From Acorus gramineus (lineage: Eukaryota; Streptophyta; Magnoliopsida; Acorales; Acoraceae): a DNA stretch of 64,000 bases. The notes beneath the pieces were generated by a model. The model made no database searches. It saw nothing but the letters and a program-made list of their open reading frames with translations, and was not told the origin of the DNA. A program made the position numbers and the translations under genes. Location of the stretch: contig CM060855.1 of assembly GCA_030737835.1 (NCBI GenBank), forward strand, positions 430,791 to 494,790. Direction: 5' to 3'. Every line of letters starts with the position of its first letter. The first letter of the stretch is position 1. This document shows positions 1 through 64,000 of this stretch, one piece after another.

Positions 1-302
1 GATGGAAAAAAAAAAATCGTGAAACCCTAGGGTTTCTTTGTGGCTCTGATACCAAGAAGAAATAAATGGAATAATGTGTATATTGTAATGGAGGCCGAAA
101 GGTCCCTTATATAGTTACAAGATGTACAAACCCTAAAACAGAAAAAGACCAAAATACCCATGACCAAAATACCCTGCGGCCCATGGGGGGCGTTGCCCCC
201 CAACCCCCGGGCCTCCGGGAATAGGCCCAACAACAGGCCTATCCAATAACTCCAATAAAAACGAGGGGTGAGTAGGGCCGTAGGGGAGTTGAGGGTGTGA
301 CA
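1..302 (-). mobile_element. LTR and primer-binding site of a truncated LTR retrotransposon
   Basis: Read on the minus strand, a 248-bp LTR-like segment starts with TGTCACACCC at 302 and ends near 55. It is followed directly by TGGTATCAGAGCC (54-42), the complement of the 3' end of plant initiator tRNA-Met, so the internal region would lie to the left, outside the window. The LTR contains a very GC-rich palindromic stretch (about 175-235). No terminal CA is seen at the inner end, and no target duplication can be tested because the partner LTR is missing. A Copia element is likely from the short LTR and this primer type, but no protein domain is visible to prove it. Confidence 0.55.
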
Positions 303-1435
303 ACTGATTAAGAACTTTCTAGGGCCAAATTCTCGTTGGCTATTCTTTTAATTAAGTCTCTATTTCTTCCCTCATCTCTTACATTTCAATGAATATACTT
401 ATTCACTCTTTTACTTTTCTCACTTTTAAGGTGAATAAACACAGATAAATGGGAACCGAGATTATAATTTTTGTAGGTGACAGATGACTTGGAGGTCAAG
501 CAAGGATCACATTCTAAACTGATTTCCTCAGATGAAATTCCTCTTTATGTGCTGTGTGCCTGTGTGACCTAAAGGGGGAGCGAATAGGTCTAATTTTAAA
601 ATTTTATTTTATTTGATCAATTTTGACTATAAATTTAATCAAATATTCAAAGTTGATATTTGTGAAAAAATTAGATCTATATTTTATACTTCAAATTAAT
701 CAAATATTGATATTCAAATTTGATTGATTGTCCAAGATCCAAACAAGGAAATTTTCAGATTTTGATTTTTCAAATGCAATTCTATTGAATTATATATTTT
801 TCCAACAAAGCAGTAAATATATGCACATGGAGGAAAGCAATTTTTATGTGAAAAACTCTCAAGGCAAATAACCTGGGGGCCTTTTACAGTAAGAATTCAC
901 TAAGGATCCCTTTGAACCTAGCTTGCCAACTACCATGCCATTCTGCTTTTGTTTGCTCTTGTTCTCCTCTCGCGCTCCTTTTCTTAATGTTTTTTTTTGA
1001 TAAGTGTGTTTCATCTCCCTTGACCACGCTATCTGACTTCATCTTCAATATGCCCATATGAAAACCTCTTTAGATGAAGGCCCACATCTCTCAATTATAG
1101 AAACAGGTTTAGTGGTTGATGATCCTAGGTTTCATTTATCAAGAAATTTCGAAATAATGTTTTCAATAGAAATACCTAAAGTTGTCTATGAAAGAAAATT
1201 AGATTTTTCGATAAAATAATTCCTTAAGTGGGTTTTGACAAACACACACAATTTTTTTTTTAATGTAAGAAACTTCTAAGGCCCTGAAAATCATACTCAA
1301 TTAACTTAGAGAACAATGCCTTCTGTAGAATAGAAAGCAAATGTTTTCAAAACAAATTTCGGATTTGAACTTATTGCCAAAGCCAGTCATATGTTTTTTT
1401 TAGACTGTTTGGACATTTGGCTTTCTGCTCAGGTT
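303..1435. other. Gene-free AT-rich spacer
   Basis: No exon, RNA gene or recognisable protein similarity was seen on either strand. The sequence is AT-rich with short homopolymers. It could hold introns of the PDS5-like gene that continues downstream, because the N-terminal exons of that gene are not visible, but no splice-bounded coding piece supports this. Confidence 0.5.
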
Positions 1436-1444
1436 ATAAAGAAA

Positions 1445-1976
1445 CAATAATGACTTTTAAGCCCCAAGTTTTAGGTCCCATCAAAAGTCCCATGAGCTGG
1501 CATATGTATAATACCCTTTATACCCTTATTCGTGTTTTTTTCTTTTTCTTTTAACTGCTCCCCATCTTTCGAGGAAACGGTTACAATTGAACCCTTTCCA
1601 TCACAGTAACTGTGTGATTCCATTTTTCTTTTCAGTTTTATTTTATTTTTTTATTCCCTCCCTTTCAATCGATTATATACATTGATTCCTTCTTTTCAAT
1701 ATATCATTATATGCTGTCAAAACATAAAACAACAGATCGATTTTTTTTTTTTAGAGGAATTTCAGCTACTGCTTTGTTTTTTAGCGATTTGATTTTTAGT
1801 GATCGATTTGATTTTCTTTGTTCCTAAAAAGGTGGGGAAGCGGTTGCACTGAAGGGTAGTATTGTATTTTGTTTTTTTAACTTTTTGTAAAAGTCAATCA
1901 GACAATCAATAGAAAAATGACACATAATAGGGCTTGTCAATGGGACCTAAAAATTGAGGCCCAGGTAGCAGGACTG
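1445..1976. mobile_element. Non-autonomous Mutator-like element, copy 1
   Basis: A 532-bp element flanked by a perfect 9-bp direct repeat ATAAAGAAA (1436-1444 and 1977-1985), the duplication size typical of Mutator-like transposons. The ends form imperfect inverted repeats: the left end begins CAATAATGACTTTTAAGCCC and the reverse complement of the right end begins CAGTCCTGCTACCTGGGCC. The arms share the internal motif TTTTAGGTCCCAT. There is no coding capacity. Related copies with similar ends lie at 13630-14843 and 55053-56550. Confidence 0.75.
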
Positions 1977-1985
1977 ATAAAGAAA

Positions 1986-4290
1986 TGTTTAGAAAATCAG
2001 AAACTATTAATTTTTTTTAATTAACTAAACTTTTGAGTAGCGCACACCCAAAAAATCCGAAAAGGATGTTTTTCAAAAAACTAGATCAGTCGGCCACCTG
2101 TTAGGCACCCTAATGCTCAGAAAATAAAAAACTAATTTTTTCTTTTTTAAAAAAGCTAAAAACATGTAAATGATGTCACACTGGAAAATCCAAAAAGATG
2201 TTTTTTTTCACAAACTTGGATCATTCAAACACCTTTTAGGCCCTCGCAATGTTTTTCCCCAGGAAAACTATTTCAAGAGCATTTAACTAAAAACCAGTGC
2301 ATGATCTTTACTTTAGGAATGGAATTGGGGAACTTCTAAATCTAATGATGGATGCATGATCCAAAGGGTTTTGTGATCTTGTGGAACAACTCAAATAGAC
2401 TATTTTGACATATACATGACTACATTTTTTTTCATGGAATTAGTCAACACACAGTCAATGCATTTGCAATACAAGTTTTGTTGAATGGTACTCTACAAGT
2501 GCTGTTGTTTTGGATTTCCAAATTGTGAAAAGCATTTCTGAACTGGCGGTGTAATGGCTAGCTTTTAGTTTATTTGAAAGCTTCTATCATCATTAATACT
2601 TATAAAAGCTTCTTCTCCTCCACCTTTTAAACTACAACAGAATCCTTCATGGCATGCATCCATTCACCCCCGCTGCTTCCTTATAAATCGTATACAATAT
2701 GTTTTATTCTCAAACAACATCACCAAGAAATGCAATCATGGATGGGGGCAACTAATTTGTCAATGCAAAGTGTACATGGATGAGGATATAAAGTGGAAAC
2801 TAATATAATCCCGTGACAAATTAAAAATCTTACCTCTCAACAAATGCTCACTTTTGCTTTCAAAAAATAAAAAAAACCTTCTCACTTCAAGTTGTTTTGT
2901 CATTATTCTCCTGATGTTAAAACATTTGGCATTCCTCCATTGTTATAACATTCACATTTTCAAATCACTAGCAAATACTATATCTTCACCATCAATATAC
3001 AACAGAAAGGTTTCATCAATTAACTATTGCAAGCATCCATGCTGTCCAAATACATCAACAACTGACCAAGGCAACTTTGATGGCTTTAGATGTGGATCCA
3101 GGTGTTGGGGTGCTAGTAAGTGTACTGTGATGTGTGGCATGAGAAATTAGGATTGATCTTTGCCAAAATTGAAAAGAAAATTTGAAAATGAGTGTACTCG
3201 AGAAGGATTGGGATGGCAGAAACTAGTCTTTACAATTTAGAAATGTAAGAGGTTTTCCACTTAATGCTGTGGGACTGGGAGGTGTGCTGCTCTGGATTGG
3301 TGATGTCGTGGATCAATTGTGCTGGAGGTGGCATTGAATGTGAAGTTATTAGGGAAAATCAATTATATAATTAAGCCGGTCAATAATCTTATGCTGAAAT
3401 CTATTTTGTAGTGGAATTCATAAATTACATTAAACATTTGGGAAACATAAATGAAACATATGTTCATGTTGTTGAACGCTCATGATAAATCTTTGAATCA
3501 GCTTCGATAAAATGCATTTTATACCAAAAAAAATATCTGGTGCTGGGGCAGTTTTTTTCTTTTTGGGGGGGGGGGGGTGTTGTATTTGGTGGTGGGGTTG
3601 AACTTCTTTATTTTCCAATGATTGAATACTGCATGTTTCGTATCTTGAAATATATGACCATTAGCTACTTGTAAATTTATATTGAGGATGAGAGTCTTAC
3701 TTGCAAGGCAAGTTTTTCAAGGAGAGATCATGACACTCTCCTAGACAGGCTAGCTGTTACTGAGCAGTATCTTGAAGTTTACTCTCTAAGATGCCTGGAA
3801 ATTGAATTTTTCTTGTGGGCCATGAAGTTCTAAGCATGATACTAATTACACCAGAGAGTACATTCTGAATTTTGGGCTTTTCCTTCTTTTGTACTTGATG
3901 GATGCACATGCATGTGCACGTGAGAAAGGAGAGGACACCAGCCATATGCACAAGTAGTTCTTCAGCATATGAGGGAGAATAATAGGAGAAGTGGGGATAT
4001 GTTAGACTTTCTCCTTGACTTGAGACTCACAAGGGCACTCACAAGGTAGTCCCCATCATATTGTAGTATAGATACATATTAGTGAAGACAAACAGAGGGA
4101 GATGTTCACATATAATCCCGTGGTCAAGCTTGATAGTTGCATAATTGCTTCATTAAAATTGATGGATTAGTCTTTGAAATGCATCATATACATGATTTTT
4201 TGTTCATTTTTCTTTGATTTTCTTTCGAGAAAAAATTGATATATGTTTCATCCTACTTCCTAGTCCGAATTATTATAATGTCTAGTGCAG
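1986..4290. other. Gene-free stretch upstream of the first recognisable PDS5 exon
   Basis: No exon could be recognised. Short open frames (for example 2854-3150 on + and 3757-3951 on -) show no family resemblance and no convincing splice sites. A run of G residues lies at about 3565-3577. If the PDS5-like gene is intact this is probably intron sequence; otherwise it is flank of a truncated gene copy. Confidence 0.45.
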
Positions 4291-7200
4291 ATCTTTGGAC
4301 TCAAAGCACTAGTCAAAAGTCTTGTTCCACATCAAGGTTCTCATGTCACAGCAAGAATCAAAGGGCTGTTGAATATTCTGGTGGAGCTTCTTGCGGAGGA
4401 GGACATGCCAAATGGGGCTGTGTTAAGGTGCATTGTTGTTAAGATACCTGATGGCTTTATTTTTAGATTGTTTTTGCCTCATGAAATCTAGTACATTTAG
4501 GCCATTGGCCTTAAATCTCAGGCATAAAGTCTAATAACTCCCATGTCTTGCTAGCCTTCTGCATTATGTTAATTGTATCTTGTCCCCTGTCCAGATTCAT
4601 GCTTGTTAGCGTTTTATTTGAAGCAAGTCGCATCTGTATAGTTGAACTTGCTACTCCCTCTGCTTTGATCTTTTAATCAATTCACCTGCATGCTTTTTTC
4701 CTGCGTAGAGATTATACCAATAATTCATTTTGCTTTTGAAGCTGTTATTTCATGATTTTTTAAATTTCATTTTCGCTTTTGAATCTGTAATTTTGTGATT
4801 TCATAATCTTTTATACTCTCTTAATATTGTTTGCTTTGCATAAAACTTGGAATTAATTAACAGATGATAACATGGCAATGTTTTCCATTTTATGCCAGGG
4901 TTGTAAAGAAACACTTTACAGCATATGAATTTACTACTAGACGTGTTCACCATTCTCTCATAAAAACAATTTAAAATTTTGAACTAGAATCTGGTAATTC
5001 AATTTTATTGATCTGAAGGTCAAAAAACTATTGAGAGTGATTTCTATTAGTATGGGGGATGAGTTCTTTGATTGGACTGCTGAACTCAAGGTCTGGTCTC
5101 CTATATACTGAAGAGATATGAATGATGCATAATTTCAGGGTCTTCACTTCCTATTAACCCTCCTTTAGCAGGATAGTTTGGACAGAGGAACTCTGGACAG
5201 TATTTTTTGGTCTCAAAGAGGTTTTCTTTGTGAGATCATGCTATGGGTGGTTGATAGACCTTCAGTCTCTTCTGCTCTCAGAACCTTTTAAGGTCAACCC
5301 TTTAGCCTGTCTTTCAATAGAGGCTGCTTAATAGAGTCAATAGGGTAGAGTGGGTCAATAATGCAGATCTGACTTGTGTGATATGCAATTTTGATCTGGA
5401 AGCTACTTGGCACCTCTTGGGGCATTGCAGCTATCAGAAGCTCCTGTATAGGAGTTTGTGTGGTGCATCCAATATGAATGCGCATTTTAAATCTATTCAG
5501 CAGATGTGGAAAGACAGAATGGGCCTTATAAAAAAAGAGCATAGCTGCAAGGTATCCTAGCTGATCATTCCTGCAGGCTGCTGGGCCCTCCATATTTAAG
5601 TGGGTGGGTGTGTGTCTTTATTTTGCGAATGTGTGGGAGATGTTCTCCAATTTCACTAGGGACTGACTTGTTATATAGTGACAAATAATGTGGAACGTAC
5701 GGGTGAAGGAAAGTTGTATACAGGTTTTCTTCACAGTGGATTGCCCCATGTATTTTTTTCCCTGTTTCTTATTCCCTAATGGCCTTTAGGTTTGCATGTT
5801 CCCATCTGCATCGTTGTTTTCTTTATAGAGTTATCTTTGATTAATGAAATCTCTGGTGGTAGGCTCCCGCATTTACTAAAATAAAAAAAGGACAATAAAC
5901 TATTTGACAAGTTTTGCAGACTTCCCTCATTTCATATTAATATCTATCGAAATACCACTATCTCTATACATATTCCTTCTTGCATGTAAACCTTTATTTA
6001 CAAAACCCTCCATAAACACATTGAATGTGGTGTTCATAAAGTTATTTGTGTTCATAATGCTCTAGGAAGAAGTCCTGTTACATAGCATAGTATTGATGAC
6101 AAAATTGGCTTGTGATTTTCAAATGCACATGGGCACTTAAACTATTTCACGATCTGTGTAATCCTAATTACTCCATTATGTGGACTTGATTCTATTATAA
6201 ATTTGCATACTGTTCATCTTCTAACAAGAACCTATTATGTGTTGGTTAAAAATGATGCTTGGTGTATTTTTGAATTGACATAGAATATTCTAAATTGAGT
6301 CCAGTTTATAATTTCCCCTACTATTGCTTTAGAGAAGGTGCAAAAACACAACTATATTGGGCAATTGCTACTGAAATTGATCAGTCATCATATTATCTAC
6401 TTAAAGAATCTTTCAATTACATCTCAAGCTTTTTGTTGGCAAAAAATAATTTTTTTGTGGGAGAGAGATACAATGCTTTTCCTTTGGTATTCTCCCCAAG
6501 ATACCTGTCTTCCTTCATGATTCAGAAATATACTCAGGACACTTTTCGCCAGTAAGTAATTCTAGTTTTTTTTTACAAAGGTTTTGCAGTGTAATAACAT
6601 AAAAACAGACTGATTCTAAAAAAATTGGCTGTGGTCCTTACTACACTCAAATTATTGCTTTTGAACAGGGAGAGATAGCACATATTTGAATCCGATTGGA
6701 TTTGATTCCAATTTAGTAGTCTACCAATTTGATCGAATTTAAAGAATCGGGGAATTTTTCCTATATATAGATTTAGATTAAGGTAACTGGAGAAGTTTTG
6801 ATAAAGAAAGAATAGAAAGAAGAAAATAATCAGTCTATGATGAGAAAATAGAGTAACCGTATATTTTGTGTCCATAGTCTGTATACGATACACCATACAA
6901 TGACAATATCAAAATCCATAGCACGATTCGGGAATTTTTAATAGATCTATGGGGTAGGCCATGAGAGGAGTTTTTTCATTGAGAAATAGGAATGAAATTC
7001 AAAGGCAATTTTGGAATTCCTATATAACCATAGTATAAAAAAAATGATGCTTATTGTATTTTTGAATTGACATGAAATATTTTAAATTAGACCATTTTAT
7101 AAGTTCCCCTATTATTGTTAGAAATGGCTCAAAAGCAGAACTATTTTAGAGCAGTTGCTACTGAAACTGGTCAGTCCTCATATTATCTACTTAAAGAATC

Positions 7201-10200
7201 TTTCAGAGATATTTCAAGATTTTCTTGGGGAAAAGGAATTTGTTTTGTGGGAGAGAGAGATGCGATGCTTTTCCTCTGGTATTCTTCACAAGATACCTGT
7301 CTTAATTCCTTAATGATTCAATTCTAGTTGAGAAAGCTATTTGGAAATTGGAACATGTTTGAAGGTTGTTTTTTACATTTTATATTTACTATTTGGATGT
7401 CCTATTTCAGAATGTATGTCGGCATTATCTGATATTGAATAAAGTTAATTAATTTGGGATGCTTGACCCTCATGGATGTTTATTATTTGCAGTGAATCCG
7501 ACAATGCATACCTCAGGTTAGCTGCCGTGAAATCGGTATTCCAGCTCTCAAAAAGATGGGATTTGCGTGTTACGCCCAATATATTTCATTTAGTGATTAT
7601 GAAGTCCAGGGTATGTTAAAGTTCTTTTTTTTGGTATCCTGCTTCCATTGCAAGAAATTTTATCCAGATGTAACTTGGTGCTTAAATATAGAAGGTCCTC
7701 ATTAGATAATTTTAATTGATAGTTTGAGAAAAAATTTCTGTCACTTTTTCCATATCATATAAGACTACACTTGGCACTTTAGGTGTCCTTTACTATAAGT
7801 TCTTTCCCATGCTGTATTTGAATTTTTGTGCAATTTTCCAATTTGCTTTCCATCATTATTTAAATTTAATAACCAAAGAGAAGCTACCTATTAAATTTTT
7901 TAATCTTAGGTGAATCTTGACTAGCTAATTGATTACCAATACTCCATTTTATATATTTGCAATATTCTAATAGCAGCTTCTATTGTAGCAAGCCTATGAC
8001 TTCGAATAGGTCAAAGGTTCTTATATTGTCATGTATGCAAGGAATCTTTTGCAGATTTGAACTGACAATGTATGCACAGTACAATGTATCATCTAACATC
8101 TCAGATTGCATCTAATCTTATAAATTCAATTTCTTTGCTTCAAAAAAGGGCTTTGGGAAATGTGATGTGCAAACCCTCTCAAGAAAGATTGAAGATAAGC
8201 CAATCAGTTAAATCTACAATCTACAAATATTAAAAGATGGATATGTGAAATCTTATTTGTTACTTTGGATGGTTGATACGGTCAACTTTTTGTCTTAAGG
8301 ATTGTCCTTTTGGGTTAGGTCAATTTGTCTTTATCTGACTGAAGTCTTTACTAATATGCACATTCAATTTACAGTGATACAATATTATGCATAAGATGGG
8401 GCTGAGAAATCCGAAATTTTATACTGATTTATGCTGGACAATACCTTTTTTGTTTTTTCTTTTCTGATTATGCTAAACATTTTATCATTCAGCCACTTTT
8501 CTTTTGAATTTTCTTCTTGTACATGATCCGAAGGGTACTATAACAGTGGGTGATCACTTATCCAAAATAGTATTTCACAGTCACATATAGCCAATGGATA
8601 CTCTAGTCTGTCTTGATGCACAATGGCTCTAATAGGTTACAGCACTCAGAAGAGGACATGCATGCATTAGAAATATTCAGTAGTTTGGAAAACAGACCCT
8701 TGGGTTATTTAGATGGAGTGCGAAGCTGTAAGAAGAGATTGTTCACAAATATTGTGTGGGCTTTGAAGTTGCTCCTTTTTTTTTTGATGGAGATATATTT
8801 GGGACTATGAGGTTTATTCTCCAGCAAACTCTATCTTAAGTGGTGGAGAATATGGCAATGCTTGTATCATATACAAGAAAACTATCCATTATAAAAGTGT
8901 TGTATCTCAAGTTGAGCAGCAAGCCAGCAAGAAAAGTGTGTCCATTGTGTCCTGAGTTTACTTCAAGAGATTAACACTGAATAAATGTGAAGATATGGGT
9001 GATCAATTGCATTGCCCCTGATTAAAATATTTCTTTTATTTATAAGCAAAAGAAAAACACATTTGAGCCTGATAATATTAATTCAAAATCATTTATTTGT
9101 TTATAGATCTGCCTGATAATATATCATGTAGTGGGTAGATCTTTCCTGATAAACATGTTCCATCAGTGCATTTAGCTTATTTCTTAGTGGCAGAAAACCC
9201 ATTGGTACATCCATTTGTTATTCAAAACTCTTGTTCCTTTCTAGGCATTGCCTACTGTTAGAGGAAGATTTTAAAGTTATAGGGTATTGTTAACATCTAA
9301 TCTGTTTGCTGTTCCAGGATCCATCATCTATTGTGAGGAAATCTTTATTGGATAAATTACATAAACTTTTGAAGAATCATGCAATTCCTAGTAGATATGC
9401 TTGTGCATTTGCTTTCGCTGTGACAGATTGCCTTGGAGATGTACAAGTCAATGTTAGTCTTCTCTGATTAAAAGGATTCTTCTTTCTCCTTTGATCTCTG
9501 TGCTTTCTCTTCATTGTAGTTTGTCAATAGCTACCGCTTTAATCTTTTTTCTTTGGTTATTTGTTCAGTCCATAAATTATCTGGTGGAGTTTCTGAAGGA
9601 TTATGGTCGAGAAGCTCGAACACACCAAACACCTTTAGATCAGGGCACAGATAGTGGAATGGTGAACCAGCCAGAATATATTGTTGTTTTCTTGATCCAT
9701 GTTCTTGCTCATGATCCAGAGTTTCCTTCTGAATACTGTCAAGATGAATTTGTCTATGCCAGATTCTGCAGGTGTGCATGATTTTGCTGGATAAATAGGT
9801 TTCCTTTTAGATTCCAGATATCGACTCATTTATAATACTGATGGTATTCTTCTTCCTCATTTTGGCAGTCCACTCCTCGCCATGTTGCAAGCCTTACTCA
9901 TGCCACAATTTGTCAATAGTAATAAAAAATTTCTCAGTAGCACTGTGAGCTGTTTAATTGGGATTTTCCGTGCCATCAAGAAGGCGGAAGATGCTGTTGA
10001 TGATTATTTTACTCCTGTAGGTATGGTAAATTTCTTTTAAGTCCCTCCTTTCTGATATAATAATGATTGTTCGTTATATGCCTCTTGCAGAAACTGCATA
10101 TTCTATCAGAAATTGGCTTACTCACATTGAAGTTGCTAAGTTGTAATTCCCTGTCTTCGATGGGTTCTCCTGGGCTTGTTCTGCTTCCATCATCATTCTA

Positions 10201-12807
10201 TAAAGTTAATCGTGATATTAGCAATGCGAAGGTAAGTATTTGCAAGATTATTTTTTTGTAGAGTTGCGATCATCTATGTTTTTAATTCATTTTTATTCAC
10301 ATGGATCTGCATTCTGATGGAAACAGAAACATTCCAAGAGAAACTAGTGGAGATATGAAATAGCCAAAATTAAGATTTCTAGCATTCACATATGAAACTG
10401 GTTTTCTAAAGAAAGATACTCCCTAACTATACTGTAATTCACCACTCTGTGCAAACTGCAGTGTGAGGAAATTCGTTGGTGTTTTTTGCACAAATTATAA
10501 ACTCAATTATGATCTAGACCTGATTCTTTTATTCCATTTGCAGGCACAAGTTAACAATTTAATTGGGCAGTTGATCAGTGAAAATTTCATGGAAAAGATC
10601 CTTGACGCATTCAAATGTATAATTAATTGGGTAAGTGTATCCTATATCAAATTTTTGTAATTACATTAAGTCCATTCTTGAACTTGTGACTTCAAACAGT
10701 GACTCTTCTTGTACTAAACTACTAATTCTAGTGTTCATGCTTTTTATCCTATCTGTAAATCAGCCTTCCAGCATTCTCACTAAACAAGGTAAGAAATCAC
10801 AAAAGGATATGGAAGTTAAGCAAAAGAGCATCATACAGATGGAGTTGCAAAAGCAAACCGATACATCAACAAACAAAATTACTAGGAGAAAGGAAAATTT
10901 ATATGCCTGTGAGGAAGGTTTTAGGGTTATACAGAGGCAAAATGATTCTTCAGATGTAACTGAGCGTAGAAATGGAGCATCTGGAAATAATGGGACAATA
11001 GTTCAACTTTCATCTTCTTGTGGTTCGGCAACTACGAGACCATCTATTTCAGATACACAGGAAATGCCCAAGGAAATCATAGTAAGTGAAAGGAAAATTG
11101 CTGATACTAAATCAACCAAGAGTTCTGGAAGTGGCAATGAAGTTAGTCATGTCACAAAGGTAAGCTGATAAAATTTTTTTTTACTTTGACGGAGTTAAAT
11201 CATGATGTTATCAACTATTTTCTGAACTGTGATCTAATTACAACTTAAAGAAGGTCAGAGATACAAGTGAAGTGCCAGTTCGTGGCTGCATCAGTTCACC
11301 TATTGAGCAACGGTAACCTTACTTATGGAAATCTGAATGTACAATATTGTACATAACTTCTATTGTAATATCATCATTATTTATTGCATTTTCGTTTTGT
11401 TAACCTTCAAATGGTGTTGAAAACATGTGAGGACCCTGTGGAGGAATTAAAATTAATTGCATCAATTATATCCAAAACAATTACCCCGTTAGGCAAAGAC
11501 TCCCACATGGGCTTATGGGGCTTTTGGTTAGCCCAGCCCACCACCCTATCCACACACTGCACAGGTAGGGGCCCAGTTTACACACAAGTCGTGAGCCCAC
11601 TGAGGGATAAAATGGATAATAACTTTGTTTAAGCCTGAGCGTTACGGGATGTGTGATATGCGAGGGTTGAGATGTGTACATGTGAGAGCGAATGTGAGCT
11701 GTTGAATGCAAATCAAATGGTACATGTGATGTTATTTAAAGAAGTGTGCTATCATATGAAGACCATGGATGGGGTGAGAGGTTTAGGGACAGTATAGCTG
11801 AAGGGAAGTTTTGTTAGAATTTCAATCCAGATTTGGGCTGTGGGACTATAAAATATTCCTCTTCTGATTCGAATCCTCCTGATATTAATGCTTTCCTTTT
11901 CTTTGATTTACTTTTTCTAGTTCTTCTAAGGTCTTTTCCTTAGTGGACAACCCACCAAACCCAACCCACTGACCATTATTAAAATTAAGCAATGTGAGCA
12001 TTTTAAGTATTTGACAAGTATGTGGTTCTTCACATTCCTTGGTTGTGTTTTTTGTAACAGTATACATAAAAATTAATCTTCAAATTGTAGGGAAGTCCCA
12101 CAAGAAAGATTACCAGCCAGGCCTTCCAAATGGAGAGAAGCGAACTCTTCTAAATATAGGTGAGAACCTATGATTCAATTTATCTCTCGGGCTTTTTGTT
12201 TGTTAATTATGGTGTCAATAATTAGATTTGTGATTGTAGTGATCCGAGAGCTTGCTCTTCCAAAAGCAGTCTGAAGGAATTGACAAGTAATCTGACAGAG
12301 AAGAGTGTGAAACATCAAACAACCTTTGATACTGAAAAGGAGAACTTCGACGCTGGGATGATTTCTTCACCTGTGGGTAATGTTCTTCCTCACAAATTTG
12401 TTATCTGATTTTTCATGCACTTTCATAACGTGGTACAACAAAGCATTAAACAGTAAGATATCAATACAAAATGTTTCACTTATTTGTTCCTCAAATGGAG
12501 TCTATTGTGCTAGCAAAGAGAAATAACAAGGCTGCACTCAGACATCAACAATCATTTTTATCTTGGTCTATAGAGCACACTTATGCTGGATTCAGTATGT
12601 AAATATGTGGATTTTTTTTATTAATAGGAGAAAGCAAGAAACTTAGTAAGAGAACCAGTTCATCATTTGCAGCTGCAGACAAGAAAGTAAGCAACTCCAG
12701 TCATTACTCTCAGTAATTTCTTCTGATTGGTTTATGTTCTATTTATTTTTATTTTTGTTTTATTTATTTTGCAGGGAGCTCTAAGGAAACGATCACGAAA
12801 ATTGTAA
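4291..12807 (+). CDS. PDS5: PDS5-like sister chromatid cohesion protein, C-terminal exons
   Basis: PDS5 proteins are HEAT-repeat cofactors that bind the cohesin ring in the nucleus and regulate cohesion, DNA repair and meiosis. Thirteen phase-compatible exons were traced: 4291-4427, 7493-7610, 9318-9452, 9569-9771, 9869-10016, 10091-10231, 10544-10630, 10764-11159, 11251-11312, 12091-12159, 12240-12376, 12628-12686 and 12775-12807. They total 1725 bp (574 residues plus stop) and all introns are GT-AG. Family signatures are IFGLKALVKSLVPHQG, LRLAAVKSVFQLSKRWD, HAIPSRYACAFAFA, IHVLAHDPEFPSE and LHILSEIGLLTLKLL. The tail from exon 8 is Lys/Ser-rich and ends RKRSRKL, a likely basic nuclear signal. 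The N-terminal half of the family's usual length is not visible: it lies left of the window, in undetected exons, or is lost. Introns 1 and 9 contain repeats. The exon frame is open throughout. Confidence 0.88.
5310..5880 (+). mobile_element. LINE fragment (reverse-transcriptase zinc-binding region) inside a PDS5 intron
   Basis: Around 5320-5560 the + strand translates to a segment with RLLNRV, then C-V-I-C followed by NFDLEATWHLLGHC. This is the Cys/His spacing of the zf-RVT domain found after the reverse transcriptase of plant L1-type LINEs. Downstream (about 5610-5640) a broken frame reads YFANVWEMF-like, resembling the second LINE remnant at 44590-45330. The 3' end near 5840-5890 runs into an A-rich stretch. 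Frames are broken by stops, so this is a dead 5'-truncated copy. Confidence 0.6.
6240..6556. repeat. Upstream copy of a duplicated intronic block
   Basis: This segment and 7030-7330 are diverged direct repeats: both contain GATCAGTCATCATATTATCT-like sequence, TCATATTATCTACTTAAAGA and a shared GTGGGAGAGAGA core. They are separated by about 470 bp of unrelated AT-rich sequence. Short open frames in both copies align with one another but resemble no known family, so a non-coding duplication within the PDS5 intron is the simplest reading. Confidence 0.6.
7030..7330. repeat. Downstream copy of a duplicated intronic block
   Basis: Partner of the repeat at 6240-6556. It ends about 160 bp before the acceptor of the PDS5 exon at 7493. 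A 70-codon open frame (7115-7327) parallels an 86-codon frame in the other copy with partial amino-acid similarity (SSYYLLKESF in both), but no start context, splice structure or known domain supports a gene. Confidence 0.6.
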
Positions 12808-13629
12808 TCTAGTTTGATCACATAAACACAAATCATTTATCAAATACTAGAGGAGTGTTTTTCCATGCCTCTAGTGGTTGTAAGCAACAAATATCATTTG
12901 GACAACATAATTATAAAAATCTTATTATATAATGGTGAGGCTTTCTAAGTGGAATTTGTTGTGTTTATTAATTGATTCTGAACTGGAGATCTCTCTGCAT
13001 TCTTGATATTTGCAAATTCATGAAGATGGTGCATTTTAATCGGGCATTAACAGACCATTCATTGCAAGCGATTTGTATTGGTAGAGATTTGCTGCCCCAA
13101 AAAATTAAGATTTTTTTTGTGCCATACACTACAATATAATCACATACACTATGATAGCGCAATATATATTATGTTATCGTATCGTATAAGGTTGTAAAAT
13201 GAGCTGTAAAATAGATTGAGTGTATCAACACTTTAAGTAATAACCCTTACCCCTTTATTTGGATACCTGATACTATCATCATCATACGTAGATTCAGATA
13301 AACCACGTTTTTGTGTTTTCCGAGCATGCTGGCCAAAGCCTCTGGCGGCCGGACTTGATTGCGGATACTTTACACAAAAATAGAGTGATGTTATTCGGAT
13401 TCGGATCCCTTTGGATCGGATTCGGATCCCTTTGGATCGGATACGGATATTTTTTTGATAATTGACATGTTTGAATATTAACATTAATTTGAATAATCAA
13501 TTAATATTTTAAAAAGACGTCAAAATTAAAATTAAAATTTTAAGACTTATTATCTCTTTCAGATATCATATATTAAAAATTTAAGGGCAATTAGCATAAA
13601 TAGCACCGTTTAAACGAAAATTAGCAAAA
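12808..13629. other. 3' flank of PDS5-like gene with repeat debris
   Basis: The first few hundred bases are probably 3' UTR. From about 13100 there are transposon-like traces: the CATACACTA-rich end motif also present near 46310 and 50740, and at 13395-13440 a tandem duplication of a GGATTCGGATCCCTTTGGATC unit (about 20 bp) resembling the ATCCGTATCC-type repeats at 52995-53570. No gene is seen. Confidence 0.45.
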
Positions 13630-14843
13630 CAGTGGTGATACCCAGACCCCAAAAAATAAGCCCCACTCATAGACCCCATGAGGTGTCATTATTTTATTGG
13701 TTCTTATTAATTGGTTTGTTGACTTTTCAAAAAGGGTAAAATGTTAAAATACAAATATGCCATTCATTAAAAATCTATCCCATTAACCCAAATCCCCCCA
13801 TTTTCTCTATTCGGTTATTAGTGAATCTTAAAATCCATTTATCCATTTTAAATTTTGAATTTTGAAATCCTTACCTAAATTACAATTAAAATTAAATTAC
13901 ACAAAAAATTATCTAAATTGTTTTAATCAAAATTCTTCTTCAAACTTATATTCTTATTATACACATTAAATTTTTTTTTAAGAATGTTATTAACTGAACA
14001 TTAAAAAATTCAGGTATTTATTGTATTCAAATTTAAATAAAAAAACATATATAGTTACTATATGAAGCAGTTACATCAAATACATTTCTTAAATATTTAT
14101 ATCTCTCACAACGATTTGTTACATTTACATAAAAATTGTTACATTTACATTTAAACAATTTATAAACAGATTCTATTTTCAATAGTCAGTTACATTTTAT
14201 AGAAAATGTCAAACACCTTTTTTGTTGTGTGATACATTTAATAAATATATGTATTTGACTATTACATTAATAAATGTAACAAATATAAATTACTACATGC
14301 ATTTAAACAAATGCAATACACAAATAAATGTTACATTTCAGACTGTTACATTTATTCGATGTCAGAAATGTAACATTAACATCATACAAATCATATATAA
14401 ATTAAATGTAACTAACCTTAGAAACAATAGAACAAAGAAACAGAGGATTTTGAAACGCTTTGTAGCATCCTCCATCATTTTTATCATCTCCTCCTTTCTA
14501 TGTTGATCTGATCACCGCCTATAATTGACTTCTTTTGCAGTTTTTTTTTTGGAAGATCTTTGAAAAGTTTAGGTTGGAAGAGAAGAGACCATCTCAATAG
14601 AATTTTGATTAAAAAGAGTTTACTCGGAAAAAAGAATTGTGTCCGTCCAGACTCACCTTCACTTTTTTTATTTAAAGATCTTTTTTTATTTTTTATTTAA
14701 TCAATCATAATTGTCTCCTTATTTTGTGGGGATCAGTTATCAAAAAAAAAAAATTAACTAAGGGTATAACAGGTATTAGACACATGCCACCTCATGGGGC
14801 CTTTGATGGGGCCTGTGAAGTTGGAGCTTGGAAATCATTATTG
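13630..14843. mobile_element. Non-autonomous Mutator-like element, copy 2
   Basis: A 1214-bp element bounded by a perfect 9-bp direct repeat TTAGCAAAA (13621-13629 and 14844-14852). The left end carries AAGCCCCACTCATAGACCCC and CATGAGGTG; the right end is its imperfect inverted copy with CACCTCATGGGGCC. The interior is AT-rich with many short TGTAAC/GTTACA motifs (14060-14420) and contains no plausible gene. It is related by its ends to the copies at 1445-1976 and 55053-56550. Confidence 0.75.
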
Positions 14844-14859
14844 TTAGCAAAAATAGCAC

Positions 14860-15200
14860 TAGACGGGGAATATTTGCAAAAAATAGCACTCGTCAGCGCT
14901 GACCATTTTTTTTTTTTTTTTTTGCACCTGAGGCGCTATATATATATAGCGCCTCCGGTGTAAATCCCATTACATAGGAAGGCGCCGTAGTATATATATG
15001 GCGCCTCCAGTGTAAATTTGTGCCACCACAGTGGGGGGCGTTTGCAAAGGAGACGCCGTATATATATGACGTCTCCCTTTAACACTGAAAAACATTGGAG
15101 GCGCCGTGTATATATGATGCCTACAGGTATTTTTCTAACACTTAACCAGGGCGCGCGGATACAAAGGAGGCGCCATATAAAAACCCTTCTCCTTCCTCTA
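14860..15200. repeat. Cluster of GGCGCC/AT-rich hairpins
   Basis: Within about 250 bp there are several successive short inverted repeats in which GGCGCC or AGGCGC flanks a TATATATA core, for example 14930-14953, 14978-15008, 15046-15085 and 15100-15125. They are preceded by a T-rich tract and the phrase AAAAATAGCACTCGTCAGCG. The pattern resembles ends or subterminal regions of plant transposons, but no element boundary could be fixed. The short open frames crossing it on both strands are probably by-products. Confidence 0.55.
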
Positions 15201-15299
15201 AGAATCCAACAATTTCTGTCGCGAATCTGCATGGAGGGCGACCGGGCGATGACGAGGTGGACCAAGGGTTGTCTCTCCCTCTTGGGTTTTTAGTCGATT

Positions 15300-16416
15300 T
15301 CAAAGGACAACTATTTGGTAGGCTTGTATTGTAGCATTTGTTTATTGTGTTTTTTTATAAAATTGGATGGACAGCTGGTGACCTTGTGGGAGACAAGGAG
15401 TAATGGCTTATCATTATTTACATCTGAATGTTTGATTTTTATTTCCAGGTTCTTCTACTAATCTACTTCTAGAAAGTGTTCTCCTCCCTTTTTTTTGGAT
15501 TAAAAAAATGTGTGATGACAAATTGACAATGTAATTAAGATGTATAAGTGTACTTAAATGTAGGTGTGTGTGTGTGTATAAGTGGTCCAAGTGGATAAAG
15601 ACTTATCTATATCATTGTTTGAGAATATTAGACAAAATATATATTTTTTAGATTTTTTATTATGCATGTTAGTGGAGACCAAGAGAGAGAGAGAGAGAGT
15701 CCTATCTCCCTTTTGAATTTTTATTTATTTATTATCTAATATTTTATTTTAATATTTTAATGTGTGGAGCTTTTAATGTCCAACTTTTAATATTAAGATT
15801 TTAGAAAAAGTAAAAAAAAATAATGTTGTCAGTTGTGTGATTTGCCTTTGCTAGAATTGAAAGTGAAAATAGTGAAAAAGGTATGTGGAATTTTGAATTT
15901 CTGTTACCCCCGCCCCCCCTTCCAATGTAAAATCCTGGTTCCGTCCCTGAATATAAATATGTTATTACTAGCATCATTGGAGTCAAATCGGCCGAGATAT
16001 AGAAATCAAATTTTCAATTTAGAAAGATATATGCAATAGTGAATTCTTAAAATGATTTTATCCTGAATTTCACTTTTTTTTCTCTCAAAGAATATGTTCA
16101 CTCTTTAATATACACTAGCTTTAATGTATGTGCATTCGCACAAGTTAATAAAATGCATATCAAATACAAAATATATATGAAAACATACTTGCAATGTTTA
16201 TGAAAAGAAGCAACAACACAACAATATCACATTCAAGGCCAACAAAAACTTGAAGGGTGTCCTATTATTCTCATGCACAACTAAATTGAAATAAAATTTC
16301 ACTTTTCTCACTAAGTCACATCATTTACCTTTAAACTTATACCTAAATTTTGTCAAACAATACTTTTAAAGAATAATTACATGAAAGTATTTTGAGCTGT
16401 GTTTTCAAAAAGATGA
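15300..16416. other. Gene-free intergenic sequence
   Basis: No gene was found. It includes short GT and GA microsatellites (about 15562-15578 and 15682-15698) and AT-rich spacer, plus a fragment at 15895-15950 (CCGCCCCCCCTTCCAATGTA) that has the look of a common plant dispersed repeat. Confidence 0.5.
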
Positions 16417-19400
16417 TCAGAGTATTGATAGGAGTTTCTTCATTTCATTTTTGGATAAGCCAAGTTCTTTGGACTTCAAAAGACCCTCTTGTGCCTTCAT
16501 CCTGAATGGAAATATACATGAAAGATTAAGAAAAAGCAGTTGCAGACATTTCATCAAAACACTCATATAGAAACTACAACAAGATGCCCCAATGACTGCA
16601 ACCTGCATGCAAGTATGCAACAGTCCATGAGAAGAATTAAGCAGACAAAAAACAAAAAAATTAATAAAAAGGTATGGTGTACAGAGAAACTCATCAGAAC
16701 ATTGTAAAGCCAAAGGAAGCTCTTCAATGGACTATTATCATTAACCACAAAACAGTTAAATATATGCAATATGTCCTCGAAAAGCAGTATTTGCAAATGA
16801 CTTGCTCCACAAATATCTCTTTGAAGTTAGTCATACTTAAAACTAATCTTCTCTGTTGAAAGAACAAGAAGTTTATCAGATGGAGGAAGTGAAAGTATCC
16901 ACTGCAAACTCAACATGGAAGATAACCTATACAATAAATATGAGAGATATATACATTTATCTCGCTTCAATTTCACAATCTTTACCAAGATAAAAGGTGC
17001 CTTATGTCTCCCAAATAACCACCAAGTTCGAAATTTGAATAAGTATACAACTCTAAAATGCATCCAGAAAATTTGTTCAATCATAGCAAAATATAATATA
17101 CCAACTATAACATTGTATAGCCAACTCCAAGAATTTATAAAACTCTTGTCAAACAACTTAATGGAAACCTAGCATTTTTAGTTGACCTCCCAAGCTAGAC
17201 AATTGAAAGAACTGTAGATTTTCTGGGAGGCCAACATACATACCAAATTTCTATAGAAGGCTAAGTAGACTGTCCAAGTAGAAGTTTAATTGGCTCCTGC
17301 TAGTCCAAGGGCAGTGGGATCATTTCCATGAGAACAGGATGTAGGAAAACAACCCGATGCTCTAATAAGACTTACTAAAAAGTGCATTGTTTAAAGCAGA
17401 CATTAAGAATGAACATGACCATCAAACCTTGTCCATTCCACCGGATTAATATTTTGTATACTCGGAATTTATTGAGTCAACTCAACATTAGTATCAGCAT
17501 CAACACTTGTTTGAAAATCTGGTCTGGAAGGCTTGTCAGAGTTGGGCATGAAATTTTTGGCCTGTGATTAAATGGTAATTAACAACCCTTGGAGCTAGAG
17601 ATCAACTTCATTCATGGTAGATTTGTCTCACAACTTCTTCCCATCAGGTCTTCTGACCCGCTTCTTGGGTTCGCCATTCCTAGTACACATATGAATGCTA
17701 TGATATGTATGCTTGAAAGGTAAAAATTACCTCTTTTTTTTCAAGATTCCAATCAAAGTACTTTGCACATATTTCATGTAGTTTGGTGCGTAAAAACGGA
17801 TGTGGAGTACATACTCTACAAAAATAAAGTGTGGATGCTCAGTCTTTAATTCTATATAACAGAAAGCAAGATTTAGCTTATGTCCCTTTTTACACAGGTT
17901 TGGTGACAGATTAAATAAGATTTTGCCAAAAAGAAAGATTTCCAGGGCTTGATATTTTCTATGGAAAAAATGTTCCATGTGCACTAAGAGTCATCAAGTG
18001 TTAGAACTCGGGATTAAAATCAATTTGTAAATGATGTATGACTCTTTTCCTCTGAAATGTGGTTGATATTTTAGCTTCAGGTATGCATTGATCACTTGCA
18101 AGAATTGTATGGTTGATATTTTAATTTCAGTTGAAAATCATCATTCAAAGACAACAGATCAGCAGCAAGTTGGAAAATTTAGATATGAGTTTTCCAACTT
18201 TCAACCAATGGTATTGTGAACAAGTGTGAAATAACCAAACATGCATCATTCAAAGTTAAAAACTTTGCATAATATGTAGCACTAAAATTGTAGAATCCCA
18301 CATGAAAAACTTCATATCTCAACTGAAGATTGAATACACAAGAACATGTCTGCCTCCATCCTCATAGTGGTTAGCTCTAATCAATGTTGATTATATTTAT
18401 TTATACTCGGCCCATGTCAGTATAACTCATATTCTATTCTGTCTGAAGAGCCACCTCAAAATATGTAAAAAAACCTTCCTAGAATTCAAAGCATCATCCA
18501 CAAAATCAAGGTAGGATATTACCTTATTGGCATCTGCGTTGGAGATCTCCTTCAGAATGTTATCTTAACCTTAAGCAATTACAAATTCTTTAGCTCAATT
18601 AAACTATAATTATTAAAAACAGATAAAATGATGAAGGTGTAAAAAAAAATTTTTAAAAAGGTCAAATTAAGTTGAGTTGGATCAAGAAATCAGACAAGAA
18701 TATCTGAATAAGCAATAATGTGCCAATACATGTTTTAATCAACAGTTTCAATGATCCAAATTATAAAAGTCATGCAGTTTGCAAATGGACACTATAAAGT
18801 TATAGATATTGCAGCATTTCAGATATGAAAAACATATTCTTTATAAGAGGCATCTTTATTATAATTCCTATTTCAGATTCTTATTCTGATAAAAAAAAAG
18901 AAAACTTTAGGGAACCATGGTTACCAATAGATTAATGATGACAAGCTTTAATTTTATTCACTACAATTGATAGTTAGAGATAGCTTACCTTTTTTCAATG
19001 CTGTAAATAAGTCTGTTTGGAATAACAGTATATCACTTCTAATTATGTTTTTTTTTTAAATAACATTATATAATTATATTCTAAAAAAATGATACACAAA
19101 TTATCCATCACCCCTGATGTAAAAGAAGTCATCATAATTTCCATCTACTCATATGATAAAAACTAACTTGCAGACTGATTTCACTATACAGTATCAATAA
19201 TGCCTTCCTAGGTTTGTATTCACAATTTACCCTTAACTCATGTGAAAATAGGTTTGACTCATCTCCATGAAAAATAAAACATTTAAATCCACCTATCCTT
19301 GTATAAGTTTGCTTCAGTGGGATTGCAAACATCAACTTCCAATAAGAGAGCTAAATGTATGTATACATGTTAAATACTGAAAACTATAGATAATGAAAGC

Positions 19401-20694
19401 AAGGGACTGATTAATCATAAGCATTTTAATTTGAAAACGATAGATAACTGTTAAACAATGATAATATTTGTGTTCATTTTTTGAATTTTTTTTTTTTTAT
19501 AAAAAATAGACATCCTTAAACAAATATATATTTCATTATCATGAATCATGTAGCTATTGGAAAGTACAAAAAGTGCATTAAAAAAATTATAACTTTACAG
19601 TGTTTATCGCAAGAACTTTCATAAGCAATATATATCGATATCATCATTATATGGGGATGAAATCTACTGTAAAAAAAATTTCTGAAGAAAAAAATTCTTG
19701 AAAGTTAAATCGACCAAGGGATACAATAAAGATGTATTAAGATATTAGTCCTTAATTTAAATTAAACAGTAACATCAATACAACAATCACGATAAATTAA
19801 AAAACAACTACTAATTGATGATGAAATGAAAATATAGTGTACCAACAAAAATTATCCACCAGATGGACATCCATTTATACTAACCAAAGCCCTTAATTTA
19901 AATTAAACAATATGGTCAATACAACAGTAACAAGAAGGGAGAAATATTTATTGTAAAATAAAAATAAAATTTCTAAAGTACTCAAAAAACATTTTCTTAT
20001 CCACCTCTTTCAGGGTCGTCCTATTCAAATGAAATGTAGATGCCCCATCTTTAGTTAAAAAATACCAGTACGACATAATCATTTGACTACCCATTGAAGC
20101 AGTAATCCAATTGTTTTGTCAACATTTTTTATATGATTGTCTACCTTTTTTTATTGATAAGTTTGGTGTTAATTTGTTAAATAGATAGACCAAAAGCCTA
20201 CCCATAACAGTCGATTGAGGAAGCTGTTCAATGGTAGGATGAACAAGGACCTTTCCCATCTCAAAACAACAAAAACGAGTTAATTAAAAAGGATGTAAAT
20301 CATTGCTACCCCAATATATAACATTGACATATTGATGTCAATCACTTGCTAATCCTCACCATATACTATGTGATCATCTACCTTCACCAATGGAAAATTT
20401 CATATTAGTATATATTAATTTTCATCAATACACGCGTGGATGGATGACATGTGTCTATCAAATATTCACGTCTTTCATCAACTAAAAAAATATACATAAA
20501 GATCACATATGCTTTTTGATGGACACGTCATTTATCCAAATATGTATTGATCCCATTATTATCCAAATATGTATTGATCCCATTATTATCCAAATATGTA
20601 TTGATCCCATTAGTACGTACTGATATAAAAAATTTTCCTCGCCAATCATAGTGGTAGCCTCTGGATTTGAGGGTTGGCCGTAGTTGGCCTCCAT
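16417..20694 (-). CDS. Possible unrecognised multi-exon gene (tentative exons only)
   Basis: Several splice-bounded pieces suggest a minus-strand gene. A start codon at 20694 in good context (GACGCCATGGAGG) opens a 25-codon exon-like piece, MEANYGQPSNPEATTMIGEE and onward, up to a GT near 20620. Further candidates are 18523-18563 (NILKEISNADANK), 16837-16901 (WILSLPPSDKLLVLSTEK), 16683-16731 (SIEELPLALQCSDEFL) and a terminal exon 16417-16501 (ends SKNEMKKLLSIL then stop). Each has AG before and GT or a stop after it. They do not all join in phase, and other exons must be missing. No family is recognised, so this may be a gene, a decayed gene or coincidence. Confidence 0.3.
20533..20613. repeat. 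Three tandem copies of a 27-bp repeat
   Basis: The unit TATCCAAATATGTATTGATC plus seven bases starts at 20533, 20560 and 20587, with almost no divergence between copies. It lies just inside the first intron of the tentative minus-strand gene, next to its exon 1. Confidence 0.9.
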
Positions 20695-20699
20695 GGCGT

Positions 20700-21271
20700 C
20701 GGATGGTGGCGAGGCGGAAGGACTGACTTTGGTTCTAATCTTATATGTCAGATTGATCTTGATAATCTAATATTGAATCAATTCTGATTCTTCAATCTAG
20801 ATAATCTAATAATGAATAATTTCTAATTCTTTGGATTTTCAAAGATACATATAGTTTATAGATAATTAATAAACTTAAATTCAAATACATTTGTTTTCAT
20901 GCATTCACATCTAATGTATGAACATTTATACATATTTAGATTAAAAGAAGGATAGTGTTATGTACAACCCTTTTACTAGTCTCAATTTCAGCCTACACAT
21001 ATTTTGAATGTTTTATAAATAATATATTTCATCCAATGAGGTATGTGCTTTTATAAAAAAAAAAAGATGAAGTAAGACTTCAATGAATTGCATTGATGCA
21101 TTTATAAAAAATGTAAAAAATTTATATTAAAACATATTACACATACTTCATTAATGTGGGTATATGCTCCGATGATTTTCTATGACCAGGAAATAAACTG
21201 TGTAACAACACTCAAGTCATCACATGGAAGGGGCGGGGAATCTGAACATTTCACAGTATTTACTTATCTTA
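20700..21271. other. Gene-free spacer, probable upstream region of the tentative minus-strand gene
   Basis: AT-rich with no coding signal. A segment at about 20945-21190 (ATGAGGTATGTGC, then AAAACATATTACACATACTTCATT) resembles the MITE-like sequence at 54040-54290, which carries ATGAGGTATATGC. Confidence 0.4.
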
Positions 21272-21712
21272 GCCCCCGTTTGGAATGGGGATAGGATTTA
21301 TTCTTGGGTATACATTTATCCGAGCATAAGTGAATATAAATAAGGATAAAGTGATTTTGTGTTTGATTGTGTTTTGAATTATTCTCGTTGATAAACGTAA
21401 GAATAAATGTTTTTGTTGTTTGGGTAAAATGTAAATAAAGTATGGATAAGAATTTATAAAAAATAAAAAAATAATGATAGTTGATTTGACAGGTGATTTA
21501 TAAGAGGTGATGACAGTTGATTTGACAGTGGACCCACATATTCTCTGGGTCGAATAACCTAGAATAACTTTTTAGGGGTTGATTGGAATCCATATACCAT
21601 TTTATATCAGTTTATTCTGACATACTTTATCTGGAGTCACCTGGGCTTTCCAAACACAATAAAATTTTTATCCGAGGTTATCGGGAGGTTTATTCTCATT
21701 CCAGACATCGGT
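21272..21712. mobile_element. Tourist/Harbinger-like MITE, copy A
   Basis: A 441-bp element flanked by the 3-bp target repeat TTA (21269-21271 and 21713-21715), as expected for PIF/Harbinger transposons. Terminal inverted repeats are GCCCCCGTTTGGAAT on the left and, reverse-complemented, CCGATGTCTGGAAT on the right. The subterminal arms are AT-rich and partly complementary (AATAAACCT/GGATTTATTC type). There is no coding capacity. A longer relative lies at 63147-63878. Confidence 0.75.
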
Positions 21713-21933
21713 TAAAGGTGTTGTGCCTTATCTTACTGCCACGTAGATTCCTTCTCTTTGTCGTTACAGCGCTTATCGTTTAATTTATAGTGCGGCACGG
21801 GTTCATTTGAAAGACATATCACACCCAGGCCAAGGGTATTTTCGGTAAATTGTCTCTGCTAAGCTCGACTATAAAATCTCCAATTTTCGGAATTGAATTC
21901 AATTCCCTCCTTTTTTTCACTTTCAAACCACTA

Positions 21934-21955
21934 CTCTCTCTCTCTCTCTCTCTCT
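21934..21955. repeat. CT dinucleotide microsatellite
   Basis: About eleven CT units in the leader of the truncated gene copy. A shorter CT-rich tract stands at the same place upstream of the intact gene (about 46848-46860), as is common in plant 5' UTRs. Confidence 0.9.
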
Positions 21956-22180
21956 AAATTAGGGTTTCAAAACCTTCAAATTGCATCCGATAATGTCAAC
22001 CGCGAAGCCGACAAACAAGAGACGGGGAAGGGTTTTCGAGATCGTCAAACCAGAGAAGAAGAAGAACAAGAGAGAAGATGATAATGTCGATTCTGATCTC
22101 CCCTCGTACACCTTCCTTCATTTCTCGACCGTTCTTTTTCTTTTGAATCTTTATCTGAAATTGATCGTCAAAAAATTATT
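21955..22180 (+). pseudogene. Truncated duplicate of exon 1 of the coiled-coil gene at 46901
   Basis: From the leader (AAATTAGGGTTTCAAAACCT) through the start codon at 21993, the 38-codon first exon, its splice donor and about 65 bp of intron, this matches 46861-47085. By eye about ten of 113 coding bases differ. The peptide keeps the basic stretch TNKRRGRV and the acidic/basic tail of the intact exon. Similarity stops just before the intron acceptor, so exons 2-8 are absent and the frame runs into unrelated sequence to a stop at 22251. It could be transcribed but would give only a short basic peptide plus read-through. Confidence 0.85.
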
Positions 22181-22269
22181 GAAAAGCATTAAAACACATA
22201 AACACAACATGCTCAAATCCTGGAAAAAAAAACCCCAAGAAAAAGAAATTTAAGAAAAACCATATTTTT

Positions 22270-22547
22270 ATTGGGATTCTTAGTTTTAAGTCCCCACAAA
22301 ACATCATATTTAGTGATGGATCCCTTTCTTCTTCGTATTTGGGTTTTAGTCTCCCGATTTAAAGGATAATTCATAGATAGGTCGCTCTCAGAGACTAAAT
22401 AGAAAATTAAATAATTTATGGATAGGTCCCTCTTAGGGACTAAAAAGGAACTATCATTTAAATATAGGGACTAAAACCTAAATACGAAAAATGAAGGATC
22501 GATCACTAAATATGATGGTTTGTGGGGGCTTAAAACTAAAAATCATA
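22270..22547. mobile_element. MITE with long inverted arms
   Basis: The left arm (about 22270-22355, with TTAGTTTTAAGTCCCCACAA and GTATTTGGGTTTTAGTC) is the imperfect inverse of the right arm (about 22463-22547, GACTAAAACCTAAATAC and GGGGGCTTAAAACTAA). The roughly 80-bp arms enclose a short centre with two copies of a GGATAGGTC-type motif. A transcript would form a long hairpin. The target duplication could not be fixed. It abuts the truncated exon-1 duplicate. Confidence 0.7.
22422..22426. other. AT-rich spacer between the MITE and the Copia LTR (marker position)
   Basis: The short interval 22548-22705 contains only AT-rich sequence and the GA repeat; these five bases lie inside the MITE centre and carry no function of their own. 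Given only to state that no gene is hidden here. Confidence 0.1.
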
Positions 22548-22613
22548 TTTTTATTTCATTTAACACCATATTTAAAAATCAAAGAAACAAAATGTTTTAG
22601 CAAAAGATACATT

Positions 22614-22635
22614 GAGAGAGAGAGAGAGAGAGAGA
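22614..22635. repeat. GA dinucleotide microsatellite
   Basis: About eleven GA units in AT-rich spacer just left of the Copia insertion. Confidence 0.9.
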
Positions 22636-22705
22636 CTGATTTTTAAGCAACTAGGACATTCTCAGTATCATGCATGTTATTAATGAGAAACAATCTTGTA
22701 ACATC

Positions 22706-22831
22706 TGTTAGAATATGAAAAGAATGAATCAATCATATTATTAGGGTTTGTATCCAATATTTATAGTACAAAAAGGGAAACAAGGAAAAGACTAATCTAC
22801 CCTTAACCCTAGCATATATATACATTTAACA
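22706..22831 (-). repeat. Copia 3' LTR
   Basis: 126 bp, beginning TGTTAGAATATG and ending TTTAACA when read on the + strand. Being the LTR next to the polypurine tract, it is the 3' LTR of the minus-strand element. One difference from the other LTR: TATCC here against TACCC there. Confidence 0.95.
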
Positions 22832-22840
22832 CCCCCCCTC
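22832..22840 (-). other. Copia polypurine tract
   Basis: On the minus strand GAGGGGGGG lies directly against the 3' LTR, the normal site of plus-strand priming during reverse transcription. Confidence 0.85.
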
Positions 22841-22844
22841 AAAC

Positions 22845-25800
22845 TCATGGTGGATCATACACCGAGAGTTTGCTCAACAAGAAACCATGCCGCTGAAGTG
22901 TATGAGACTTTGTGAAAAAGTCTGATAACTGAAGAGAAGAGGAAATATATGGGAGTGATATAGTCCCGCAATAAAATGATGACGGACGAAGTGACAATCG
23001 ATCTCGATGTGCTTCGTACGTTCATGAAATACTGGATTGCTAGCAATCTGAATGGCGCTCTTGTTGTCACAATATAGAGGAGTAGACAGATAGAATGACG
23101 CCCATGTCAGAGAGGAGGCGTCGAAGCCAAACAACCTCAGCAGTAGCAGATGCCATAGCACGATATTCGGCCTCAGCACTCGAACGAGAAACAATGTCTT
23201 GTTTCTTGGCCTTCCAAGATATAAGAGAGTCCCCAAGAAAGACACATATACCAGTTGTGGATTTTCGATCTGTGACATCTCCTGCCCAATCAGCATCAGT
23301 ATAAGCGCGAAGTTCAAGAGTAGAAGAAGACGGTAACAGCAGAGCACGAGATATAGTGCCACGTAGATAGCGTATAATCCGAAGAACTGCTGCATAATGA
23401 ACAGTACGAGGGGCAGCGACAAACTGACTGACAATATGCACAGCATAGGCAATGTCAGGACGAGTGACAGTGAGATAGACGAGGCTTCCAACAAGCTGTC
23501 TATAACGAGTAACATCAGAGAGTGGTTCTCCATCGTCAGGCCGGAGCTTAGCATGAAGCTCAATAGGAGTGGGAGAAATGCGATCATCAGTTAGACAGGC
23601 ACGGTCGATCAAGTCAGCAGTATACTTGCGTTGGGAGAGAAGATAACCACGCGGAGCAGAAGCAACTTCCAAGCCTAGAAAATAGCGAAGTTTGCCAAGA
23701 TCTTTCATCTCAAATTGACGCTGAAGATGTTGCTTGACCGACTGTATATGAGACGAATCATCGCCGGTGATGATCATGTCATCAACATAAAGCAGCAGGA
23801 TAGTACGATGAGGACCAGAGGTGTGAACAAATAAAGCTGGATCAGAGGAACTCGAACAAACCCAGCAGCACAGATAGCATCAGTGAATCGAGCGAACCAA
23901 GCACGAGGAGCCTGCTTGAGACCATAGAGAGCGCGGTGAAGATGGCATACATGACCAGATGAATGAGGAAGACCCGGAGGAGGAGTCATGTAAACCTCCT
24001 CTGATAAATCACCATGAAGAAAAGCGTTCTTGACATCAAGCTGATAAATGGGCCATTGACGAACAGAAGCAACAGAAATCAAAGTACGAACAGTTGTCAT
24101 CTTTGCTACAGGAGCAAATGTCTCATCATAATCAATACCATGCTGCTGAGTGAAACCACGGGCAACCAACCGAGCCTTGTGACGCTCAATCGAACCATCA
24201 GAGTTGGTCTTGATCTTATAAACCCACTTACAGCTGATAGGAGTCTTCCCTGGAGGAAGTGGTACAATTTTCCACGTATGAGTGCGTTGTAATGCACTAA
24301 GCTCCTCTGCCATAGCACCTTCCCATTCTGGAATGCCGACAGCCTCACGATATGATTGGGGCTCCCAGTGAGTGGAAACAGCTGAAAGAAAACACTGAAA
24401 ACTAGGAGAAAAAGAATCAGAGGCAACCAAGCTAAGTCGTTGAGGAGGTCGACGAGCGCGAGGCGGATTGCGACGAGGAGCAACTGGTGCGGGATCGACT
24501 ACCGGTGCGGGGTCGACTGCGGATGCGGGGTCGACTGCTGGTGTATGGTCGACTGCTGATGCGGGGTCGACTGCCGGGGCATGGTCGACTACTGGTTGAA
24601 CAACATCAGGCGCAGGAGCAACAACAGGGGGACTCGGCTCACATGAATCATCTGAAGGAGATATAGGGGATGGCAAGGTCGTAGATGGGACAGATGAAGG
24701 AATAGAAGCCGGTGGGATAGACGATGGGGATGACTCAGGAGTAGAGAAATCCAGAAAAATAAGGTCATCAACAGTAGACGGAGGAAGTGGAGCCGGAGGT
24801 GAGCGAAGAGCATAATAAGGATGATGCTCCCAAAATGTGACATGACAAGAAATGCGAAGACGTCGTGCAATAGGATCATAACACTTGTAACCCTTATGTT
24901 GAATACTGTATCCAAGAAAAACACACATAGCAGAACGAGGAGAAAGCTTGGTACGTTCAGTGGGAGGAAGAAGAACAAAACATGTGCAACCAAAAACACG
25001 AAGACGAGAATAATCAGGTGGCTGATTGTGAAGCCGCTCAGATGGTGAGATACCACCAGTAATAGATGACGGAGTGCGATTGATGAGATACACACTTGTG
25101 AGAACTGCCTCACCCCAAAACTCAACAGGGACGGATGCAGAAAGAAGTAAAGATCGAGTCATCTCAAGGATGTGACGGTGTTTACGCTCAGCAACGCCAT
25201 TTTGTTGATGAGCATAAGGAGTGGAAAACTGAGGAAGGGTGCCTTGGGATGTCAAATATTCACTAAAAGCCTTAGAACAATATTCACCACCACAATCAGA
25301 GCGTAACACCTTAATACGACGAGAAAATTGAGTCTCAACCATGGTAGCAAAAGAAGTATAAATACGCAATAAATCTGAACGACTAGAGAGAAGGTAAATC
25401 CAAGTGAAACGAGAATAGTCGTCGATAAAAATGACATAATATCGATTTCCCCCTTTTGAAAAAATAGGAGACGGACCCCAAATATCAGAATGAACTAAAT
25501 CAAAGGGAGAATCTGAAATATGCGAACTGGAAGGAAAGGAAGAGCCACTGTCTTACCCAATTTACAGCCCACGCATGGTTGAAGATCCGTGCGAGAAAAT
25601 GATCCTAATGCACCGGTGCTAACAAGATATCGGAGTCTAGGCTGAGACAAATGACCAAGACGACGATGCCAAAGATCGAAAGGGGAAGGGGAATTTGTAT
25701 CTAACTGCACAGAAGCAGCGGAAGGCAGAGGAACATGAAGCTGATCCATGTAATAGAGTCCACCTTGTCGTCGCCCAGTCCCAATCCGTCTCCCAGTAAG

Positions 25801-26409
25801 TCGATCCTGAACAGAACAAGATGATGAATCAAATGTGATCGTATAACCAAGGTCAGCAAGTTGACTGACAGAAAACAAACTCATGGAAAGTTTAGGAACA
25901 TGCAAAACATTTGGCACATTAAATCGATGAGAATGATCAGAAAGAATGCCAGAGCTCGAGACAGACATAGGAGAACCATCAGCAGTGCGAATAAGTGAAG
26001 GAGAACGGAGTGGTGTACAATTAACAAGAATCGATGCATCCGATGTCATGTGATGGGAAGCCCCAGAATCAAGAACCCATGAGGTAATCGGTATACCTGG
26101 TACGGGAGTAGAAGCAGACTGAACAGAACCAGAAAGATCTATACCAGTCAATGATCGTAACATAACATAAAGCTGTTGATATTGATCTTGTAGCCCCTTT
26201 AAATGTGCAATAAGGTGAGCTGTGGTAAACTGTGACTGAGCAGAAGCAACGCGAGGTGCAATTGATGTACATATCTGATCCTGACAAAGAGAAGATTGAG
26301 TAGACGACTGGATTGATAAAGAGAAAGCGGCATCTCGAGCACGTTTTCTAGCCAACTTGCGGCAATCGAGGGTCACATGACCAAAGGAGTGACAATATCT
26401 GCAATCCAT
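22845..26409 (-). pseudogene. Copia polyprotein, broken by frameshifts
   Basis: Reading right to left: CCHC zinc knuckle CRYCHSFGHVTLDC (26403-26360), protease motif WVLDSGASHHMTSD (near 26080-26040), the pre-integrase zinc region DLWHRRLGHLS with CVGCKLGKT (25660-25550), integrase with SDCGGEY and NGVAERKHR (25310-25170), reverse transcriptase with LDVKNAFLHGDL and YGLKQAPRAWF (24040-23900) and YVDD (about 23790), and RNase H with [16 protein letters not shown] and [12 protein letters not shown] (23310-23150). Frame breaks lie near 25540, 23850, 23085 and 22955, so no single protein is possible. The gag-pol junction side is cut by the Gypsy array at 26426. Pol domains are otherwise well conserved, which fits recent decay or base-calling indels. 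Confidence 0.93.
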
Positions 26410-26692
26410 AGTACTTGCACAGCAATTGTTATATATGTGTCACTTTTTAGCCTGCTGGTAACCGTTGGAGCATTTCTGGCAGTTTTAAAAATTTTTAGGG
26501 TTTTTCGATCGGAACCGCATAATTTCAGACTGTTAGCTATCGTCTGAGCTAGAGGACTCCGATTGAAAATCTAATTGCATATTTGGTGTCCTGGTGCCAT
26601 TTTAGACCTCTCACGAAAATTTCATCGAATTCTGGCATCGTTTGCAAAAATTTTGCAGTTCCGGAGCGTATCTGGGTTTTTAAGTCGCGAAC

Positions 26693-26698
26693 TATAAA
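26693..26698 (+). promoter_or_regulatory. TATA box of the Gypsy LTR promoter
   Basis: TATAAA in the context CTATAAATTGGGG, followed within about 60 bp by a CT-rich leader (CGAGATCTCTCTCTCCCC). The same motif lies at 33425-33430 and 40152-40157 in LTRs 2 and 3. The spacing suits transcription start in the LTR, with U3 to the left. Confidence 0.6.
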
Positions 26699-27016
26699 TT
26701 GGGGTGAGCTAATTTCGAGGAGCACTGTTCATCATCTTCCTCGTCGAGATCTCTCTCTCCCCTCTCCGTTTTTCTTCCTTTCAAGCCCCCTAGACCCCTC
26801 GAAATCGAAAACCCAAAGCACGGGAAGTGTAGATCGGGTCCCGATCTACACACCGGTGTCTTCAAATCCGTATTCCGACGATCCTAGCCTCCCCGACCCC
26901 CTCTCTCTCTCCTCTGTTTCGACCCAAATCGAGGGCCGTGATAGATCGGGTGTGGGAAAGCCTTTGAGGAAGGTTTCGGCGCGCGAGGAGCTACCGAACG
27001 TCTTCCCCTCCCCTCG

Positions 27017-27859
27017 GTAAGCTTCCCTTCCCTCTTTTCTTGCATGAATGTGTGCTTGGGGGGTGGGTTTTGTGATTGGGGGTGGTCGGTGGCTGTGGGG
27101 GTCGCCGGAGGGTAGTCGGGGGTGGCTGGAGGGGTCGGCGGCAGTGGGAGAGGTGGTGTGGGGTGCTCGGCAGGCAGGGACGCCGTCTCGGGCAGCAAGC
27201 AGCGGCGGCAGCAGCCCCGGGCCGCGCGTGGGCTGGGCGCGTGCAAGGATGCGCGTGCGCGCGCGGGCGTGCGTGCGCGCGGCCTGCGCGCGGGCGTGCG
27301 CGGGTCGGGGGCTGGCTGCCTTGCTCGTGCTGGTGTGCTGGCAGGGCGGGAGTGTGGGCTGGTGGCCTCAGGCGCGCGAGGAGGTGCTGGCCGAGGTGCT
27401 GGGCGCGCGAGGTGCTGGCGGAGGTGCTGGCGGAGGTGCGCGCGGTGCTGGGCGGACTAGTGCGCGTGGAGCAGGTCGCGCGGGTGCGAGGTGCGCGCGG
27501 GGCGCGGGGCAGTGCGCGAGGTGCGTGCGAGGTGCGCGCGGGGCGCGAGGTGCGTGCGAGGTGCGCGCGAGGTGCGGCAAGGTGGCGGAGGTGCGCGCGG
27601 GGTGCGCGCGAGGCGGGGCACTGCGTGCGGGGGCGCGCGGGGTGCTCGCGGACCGGCGCGAGGCGTGCGGGGCCCGCGGTGGCGCGTCCGGGCGGTGGCC
27701 GACCGTGCGGGTGGTTGCCGGGGGCCGTGCGGGTGGTTGCCGAGGCCGCGAGTAGTTGTTGGGGAAGTGTTGGATGCTTGTTGTGGGTTTTGGGGTGTTT
27801 AATTATGTATTTAATGATAATTGTGGATTAATACTTACCAAATAATACCTGTCTTGCAG
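27017..27859 (+). other. Intron-like segment inside the LTR leader
   Basis: The donor CTCG|GTAAGC at 27016/27017 and acceptor CTTGCAG|ATC at 27859/27860 enclose 843 bp. The acceptor side has the AT-rich composition and CTTAC branch-like motif expected of a plant intron. The same sites recur in LTR 2 (donor 33749, exon start 34592) and LTR 3. Splicing is inferred from signals alone. It would remove the G/C-rich minisatellite from the retrotransposon RNA leader. Confidence 0.45.
27040..27760 (+). repeat. G/C-rich, CpG-dense minisatellite in LTR 1
   Basis: About 700 bp dominated by GAGGTGCGCGCGGGG-type repeats, strongly G-rich on the + strand. Because stop codons are scarce in such sequence, open frames of over 200 codons arise in more than one frame, rich in Arg, Ala and Gly; they have no start context or domain and are not genes. 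The equivalent blocks are 33775-34490 and 40500-41215. Confidence 0.85.
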
Positions 27860-27920
27860 ATCTCGACAGATGGTCGCGCGTTGACCCCGATCACTGGTGA
27901 GTGGGACAATCCAACCCAGT

Positions 27921-27961
27921 GGAGAGGTGTTATACGCACTTGGGCGTATACCGACCTCTCC
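27921..27961 (+). other. Perfect-stem hairpin conserved in all three LTRs
   Basis: GGAGAGGT, then ATACGC, loop, GCGTAT and ACCTCTCC form a long inverted repeat just after the second donor-like site. It is repeated unchanged at about 34653-34693 and 41376-41416. It could be a packaging or structural RNA element; function unknown. Confidence 0.6.
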
Positions 27962-28659
27962 TGGGGCACCTTGGATAAATATTGACCATGTGTAATATGT
28001 ATATCATGCGAGCATGATTAAATTGTAGAATGCATGTTACCCTAGACCTTGCATGTTAGGGACTTGCACCCTTAGGACATGTTATGAGCCATGCAGCATG
28101 TCCCCTGTTTCCATGTTAGGAAGCCCGACCGATGCATGTGCCCTACTAGTTTATTTATTAAATTAAATGCTAGTATTTGTTTACAATGCATGTTATAGTG
28201 AATATTATAGGGGAGGGGCCTTGCGAGGACAGCGGTGAGACCCGGGTTAGGGTACACCGTGTTCCTTGTTTGGTTGTCGGGGTGTCCTATAGCGGGAACT
28301 CACGCTGCCCTCCCGAGTTTCTTTCCCCAACGATATTCCACCTTGTTATAACCTTATGCATGTTCCCCGCATCGTAGTTATGCGCCCTGGTGGGTTCTGA
28401 GGAATTCAGAACGTTAGAGTTGTTATGACGTGTTGTCTGCGGATCCGAGTGGATCATATGCGATGGATAGGCTGTCCTGTTGCCCTGCGTTGGATCCGTT
28501 AGAGACTACCTCGGCGTTAGACAGGTTGTCCCGTGCAGGGGCTCCCACTAGTAGGCGCCTCCTGGTTTGATGAAGGACTGTGCTGAACATGGGAGTGGCC
28601 AAACAACCGCGGAGTGAGGAGAGACTATCGGTGGACCAAGGGTGACCAACAGCCTAGTC

Positions 28660-28997
28660 AGTCCCAAGAGCCTATGTCACCTGTTGAAAGGTGAGGGTGA
28701 GGGTATGGTGGGCCGGCGATGTGGCGACCCACTGGATTGTAAGTCCCAATATCCTATGTCACCCATTGAAGGGTGAGGGTGAGGGTGTGGCGGGTTGGCG
28801 GAAGCGACCCGTTGGTTTTGGTGCAGTTAGTCCCAATATCCTTGGTCACCCTTGAGGGTGAGGGTGAGGGTGTAGCGGGTTGGCGGAAGCGACCCGCTGG
28901 TTTGGTATAGCCAGTCCCAATATCCTTTGTCGCCCATTGAAGGGTGAGGGTGAGGGTGTAGTGGGTTAGCGATCGAGCGACCCACGGCTTTGAGTCG
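28660..28997 (+). repeat. Four tandem units with GGGTGAGGGTGAGGGT cores in LTR 1
   Basis: Units of about 82-86 bp start at 28660, 28742, 28829 and 28913 with AGTCCCAA. Each contains the G-tract series and a CGACCC half. The four evenly spaced G-tracts per unit could form G-quadruplexes. Matching blocks lie at about 35386-35720 and 42117-42455, with small copy-specific indels. Confidence 0.85.
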
Positions 28998-29133
28998 TTG
29001 ATATCATTGTTGTGGCTTGATAATGTGTTGTGGAGGATAAGGATTTTCTGGTTGAAGTCAATATTGTCTGTGATGCATGGGTTGTGCCGTTCACTGAGCG
29101 TGTGGCTCACCCCTCGCATAATCTTTTCTACAG

Positions 29134-29186
29134 TGTCATCTGAGTCGGATCTGGAGGAGGAGCTCCCCGAGGGACTTCATCAGTAG
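29134..29186 (+). other. Exon-like tail of the LTR leader
   Basis: Behind a good acceptor (TTTTCTACAG) the sequence reads VSSESDLEEELPEGLHQ and a stop when joined in phase to the 37-bp exon-like piece 27860-27896, which ends with donor ACTG|GTGAGT. The arrangement recalls a captured cellular gene fragment. There is no independent evidence of expression. Confidence 0.35.
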
Positions 29187-29529
29187 CGGAGTAGCGCCAC
29201 GTCCCGCGAGTTGCAGAGACTATCAGCATCCCTTGTACCAGTATGTATTTTCCGTGCTTGGGCACGCGTTTGTGTTGTATTTGGATGTCTTTGTATGTAT
29301 ATTGGCTCTCACAGGACATGTGATTATGTATGGAGTCTGTAGTGTGTTTTGATTACAGATTCAGTCTTAGTTATCCGCATTTGGTGTATATATATCCTGT
29401 CAGCCTTGCTTTTGTTGTCTGTGTGTCATTTTGGCTGCTTGTGTATGATATTATTGACCTCCTGAGTAGATTCTGATATTATATATACACTTGCCGCGTC
29501 TCGGGGACGCCCGGGGCGTGACAAAAAGG

Positions 29530-29541
29530 TGGTATCAGAGC
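29530..29541 (+). other. Primer-binding site 1 (initiator tRNA-Met)
   Basis: TGGTATCAGAGC begins six bases after the end of LTR 1 and is complementary to the 3' end of plant initiator tRNA-Met. The second copy is at 36258-36269. Confidence 0.9.
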
Positions 29542-29598
29542 CTGGTCCTGTCAGAGCCAATGGTCTTCTTTCGTAGAGATGAGTCCTAGGATTTTGAT

Positions 29599-30057
29599 AT
29601 GGGTATTCTGATCCTAGAGTCTGGTTTTCTTAGGATTGCTGATATGTCTCCTCGTGGAGGACGGCGCGGACATGGTCCCTCTCGACCTTTGGAGGTTTTC
29701 GGACCTGCTAGAGGCGAGGATGCTACTGGAGAGTCCACGGCTGTGAGGCCAGGATCGGCGCAGGAGCCTCCCGCACGGGAACGTGCGTTCGCTCGGATAG
29801 CGGATTCGTTGGAGACTCGGATCAAGGCACTGGAGGCGCAGACCAGAGCGTTGGTAGAGCAAGCGCGGGAGATCCGGGAGCTGAGGGCGGCCCGTGATGC
29901 AGTTCCACAGGTCCCCTTGGTAGCAGATCCGTCTGTGGTACCCGAAGTACCCCCCAGTCCCCGTGGTGATTCCAGCGGTGAGAGTTCAGGATCCCCTAGT
30001 GAGGGAGGTGGAGCTAGAGGCTGCAGCGCGAGTATTGAGTGTGGTTGTTCGAATTGA
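29599..30057 (+). pseudogene. Gag-like frame, copy 1, shifted
   Basis: Starts MGILILESGF and contains an Arg/Gly stretch (RGGRRGHGPSRP) and a heptad-like segment (ETRIKALEAQTRALVEQ), as in the N-terminal part of Gypsy gag proteins. One extra C in a C-run near 29948 shifts the last third out of the frame kept by the second copy. It lacks the retrotransposon gag core domain and the zinc knuckle. Confidence 0.55.
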
Positions 30058-30149
30058 AGAGGCTGGGTTGTAGCCGTCCTGGCAGGAGGCTCTCATCCGT
30101 AGGTACCGCCGATGCAGTCGGAGGGGTACTGATCGTGGGAGTGTGTCAG

Positions 30150-30680
30150 GTAGGGGCTAACCCGGAAATGGATTAATGGATGGTGTCGCGAGCGTGGAAT
30201 CGCTCTCCCCTTCGTTGGATTCGCGTAGTACAGCCCCGGCATTAGACAGGCTCCCGGTCAGAGGACCAGGCGAGCTACGGAGCGGGGAGAGGCTACCGGT
30301 GGACCAGGGGTAGAGAGCAGTCTAAGTCTCTCCCAAAGTCCCAATATGTCTCCTGATGGGAGTGAGGGTGTGGATGAGACAATGACGCGTCAACTCGTGA
30401 CCCAAATTGCTGTTCGACCATTCCCACGGAGGTTGGGTCCGGTCTTGAGAAGGATGTTGAATGACATCGTTGAGTGATCATCTAGAGGTAGATGATCCGG
30501 AGGGGTTAGTGATGTTCTTTAGAATGATGTCTTCTTCTAGTGTTCCTTTCTGGATTAAGGGGCCTTGTGAGGTCGGCGTTGGAACCCGGGCTAGGGTACT
30601 TCGTGTTCCTTGTTTGGTTGTCGGGGTATCCTATATCGGGATTTCATGGTGCCCTCCCGAGGTTTCTTTTCCCAGATAAG
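30150..30680 (+). repeat. LTR-related modules inside the internal region
   Basis: Two blocks resemble LTR sequence. Block 30215-30375 (GTTGGATTCGCGTAG, TTAGACAGGCTCCCG, GGTGGACCAGGGG, AAAGTCCCAATATG) matches LTR 1 at 28488-28760. Block 30558-30675 (GGGGCCTTGTGAGG, GGTACTTCGTGTTCC, GGTTGTCGGGGTATCC) matches 28212-28330. Their order is swapped relative to the LTR. The equivalent in the second internal is about 36880-37405. Confidence 0.75.
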
Positions 30681-33146
30681 GGATACCATGGAAGCATCAG
30701 ATAGATGAGAGATCAAGTGCGAGTTTGGTTAGAGGTTAAGGCCTTTTGGGCTGAGTGATTTCTGGTGAAGGCATATCTGTGGACCCGGGTAAGACGCTTG
30801 CTATGTCGAATTGGCGCAGGCCGTCGAACCCCGCAAGGATTCGGAGCTTCCCGAGTTGGCGGGTTATTGCAGGAAGCTTGACGAGGGACTCTCGAAGATA
30901 GCTGTTCCTCTTAACCGCCTTACTTGGAAGGATATCCGGTTCGAGTGGTCCCCTTCTTGCGAGGAGAGCTTCCTGGAGTTTACTCGGAGGCTCACCTCAG
31001 CGCCAGTTCTTACCTTCCGTCTGGGAGGGGTGGGTTCGCAGTTTGCTCTGACGCATCGCGTTTGGGTGTGGTGATGCGTTCGATCGGATTGGGTGCGTCC
31101 TATTGCAGCTCAGTGGGCGATCGCTAGTGGACAGGGTTCCATAGTGGCATCTGGAGTCGCTTCGATAAATCATTATGTGTTGTAGCTGCCCGGTTGAGGC
31201 CAGAGCCCTACGAGGTGCTCCCAGATGCTATGCTTGTTGGTGCGCCCATATGGCAGAGATAGCGGGCTTGGGAGGCTACCAGGTAGAGGCCACACCGGGA
31301 GAGTGCTGCTAAATGATGACGAAAGCATGGACTCCCGTGATGAATCTGCCCATGAGTGCAGGATGCCGGAGTTCCAATGGTTGTGATGAGCGGCCTATCT
31401 CTGGCGGCATGTAAGCACAGTTGTAGATACTGTCGCGTTTTGCCCCACATTGGTCGCAAATAAGGAGACGCGATGCTAGCGTTCGTGATGGGACTTGACC
31501 GCCATATCAGATAGATGACGTTGCATAGGCATTGTCGAGGTCCGACGACCCCTTATTGCATGTCTCGTGGATTAAGTGCGGTTAAGCGGCTTACCGAGCG
31601 TGTAAGTGTTATCATGAGCGCCAGCCATGCTCGAAGAGCAGAATCCGAACTTGATTGTTCATGGTGTTGTTTTGATCTCCCCGTGGAGGTAGAAGATCAA
31701 TTACCTTTGTCGCGAATGGATGATCTATTTGACCAGCTCTGAGAGCGAGTGCCTGCTGTTAGATCGATCTTCGCACAAGGGTACCACAAGCTGGAGATCC
31801 GAGAGTTGGACATCCCGTAGATGGCCTTTCGTGACCGTTCAGGCACTACGAGTTTTAAGTACTGCCGTCGGGGTGGACGAATGCGCCGGATGCCTTCGTG
31901 GATCTCGAAAGTTTTATTGGGTTTCCGAGGACTACTTTGGGGTAGTCTTTGTTGAGTTGCTGTGGTGTGATGATAAGATGATGTGGGTGACCTTGTTTCC
32001 CCAGGTTGGCATGCCCTCAGGCAAAGTTCGAGATTCATCATCGCGTGAAAAGCGTCAGTCCATCAAGATTCCTCAGTGGGCGTGAGAATGGGTTGTCAGG
32101 GATTGTTGCAGACTCGTTAATGTCACGTTCGGGTCACGACGCCGTCTGGGTGATCATTGACCGACTGACTAAGTCCGCGACTCCCTCCCTATCAGACTGA
32201 TTGAGTCTCTGGACGTCTTGACGTGGGTTTCCACCTTCGCGATTGTTCGTCTTCATGGCACTCCAGTCGGCGCTATTTTCGGTTGAGACGCGAGGGTTAC
32301 TTTGAGGTTGTGGCGCAGCCTTTGGCGCGAGCCTCCATTTAAGTATAGCGTTTCATCGCCGATGGACAGCCAGTCAATGAGGGCGATTCGAACCTTGGAG
32401 GACATGCTATGTGCCTGCGTGCTCGATGTTGAGGGCAGTTGGGTGAGGCACCACCAATTGTTGGGGTATGCCTGTAAGCGACTGCCATTCGAGCACCCGG
32501 ATGGATCGGTGATGGGCACTCTACAGGCGCAGTTCCATACCTCCCTTGTGTTGGGACGGTAGTGGAGCGCCAGTTGGAGGGGCCATAAGTTAGTTGTTTG
32601 ACCTCGCGGTGGCCGGGTTGGTTAGGGTGTACATCTGCACCTCCCAGAACCGACAGAAGGGCTACCCGGGTCATCGTCGCCAGAAGCTTACCTTCGGGTT
32701 TGGCGACCATAATTGCAAGGAAGTGTCCTGGTTTAAGGGCATCCTCTGTTTCGACGTTCGGGGCAAGCCGAGTTGCTCTTTAATGGGACCTTGTTCTCGT
32801 CATTGAGTGGATTGGGGAGGTGGCTTATCATGTAGCCTTTCCCCCGCAGCTGGTTCGTGCCCACGACGTCGTCCTTGTCCCATGGCCAAGGCGTTATGTC
32901 CACGATCCTGCTCACGTCATCCCGTTCGAGCCGCTTGTCTCTGAGCCGGACAGTCATTCGTGGAGCAGTCGATTGAGATCATGGACCGCCGCGTGAGGAG
33001 GCTCTGCACCAAGACCGTCCAGCTGGTCGAGGTGCGATGGCAGCACCGTTCCGGTGTCAAGGACACATGGAAGCTCATGGATGCCAGGTGTGACGCATCT
33101 TTTCCCCTCCTAGATGTTTTTGCATATTTTGTGGACAAAATTTCCT

Positions 33147-33159
33147 AAGGGGGGAAGAA
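33147..33159 (+). other. Gypsy polypurine tract 1
   Basis: AAGGGGGGAAGAA directly precedes LTR 2. The identical tract at 39874-39886 precedes LTR 3. Confidence 0.9.
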
Positions 33160-36100
33160 TGTTATATATGTGTCACTTTTTAGCCTGCTGGTAACCGTTG
33201 GAGCATTTCTGGCAGTTTTAAAATTTTTAGGGTTTTTCGATCGGAACCGCATAATTTCAGACTGTTAGCTATCGTCTGAGCTAGAGGACTCCGATTGAAA
33301 ATCTAATTGCATATTTGGTGTCCTGGTGCCATTTTAGACCTCTCACGAAAATTTCATCGAATTCTGGCATCGTTTGCAAAAATTTCGCAGTTCCGGGGCG
33401 TATCCGGGTTTTTAAGTCGCGCACTATAAATTGGGGTGAGCTAATTTCGAGGAGCACTGTTCATCGTCTTCCTCGTCGAGATCTCTCTCTCCCCTCTCCG
33501 TTTTTCTTCCTTTCAAGCCCCTAGACCCCTCGAAATCGAAAACCCAAAGCACGGGAAGTGTAGATCGGGTCCCGATCTACACACCGGTGTCTTCAAATCC
33601 GTATTCCGACGATCCTAGCCTCCCCGACCTCCTCTCTCTCTCCTCTGTTTCGACCCAAATCGAGGGCCGTGATAGATCGGGGTGTGGGAAAGCCTTTGAG
33701 GAAGGTTTCGGCGCGCGAGGAGCTACCGAACGTCTTCCCCTCCCCTCGGTAAGCTTCCCTTCCCTCTTTTCTTGCATGAATGTGTGCTTGGGGGGTGGGT
33801 TTTGTGATTGGGGGTGGTCGGTGGCTGTGGGGGTCGCCGGAGGGTAGTCGGGGGTGGTTGGAGGGGTCGGCGGCAGTGGGAGAGGTGGTTGGAGGTGCTC
33901 GGCAGGCGGGGACGCCGTCTCGGGCAGCAAGCAGCGGCGGCAGCAGCCCCGGGCCGCGCGTGGGCTGGGCGCGTGCAAGGATGCGCGTGCGCGCGCGGGC
34001 GTGCGTGCGCGCGGCCTGCGCGCGGGCGTGCGCGGGTCGGGGGCTGGCTGCCTTGCTCGTGCTGGTGTGCTGGCAGGGCGGGAGTGTGGGCTGGTGGCCT
34101 CAGGCGCGCGAGGAGGTGCTGGCCGAGGTGCTGGGCGCGCGAGGTGCTGGCGGAGGTGCTGGCGGAGGTGCGCGCGGTGCTGGGCGGACTAGTGCGCGTG
34201 GAGCAGGTCGCGCGGGTGCGAGGTGCGCGCGGGGCGCGGGGCAGTGCGCGAGGTGCGTGCGAGGTGCGCGCGGGGCGCGAGGTGCGTGCGAGGTGCGCGC
34301 GAGGTGCGGCAAGGTGGCGGAGGTGCGCGCGGGGTGCGCGCGAGGCGGGGCACTGCGTGCGGGGGCGCGCGGGGTGCTCGCGGACCGGCGCGAGGCGTGC
34401 GGGGCCCGCGGTGGCGCGTCCGGGCGGTGGCCGACCGTGCGGGTGGTTGCCGGGGGCCGTGCGGGTGGTTGCCGAGGCCGCGAGTAGTTGTTGGGGAAGT
34501 GTTGGATGCTTGTTGTGGGTTTTGGGGTGTTTAATTATGTATTTAATGATAATTGTGGATTAATACTTACCAAATAATACCTGTCTTGCAGATCTCGACA
34601 GATGGTCGCGCGTTGACCCCGATCACTGGTGAGTGGGACAATCCAACCCAGTGGAGAGGTGTTATACGCACTTGGGCGTATACCGACCTCTCCTGGGGCA
34701 CATGGATAAATATTGACCATGTGTAATATGTATATCATGCGAGCGTGATTTACTTGTAGAATGCATGTTACCCTAGACTTTGCATGTTAGGGACTTGCAC
34801 CCTTAGGATATGTATATGAGCCATGCAGCATGTCCCCTGGTTCCATGTTAGGAAGCCCGGCCGATGCATGTGCCCTACTAGTTTATTTATTAAATTAAAT
34901 GCTAGTATTTGTTTAAATGCATGTTATAGTGAATATTATAGGGGAGGGGCCTTGCGAGGACAGCGGTGAGACCCGGGTTAGGGTACACCGTGTTCCTTGT
35001 TTGGTTGTCGGGGTGTCCTATAACGGGAACTCACGCTGCCCTCCCGAGTTTCTTTCCCCAACAATATTCCACCTTGTTATAACCTTATGCATGTTCCCCG
35101 CATCGTAGTTATGCGCCCTGGTGGGTTCTGAGGAATTCAGAACATTAGTGTTGTTATGATGTGTCTGCGGATCCGAGTGGATCATATGCGATGGATAGGC
35201 TGTCCTGTTGCCCTGCGTTGGATCCGTTAGAGACTACCTCGGCGTTAGACAGGTTGTCCCGTGCAGGGGCTCCCACTAGTAGGCGCCTCCTGGTTTGATG
35301 AAGGACTGTGCTGAACATGGGAGTGGCCAAACAACCGCGGAGTGAGGAGAGACTATCGGTGGACCAAGGGTGACCAACAGCCTAGTCAGTCCCAAGAGCC
35401 TAGGTCACCTGTTGAGGGTGAGGGTGAGGGTATGGTGGGCCGGCGATGTGGCGACCCACTGGATTGTAAGTCCCAATATCCTATGTCACCCGTTGAAGGG
35501 TGAGGGTGAGGGTGTGGCGGGTTGGCGGAAGCGACCCGTTGATTTTTGGTGCAGTTAGTCCCAATATCCTTGGTCACCCTTGAGGGGTGAGGGTGAGGGT
35601 ATAGCGGGTTGGCGGAAGCGACCCGCTGGTTTGGTATAGCCAGTCCCAATATCCTTTGTCGCCTCTTGAGGGTGAGGGTGAGGGTGTAGTGGGTTAGCGA
35701 TCGAGCGACCCACGGCTTGAGTGTTGATATCATTGTTGTGGCTTTGGAAATGAGATTGTGGATGATAAGGGTTATCTGGTTGAAGTCAATATTGTCTGTG
35801 ATGCATGGGTTGTGCCGTTCACTGAGCGTGTGGCTCACCCCTCGCATAATCTTTTCTACAGTGTCATCTGAGTCGGATCTGGAGGAGGAGCTCCCCGAGG
35901 GACTTCATCAGTAGCGGAGTAGCGCCACGTCCCGCGAGTTGCAGAGACTATCAGCATCCCTTGTACCAGTATGTATTATTTTCCGTGCTTGGGCACGCGT
36001 TTGTGTTGTATTTGGATGTCTTTGTATGTATATTGGCTCTCACAGGACATGTGATTATGTATGGAGTCTGTAGTGTGTTTTGATTATAGATTCAGTCTTA

Positions 36101-36251
36101 GTTATCCGCATTTGGTGTATATATCCTGTCAGCCTTGCTTTTGTTGTCTGTGTGTCATTTTGGCTGCTTGTGTATGATATTATTGACCTCCTGTGTAGAT
36201 TCTGATATATATATACACTTGCCGCGTCTCGGGGACGCCCGGGGCGTGACA
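33160..36251 (+). repeat. Gypsy LTR 2 (3092 bp)
   Basis: The middle LTR, shared by both units: 3' LTR of the first and 5' LTR of the second. It has the same internal order as LTR 1, with its own variants in the right half (for example GGCTTTGGAAATGAGATTG near 35740, and a short deletion near 35160). No target duplication surrounds it, as expected for an LTR created by recombination. Confidence 0.95.
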
Positions 36252-36257
36252 AAAAGG

Positions 36258-36269
36258 TGGTATCAGAGC
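36258..36269 (+). other. Primer-binding site 2 (initiator tRNA-Met)
   Basis: TGGTATCAGAGC six bases after LTR 2, identical to the first copy. Confidence 0.9.
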
Positions 36270-36326
36270 CTGGTCCTGTCAGAGCCAATGGTCTTCTTTC
36301 GTAGAGATGAGTCCTAGGATTTTGAT

Positions 36327-36800
36327 ATGGGTATTCTGATCCTAGAGTCTGGTTTTCTTAGGATTGCTGATATGTCTCCTCGTGGAGGACGGCGCGGACA
36401 TGGTCCCTCTCGACCTTTGGAGGTTTTCGGACCTGCTAGAGGCGAGGATGCTACTGGAGAGTCCACGGCTGTGAGGCCAGGATCGGCGCAGGAGCCTCCC
36501 GCACGGGAACGTGCGTTCGCTCGGATAGCGGATTCGGTGGAGACTCGGATCAAGGCACTGGAGGCGCAGACCAGAGCGTTGGTAGAGCAAGCGCGGGAGA
36601 TCCGGGAGCTGAGGGCGGCCCGTGATGCAGTTCCACAGGTCCCCTTGGTAGCAGATCCGTCTGTGGTACCCGAAGTACCCCCAGTCCCCGTGGTGATTCC
36701 AGCGGTGAGAGTTCAGGATCCCCTAGTGAGGGAGGTGGAGCTAGAGGCTGCAGCGCGAGTATTGAGTGTGGTTGTTCGAATTGAAGAGGCTGGGTTGTAG
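36327..36800 (+). CDS. Short gag-like protein, copy 2 (open frame)
   Basis: A 157-codon frame with an Arg/Gly-rich start (SPRGGRRGHGPSRP), a helical heptad-like stretch (ETRIKALEAQTRALVEQ) and a Pro/Val-rich linker, ending RVLSVVVRIEEAGL. It resembles only the N-terminal part of Gypsy gag: no CCHC knuckle and no gag core are visible, and full Gypsy gag proteins are much longer. The same region is shifted in internal 1. Whether the peptide is made or useful is unknown. Confidence 0.45.
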   Translation: MGILILESGFLRIADMSPRGGRRGHGPSRPLEVFGPARGEDATGESTAVRPGSAQEPPARERAFARIADSVETRIKALEAQTRALVEQAREIRELRAARDAVPQVPLVADPSVVPEVPPVPVVIPAVRVQDPLVREVELEAAARVLSVVVRIEEAGL

Positions 36801-39800
36801 CCGTCCTGGCAGGAGGCTCTCATCCGTAGGTACCGCCGATGCAGTCGGAGGGGTACTGATCGTGGGAGTGTGTCAGGTAGGGGCTAACCCGGAAATGGAT
36901 TAATGGATGATGTCGCGAGCGTGGAAATCGCTCTCCCCTTCGTTGGATCCGCGTAGTACAGCCCCGGCGTTAGACAGGCTCCCGGTCAGAGGACCAGGCG
37001 AGCTACGGAGCGGGGAGAGGCTACCGGTGGACCAGGGGTAGAGAGCAGTCTAAGTCTCTCCCAAAGTCCCAATATGTCTCCTGATGGGAGTGAGGGTGTG
37101 GATGAGACAAGGACGCGTCAACTCGTGACCCAAATTGCTGTTCGACCATTCCCACGGAGGTTGGGTCCGGTCTTGAGAAGGATGTTGAATGACATCGTTG
37201 GGTGATCATCTAGAGGTAGATGATCCGGAGGGGTTAGTGGTGTTCTTTTAAATGATGTCTTCTTCCAGTGTTCCTTTCTGGATTAAGGGGCCTTGTGAGG
37301 TCGGCGTTGGAACCCGGGCTAGGGTACTTCGTGTTCCTTGTTTGGTTGTCGGGGTATCCTATATCGGGATTTCATGGTTCCCTCCCGAGGTTTCTTTTCC
37401 CAGGTAAGGGATGCCATGGAAGCATCAGAAAGATGAGAGATCAAGTGCGAGTTTGGTTAGAGGTTAAGGCCTTTTGGGCTGAGTGATTTCTGGTGAAGGC
37501 ATATCTGTGGACCCGGGTAAGACGCTTGCTATGTCGAATTGGCGTAGGCCGTCGAACCCCGCAAGGATTCGGAGCTTCCCGAGTTGGAGGGTTATTGTAG
37601 GAAGCTTGACGAGGGACTCTCGAAGATAGCTGTTCCTCTTAACCGCCTTACTTGGAGGGATATCCGGTTCGAGTGGTCCCCTTCTTGCGAGGAGAGCTTC
37701 CTGGAGTTTACTCGGAGGCTCACCTCAGCGCCAGTTCTTACCTTCCGTCTGGGAGGGGTGGGTTCGCAGTTTGCTCTGACGCATCGCGATTGGGTGTGGT
37801 GATGCGTTCGATCGGAACCAGGTGCGTCCTATTGCAGCTCAGTGGGCGATCGCTAGTGGACAGGGTTCCATAGTGGCATCTGGAGTCGCTTCGATAAATC
37901 ATTATGTGTTGTAGCTGCCCGGTTGAGGCCAGAGCCCTACGAGGTGCTCCCAGATGCTATGCTTGTTGGTGCGCCCATATGGCAGAGATAGCGGGCTTGG
38001 GAGGCTACCAGGTAGAGGCCACACCGGGAGAGTGCTGCTAAATGATGACGAAAGCATGGACTCCCGTGATGAATCTGCCCATGAGTGCAGGATGCCGGAG
38101 TTCCAATGGTTGTGATGAGCGGCCTATCTCTGGCGGCATGTAAGCACAGTTGTAGATACTGTCGCGTTTTGCCCCACATTGGTCGCAAATAAGGAGACGC
38201 GATGCTAGCGTTCGTGATGGGACTTGACCGCCATATCAGATAGATGACGTTGCATAGGCATTGTCGAGGTCCGACGACCCCTTATTGCATGTCTCGTGGA
38301 TTAAGTGCGGTTAAGCGGCTTACCGAGCGTGTAAGTGTTATCATGAGCGCCAGCCATGCTCGAAGAGCAGAATCCGAACTTGATTGTTCATGGTGTTGTT
38401 TTGATCTCCCCGTGGAGGTAGAAGATCAATTACCTTTGTCGCGAATGGATGATCTATTTGACCAGCTCTGAGAGCGAGTGCCTGCTGTTAGATCGATCTT
38501 CGCACAAGGGTACCACAAGCTGGAGATCCGAGAGTTAGACATCCCATAGATAGCCTTTCGTGACCGTTCAGGCACTATGAGTTTTAAGTACTGCCGTCGG
38601 GGTTGACGAATGCGTCGGATGCCTTCGTGGATCTCGAAAGTTTTATTGGGTTTCCGAGGACTACTTTGGGGTAGTCTTTGTTGAGTTGCTGTGGTGTGAT
38701 GATAAGATGATGTGGGTGACCTTGTTTCCCCAGGTTGGCAAGCCCTCAGGCAAAGTTCGAGATTCATCATCGCGTGAAAAGCGTCAGTCCATCAAGATTC
38801 CTCAGTGGGCGTGAGAATGGGTTGTCAGGGATTGTTGCAGACTCGTTAATGTCACGTTCGGGTCACGACGCCGTCTGGGTGATCATTGACCGACTGACTA
38901 AGTCCGCGACTCCCTCCCTATCAGACTGATTGAGTCTCTGGACGTCTTGACGTGGGTTTCCACCTTCGCGATTGTTCATCTTCATGGCACTCCGGTCGGC
39001 GTTATTTTCGGTTGAGACGCGAGGGTTACTTTGAGGTTGTGGCGTAGCCTTGGCGCGAGCCTCCATTTAAGTATAGCGTTTCATCGCCGATGGACAGCAA
39101 GACAAAGGGACGATTCGAACCTTGGAGGACATGCTATGTGCCTGCGTGCTCGATGTTGAGGGCAGTTGGGTGAGGCACCACCAATTGTTGGGGTATGCCT
39201 GTAAGCGACTGCCATTCGAGCACCCGGATGGATCGGTGATGGGCACTCTACAGGCGCAGTTCCATACCTCCCTTGTGTTGGGACGGTAGTGGAGCGCCAG
39301 TTGGAGGGGCCATAAGTTAGTTGTTTGACCTCGCGGTGGCCGGGTTGGTTAGGGTGTACATCTGCACCTCCCAGAACCGACAGAAGGGCTACCCGGGTCA
39401 TCGTCGCCAGAAGCTTACCTTCGGGTTTGGCGACCATAATTGCAAGGAAGTGTCCTGGTTTAAGGGCATCCTCTGTTTCGACGTTCGGGGCAAGCCGAGT
39501 TGCTCTTTAATGGGACCTTGTTCTCGTCATTGAGTGGATTGGGGAGGTGGCTTATCATGTAGCCTTTCCCCCGCAGCTGGTTCGTGCCCACGACGTCGTC
39601 CTTGTCCCATGGCCAAGGCGTTATGTCCACGATCCTGCTCACGTCATCCCGTTCGAGCCGCTTGTCTCTGAGCCGGACAGTCATTCGTGGAGCAGTCGAT
39701 TGAGATCATGGACCGCCGCGTGAGGAGGCTCTGCACCAAGACCGTCCAGCTGGTCGAGGTGCGATGGCAGCACCGTTCCGGTGTCAAGGACACATGGAAG

Positions 39801-39873
39801 CTCATGGATGCCAGGTGTGACGCATCTTTTCCCCTCCTAGATGTTTTTGCATATTTTGTGGACAAAATTTCCT

Positions 39874-39886
39874 AAGGGGGGAAGAA
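39874..39886 (+). other. Gypsy polypurine tract 2
   Basis: AAGGGGGGAAGAA directly against LTR 3, same as at 33147-33159. Confidence 0.9.
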
Positions 39887-42800
39887 TGTTATATATGTGT
39901 CACTTTTTAGCCTGCTGGTAACCGTTGGAGCATTTCTGGCAGTTTTAAAATTTTTAGGGTTTTTCGATCGGAACCGCATAATTTCAGACTGTTAGCTATC
40001 GTCTGAGCTAGAGGACTCCGATTGAAAATCTAATTGCATATTTGGTGTCCTGGTGCCATTTTAGACCTCTCACGAAAATTTCATCGAATTCTGGCATCGT
40101 TTGCAAAAATTTTGCAGTTCCGGGGCGTATCTGGGTTTTTAAGTCGCGCACTATAAATTGGGGTGAGCTAATTTCGAGGAGCACTGTTCATCGTCTTCCT
40201 CGTCGAGATCTCTCTCTCCCCTCTCCGTTTTTCTTCCTTTCAAGCCCCTAGACCCCTCGAAATCGAAAACCCAAAGCACGGGAAGTGTAGATCGGGTCCC
40301 GATCTACACACCGGTGTCTTCAAATCCGAATTCCGACAATCCTAGCCTCTCCGACCTCCTCTCTCTCTCCTCTGTTTCGACCCAAATCGAGGGCCGTGAT
40401 AGATCGGGGTGTGGGAAAGCCTTTGAGGAAGGTTTCGGCGCGCGAGGAGCTACCGAACGTCTTCCCCTCCCCTCGGTAAGCTTCCCTTCCCTCTTTTCTT
40501 GCATGAATGTGTGCTTGGGGGGTGGGTTTTGTGATTGGGGGTGGTCGGTGGCTGTGGGGGTCGCCGGAGGGTAGTCGGGGGTGGCTGGAGGGGTCGGCGG
40601 CAGTGGGAGAGGTGGTTGGGGTGCTCGGCAGGGGGACGCCGTCTCGGGCAGCAAGCAGCGGCGGCAGCAGCCCCGGGCCGCGCGTGGGCTGGGCGCGTGC
40701 AAGGATGCGCGTGCGCGCGCGGGCGTGCGTGCGCGCGGCCTGCGCGCGGGCGTGCGCGGGTCGGGGGCTGGCTGCCTTGCTCGTGCTGGTGTGCTGGCAG
40801 GGCGGGAGTGTGGGCTGGTGGCCTCAGGCGCGCGAGGAGGTGCTGGCCGAGGTGCTGGGCGCGCGAGGTGCTGGCGGAGGTGCTGGCGGAGGTGCGCGCG
40901 GTGCTGGGCGGACTAGTGCGCGTGGAGCAGGTCGCGCGGGTGCGAGGTGCGCGCGGGGCGCGGGGCAGTGCGCGAGGTGCGTGCGAGGTGCGCGCGGGGC
41001 GCGAGGTGCGTGCGAGGTGCGCGCGAGGTGCGGCAAGGTGGCGGAGGTGCGCGCGGGGTGCGCGCGAGGCGGGGCACTGCGTGCGGGGGCGCGCGGGGTG
41101 CTCGCGGACCGGCGCGAGGCGTGCGGGGCCCGCGGTGGCGCGTCCGGGCGGTGGCCGACCGTGCGGGTGGTTGCCGGGGGCCGTGCGGGTGGTTGCCGAG
41201 GCCGCGAGTAGTTGTTGGGGAAGTGTTGGATGCTTGTTGTGGGTTTTGGGGTGTTTAATTATGTATTTAATGATAATTGTGGATTAATACTTACCAAATA
41301 ATACCTGTCTTGCAGATCTCGACAGATGGTCGCGCGTTGACCCCGATCACTGGTGAGTGGGACAATCCAACCCAGTGGAGAGGTGTTATACGCACTTGGG
41401 CGTATACCGACCTCTCCTGGGGCACTATGGATAAATATTGACCATGTGTAATATGTATATCATGCGAGCGTGATTTACTTGTAGAATGCATGTTACCCTA
41501 GACCTTGCATGTTAGGGACTTGCACCCTTAGGATATGTATATGAGCCATGCAGCATGTTCCCTGGTTCCATGTTAGGAAGCCCGGCCGATGCATGTGCCC
41601 TACTAGTTTATTTATTAAACTAAATGCTAGTATTTGTTTACAATGCATGTTATAGTGAATATTATAGGGGAGGGGCCTTGCGAGGACAGCGGTGAGACCC
41701 GGGTTAGGGTACACCGTGTTCCTTGTTGGGTTGTCGGGGTGTCCTATAACGGGAACTCACGCTGCCCTCCTGAGTTTCTTTCCCCCAATGATATTCCACC
41801 CTGTTATAACCTTATGCATGTTCCCCGCATCGTAGTTATGCGCCCTGGTGGGTTCTGAGGAATTCAGAACGTTAGAGTTGTTATGACGTGTTGTCTGCGG
41901 ATCCGAGTGGATCATATGCGATGGATAGGCTGTCCTGTTGCCCTGCGTTGGATCCGTTAGAGACTACCTCGGCGTTAGACAGGTTGTCCCGTGCAGGGGC
42001 TCCCACTAGTAGGCGCCTCCTGGTTTGATGAAGGACTGTGCTGAACATGGGAGTGGCCAAACAACCGCGGAGTGAGGAGAGACTATCGGTGGACCAAGGG
42101 TGACCAACAGCCTAGTCAGTCCCAAGAGCCTATGTCACCTGTTGAAAGGTGAGGGTGAGGGTATGGTGGGCCGGCGATGTGGCGACCCACTGGATTGTAA
42201 GTCCCAATATCCTATGTCACCCGTTGAAGGGTGAGGGTGAGGGTGTGGCGGGTTGGCGGAAGCGACCCGTTGATTTTTGGTGCAGTTAGTCCCAATATCC
42301 TTGGTCACCCCTTGAGGGGTGAGGGTGAGGGTGTAGCGGGTTGGCGGAAGCGACCCGCTGGTTTGGTATAGCCAGTCCCAATATCCTTTGTCGCCCATTG
42401 AAGGGTGAGGGTGAGGGTGTAGTGGGTTAGTGATCGAGCGACCCACGGCTTTGAGTCGTTGATATCATTGTTGTGGCTTGATAATGTGTTGTGGAGGATA
42501 AGGATTTTCTGGTTGAAGTCAATATTGTCTGTGATGCATGGGTTGTGCCGTTCACTGAGCGTGTGGCTCACCCCTCGCATAATCTTTTCCTACAGTGTCA
42601 TCTGAGTCGGATCTGGAGGAGGAGCTCCCCGAGGGACTTCATCAGTAGCGGAGTAGCGCCACGTCCCGCGAGTTGCAGAGACTATCAGCATCCCTTGTAC
42701 CAGTATGTATTATTTTCCGTGCTTGGGCACGCGTTTGTGTTGTATTTGGATTTCTTTGTATGTATATTGGCTCTCACAGGACATGTGATTATGTATGGAG

Positions 42801-42989
42801 TCTGTAGTGCGTTTTGATTACAGATTCAGTTTTTAGTTATCCGCATATGGTGTATATATATCCTGTCAGCCTTGCTTTTGTTGTCTGTGTGACATTTTGG
42901 CTACTTGTGTATGATATTATTGACCTCCTGTGTAGATTCTGATATTATATATACACTTGCCGCGTCTCGGGGACGCCCGGGGCGTGACA
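39887..42989 (+). repeat. Gypsy LTR 3 (3103 bp)
   Basis: The outer right LTR, ending GGGGCGTGACA against the GCAAT duplication. In the first half it shares variants with LTR 2 (AGGATATGTATATGAGCC near 41530, GCGTGATTTACTTG near 41467). Further right it shares them with LTR 1 (GGCTTGATAATGTGTTG near 42474). It is therefore a mosaic of the other two. Confidence 0.95.
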
Positions 42990-42994
42990 GCAAT

Positions 42995-43790
42995 AGATCA
43001 AAATAAACAGTATCTGATAGATCCAAAACAGTCACAGATGCGTAGATCATGAAAAGCTGATCAAAATGAGTACCAATATGACTATATTTGGAGTCCAAAT
43101 GAGCCCGTAGCGGCCGGATAAAGAAAATACCAAAAGATCGATGACGAAGCGACAAACGGGTCGGGCCGCGGATCCGGGTCGGGCCGCGGAAACGGGTCAG
43201 GCAGCTAGTGCCGGGTCGGGTCGGTGCGCTGGAACCGGGTCGGGTCGGGCGCTGAAGCTGGGTCGGGTCGGGCGCTGAAGCCGGGTCAGGTCGGGCGCTG
43301 GGGCCGGGTCGGGTCGGGCAGCTGGAGCTGGAGCTGGGCCGGACGCGCGCGGGCGCGAGGCACGGGATCTCGGGACAAATTCCCGGGAGATCCGGGATGT
43401 TGTCCGGGATCGAATCCGGGACAGGATCCCAGGAAATCCGGGCTGATCAATGCGGATCCGCGCGGATCACGCGATTCCGAGACGACGCGCAGGCAGACGC
43501 GGACGGGGCGCGGGCACGGCGCGGACGAGGCGCGGGCACGGCGCAGACGGGGTGCGAGCACGGCGCGGACGAGGCGCGGGCACGGCGCGGACGAGGCGCG
43601 GGCAGGGCAGGGTGGCGCTGGACGGCGCGGCAGGGTGGCGCAGCACTGCGAGGCGGTGCGGCAGGGTGGCACAGCCGCGGCAGGGCTGCGCGAGGCGGCG
43701 CGAGAGGGCGGTGCAGCGGCGGCACGACGGTGGCGCAACGGCGGCGCGGGACGACGGGACGTCGACGATCAAAGAAAAAAATTGGATTCA
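42995..43790 (-). other. Copia leader/gag zone, largely low-complexity C-rich sequence
   Basis: On the minus strand this interval should hold the leader and N-terminal gag of the Copia element. Instead 43140-43770 is CG-dense, built of CGACCCGACCCGG-type units (43200-43330) and GCGCCGTGCCCGCGCCTCGT-type units (43490-43610). The remaining piece near the Gypsy junction (43000-43150) gives an ordinary peptide (GTHFDQLFMIYASVTVLDL) that is not a gag family I recognise. Long open frames on both strands here are composition effects. Confidence 0.6.
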
Positions 43791-43803
43791 AGCTCTGATA
43801 CCA
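43791..43803 (-). other. Copia primer-binding site (initiator tRNA-Met)
   Basis: On the minus strand TGGTATCAGAGCT follows the 5' LTR with no gap. It sets the element's orientation and 5' end. Confidence 0.9.
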
Positions 43804-43929
43804 TGTTAGAATATGAAAAGAATGAATCAATCATATTATTAGGGTTTGTACCCAATATTTATAGTACAAAAAGGGAAACAAGGAAAAGACTAATCTACCC
43901 TTAACCCTAGCATATATATACATTTAACA
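43804..43929 (-). repeat. Copia 5' LTR
   Basis: 126 bp, equal to the LTR at 22706-22831 except for one base (43850 region, TACCC against TATCC). It is followed by the second copy of the target repeat ACATC at 43930-43934. Confidence 0.95.
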
Positions 43930-43934
43930 ACATC

Positions 43935-44585
43935 AACATGATATAATCTAGCTACCACAACTATGGCCAGCTAAAACCACTTTGAGGAGATTTAATTGGT
44001 AAGTACAAACACAAAACACAGCACAAACACAAAACACAGCACACACATTGATGTATAATGATAAGCCATGTCAGGCATTCAACATGTTACTAATAACCAA
44101 GAGCAATGAAAATTATCCATATCCATCAAAATCTTAATATTTTTAGTGGGTTTTTTTATATGTATATTTGTAAAAAAATTACATTTTTATAAAATATCCC
44201 CGATGATTTGTTATTTTTAACAATATCCATCAAAAGGGTTTAAATTTTATCCATTCAAGGGATATTATGGTTTTAGTGTTCCAAATGGGAGATTATGACA
44301 ATATAGGATTGATTGAGGGGTATATAAGCAAAAACCCATTTTCATTTGTAAATCTCTTTTATTTGCAACCAATAATTAATTTACAAACAATTTATTTAAT
44401 AATTATTAAATATTTCTTTATATTAATTAAGAATATATAACATAATATATTATATCACATATAAATGGGTGGAAAAGAAAATTGAGAGTGTTGATTTATG
44501 ATAACTTTTTCAAAATATATTTTATTTACATACACATCTTGAGTTGATGAAACTAATAATTATCCATGTTGAAATAGTTATCAAT
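43935..44585. other. Gene-free spacer right of the Copia element
   Basis: AT-rich, with a short tandem AAACACAGCACAAACAC repeat at 44008-44045. No gene is visible. Confidence 0.5.
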
Positions 44586-44589
44586 ATCA

Positions 44590-45330
44590 ATGGTCAGACG
44601 CGTTTCATTCTGGCAGGATGTGTGGCTTGGGGCTGATCCGCTATTACGATTGGTGGAGGTGTGACAAACCTTGGGTTGAAGCCATGGCGGGGAAGGCGAA
44701 TGAGATTTGGAGACCAAAAATTCGTTTAAAAGGTAATTTTTTTCTTGTGGCTCATGTATCAGGATAGGCTGCTAACCAAGGTCTACCGTGCTAAGTTGGT
44801 GACCTAGGATGATACTTCTTCTCATATTTGTTTGGGTGGCGACAAATCCACCTCCATATCATGGTGCATTACCTGATCATGCGCCAAGTGTGGCTCCACT
44901 TGAGGCTAGCATTTGATCTCAATGATCGTCTTCCATCCATCGAGAACCTGTGGATGGCACTCACCTTGTCTGTCAATGTAATAGGAGCTCGCGGGCCAAA
45001 GTCCTGTAGTCTATTGCACCGGCAGCAACGTGGGCATTATGGCTGTCGAGGAACCATATCATTTTTAGGGGGATGAAGGTCTACTTTGAAAATGTATGGG
45101 AGTTAGTTATGAACCTCATTAAATTTTGGGGAGTGCATTGTGTGGGAGCATCTCGGGTGGGCTTTTCTGGGGGTTGTTTATTGATTGAAAACTAGTGTCC
45201 CTAGGGTTAGGATTATTTGGGGGTCTTAATTTTGTAGATCTCTCTTCTACTACTCCCCAAATCCTATGTGTCTTTTGTTTCTTTTCTTTTTATATGATTT
45301 GGGAATTCCCTTGTCTTTATTAATATAAGA
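44590..45330 (+). mobile_element. LINE fragment (end of reverse transcriptase ORF)
   Basis: In broken frames the + strand reads RRVSFWQDVWLGADPLL (44597-44650), the segment that follows the reverse transcriptase in plant L1-type LINEs. It continues FFLWLMYQDRLLTKVYRAKL (44740-44795), the start of the zf-RVT region, and a YFENVWELVMNLIKFWG-like stretch (45080-45135). The last resembles the second LINE remnant at 5310-5880. Many stops; a dead 5'-truncated copy. Confidence 0.65.
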
Positions 45331-45339
45331 AATTAATAT

Positions 45340-46700
45340 AATTTTATTTGTATTTTCGTTTTTATTTTATTGATTGTTTTAAATTTTAATTGAATTTTGT
45401 TTTCATTCCCTACTTTATTGGGATTATTTGGATAATTTAATATTTATTTTAAAACATATCCATATCTTTGTTTTTTCATTTGTTAGTTTTGTTTCATCAC
45501 ATGTTATTTTCTATTTTTATTCATTTTTTTATTTTTTATGTTATTCATTTTTCGTTTATTTTAACTCTTATTATTTTTCCTCCCTACTTTATTGGGATTT
45601 TTCTTTTTAAAAGTTTACCCATATTTTCTTTTTGTTTGTTATCATTTGTCTCTATTTTACAGGAATTTTGTTTTATTTTTATTTGACACAAAGAAAAAAT
45701 TTATAGTAGATCATTTTTTTTATATTTGTTTTTATCATTTAGTCTCTGTTTTTTCAAACTTTACGTTATTTTATTTTTTTTTATTTTGTTGAAATTAGGT
45801 TTTGTTAGATTTAATTGTATAAAAAAAATAAAAATAAAATTATAAAATTATGAATTTTTTTTTGTTAATAGGGGCCCATTTTATGAGTCCGTCTAGAGCC
45901 CCATCTCATTTAGCTAATCTCAGGGCCAGCCCTGTATATGAGTAGAGAGTCACTCATGTGTACACTGGGGAGTGGGGCGGCGCTAGCTTTGTTGAAGTGG
46001 TTAATTGACCCCATCAATTTTAAAAAAAAAACAAAAAAACCATTAGGTAATATTGTGAGGCCCGTTTATACAACCATGTCAGAACATGAGGTTCATTTAT
46101 ACAACCAAACTCCATTAATTTTTTTTAAAAAAAAGAAAATGATATGTCAAGTTTCAATTGCAGCTCAAATTGCAGTTCACATTGTTTTCTTTTTTTTTCT
46201 TTTTAAATCATATATTCTTCAATTGAAGTACATGTAGTTATATGAAATGAAATATGTACTGAGATACATTAGTGTATTTTTTTTACATTGAAAAAATGAT
46301 AATTTTTTTTGCGTCATACACTATAATAGATCTTCTGTCATTCAGGAGACCTATTTATATAATCATCAAAATCACAGGATCTATTAAAAATCATAAAAAA
46401 AATAGTAGATTTTTTAAAAATTTTATAAAATTTATTTTTTTAATGACCCCATCTATAAAAATTCATAGAGCCGCCACTGTGTGTACAGGGAAGGGAAACA
46501 GGATGGTAGATCACTTAGCTTCTTGGCAATCCACTCTGGGTACGACTATCTTTGAGCCTTCAAATCTAACTACTAAATTATGCTCTCTGCTTGCTGAGGA
46601 CAAAGTCTGGTACCCCCGGATAAAAAAGATCTTGAATTTCTCATTCTCAGTCTCTCCCCGTCCTTAATTTTTCCCTTTTCATTCTGTAATGCTTTGATTA
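45340..46700. other. AT-rich spacer with transposon-like ends
   Basis: T-rich with repeated CCCTACTTTATTGGGATT phrases (45405-45425 and 45580-45600). Around 46225-46330 a CATACACTATAATAGA-type end motif, also seen near 13125 and 50745, suggests a shared MITE family. The short frames here are low-complexity. Confidence 0.4.
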
Positions 46701-46900
46701 ATGTATCTATTATGCATCGCTAGGGAGAAATCTTACCCACACGTGCCACTGACAAAAAAAAAAAAAAACCCTCATCCCACGTGCGACCAATTTCGCCTTT
46801 GGGCGGGAATAAAACGCATCCCCTCTGCTGCTAAAGTCACACCCTCTCTCACTCTCTCTCTGCAAATTAGGGTTTCAAAACCTCCAAATTGCATCCGATA

Positions 46901-49561
46901 ATGTCAACCTCGAAGCCAACAAACAAGAGACGAGGAAGGGTTTCCGAGATCGTCATACCAGAGAAGAAGAAGAACAAGAGAGGAGATGACGATGTCGATT
47001 CTGATCTCCCATGGTACACCTTCCTTCATTTCTCGATCGTTCTTTTTTTCTTTTGAATCTTTATCTGAAACTGATCGTTGAAAATTTGCAGTGAAGTGAA
47101 GGACATCATTGCAGCCCTGCAGCAGATCAGGGAGAAAGCACAGAAGGACGGGCAGAGGAAGTGCGAGGAGACGATCGGAAGGTGAGACTTCTTTCAGATC
47201 TGAAGATTTTTTTAGATTTATTAGTTGCAGAGTGTCGGCGTTTCTGTTTATGCAGTTGATCTTGTTCTTTATCTGCATCCGTTCATGGCATCATGACTTT
47301 TCATTAATTTATCACTGAATTTATGTTGGAAGACAATGTTTTATGTAACTGTTCATTTGCATGCTTTCTATTCATCTCTACTTGATGTTCTTCACTGTGT
47401 TTCACAGTACATTCATGTTTCTTTTTTCATATTCTAGTAGCTTAGAAGCTCTTCAAATATAAAATCGGTAGCTGATTTGTTTAAACGACAGCGTCGCATC
47501 TGAAGCTAAATCAATGCTAGATGATGCCAAGTCAAAAATCGAGAAGGAAAGGCAAGACTAATTGAATGACTAAACTTCATTATTTATCGAACCTTTTGTT
47601 TGAAATAGATTGTACAGATATATTCACATGAATGCCATTTGAGTCTTTTTCGGTATTGTTTTTGACAGGCAAAATCTGTTGAAGACTCTTTCAAAGAGCT
47701 CTAAAGAGGTATATTTTGAAAAATTGGCACACACACACAATAGATTATATAGGTTTTGGGCCTATGCTGTTGTTCAATTTGTTGATCAATTACATCAAAC
47801 TGCAGTTTGAATCTTCTCTGAAGAATGAATCTGTCAAGTATCAGATTGCATATGAGAAATTTTCCAAGGAAAAAGCAGCACATTTGCAGACTATTAAAGG
47901 TGATCAAATAACCATTATGCATTGATAACAGAATATTCATTGTGAGATACTGTTATATATTGCTATCTGATCAGTCATGAGGAATGCCTTTGTCCAAGTT
48001 TCTGTTTCATATTCATTGATGTCTTGTGCTTATTAGTTAACATGTCTGGATAATATTGCCAAATGCACCATTATTACAGTGTCTATTGGATATACACCAG
48101 ATTCAATAATGTGTTACTAATTTTTACTTATCGTATACTTTTATTAACCATAATTTCTTTTGTGGATCTCTGCATATGAGGTTGAAGCTTTTTAATCTTA
48201 TCAAATCTTTGGCCTTCTGTTAACATTTTTGTTTAAATTGTAAACAGACATATTCTCTAAATACGAAGATGAGAAGGAGAAGCTGTTCATCCGTTTTGAG
48301 CAGCAGAGTAGGAATCCATCTCCTCTCCCCTTTTGTGCTTTTGCAATGAAAAGAAGGGAAAACTAAATAATCCTTTCTGAATTTCAGGAAAGAAAGAGAA
48401 AGCAACTCTGGCTGAACTGGAGAAGGCGTGTGCTGACAAGATAGCTGCAGCAGCTGACTCTCTCAAAAGAAAAAAGCAGGTGTGTCTCTGCTATAACTTG
48501 TACTTAGCTATATGTGCATTCTTTCAATTTTCTGTCTGTTAGTTTGGCTCTGATTTAACTTTATTCCTTTGCTTTTCTGCATATGTTCTTCATCTTTCAC
48601 ATAAGTTAAATATTTGGGCAATTCTTCCTACGTTCTTCAGCAATGGCTCACACATAAGTTACTAATGAAATCATGACAAACAAACCACAGGAATCAATAC
48701 AGATTCCACTGAAGAGCAACTTCATTATGGACTTCCCATGGATCTCAATCGAAGCATGAAACATTTGAAAATTGGGGATGGGTTAATCACCACCAAATGC
48801 ATCAATCTTAATCTGAAGGAAAGATATGGTCTCCAGTTGTATTAACTGGAAAAGCAGCTAATCACCAAATGCATCAATCTGTTGATTGTACTCATCTGAA
48901 GGATCAGGCATTTGTTGTGCTTATCGAAAGAATTCCCCAGCAAATATAGGTATTTATCCAAAAAAAAAAAAAAATGTATATATTTACCTTTTTTTTGTAT
49001 GTAAGGATGCATCGAGCCCCTATTTTAAGAATTTGCTTGCAGCCTGCCTTGCTGCCCTATATTCAGGAGGATAAAGGCTGTAAGATTCTTTGTGCATTCT
49101 TAGAGTGAATGGGTATAGAAATTAATCTAAGGTTATGGAAAACATGGTGATGTTGATAGAAAGGAAAGATATGATGGTTAAACTAGTATGTAATCATTTT
49201 AACATGAATTTTAAATGATATTGAGAGATTCTGATAAAATGCAGCTCTCTGCATATGTGCTTCTGCATTGGCTCCCACATAAATAATTATGCATACAGCA
49301 TTGGCATGATTCACGACTAGTGCTGTTGGGAACACAAACTCATTAAATAGCTTTTATTTTGCTGATGAATATATGGGTTTTGATTTGAAGTTATCTTTGT
49401 TTATTTTTTTGTGCTATCAAGCTTCCATCACATGAAAATGTTCTTATGCTATTTATCTTTGTAATGGGCTTCAGGATGACAAATCATTCAGCTTGCTGCG
49501 TAAATCTCTAGGCTCATTTCTGGACAATGCCTCTGACGATGATTTCATGCCCGATGAATGA
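46901..49561 (+). CDS. Conserved-looking coiled-coil protein, 211 residues, function unknown
   Basis: Eight phase-compatible exons: 46901-47013, 47092-47181, 47492-47551, 47669-47708, 47806-47899, 48248-48307, 48388-48479 and 49475-49561. The start codon follows a CT-rich leader and AAATTAGGGTTTC. The protein opens with a basic, probably nuclear, stretch (TNKRRGRV, EKKKNKRG). It continues as a long charged helix, likely coiled coil (EVKDIIAALQQIREKAQKDG to LAELEKACADKIAAAADSL), and ends LRKSLGSFLDNASDDDFMPD. All introns are GT-AG except the third, which uses a GC donor (GAAAG|GCAAGA at 47551/47552). I do not recognise the family with certainty; a chromosome-associated role would suit the composition but is a guess. 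A truncated duplicate of exon 1 lies at 21955-22180. Confidence 0.85.
47552..47668 (+). other. GC-AG intron of the coiled-coil gene
   Basis: The donor reads AG|GCAAGA and the acceptor TTTGACAG. No GT nearby restores the frame, and the flanking exons join in phase (ERQNLLKTLSK). GC donors are a known minor class in plants with a strong AG|GCAAG consensus, which this matches. Confidence 0.75.
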
Positions 49562-51135
49562 GGCTCAAAACTTACAATACTTCTCCAGACTTCAAGACAT
49601 CACTGACACTCTCATGAAAAGCCTTCTCCAACTTGGAGAAATTCAAAATATTTTCAGTAAGTAGGAAAACTGAGCATTCATTTTTTCCCCTGCTATCTGA
49701 TTCAGTTTCTAAATAATATTACATTAGGATTTATATTTCCCATTTCTTTTCATAGATGTTCAATATAAACCCAGCTCCATTCCATTGACCGGACGACTTA
49801 TCCAACAATGTTGCATCTCCTTTTCATATTTTATACTATGACTTTCACAAACACCAGCTCTATTAAGAGTTTTTAAAGCTGTACATTGTCTCTGCACAAC
49901 TGTTACCAGACAGGATATGAACACACGAGAAATTTTTTTTAAGAAAACAGAGCACTCACTGAAGGAAAAAGGCATGTAAAGACAGAACAAAAAATACAGT
50001 ATGAGAAATCAAAATTCCATTAAGATGGAGAAATAGTTTAGGAGGTTTCAGATAATGTTTTCTCAAGCGTATAATCTTATCTAGCAGTCACAAGACTCAA
50101 CTTACAAAACAAAGCACTCACTAAAAAAAAAATCACCTGCTTGTACAATGCACACACATTTACAAAATAGAATAATTTCATTAAATAACATGGTCATGGG
50201 ATTAGGCAACTTTGGCTTTGTTTGAATCAGGGTTGAGCTTTTCCCCAATTGGTTTTCTTGGTAGGTTATTGGGTCCAATATCTTCCTTCCAATTTACTTT
50301 CTACTACTATTACTACTACTACTACTACTATAAGAATCTGTAGGATTTGAAATTTGACCTGTTTTAATTGGTCAGGTCAGTTAAGACAGCCTAACTTAGA
50401 AAAGTCCATTCCACCCAGAACATTCAGCATCAGCTAGTCCTAAGCCTGTGATGACATAGGTCAAAGTTTTCTAGTGCATTAATATATTGCCTGTATCCAG
50501 TTTTTTTTTTTCATTAAAGTTTTCAGTTCAAGTCCAACGGTTTATCCAACAAATGAAAAAAGAGGAGGAATAGTTTTATTGGAAAATGATATGCTTGTGT
50601 AGCCTCATTTGTGATATACACCATTTTTCTTTTTTAAAAAAAATTATACTCATTGAAATACATATTAAAAAAGAAATGAAGTATATATTAAGATACAATA
50701 GTGGTTTTTTTTTTTTTGAAAAAAATTAAATTTTTTTTATTCCATACATTATGATAGAACCTCCAGTCTGCAAAATGGGTTGGAAAACGTATTGAGTGTA
50801 TTGAAAACACATAGTGAGTTTTTTTAGTATACTGTGTTCTCTATTGGGGTTAATCAAATAAAATATTCATTATCTGTCAACGGAAATTTTATTTAGATGG
50901 TTATTTAGATTTACTAGGTGTTTTTAAGGGGTTCTATGTATTTTAAGAAAAGGCAGGGGGTTATATGGATTTTAATTAGATTTTAGGGAGTTTTATGGAT
51001 TTTTCTCTTTAATTTTTTATATACTGTACTATAGGAATATATATTGCACTGGGATAGTATGTGTAACAGGGTCCATGTTGAATATTGTTAGAAAAATGTT
51101 AGACTTCGCCCCGAAGGTCCAAATGTCAATTTGCA
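49562..51135. other. 3' flank and gene-free spacer
   Basis: Includes an ACT trinucleotide run at about 50300-50331 and a MITE-like end motif (CCATACATTATGATAGAAC) near 50741-50760. No gene is seen. Confidence 0.45.
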
Positions 51136-51139
51136 CCTT

Positions 51140-51650
51140 TTTTTTAAGAGTTAAAGACATCTACGTCCCTGTAAATACGAGTAATCTCATATGAATCTCT
51201 ATCAAAATTGAGACAGATGTATAAGTCTTTGTAAACTACACAAAAACTCATATGCATCTCTATCGTCAACAGAGGTTAACAATGATTCAACATATCTTAG
51301 TTAACTCTAATCCATAACATAAAACAATTAAATTATCTCTAATTTTTCAATCCCTCTCAACAATTTCAAGGTAGAAGGTGAAGAAGTTTAAAATTTCTGT
51401 AAAAGTAATATGTTATTTTAAGTGGATTAATTTGTATTTTTTGTTTATAAGAATTGTAATATTTATACAAGTACATGGTGATGAAATATTCTGAAAATAT
51501 TCTATTAAATTTAGATAAAAATTTTACCCAGTGATGAAAATTGGGGGTTTTTAAGTTTTTAGGGACTTGTATGTGTGCCTCAACTTTGACAAAAACTTAT
51601 ATGTAATTATTCATGTTTGGAGGGATGTAACCCTCTTTTAAAAAAAAGAT
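51140..51650. mobile_element. MITE with about 95-bp inverted arms
   Basis: The left arm (about 51143-51240: AGAGTTAAAGACATCTACGT, CTCATATGAATCTC, AAAATTGAGACAG) pairs imperfectly with the inverse of the right arm (about 51555-51648: TTACATCCCTCC, ACATATAAGTTTTTGTC, AAAGTTGAGGCAC). The centre is AT-rich and non-coding. Target duplication not resolved. Confidence 0.65.
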
Positions 51651-52012
51651 TAATATATCCTATATATATTTTTTTATAAAAGCACGAATTACATATTTTA
51701 GTGAATTGTTTGAACACGTTTATAAAATGTGTAAAAATTTTATAACAAGATATATATTGCGTTACAGTAAATGTAAGTAACTAATAAAATAAATGAAAAT
51801 ATAAAATGGATTGAGCGTAAAAGGCGGCATGTGAATGGAATAAGTCTGTAATTCCCAAACTTCGCATAATTGTATTCCATCCTGGCATCAGACTGATTTT
51901 TGGCCTAGAGGAATCGATGCATAATTAATTGCCCAATTCTCTAGTATAGATATTTAGGGGTTCACACTAAATTAAATAAGTGCATTGGCAGAGCTTGACC
52001 CACTGATTTAAT

Positions 52013-52930
52013 GGCACGTCTATTCCCACCAAGCGTTTTTCTTACCCCACCAATCAAAAAAAAAAAAAAAAAAAAACGGTGTTTGGCTGTTCCCACCAAT
52101 CCAGATCGACCGAACTTGGTCGCCATTTCAGGTTTTGGGCGACCGGACTTGGTCGCCATTTCAGGTTTTGGGCGACCGGACTTGGTCGCCATTTCAGGTT
52201 TTGGGCGACAGTAATTGGTCGCAATTTCAGGCTTTGGGCGACTGTAATTGGTCGAACAGGGTTCAGAACTATATTTACCTATTTTTTGTAAACAAATAAA
52301 TTTTTGGGTTTATCCATCATATTCTACATTTATTCTTTTATCCAAACAACAGCTAAGGGGCCGAAAAAAATGTAAGTAGGTATACTTTCAATTAATTCAA
52401 ATTTTTATAGAAAAATATCTTATTAGACAAATATATATCATTTTTAAGCTTCGTTTGAATTCGTAGTTAAGAGGATTCTTCGTTTGAAAAAAAAAAGAAA
52501 AAAACTATCAGTTGATCCAAACACATTGTATATTTGACTTTTGAAAATTAGTCCGTCACTTATGTAAAAAAAATTGTTCTTATATTCTACATTTAAGAAT
52601 AATAATTGATTCTCCTTACATTACAACTCAGACTTGGAGTGGTATGAAGGATTCAAGGAAGATATACGTCATGGGATTATGTTTCCAAGAAAAAAAATTA
52701 TAAACTTTATTACAAATCCTGTTCGACCAAGTTCGGTCGCCCGAAACCTGAAATGACGACCAAGTCCGGTCGCCCAAAATCTGAAATGGCGACCAAGTCC
52801 GGTCGTCAAAAACCTGAAGTGGCGACCAAATCTGGTCGACCTGGCCGGATCGGTGGGAAAAGATAAAACATCGATTTTTTTTTTCCGATTGGTGGGGTAA
52901 GAAAAAGGCTTGGTGGGGATAGCCGTGCCC
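52013..52930. mobile_element. Mutator-like element with long repeat-filled inverted arms
   Basis: A 918-bp element flanked by a perfect 10-bp direct repeat CTGATTTAAT (52003-52012 and 52931-52940). The ends are GGCACGTCTATTCCCACC and, inverted, GGGCACGGCTATCCCCACC. The arms reach about 250 bp on the left and 220 bp on the right. Each arm contains several tandem copies of a unit of roughly 32 bp with the palindrome CGACCGGACTTGGTCG followed by CCATTTCAGGTTTTGGG. The centre is AT-rich and has no coding capacity. Confidence 0.85.
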
Positions 52931-52994
52931 CTGATTTAATGGCAATGACCCTCCCTACAGATTTTTTTATTTTATTTTTTTTGGGAGGGGGAAT

Positions 52995-53570
52995 GAAAGG
53001 CCCTTAAGTAAACCGGTCAATTATTCAAAAAAATATCCGTATCTAATCTAAATTCGTATCTAAAAATGTAGAAAATATCCGATATCTAAAAATCCGTATC
53101 CGTATTCGAACCAAATAATCCGTATCTGAAAATTTTTGGATCAGATCGGATATAGCCTATATTCGATCCGAACAATATCCGTATTCGAACTGTTATTTTA
53201 TTTATATATGTTAAAATTAGTTTCAATCCTTAAATAAAAATCCAACGGCTCATGATCTATGGTAAAATACAAATCTATTTAACCATGTTAGATACTTGTT
53301 TAACTATATTAGGATTTGTGTTTTTATGTATTTGATGGATACTTATTTAATCATGTTAGGACTTAAGATTTTATAAATTCTTTATATTTTAATCTGATTC
53401 GGATATTTTGGATATTATTTGAATCCGTATCAGGATTTTCGGATCGGATACGGATATGTGTTTTGGAATATAATATCCGTCAGATATCAGATACGGATAT
53501 TTTTTCGGATATCCAATTCGGATACGGATATGGGTCTATCCGATCTGTATCCGTCCGATTGACAGGCCTT
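52995..53570. mobile_element. Inverted-repeat element with ATCCGTATCC motifs
   Basis: The left part (53030-53200) carries many ATCCGTATC/ATCCGATAT motifs and the right part (53395-53560) their inverse GGATACGGATAT. The right end, inverted, begins AAGGCCTGTCAATCGGACGG. A related tandem piece lies at 13395-13440. It is non-coding, probably a MITE-like derivative. Exact ends are uncertain. Confidence 0.6.
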
Positions 53571-53589
53571 AGCTAGGGCTCTGCTATAC

Positions 53590-54010
53590 ATGTATGTATA
53601 CTATCATCTGTTAAATTCTCAGACACGCCGTGTTCTTGCGTCAGTCTCGCATACATCACAAAGAGCCTGCTCCCTATTAACTTTACAAAATGTAATCTAT
53701 CTGTTGCAGAATCACACTCCCGGATTGCTGCAAAGCAGTTGGTCCTTCCATGGTTCTCGGCCCGCAAAAGTTTAATTAGAACTTCAGAGTCTGAACAAAC
53801 TATCAGTCTTTGGAGCCCCCTTCTTTATGGGAAACTGAACAAACTATAAGTCTTTGGAGCCTTGTAGCCTCCGCTTCTATCGAAGTACTCCATGGCCACC
53901 CTGCATAGCCTGCTCCAATCACTTTCAACCTGATTGTATTAGCTTCTCCTAAAGTCACTACAAAAGCTGATCTTGGTTGGTTAAGGGATGAACACTCCCA
54001 TCGGTTATTA
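53590..54010 (-). pseudogene. LINE RNase-H-like remnant
   Basis: The minus strand reads, in broken frames, GAGYAGWPWSTSIEAEATRL and then RLIVCSDSEVLIKLLR, the pattern of the RVT_3 RNase-H domain at the end of plant non-LTR retrotransposon proteins (an acidic residue after the AEA helix and the ESD-like strand). A tandem duplication of about 50 bp (two GGCTCCAAAGACT units, about 53790-53860) interrupts it. Confidence 0.5.
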
Positions 54011-54039
54011 TGTGTACATAATTATATGGAAAATGATAC

Positions 54040-54290
54040 ACTCAGTCATATTCACTAGACCTCACATGTTTTCAATGTTTAAAAAATAGTAAACATCAGC
54101 TCATGAGGTATATGCTTTAATAAAAAGCGCATATCGTTCCATTTCGAGTTGAATGAATCAATTTTTAGTAAGTGTAAGAAAAAATTTAGTGAGGTACATA
54201 CATCATCTAACGAGGTATATGTTTCACTGAATCTGTAATGATGTATATAGGACTGAGAATAAAACTGAGTGTACCAACACTCTATATATA
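54040..54290. mobile_element. MITE-like sequence
   Basis: It starts AAAATGATACACTCAGTC and ends AAACTGAGTGTACCAACAC, a short inverted terminal match (ACTCAGT/ACTGAGT). Inside, ATGAGGTATATGC-like motifs recur in both halves. Relatives appear near 20945-21190. Non-coding. Confidence 0.5.
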
Positions 54291-54299
54291 CTCTACAGA

Positions 54300-55052
54300 T
54301 GTAAGAATATTCTACTCTATGAACAGCTGGGACTTGGGTAACTCATAACTGACTGCCTGATAGTGGAATACCCAAATACATCCAATCAGAAGTAGTGTTT
54401 TGAAACCCAATCCGACCCACCCGATCGAGCTGGTTAAACCTTCACCCATTTTAAATTCTAGTTCAGTTTATCTTCAACATCTGATTGTATAAAAAAACCG
54501 ATAAAATTTAATCAACTCACCGGTTGAATCGACGGTTTTTGAGAACTGACTACGGGTTAATTAAATCAACTGGTTCTCTATTCATAGAAAATTTAATTAA
54601 TTGTTTGTTAAAATATGAAATCTATTAAACAAATTATATTTATATAATAAAATCATGTTATGATGTTTAAATAAAAACTAAAAAAAATGAAAATTAAGAT
54701 TTGACAATTATATAAAAAGATTTTTTTAAATATTTTAGATTTTATAAATTTATTTTTTTAGTAATAATAATTAATATTTTTATTATTATATGATGATAAT
54801 GTCACGGTTCAAATCTGATTGACTTCATAGTTGAATCAATGACATTTAACCCGTTCATTTTTTCAGTTCAACGAATAGTTGGATTTTCAAAACATTGATA
54901 AGAAGCAGCATGACACATTTTGAGATAACCATGGTTAGTCCTGGTAACTATGGTTGATTCAAGGTTAGGAACGACGTGTAGGAGTACAGTTGATTTAAAT
55001 TTTTCAATGATATTTTTGCACTTGAGATTTTTGGATGGGGTATTTTGAGAAA
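54300..55052. other. Gene-free spacer
   Basis: AT-rich. It contains a diverged repeat-like stretch around 54410-54900 with AACCCGTTCATTTTTTCAGTTC at one end and GGTTGAATCGACGG inside, possibly an old MITE. No gene is visible. Confidence 0.4.
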
Positions 55053-56550
55053 CAATAATGATTTTTAAGCCCCAATTGGTAAACCCCATCTCAAGCCCCA
55101 TGAGGTGGCAAGATTGAATTACCCACTTTACCCTTCCTATCTAAATGGAGAAGTTTTTTCATAACCGATTCCTTAAATCTCGAGGTGGTTATGATTAGGA
55201 TATTATCTCTCTTTTTAAAGTAATCAATTCAATTGAATACCAAGAAAATAAGATTTACATTTTTTTATTCAGATTGATATGTGAAAAAAATATCGAATTC
55301 AGTTTTGGTGGGGATTGGAGAAGAAGATTATAATTACTCTAGTAATTTTTTTTTATTTGCGATCTGATTGTGGTGCAAACAATGACGATCCATTCAGGTT
55401 AAGCTTTTCAATCTGAATAAAACATATTGTTCTGATTTTACATTCATCTTTGAATTATCAATACATTTTTGAGATCGAATTTAATTTAAATTCAGATACA
55501 TTGCCACTGTATCTGAATTTTTAGCCTTGCATAATATTATTCAGTACGATTTTTGAGATCTGAATAAGTACGATTTGTATAATCGTTTTTGTTGTTGTGT
55601 ATGTGTATAAGTATGCATATTGAGTCGTTCAGTATATTTTTAACCTTGCATGATCATTATTTAACTCATTCGGATTCAAGATACATTGTTATCTAATGTA
55701 AAGTTGTTAATTCAGATTCCAGATACATGTGTATCTTAATTATTTATCCACCCAATTTGTTGTTTGTTATTTTTCTTTTAGTGGATTTGATTAATGTGTA
55801 TTTGAATAATATTTAATTATTTTTTGACACATATATTTAAATACTTTTATTAATCATCTATACAATGTCTCATTAGCATATAAACCATAATTGTTTCATT
55901 TTTAAACTCATTCAGATTTCAGATACACTTGTATCTAATGTAAAGTTGTTATTTCAGATTTCAGATACACGTGTATCTGAATTATTTACCCAGCTATTTT
56001 TCTTTTTAATGGATTTGATTAATGTGTATCTGAATAATATTTAATTGTTTTGTCATGTATATTTAAATATTTTTATTAATCATCTAAGCAATGCTTCATT
56101 AACAGGTAGAATATAATTGTTTCATATGAATATACTGTATCTGAAAGTCTAATATATTCATTTGTAACTGTATCTGAAAAAAATAGAGGTAGAAGTCGGA
56201 GGAGATGAAGGTCAGAGGAGTACTCGAAAGGTAGTTGATCCACCTCTCATATGATAGAGGGTGACGAGAGCAATCCAAAAGTAGTGATGCCGATCACCAG
56301 AGATGAGAAGGCCTGCCGGAATGAATTTTTGAAGTAGTGGATGCTTTATGAGGGTAAAAAAGAAATTTTTTCAAAGGAGTTCAATCCCAATTAATGAGGG
56401 ATTATTTTTTATAATGAAAAATTCAAATATAAAGGAATGATAGTATTGTCTCTGCCTTTAAAAAAAGTCAAACATGGAACCAATAAATTAATGACACCTA
56501 TTGAAACTTCTCAATGGGGCTCAAATTTTGGAGTCCATGTAGCAAGACCC
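55053..56550. mobile_element. Non-autonomous Mutator-like element, copy 3
   Basis: The left end begins CAATAATGATTTTTAAGCCC, nearly the same as copy 1, with CCCCATGAGGTGG nearby. The right end, inverted, carries CTTGCTACATGGACTCC and TTTGAGCCCCATTGAG. No target duplication could be found, so the right boundary is approximate. The interior holds a tandem duplication with CACGTG-type palindromes (55663-56140) and no clear gene. Confidence 0.6.
55663..56140. repeat. Two tandem units of about 242 bp with GATACACGTGTATC palindromes
   Basis: Units begin with AACTCATTC at 55663 and 55905 and share TCTAATGTAAAGTTGTT, TGGATTTGATTAATGTGTAT and ATTAATCATCTA. Each unit contains palindromes of the form AGATACA-n-TGTATCT, for example 55719-55734 and 55962-55977. 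Confidence 0.8.
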
Positions 56551-56956
56551 TTTCTTAAGAGGGTCATCAAACATAATACAACATGGGTATAATATGAGAT
56601 GAGCTATACATCCTTTATTCGATGGGTTGGGGTTAAAGTATTTTACATTCGAAATAAAACATTGTTTATGTAGATACATGAAATAGATACATTCGAAATA
56701 GATACATGAAAATGAATTGCCACCCTTTGATTGGTTGCTTTAGTTCATGTAGTTGTAAAATGCATTGTATGATATTCTATTTAACATAAACAAACACAAA
56801 AACATTGTTACACACAGGCTTCGTACGTTTGTGTTTTGGATATTGGTTATGTTTAGGGAGGGGGGTTATCTGGATTTAGGGAAAATGCAGGGGGTTATCT
56901 GGATTTTCATGTTTGTGGGTTCAAATATTTATATAAAAGCACTGCTTCAATAGCAT

Positions 56957-57600
56957 ACATGAGAATTATGTTTATTGGTAACCTTTTATACATAACACTA
57001 CCTAAACTACACAGCATTGGAGAAATGACATTGTCTTTTGCTTCCAGGTGATTCAGATCATCCAGTTCTTCTGCTGACTGACCCATAAAAAGAAAAGGCC
57101 TCCACAAAGTCACTATATTCAACAAATCAATGAAATCTCTCCAAACTGTTTGATCATATTTAAGAAATGAAGTATCACAAAGTTAAAATGTTACATATAA
57201 ACACAAAAATCACAATTGAAAGATATTATGATATCTCATCAATAATTATTCAGAAAAACAACATGCTGAGTGACAATGAAATTTAAAAAAAAAGCATAAC
57301 AGATAATAATTAGACTAGAAACTAATTCTCCAATTCTTTGATGACCTTGAATAATTTTCTCTAAAAGAAATAATAGCAAATATGCATATCAAAGCATTTA
57401 TTTCAGTAGTATAAAATGAGAATTATATCTGTCGAAACAACTTTGCCTTTTTATATATAACAGATTGGAGAAATGAAATGATCTTCTACTTACAGTTTAT
57501 TCAAATCATCCAGCTCTTTGATCTGACAATGCCGGCAGCAACAAAGCCTTCAGACTTCACCGCATCCAACAGATCAATGAAAGCCTTCCAAACTGTTTTT
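56957..57600 (-). repeat. Diverged tandem duplication downstream of the magnesium-transporter gene
   Basis: Blocks 56957-57145 and 57413-57600 match in the same order: TTGGAGAAATGA, then TTCA(G/A)ATCATCCAG(T/C)TCTT, then TCAATGAAA and CTCCAAACTGTTT-like. On the minus strand both read TVW-(R/K)-x-FIDLL followed by an ELDDLN-like segment. This looks like a duplicated small exon or 3' UTR piece; no family is recognised. Confidence 0.55.
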
Positions 57601-57671
57601 AGACATAATAGTCTTCTCTTTGAATCTGACAGAGAATGTGAAATAATATAGTGTATATGATCGAAATCATA

Positions 57672-59911
57672 TCACGGCAGAAGTCCGCTTTTCTTGCCCC
57701 AACCAATAGCAATAATGTACAGAACCACACAGCCACCAAGGGTTCCTAAAGTAGTCTCCCAAAACTGTGTGGAGCCACTGCCATTGTAGAGACTAATGCC
57801 GATGTTCATCCCAAATATTCCCACGACAACAATGCCTGCACTGAAGACAAGGGTAGCAGTGCTGAGCATCACCCCCATCTCCAGCAGTTGATTCTGTTTT
57901 TCGTCCAACATGATATTGATGTAATCCTCCGTGTCGTCCACATACTCTCTCATCTTTGGGAATGAAAATCCAAACCATGATCAAAGTTGAAACGATTGAG
58001 ACAAGAAAATGAAGTACATATGAACAATAGATGGAAGGGATAAGACAACATACAGTGGATAATTTGTTCAAAGTACCATCTATCTGCACAAAGTAAGCCT
58101 CCAAAAGCATCTCCAACTCCTCTGTGTTAGGCTTAAAATCAATGTAAGTTCCATTGTTGCTTTCAGTCTCCACTTTAGATTCCTGATCCCTAAAAGTGCA
58201 CAAGGAATGCCAGGTATATAAAAAAAGAAGGAAATTATGAAATGCAATGAAAATTTTATTTCCGGAGATATTCTAACTGGATAGCCCACAGCCACACAAA
58301 CCCTATATCAGTGTCAAAGGATTTCTGATTACATCAGAAGCTCTGTTATTCAAAGGATTTCTGGTAATATCAGAAGCTCTGTTATTCATTATTTATTTGT
58401 CCCAGAAAAATTTCGATAGGCCAATTTATATTAGGTTTCTTTCCTTGTGATTGCTTTTGCACTCAGTTTCCAATGGACAGGTATCTTACTTCCACAGATA
58501 TAAAGGATCTGTAGTAGCATTGAGATCACATGACAGTTTTCAGACTAAAAAAAAATGGCCTAGAATCAGATCCAATAATATGTATTTGGCACAACATTGC
58601 ACAATATGGGGACATCAGACAAATATTAGGCTTGGTGCATGTAAGGTTATAACAGATAACCAAACAGTCCATTACATATAAGAATGTCAATAAGTATGGA
58701 TGTGAATGTTGTGACCCCAAAACACAGTTTGCAACTGGTAATAAAACAAAAAAAATTTGTGGTTGTGATAAATTCGTTCTTAAGAGTTGATCCACATCAT
58801 CTTATTCCAATTGCTCTAAATTGTTCACACAGCAGAACCTCACCTTTGTTCTACTTCCAATTCATCATCCAATTCAATCCTAGAAGAGGTTCCATCAACA
58901 GGCTGGCAGCCAAGCTTCTCAGTTAAATACATCTCAGCCATGTCCATGTCATCATCCAGTAAATGTTCAAGTTCATCTCTAACCTAAACAAAACACTAAA
59001 ATATTGACATTAAAACCATTATCCATGTGCATATTTATATGCAGATAAGTGCAAGATAATTGGTGAAATTCTTTTTTCTACAGGAAAAAAATTGACGTAA
59101 ATAAACATGAACAGCTAAGAAGGAAATCAGAAGAAACAAATTGACTCTTGGAACAATCTCATCAATGATCATAGCATCTTTCTTAGACATGTAGTTAATA
59201 CCCCTTCAGAAAACATTACCAAATACATCTACAGTGATAAAAGTGTCACGAAAGACAAAGTAAAGCTGAAACATGATGTCCTGGTAGGAGATAGCTCCTC
59301 AATACAGCATGACAATCAAGGATCTGACATCTGATGAATGTATAAGAGAATATTGAATTAAGCTCTCTAATGACTTGTAGGAGACTGCACTCACCACCTT
59401 CCCATAACATCCAGATATTAACCTTGAATGAGAATAAGAGGAAGGAACCCATAAAAATGCATGTCATAAAAACATTGGGAAGGGGCAACTTCCAGAAGAA
59501 ACCTCATCACCTTCAACTTCCAGAAGAAACCTCATCACCAGTACCTTCATTCAAATCTCTCATGCCCTATTGCCCTTTGAGTGCACAACTATACTAAGGT
59601 GGAAAAAAAATCTGCCAAGGAAACAATTGACATCTGGGTGCATTAAATGCACCTAGGTTTTTTTTTAACCCTTTAAGGGTATTTTTATATACTAAAAACC
59701 AAACATGGGTCCACCTTCTTCACCTCCTTTTCTTCCTCTCTGCACATTCTATTCCATGTTCATGTTAAAACCAAACCCTAGGTAGACGTGAGGTTTAAAA
59801 AAAAAAAGCAACTAACAAAAAGGGATTTAAAGTGGAGGCCAAAAGGGGGAACGCAGGACAAAGGGTCCGAGATTATTCATCAATTGAACGGTATGTTTAA
59901 AGTGAATCTTT

Positions 59912-59955
<44 letters not shown>

Positions 59956-62002
59956 ACTGATGGGGTGCGGCCGTTCGGCGGTGCACCCCATCGTGCGACA
60001 CGTTTTCCAGACCGTGGATCTAATGGTCCCCTTTTTTTATTTCAAATGTGAAGGGTTACCTGCTGACCAGGTGAGGGAGTCAACCAAAGTCCCCTCCCCC
60101 CCCCCCCCCATTTTTTCAGTCATCTTCTCTCTCTCCTCACCTTTTCAACACCACCAGAGAAGAAGAAAAAAAAGGGATGACCACCTCATCTTCTCCGTCA
60201 CCCCCACCCCTCTCCGTGACCCCCACCTGCTGTAGCCTTGTTTTCTCAACCACCCCCACCCCTCCCCGTGCTCGACAACCACCAACCACCCCCACCCGAT
60301 CCGCAAGTCCCTCAATGCCTAATCATCTAGGTTTTTATCTTATTTGTTTTCAGATCTAGGGTTTTCTTTTCAGATTTGTTTTCAAATCTAGTTTTTTATC
60401 TGATTTGTTTTCGGGCCTAGCGTTTTTTCTTTCAGATTTCTTTTTAGATAAAGGGTTTTTTGTTTAGATTTCTTTTCACATCTAGCATTTTTTAAAAAAC
60501 AAAAGTGTTTGCAGATCTAGGGTTTTTTCACATCTAGGTTTGTCTTTCAGATCTAGGGTTTTTTTGGTTGGATTGCATTTGTGAGTGATGAGAAGTAATG
60601 AATCCACTTGATCATGTCGTACATGTATAAAAATTATAAACTAAATTATTGTAAAATATTTTAATAATTTTCATCCCCATAGATCCAACTTCATTTACAA
60701 GTTCTGTCATGTGAAATTTTCACATGGTGGATGTAGAAAATAAAATAAAAATGAATGGGAGAGAGATCTTAACATTTGAAAATGATATACCATAAAAGAT
60801 TGTTGCTTGAACATTGTAAAAACAATAATGACATATCCTAACATTTGAAAAACTATTTCTGTTTGAGATATGTTGATTAAAGTGTTCGTTACCGGTGAAA
60901 ACATTATTTAAGATAAACACATCATTTTTATTACTTTGTATGTGGAACATTCTAATACGGCATGGAACATTCTAATACGGCATCTTTCCATGGACCTACA
61001 TCCCACATTGATTGTTTGTGTGGGAAAAATGTGGTTTTAAAACAATCACGAACAACATCTAATCCAGGAGATGGTTTTGGGCTTACCCGGATGACAAAAG
61101 GAAAAAGCTCACCATTTGTAATTTATTAATAATTAACTTATATGGGAAGGGACACTAACACCTGCCCACTATGAATAAAAAAGTAGATAAAACATCTCCT
61201 AAAAATAAGAAGTAAATGGCACAAAGACATCAATCCCAATAACTCAACTATTCAAAAGAAAATTTCCCATATGGCCAGTATACAGTTCTTTTGATTTTAG
61301 AAATGATTCCTCTCCTCTTCTCAGCATGTCAACGACATCACATCAAGAGAAGCAATAGAATTTATGATCACCACCTAATCTTGTGCAACACTCAGATTCA
61401 AAATTCAAGTGAAGGATATGTGGATCTTAAAAATGACAGTAATACACATCAAAATCCATTCTATATCAATTGGAAAAAGAATGAATCTTGACCCACTTGC
61501 TCATGTGCATTTCTTTTTCTAGTATTATCACATATGCGTGATCTTTTTCTCAACTACACCTGCATTAGGAACAGAATCTCTCCCATCTGCCAAATGCATC
61601 TATTTCCATTTGTCTATGAGAAAGGTAGTCCGTTAGAATAGAATAACATTAATTTATCCTGAAACTTCTTTGACTCCAAAGTTTTAACAATTTTATGGTC
61701 AACTATTTCAGCATCAAGATAAAGGCAAAAGCTCATTCAACAAGGGAAAAATTATTCATGAAATAGGAATTCAACAGTGTGAAGGCTTTATTTCTTTTCT
61801 TTTTCTTGATATAAAAGAGGAATGGTGTCCAAGTTATACAGAAAATAATTGCACAAGTATAAAAGTAACTTACTTTTTGTACACGCCCAGATATTGCCAC
61901 TAGACGGCTCTTTATCTGTCTAACGCGCTCGAGATTAAGTGTGCTGATTTTTGAGGTCAACTCATCCAACGCTGGATAAGCCTCTTGTTCCAGAGTTAAA
62001 GT
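57672..62002 (-). CDS. MRS2: MRS2/MGT-type magnesium transporter, C-terminal exons (partial)
   Basis: MRS2/MGT proteins are CorA-like pentameric Mg2+ channels of plant membranes. Four exons are visible in transcription order: 61874-62002, 58844-58983, 58054-58189 and 57672-57953 (with stop). They join in phase to 228 residues. Signatures are LEQEAYPALDELTSKISTLN, RVRQIKSRLVAISGRVQKVR and DELEHLLDDDMDMAEMYLTE, a variable linker, then YVDDTEDYINIMLDEKQNQ. Next come the first membrane helix (about STATLVFSAGIVVVGIF), the invariant Gly-Met-Asn triad (GMN) at its end, and the second helix (GTLGGCVVLYIIAIGW), with a short basic tail. The 5' exons lie beyond 64000. The 2.9-kb intron 58984-61873 is repeat-rich. 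Where relatives usually have Leu, the last exon starts with Met after the splice. Confidence 0.93.
58319..58390. repeat. Two tandem copies of a 36-bp unit in an MRS2 intron
   Basis: AAAGGATTTCTG, then TATCAGAAGCTCTGTTATTC, is repeated once with three base differences. Confidence 0.8.
59485..59540. repeat. Two tandem copies of a 27-bp unit in an MRS2 intron
   Basis: CAACTTCCAGAAGAAACCTC plus ATCACC occurs at about 59487 and 59514. On the minus strand it reads GDEVSSGS-like but is not bounded by usable splice sites. Confidence 0.8.
59912..59955. repeat. TA/GA compound microsatellite
   Basis: About ten TA units followed by about eleven GA units. Confidence 0.9.
59956..60575. repeat. Intronic insert with TCAGATCTAGGGTTTT repeats
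   Basis: The sequence after the microsatellite looks like a gene leader (CT-rich, an ATG at 60177 and a Pro/Ser/Thr-rich frame to 60357). It is followed by seven or more irregular copies of TTTCAGAT(C/T)TAGGGTTTT (60340-60560). It lies on the opposite strand inside the large MRS2 intron. It may be a captured promoter/5' UTR fragment; no coding continuation is seen. Confidence 0.45.
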
Positions 62003-63146
62003 CTGATAAAAGAGTAACAAGAAAAAATAACAAATGACAAAATTATATACTGTAGAAATATATGAACTAAGAAATATCTTAATCACAATCAGCAGATTGT
62101 TTTAGTTAAAGTGAATACTGCAACAAGAAAGAAAAAGGATTTTTTGGTGAAAATGATAGGCATCCAACCTTGTTTTAATGAGAGCAGATAAATGAACAAA
62201 AATGTTGAAAAGGACTCATTAACCTGTCAAAGTATCATAAGCAGAACAGAAAGGTATTATGCATACTGACAGTAGTTGGCATTCTACAAATAATTTAAAA
62301 TTTTCAACCCTCAGACATTTCTCTTTTCATGCTCTCAATATCTTTCTATAAAAATGAATTACTTAATCACATCATATTTTGTACACATCTATTGCAAACC
62401 ATAGTGTCTCACCACTTCTCTGCATTTTCCAATATGCATAATATATTAATATCCAATAGGGAATAGATCATCAAAATCCCCTCATCATATGTCTCCAATT
62501 CATAAAAAAAGAAAGAAGATGATCATAAAGAGGTTTCACCTAGACTATCCAAATCCACTTTTTTAAAAGTAAAAACCAGCCTACGACCTTTCCCTTGTGT
62601 CAATATCCTTCAGAAGCCCTTATATTTCATTGATTCCTCGGTGCATTTAATGTGGCATATCTTTTGTTTAGCTAATCATTCCTGTTATAAAACCATGTGT
62701 TGGCTATAAAACTATAAAACCATGTGTTTGACAATGCTGCAGAAATAACACCTCTCAGAAGTCATCAGTTCCACTAAACCTTCAAAGCCACCACAACAAC
62801 TACATATGTTCCCCTCCTGCCATTCCAAATCTTGATACTTTCTTCCATACCAACCCATGGAGCATGTGCATTCCCGATGCTGGTGATGTCCTCTCCCGGC
62901 ATTGGTTTAGTTTTTAATATTCTCACATTTCAAAATGTCATTCTTTGCATTATTGTAAACAATATACAGTCCATTTTCTGCTTCTGTCTTTCTAGGCAGA
63001 AAAGAAATAGTTCCTGTAACAAAAATATTTGGTCATTACCTTTCTATTTGGTTATTATAATGAACACCAGCTCTTACCCTCACATGATTGGATTGATTAC
63101 TTTCCTAAAATAAATAAATAATGGCTTCTAATGCTTTTACATTCTT
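62003..63146. other. MRS2 intron sequence
   Basis: No exon of the magnesium-transporter family or other gene was recognised. The sequence is AT-rich. Confidence 0.5.
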
Positions 63147-63878
63147 GCCCATGTTTGGATATAGAATAGGACTTATGCTAAGGTATAGATTAATTCCGGC
63201 ATAACTGGGTATAAAGTTGGAATAGGTGATTTTCTGTTTGGTTAAGTTTGCAGTTATTCTCGCTGGGAAACGTAAGAATTAGCAGTGTGTTGTTTGGGAG
63301 ATGATGAATAATGTGTGAATAAGATGTGGATAAGTTGATAGATGATTTTTTAGAAAAATGATAAAATAATAATAATATTTAATATATGTATAAATAATCT
63401 GTATATGTATTTTACTTTGCTCTTTCCTACGCAAAGCTTTCCCTAATGTCCAGATGAGGGAAAAAAAATTGGTGTTCCAATTACACCAAGCTTGTAGATA
63501 AAAACATAAACCTCTCACAACAGTAGCTCATGTATATAATATTAAAGCCATTGAAGAGCCCATTCTTTGCTTTTTTGGAGGAGCTGCAAAGAGGATCACA
63601 TGAAGGGGAAGGTCTGAATAAAAGCGATGGCGATGGGACAGATGAGGTGGGTGCACAGACGAAAACTTTATTTATTACAGTGGGTCCCAGATATTCACTT
63701 GCTTAGAATATCTTGGAATTGGTCTATTCCAGCTCAGGCATAAAATCCCAATGCAAGGATGTTCTAGGTTATTCTGGCATAACTTATACTCTGTATTCTG
63801 GGAATCCAAACATTATATTTAACCAATTCTGCCTAATTCCATATTCTATTCGGGGTTATTCTGCATCCAAACGATGGC
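63147..63878. mobile_element. Tourist/Harbinger-like MITE, copy B
   Basis: A 732-bp relative of the MITE at 21272-21712. The ends are GCCCATGTTTGGATATAGAATA and, inverted, GCCATCGTTTGGATGCAGAATA (first 20 bases compared). A TTA follows the right end (63879-63881), while the left flank reads CTT, so the 3-bp duplication is imperfect. It shares TTATTCTCGCTGGGAAACG with copy A's TTATTCTCGTTGATAAACG. Non-coding. Confidence 0.7.
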
Positions 63879-64000
63879 TTAGAGAATAGAGACTATAACA
63901 AATATTACAAAATCACTTAATGGATTTCTAGTAAATGAAATTAAGAAGCAATGGATGTGTTTGGGGGCAAGAACTAGGTAAATAATGAGCCTTTTTGGTT

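Follow-up and report, generated by a model that had tools for sequence, protein, structure and literature searches.

Known tandem arrays and the present locus

In Nipponbare rice, 28 clear tandem arrays of LTR retrotransposons have been reported, and a pangenome survey yielded 266 candidates; the same paper leaves open whether these form through recombination once an element has inserted or enter the genome as multimers (PMC11899658). For Cassandra/TRIM arrays, intrachromosomal recombination and template switching are both proposed (PMC7215508). The rice elements Spip and Squiq (PMC1940013) have LTRs related to those of their autonomous partners RIRE3 and RIRE8. Here we describe a three-LTR, two-internal array in a 64,000-nucleotide stretch of the Acorus gramineus genome (the window). 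Its structure is itself ordinary, with counterparts known from rice; the remark in the original prediction that such arrays are seldom described in detail is outdated by that rice report (PMC11899658), which, with further arrays in the same genome, shows that they are not rare.

Anatomy of the array

The three 3.1-kb LTRs and two 3.64-kb internal regions anticipated from the letters alone lie in direct order and proved right to the base (Table 1). Two primer-binding sites (PBS), two polypurine tracts (PPT) and a GCAAT duplication confined to the outer flanks were likewise all located in the sequence. All three LTRs open with TGTTATATATG and close with CGTGACA. GCAAT is absent from the inner junctions of the array, where a PPT or PBS stands instead. 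The PPT and PBS are named from their characteristic motifs, and the PBS, TGGTATCAGAGC, would be of the initiator-Met type. Self-comparison of the window returned a 9.85-kb match at 98.4% identity, which is beyond chance. As assembled, the locus is a tandem LTR-retrotransposon array, in which LTRs and internals alternate, an LTR stands at both ends and a single target-site duplication (TSD) lies outside.

Table 1 Features of the array and its host element, in window positions.
Feature	Position	Strand	Remark
Left target-site duplication	26422..26426	.	GCAAT
LTR1	26427..29523	+	3,097 bp, TGTT...GACA
Internal 1 (I1)	29524..33159	+	3,636 bp
PBS 1	29530..29541	+	TGGTATCAGAGC; six bases past LTR end
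gag remnant in I1	29590..29961	+	residues 1-124 of a relative's 450-aa gag, 96%
PPT preceding LTR2	33144..33159	+	CCTAAGGGGGGAAGAA
LTR2	33160..36251	+	3,092 bp; shared middle LTR
LTR2 change cluster	35719..35774	+	
Internal 2 (I2)	36252..39886	+	3,635 bp
PBS 2	36258..36269	+	
gag remnant in I2	36318..36761	+	residues 1-148 of the 450-aa gag of the I1 relative, 95%
PPT preceding LTR3	39871..39886	+	
LTR3	39887..42989	+	3,103 bp
Right target-site duplication	42990..42994	.	GCAAT
Degenerate Copia-type element	22877..26424	-	insertion target; several open pieces

The array is nested in another element, as foreseen, and this host is a degenerate Copia element. Its open pieces carry Pol_BBD, gag_pre-integrase, rve, SH3_retrovirus and RVT_2 domains, with RVT_2 marking it as Copia-type; it lies on the minus strand. 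A repeat at 21929 and 46838 was considered as the Copia LTRs, a reading that its ends do not support.

The gag of a close relative, L040, matches Retrotrans_gag (1.4e-17) and Ty3_capsid (9.6e-10). Both array internals resemble only its first 124-148 residues (95-96%), the capsid part being missing. Ten open pieces on the plus strand of I1 and I2 gave no Pfam match above the cut-off, the sole signal below it being RT_RNaseH_2 (E 0.11-0.13), and the PR-RT-RNaseH-INT order that marks Ty3/Gypsy elements was not found in these pieces; two gag-region frames likewise gave no pol domain. Missing pol is expected of a non-autonomous derivative. 'Gypsy-type' therefore denotes a probable kinship through gag and makes no claim of a complete Gypsy element. 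The family names Squiq/RIRE8 and Spip/RIRE3 we take as leads only.

Divergence and kinship of the units

Pairwise comparison, which the original prediction had proposed as a check, showed LTR1 and LTR3 to differ at 35/3092 sites (1.13%), the other two LTR pairs at 48/3083 and 46/3087, and I1 and I2 at 38/3633 (1.05%); across units, differences span 1.0-1.6% of sites. The ratio of internal to outer-LTR divergence, 0.92 (95% interval 0.58-1.46), agrees with the prediction from unequal exchange that the insertion is at least as old as the split between the internals. The divergence of the units thus supports a near-equal age, and since internals and outer LTRs are equally diverged, the array probably dates from the insertion itself or from shortly afterwards.

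In a tree built from 11 internals, of which three (all among the nine relatives) are incomplete, I1 and I2 pair with a support of 0.873, and they have three sites in common that occur in no other copy. By raw distance, the partial internals C62, C4b and C2c and the whole internal of C5 lie nearer I1 (0.34-0.84%) than I2 does (1.05%). No site is common to all three array LTRs yet missing from the 18 other LTRs of the family. Both alleles are present elsewhere in the family for 23 of 39 LTR1-LTR3 differences, a pattern that fresh mutations following a single insertion should not produce, but four ordinary two-LTR copies gave 21/52, 34/52, 18/28 and 52/65. As ordinary copies show the same pattern, exchange between copies blurs the single-insertion test. 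Differences between the LTRs of one copy are often alleles of other copies, which also makes LTR divergence unsafe as a clock for this family.

Private changes are significantly clustered in all five array units. Conversion from another copy was considered as the source of the extra divergence of LTR2 and set aside: in the LTR2 cluster, a 40-mer on the right-hand part has one genome occurrence with up to one mismatch allowed, while the left-hand part also occurs in copy C4a_5, so that only part of the cluster is private. For the I2 clusters, the one 30-mer searched is present only here in the genome. Private clusters also occur in 11/18 ordinary LTRs and in 6/9 ordinary internals, two of the nine having too few private sites for the test, and bad assembly at this array alone thus finds no support in them.

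A mosaic test of the middle LTR

Unequal exchange predicts that LTR2 resembles LTR3 on its left and LTR1 on its right. This polarity fits 32 of 46 one-against-two events, with the switch falling in columns 1704-1739 of the alignment (p 0.029 by permutation), and 24 of 34 when substitutions alone are counted (p 0.060); the reverse polarity gave no improvement over shuffled data (p 1.0 and 0.94). Derived LTR sites were then polarised on 18 family LTRs, with indels omitted and with four LTR sites (fewer than 12 outgroup letters) and four internal sites (fewer than four) set aside. Left of column 1670, a cut picked post hoc, all 12 LTR1-derived sites are private, 0/12 being common to LTR2; to its right, five of nine are common to LTR2. 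The p value of this signal, 0.0094 raw, becomes 0.38 once derived sites less than 50 bp apart are collapsed. At position 3039 the polarised derived state is common to LTR2 and LTR3, opposite to the prediction, and at positions 228 and 700 polarised sites are common to LTR1 and LTR3. LTR2 may thus lean weakly towards the mosaic of unequal exchange, in a signal that is lost on collapsing clustered sites.

Other arrays in the genome

Searching the 398.6-Mb genome for arrays of the same family, as had been suggested, uncovered two more intact arrays (C5 and C66), each with its own 5-bp duplication, one degenerate array, and, among the matches listed, at least three loci whose middle LTR stands in the order PPT-LTR-PBS (100 of 412 for LTR-PBS and 100 of 2,375 for PPT-LTR); for large families, genome counts are lower bounds. 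Further same-strand pairs, outside this tally, lie on C57 (spacing 10,282 bp) and C1 (spacings 4,649, 10,661, 15,640 and 18,430 bp). On C1, two 12.48-kb PPT-LTR pairs were not confirmed as arrays, there being no primer-site match with up to two mismatches 3' of the LTR.

Array C66 lies inside a single ACTAT duplication. Its second and third LTRs differ at 24/3430 sites versus 54/3106 for the internals (Fisher p 1.4e-4), and its outer LTRs at 58/3433; for 18 of the 54 internal differences, both alleles occur among three outgroup internals. In C5, divergence of the internals (60/3126) exceeds that of the outer LTRs (27/3266; p 2.0e-4), and both alleles occur in its own three outgroup internals for 7/60 differences. 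A one-switch LTR mosaic was rejected in both, with no switch point (p 1.0 for each). From these comparisons, C5 and C66 do not fit simple unequal exchange unless LTR conversion came later. We tentatively raise the possibility that at least some arrays of the family enter the genome already complete, built from the transcripts or cDNAs of two distinct parents, and do not arise by chromosomal crossover; C66 would illustrate this if true, with L2-I2-L3 from one lineage and L1-I1 from another.

Origin of the array

The leading reading, to which we give an even chance, is one insertion followed soon after by unequal LTR-LTR exchange. A single non-autonomous Ty3/Gypsy-type element would have entered the Copia relic, making the 5-bp GCAAT duplication; soon after, the 3' LTR of one copy would have paired with the 5' LTR of a sister-chromatid or homologous copy, and a presumed exchange between them would yield LTR-internal-LTR-internal-LTR flanked by a single duplication. 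The one outer TSD and the clean inner junctions support a single insertion event, as does, more weakly, the pairing of I1 and I2. This part of the original prediction stood, while the later unequal crossover, though possible, did not gain the same footing: divergences are equal, the LTR2 mosaic is weak, and C5 and C66 misfit unless LTR conversion came later. A second element nested in an LTR is rejected because a duplication is lacking inside the array, and fusion of two neighbouring insertions by recombination is unlikely because both outer flanks have GCAAT.

The array might instead already have been a multimer at integration, from read-through or template-switched RNA or cDNA or from two LTR-joined cDNAs, again leaving one duplication. 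We regard this as less probable than exchange after insertion, with perhaps a minority share of the likelihood. The equal divergence of internals and outer LTRs fits such ready-made arrival equally well, all units being about as diverged as if formed at insertion, and the lineage pattern of C66 and the excess internal divergence of C5 point the same way. Template switching has been proposed for Triticeae (PMC1950507), and tandem transcripts off circular DNA for rice (PMC11899658). Against it, two joined cDNAs should give an LTR2 whose left part resembles LTR1 and whose right part resembles LTR3; the window array does not show this polarity, and no LTR1-derived site left of 1670 is common to LTR2. 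C5 has both alleles in outgroups for only a few of its internal differences, and the C5 and C66 patterns could also come from LTR conversion after exchange.

Uptake of a same-family extrachromosomal cDNA or one-LTR circle by a resident element, through homologous recombination in the LTR, would also keep one duplication and would yield both family-segregating LTR alleles and copies nearer I1 than I2 is; in yeast, integrase-independent integration into existing elements is reported, as cited in PMC11899658. We consider it improbable, since the I1/I2 pairing would require a near-identical donor and the segregating-allele signal is equally strong in ordinary copies. Of similarly low probability is an assembly error, whether one two-LTR element was expanded or copies of the family were falsely joined. 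Short change clusters unique in the genome could reflect poor consensus, and private changes are clustered in all five units, but ordinary LTRs and internals carry private clusters too, the units differ from one another and the outer ends have one TSD in common. The two further arrays have TSDs of their own, and a comparable rice array is spanned by four long reads (PMC11899658).

Comparison with known systems

The array offers a useful test case for recombination after insertion versus arrival as a multimer. Like Spip and Squiq, the partners of RIRE3 and RIRE8, its element is large and non-autonomous with an incomplete coding set, a likeness by description only (PMC1940013). With Cassandra/TRIM arrays it has in common LTR-internal tandems sharing LTRs, whereas Cassandra is compact, without gag, pol or env, and can form long arrays (PMC7215508). 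Regions for conserved retrotransposon domains are present in the 28 arrays selected from Nipponbare (PMC11899658), in contrast to the truncated gag found here. Like rice TLI1 and TLI2 (Morales-Diaz et al. 2025, PMC11899658), the Acorus array comprises two internals and three LTRs with a shared middle LTR and a short outer duplication; like TLI2, it is nested in another transposon, with ~99% identity between units, the host being a Copia element here and a MULE in TLI2 (PMC11899658).

Anatomy of the array and its host element

Self-comparison of the window returned a 9.85-kb direct match (98.4%) at an offset of ~6.73 kb and a 3.1-kb match between LTR1 and LTR3. AAAAGG followed by TGGTATCAGAGC lies directly 3' of LTR1 and of LTR2, CCTAAGGGGGGAAGAA immediately 5' of LTR2 and of LTR3, and GCAAT abuts the array on the outside to the left and right. 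Self-comparison and reading of the ends thus bear out the original prediction of three LTRs and two internals with their end motifs, two primer-binding sites (PBS), two polypurine tracts (PPT) and an outer GCAAT. A minisatellite-like repeat of ~82–85 bp with roughly 80% identity occupies 28656–28971 in LTR1 and the corresponding place in LTR2 and LTR3. The array splits a degenerate minus-strand Copia element; in four minus-strand pieces to the right of the array, no Pfam domain was matched at E 0.01.

Coordinates of the array, its Copia host and two further arrays (window positions unless a contig is named)
Feature	Position	Strand	Remarks
Remainder of RVT_2	23070–23879	−	Pfam
Integrase, SH3, RVT_2	23777–25552	−	Pfam
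Pol_BBD, gag_pre-integrase	25498–26424	−	Pfam
LTR1	26427–29523	+	TGTT...GACA ends
Internal 1 (I1)	29524–33159	+	
LTR2	33160–36251	+	TGTT...GACA ends
Internal 2 (I2)	36252–39886	+	
LTR3	39887–42989	+	TGTT...GACA ends
C5 array (loci L031–L032)	C5:10482316–10498413		CATCA duplicated
C66 array (loci L033–L034)	C66 ~868770–852075	−	ACTAT duplicated

Ten plus-strand open pieces of I1 and I2 contained no Pfam match above cut-off, the sole retroelement hint being RT_RNaseH_2 (E 0.11–0.13). In a related genomic copy, L040, the gag is open over 450 aa and contains Retrotrans_gag and Ty3_capsid; the window internals match residues 1–124 (96%) and 1–148 (95%) of it, and the rest of this gag was not found within the window. 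With this truncated match and no Pfam match in the plus-strand pieces, the element looks like a non-autonomous one whose Ty3/Gypsy-type gag is truncated. Its family is abundant: a search of the genome (398.6 Mb, 137 contigs; ≤3 mismatches) gave at least 2,375 PPT–LTR and at least 412 LTR–PBS junction matches and none for reversed control patterns.

Divergence and kinship of the units

K2P distances were 0.0158 (LTR1–LTR2), 0.0114 (LTR1–LTR3), 0.0151 (LTR2–LTR3) and 0.0106 (I1–I2). The pairwise comparison proposed with the original prediction yielded an internal/outer-LTR divergence ratio of 0.92 (0.58–1.46), so the array probably formed at insertion or soon afterwards. LTR2 distances are raised by a short cluster of changes at 35719–35774; a 40-mer across the right-hand part of this cluster is single-copy in the genome, and the left-hand part is common to one other copy, C4a_5. 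Private changes were often bunched within 100 bp (5/5 array units, 11/18 ordinary LTRs), in the window also at 38537–38615 and 38978–39110; such bunching may reflect conversion by distant copies, mutation of several bases at once, or errors in alignment or consensus.

At a grass substitution rate of 1.3 × 10−8 per site per year, LTR1–LTR3 divergence would correspond to roughly 0.4 Myr. We give this age little weight because 23 of the 39 LTR1–LTR3 differences are alleles present in other family copies, and ordinary copies behave likewise: in the four two-LTR copies tested, both alleles occur elsewhere in the family for 21/52, 34/52, 18/28 and 52/65 LTR differences (40–80%). This probably stems from exchange between copies, and segregation on this scale makes LTR dating unsafe in the family.

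I1 and I2 pair in a tree of 11 internals, three of them partial (support 0.873), and share three sites absent from every other copy compared. In raw distance, I2 (1.05%) is farther from I1 than are the partial copies C62 (0.34%), C4b (0.45%) and C2c (0.56%) and the whole C5 copy (0.84%), in part because I2 has more fixed private changes (18 versus 7 in I1). In a tree of 21 LTRs, LTR1 and LTR2 paired (0.846), LTR3 fell beside a C2 copy (0.19), and all four formed one group (0.797); no site was unique to all three window LTRs.

Further arrays in the genome

The proposed genome search for arrays of the same family uncovered intact examples on contigs C5 and C66 among the matches listed. Four same-strand pairs with 6.4–6.7 kb spacing, including the window, occurred among the 100 exact LTR–PBS junctions listed, and three (window, C5 and C66) are intact three-LTR, two-internal arrays; the fourth, on C2, reads LTR–internal–LTR–partial internal within the fetched stretch. 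From 77 places on C1 among the PPT–LTR matches listed, five same-strand pairs 7.5–12.5 kb apart were chosen; a PBS follows the LTR that trails the first PPT in three (L037–L039), the signature of a shared LTR, and is missing there in two. Among the best 40 LTR matches, no triple of the window array's subfamily was seen other than the window array itself. Two same-strand LTR–PBS junctions 10,282 bp apart (G000:C57:2885058 and 2895340) mark a possible further array.

Route of formation

A single insertion followed by unequal exchange, as originally proposed, would leave LTR2 LTR3-like on the left and LTR1-like on the right, with internals that do not exceed the outer LTRs in age. The latter holds in the window array. 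For LTR2, 32/46 events fit the expected mosaic (p = 0.029; substitutions alone 24/34, p = 0.060). With LTR sites polarised on 18 other family LTRs, LTR1-derived sites left of 1670 are all private (12/12), and 5/9 to the right are common to LTR2 (p = 0.0062 for a cut picked post hoc; single-switch permutation p = 0.0094). The polarity signal was lost once sites <50 bp apart were collapsed (p = 0.38), and one site common to LTR2 and LTR3 falls on the wrong side. The window results point in the direction of unequal exchange, though not decisively.

C5 and C66 argue against one simple route. In C5, internals differ at 60/3126 positions (1.9%) versus 27/3266 for outer LTRs (p = 2.0 × 10−4; LTR divergence 0.7–1.0%). 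In C66, LTR2–LTR3 differ at 24/3430 (0.70%) versus 54/3106 (1.7%) for internals (p = 1.4 × 10−4), and LTR1–LTR3 at 58/3433; a separate alignment gave 57/3107 for internals and 67/3445 for LTR1–LTR3. Neither array has a one-switch LTR mosaic (p = 1.0 each). Because C5 internals are older than the outer LTRs, and C66 LTR2–LTR3 younger than I1–I2, both misfit unequal exchange of one insertion, unless later LTR conversion reconciled them with it. The C66 divergences, which two parent copies joined before integration would yield directly, hint at such joining there; both alleles occur among three outgroup internals for 18/54 internal differences in C66 but only 7/60 in C5, where this explanation is weaker.

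Relation to published tandem arrays

Morales-Diaz et al. 2025 (PMC11899658) describe rice tandem LTR-retrotransposons, 28 clear in Nipponbare and 266 pangenome candidates, in which the Tekay lineage is enriched and RIRE8A and RIRE3 rank among the commonest families, with one array read-confirmed; there, recombination versus insertion as a tandem is left undecided. Template switching was proposed by Sabot and Schulman 2007 (PMC1950507), and the Cassandra paper (PMC7215508) names both recombination and template switching, citing a figure of at least 4,600 structures of this kind for barley BARE1. In view of the rice study, the original remark that intact triple-LTR arrays nested in another element are seldom described in detail is out of date. 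The window array has the same anatomy as the rice arrays of Morales-Diaz et al. (PMC11899658) and is a real, ordinary member of an already described kind.
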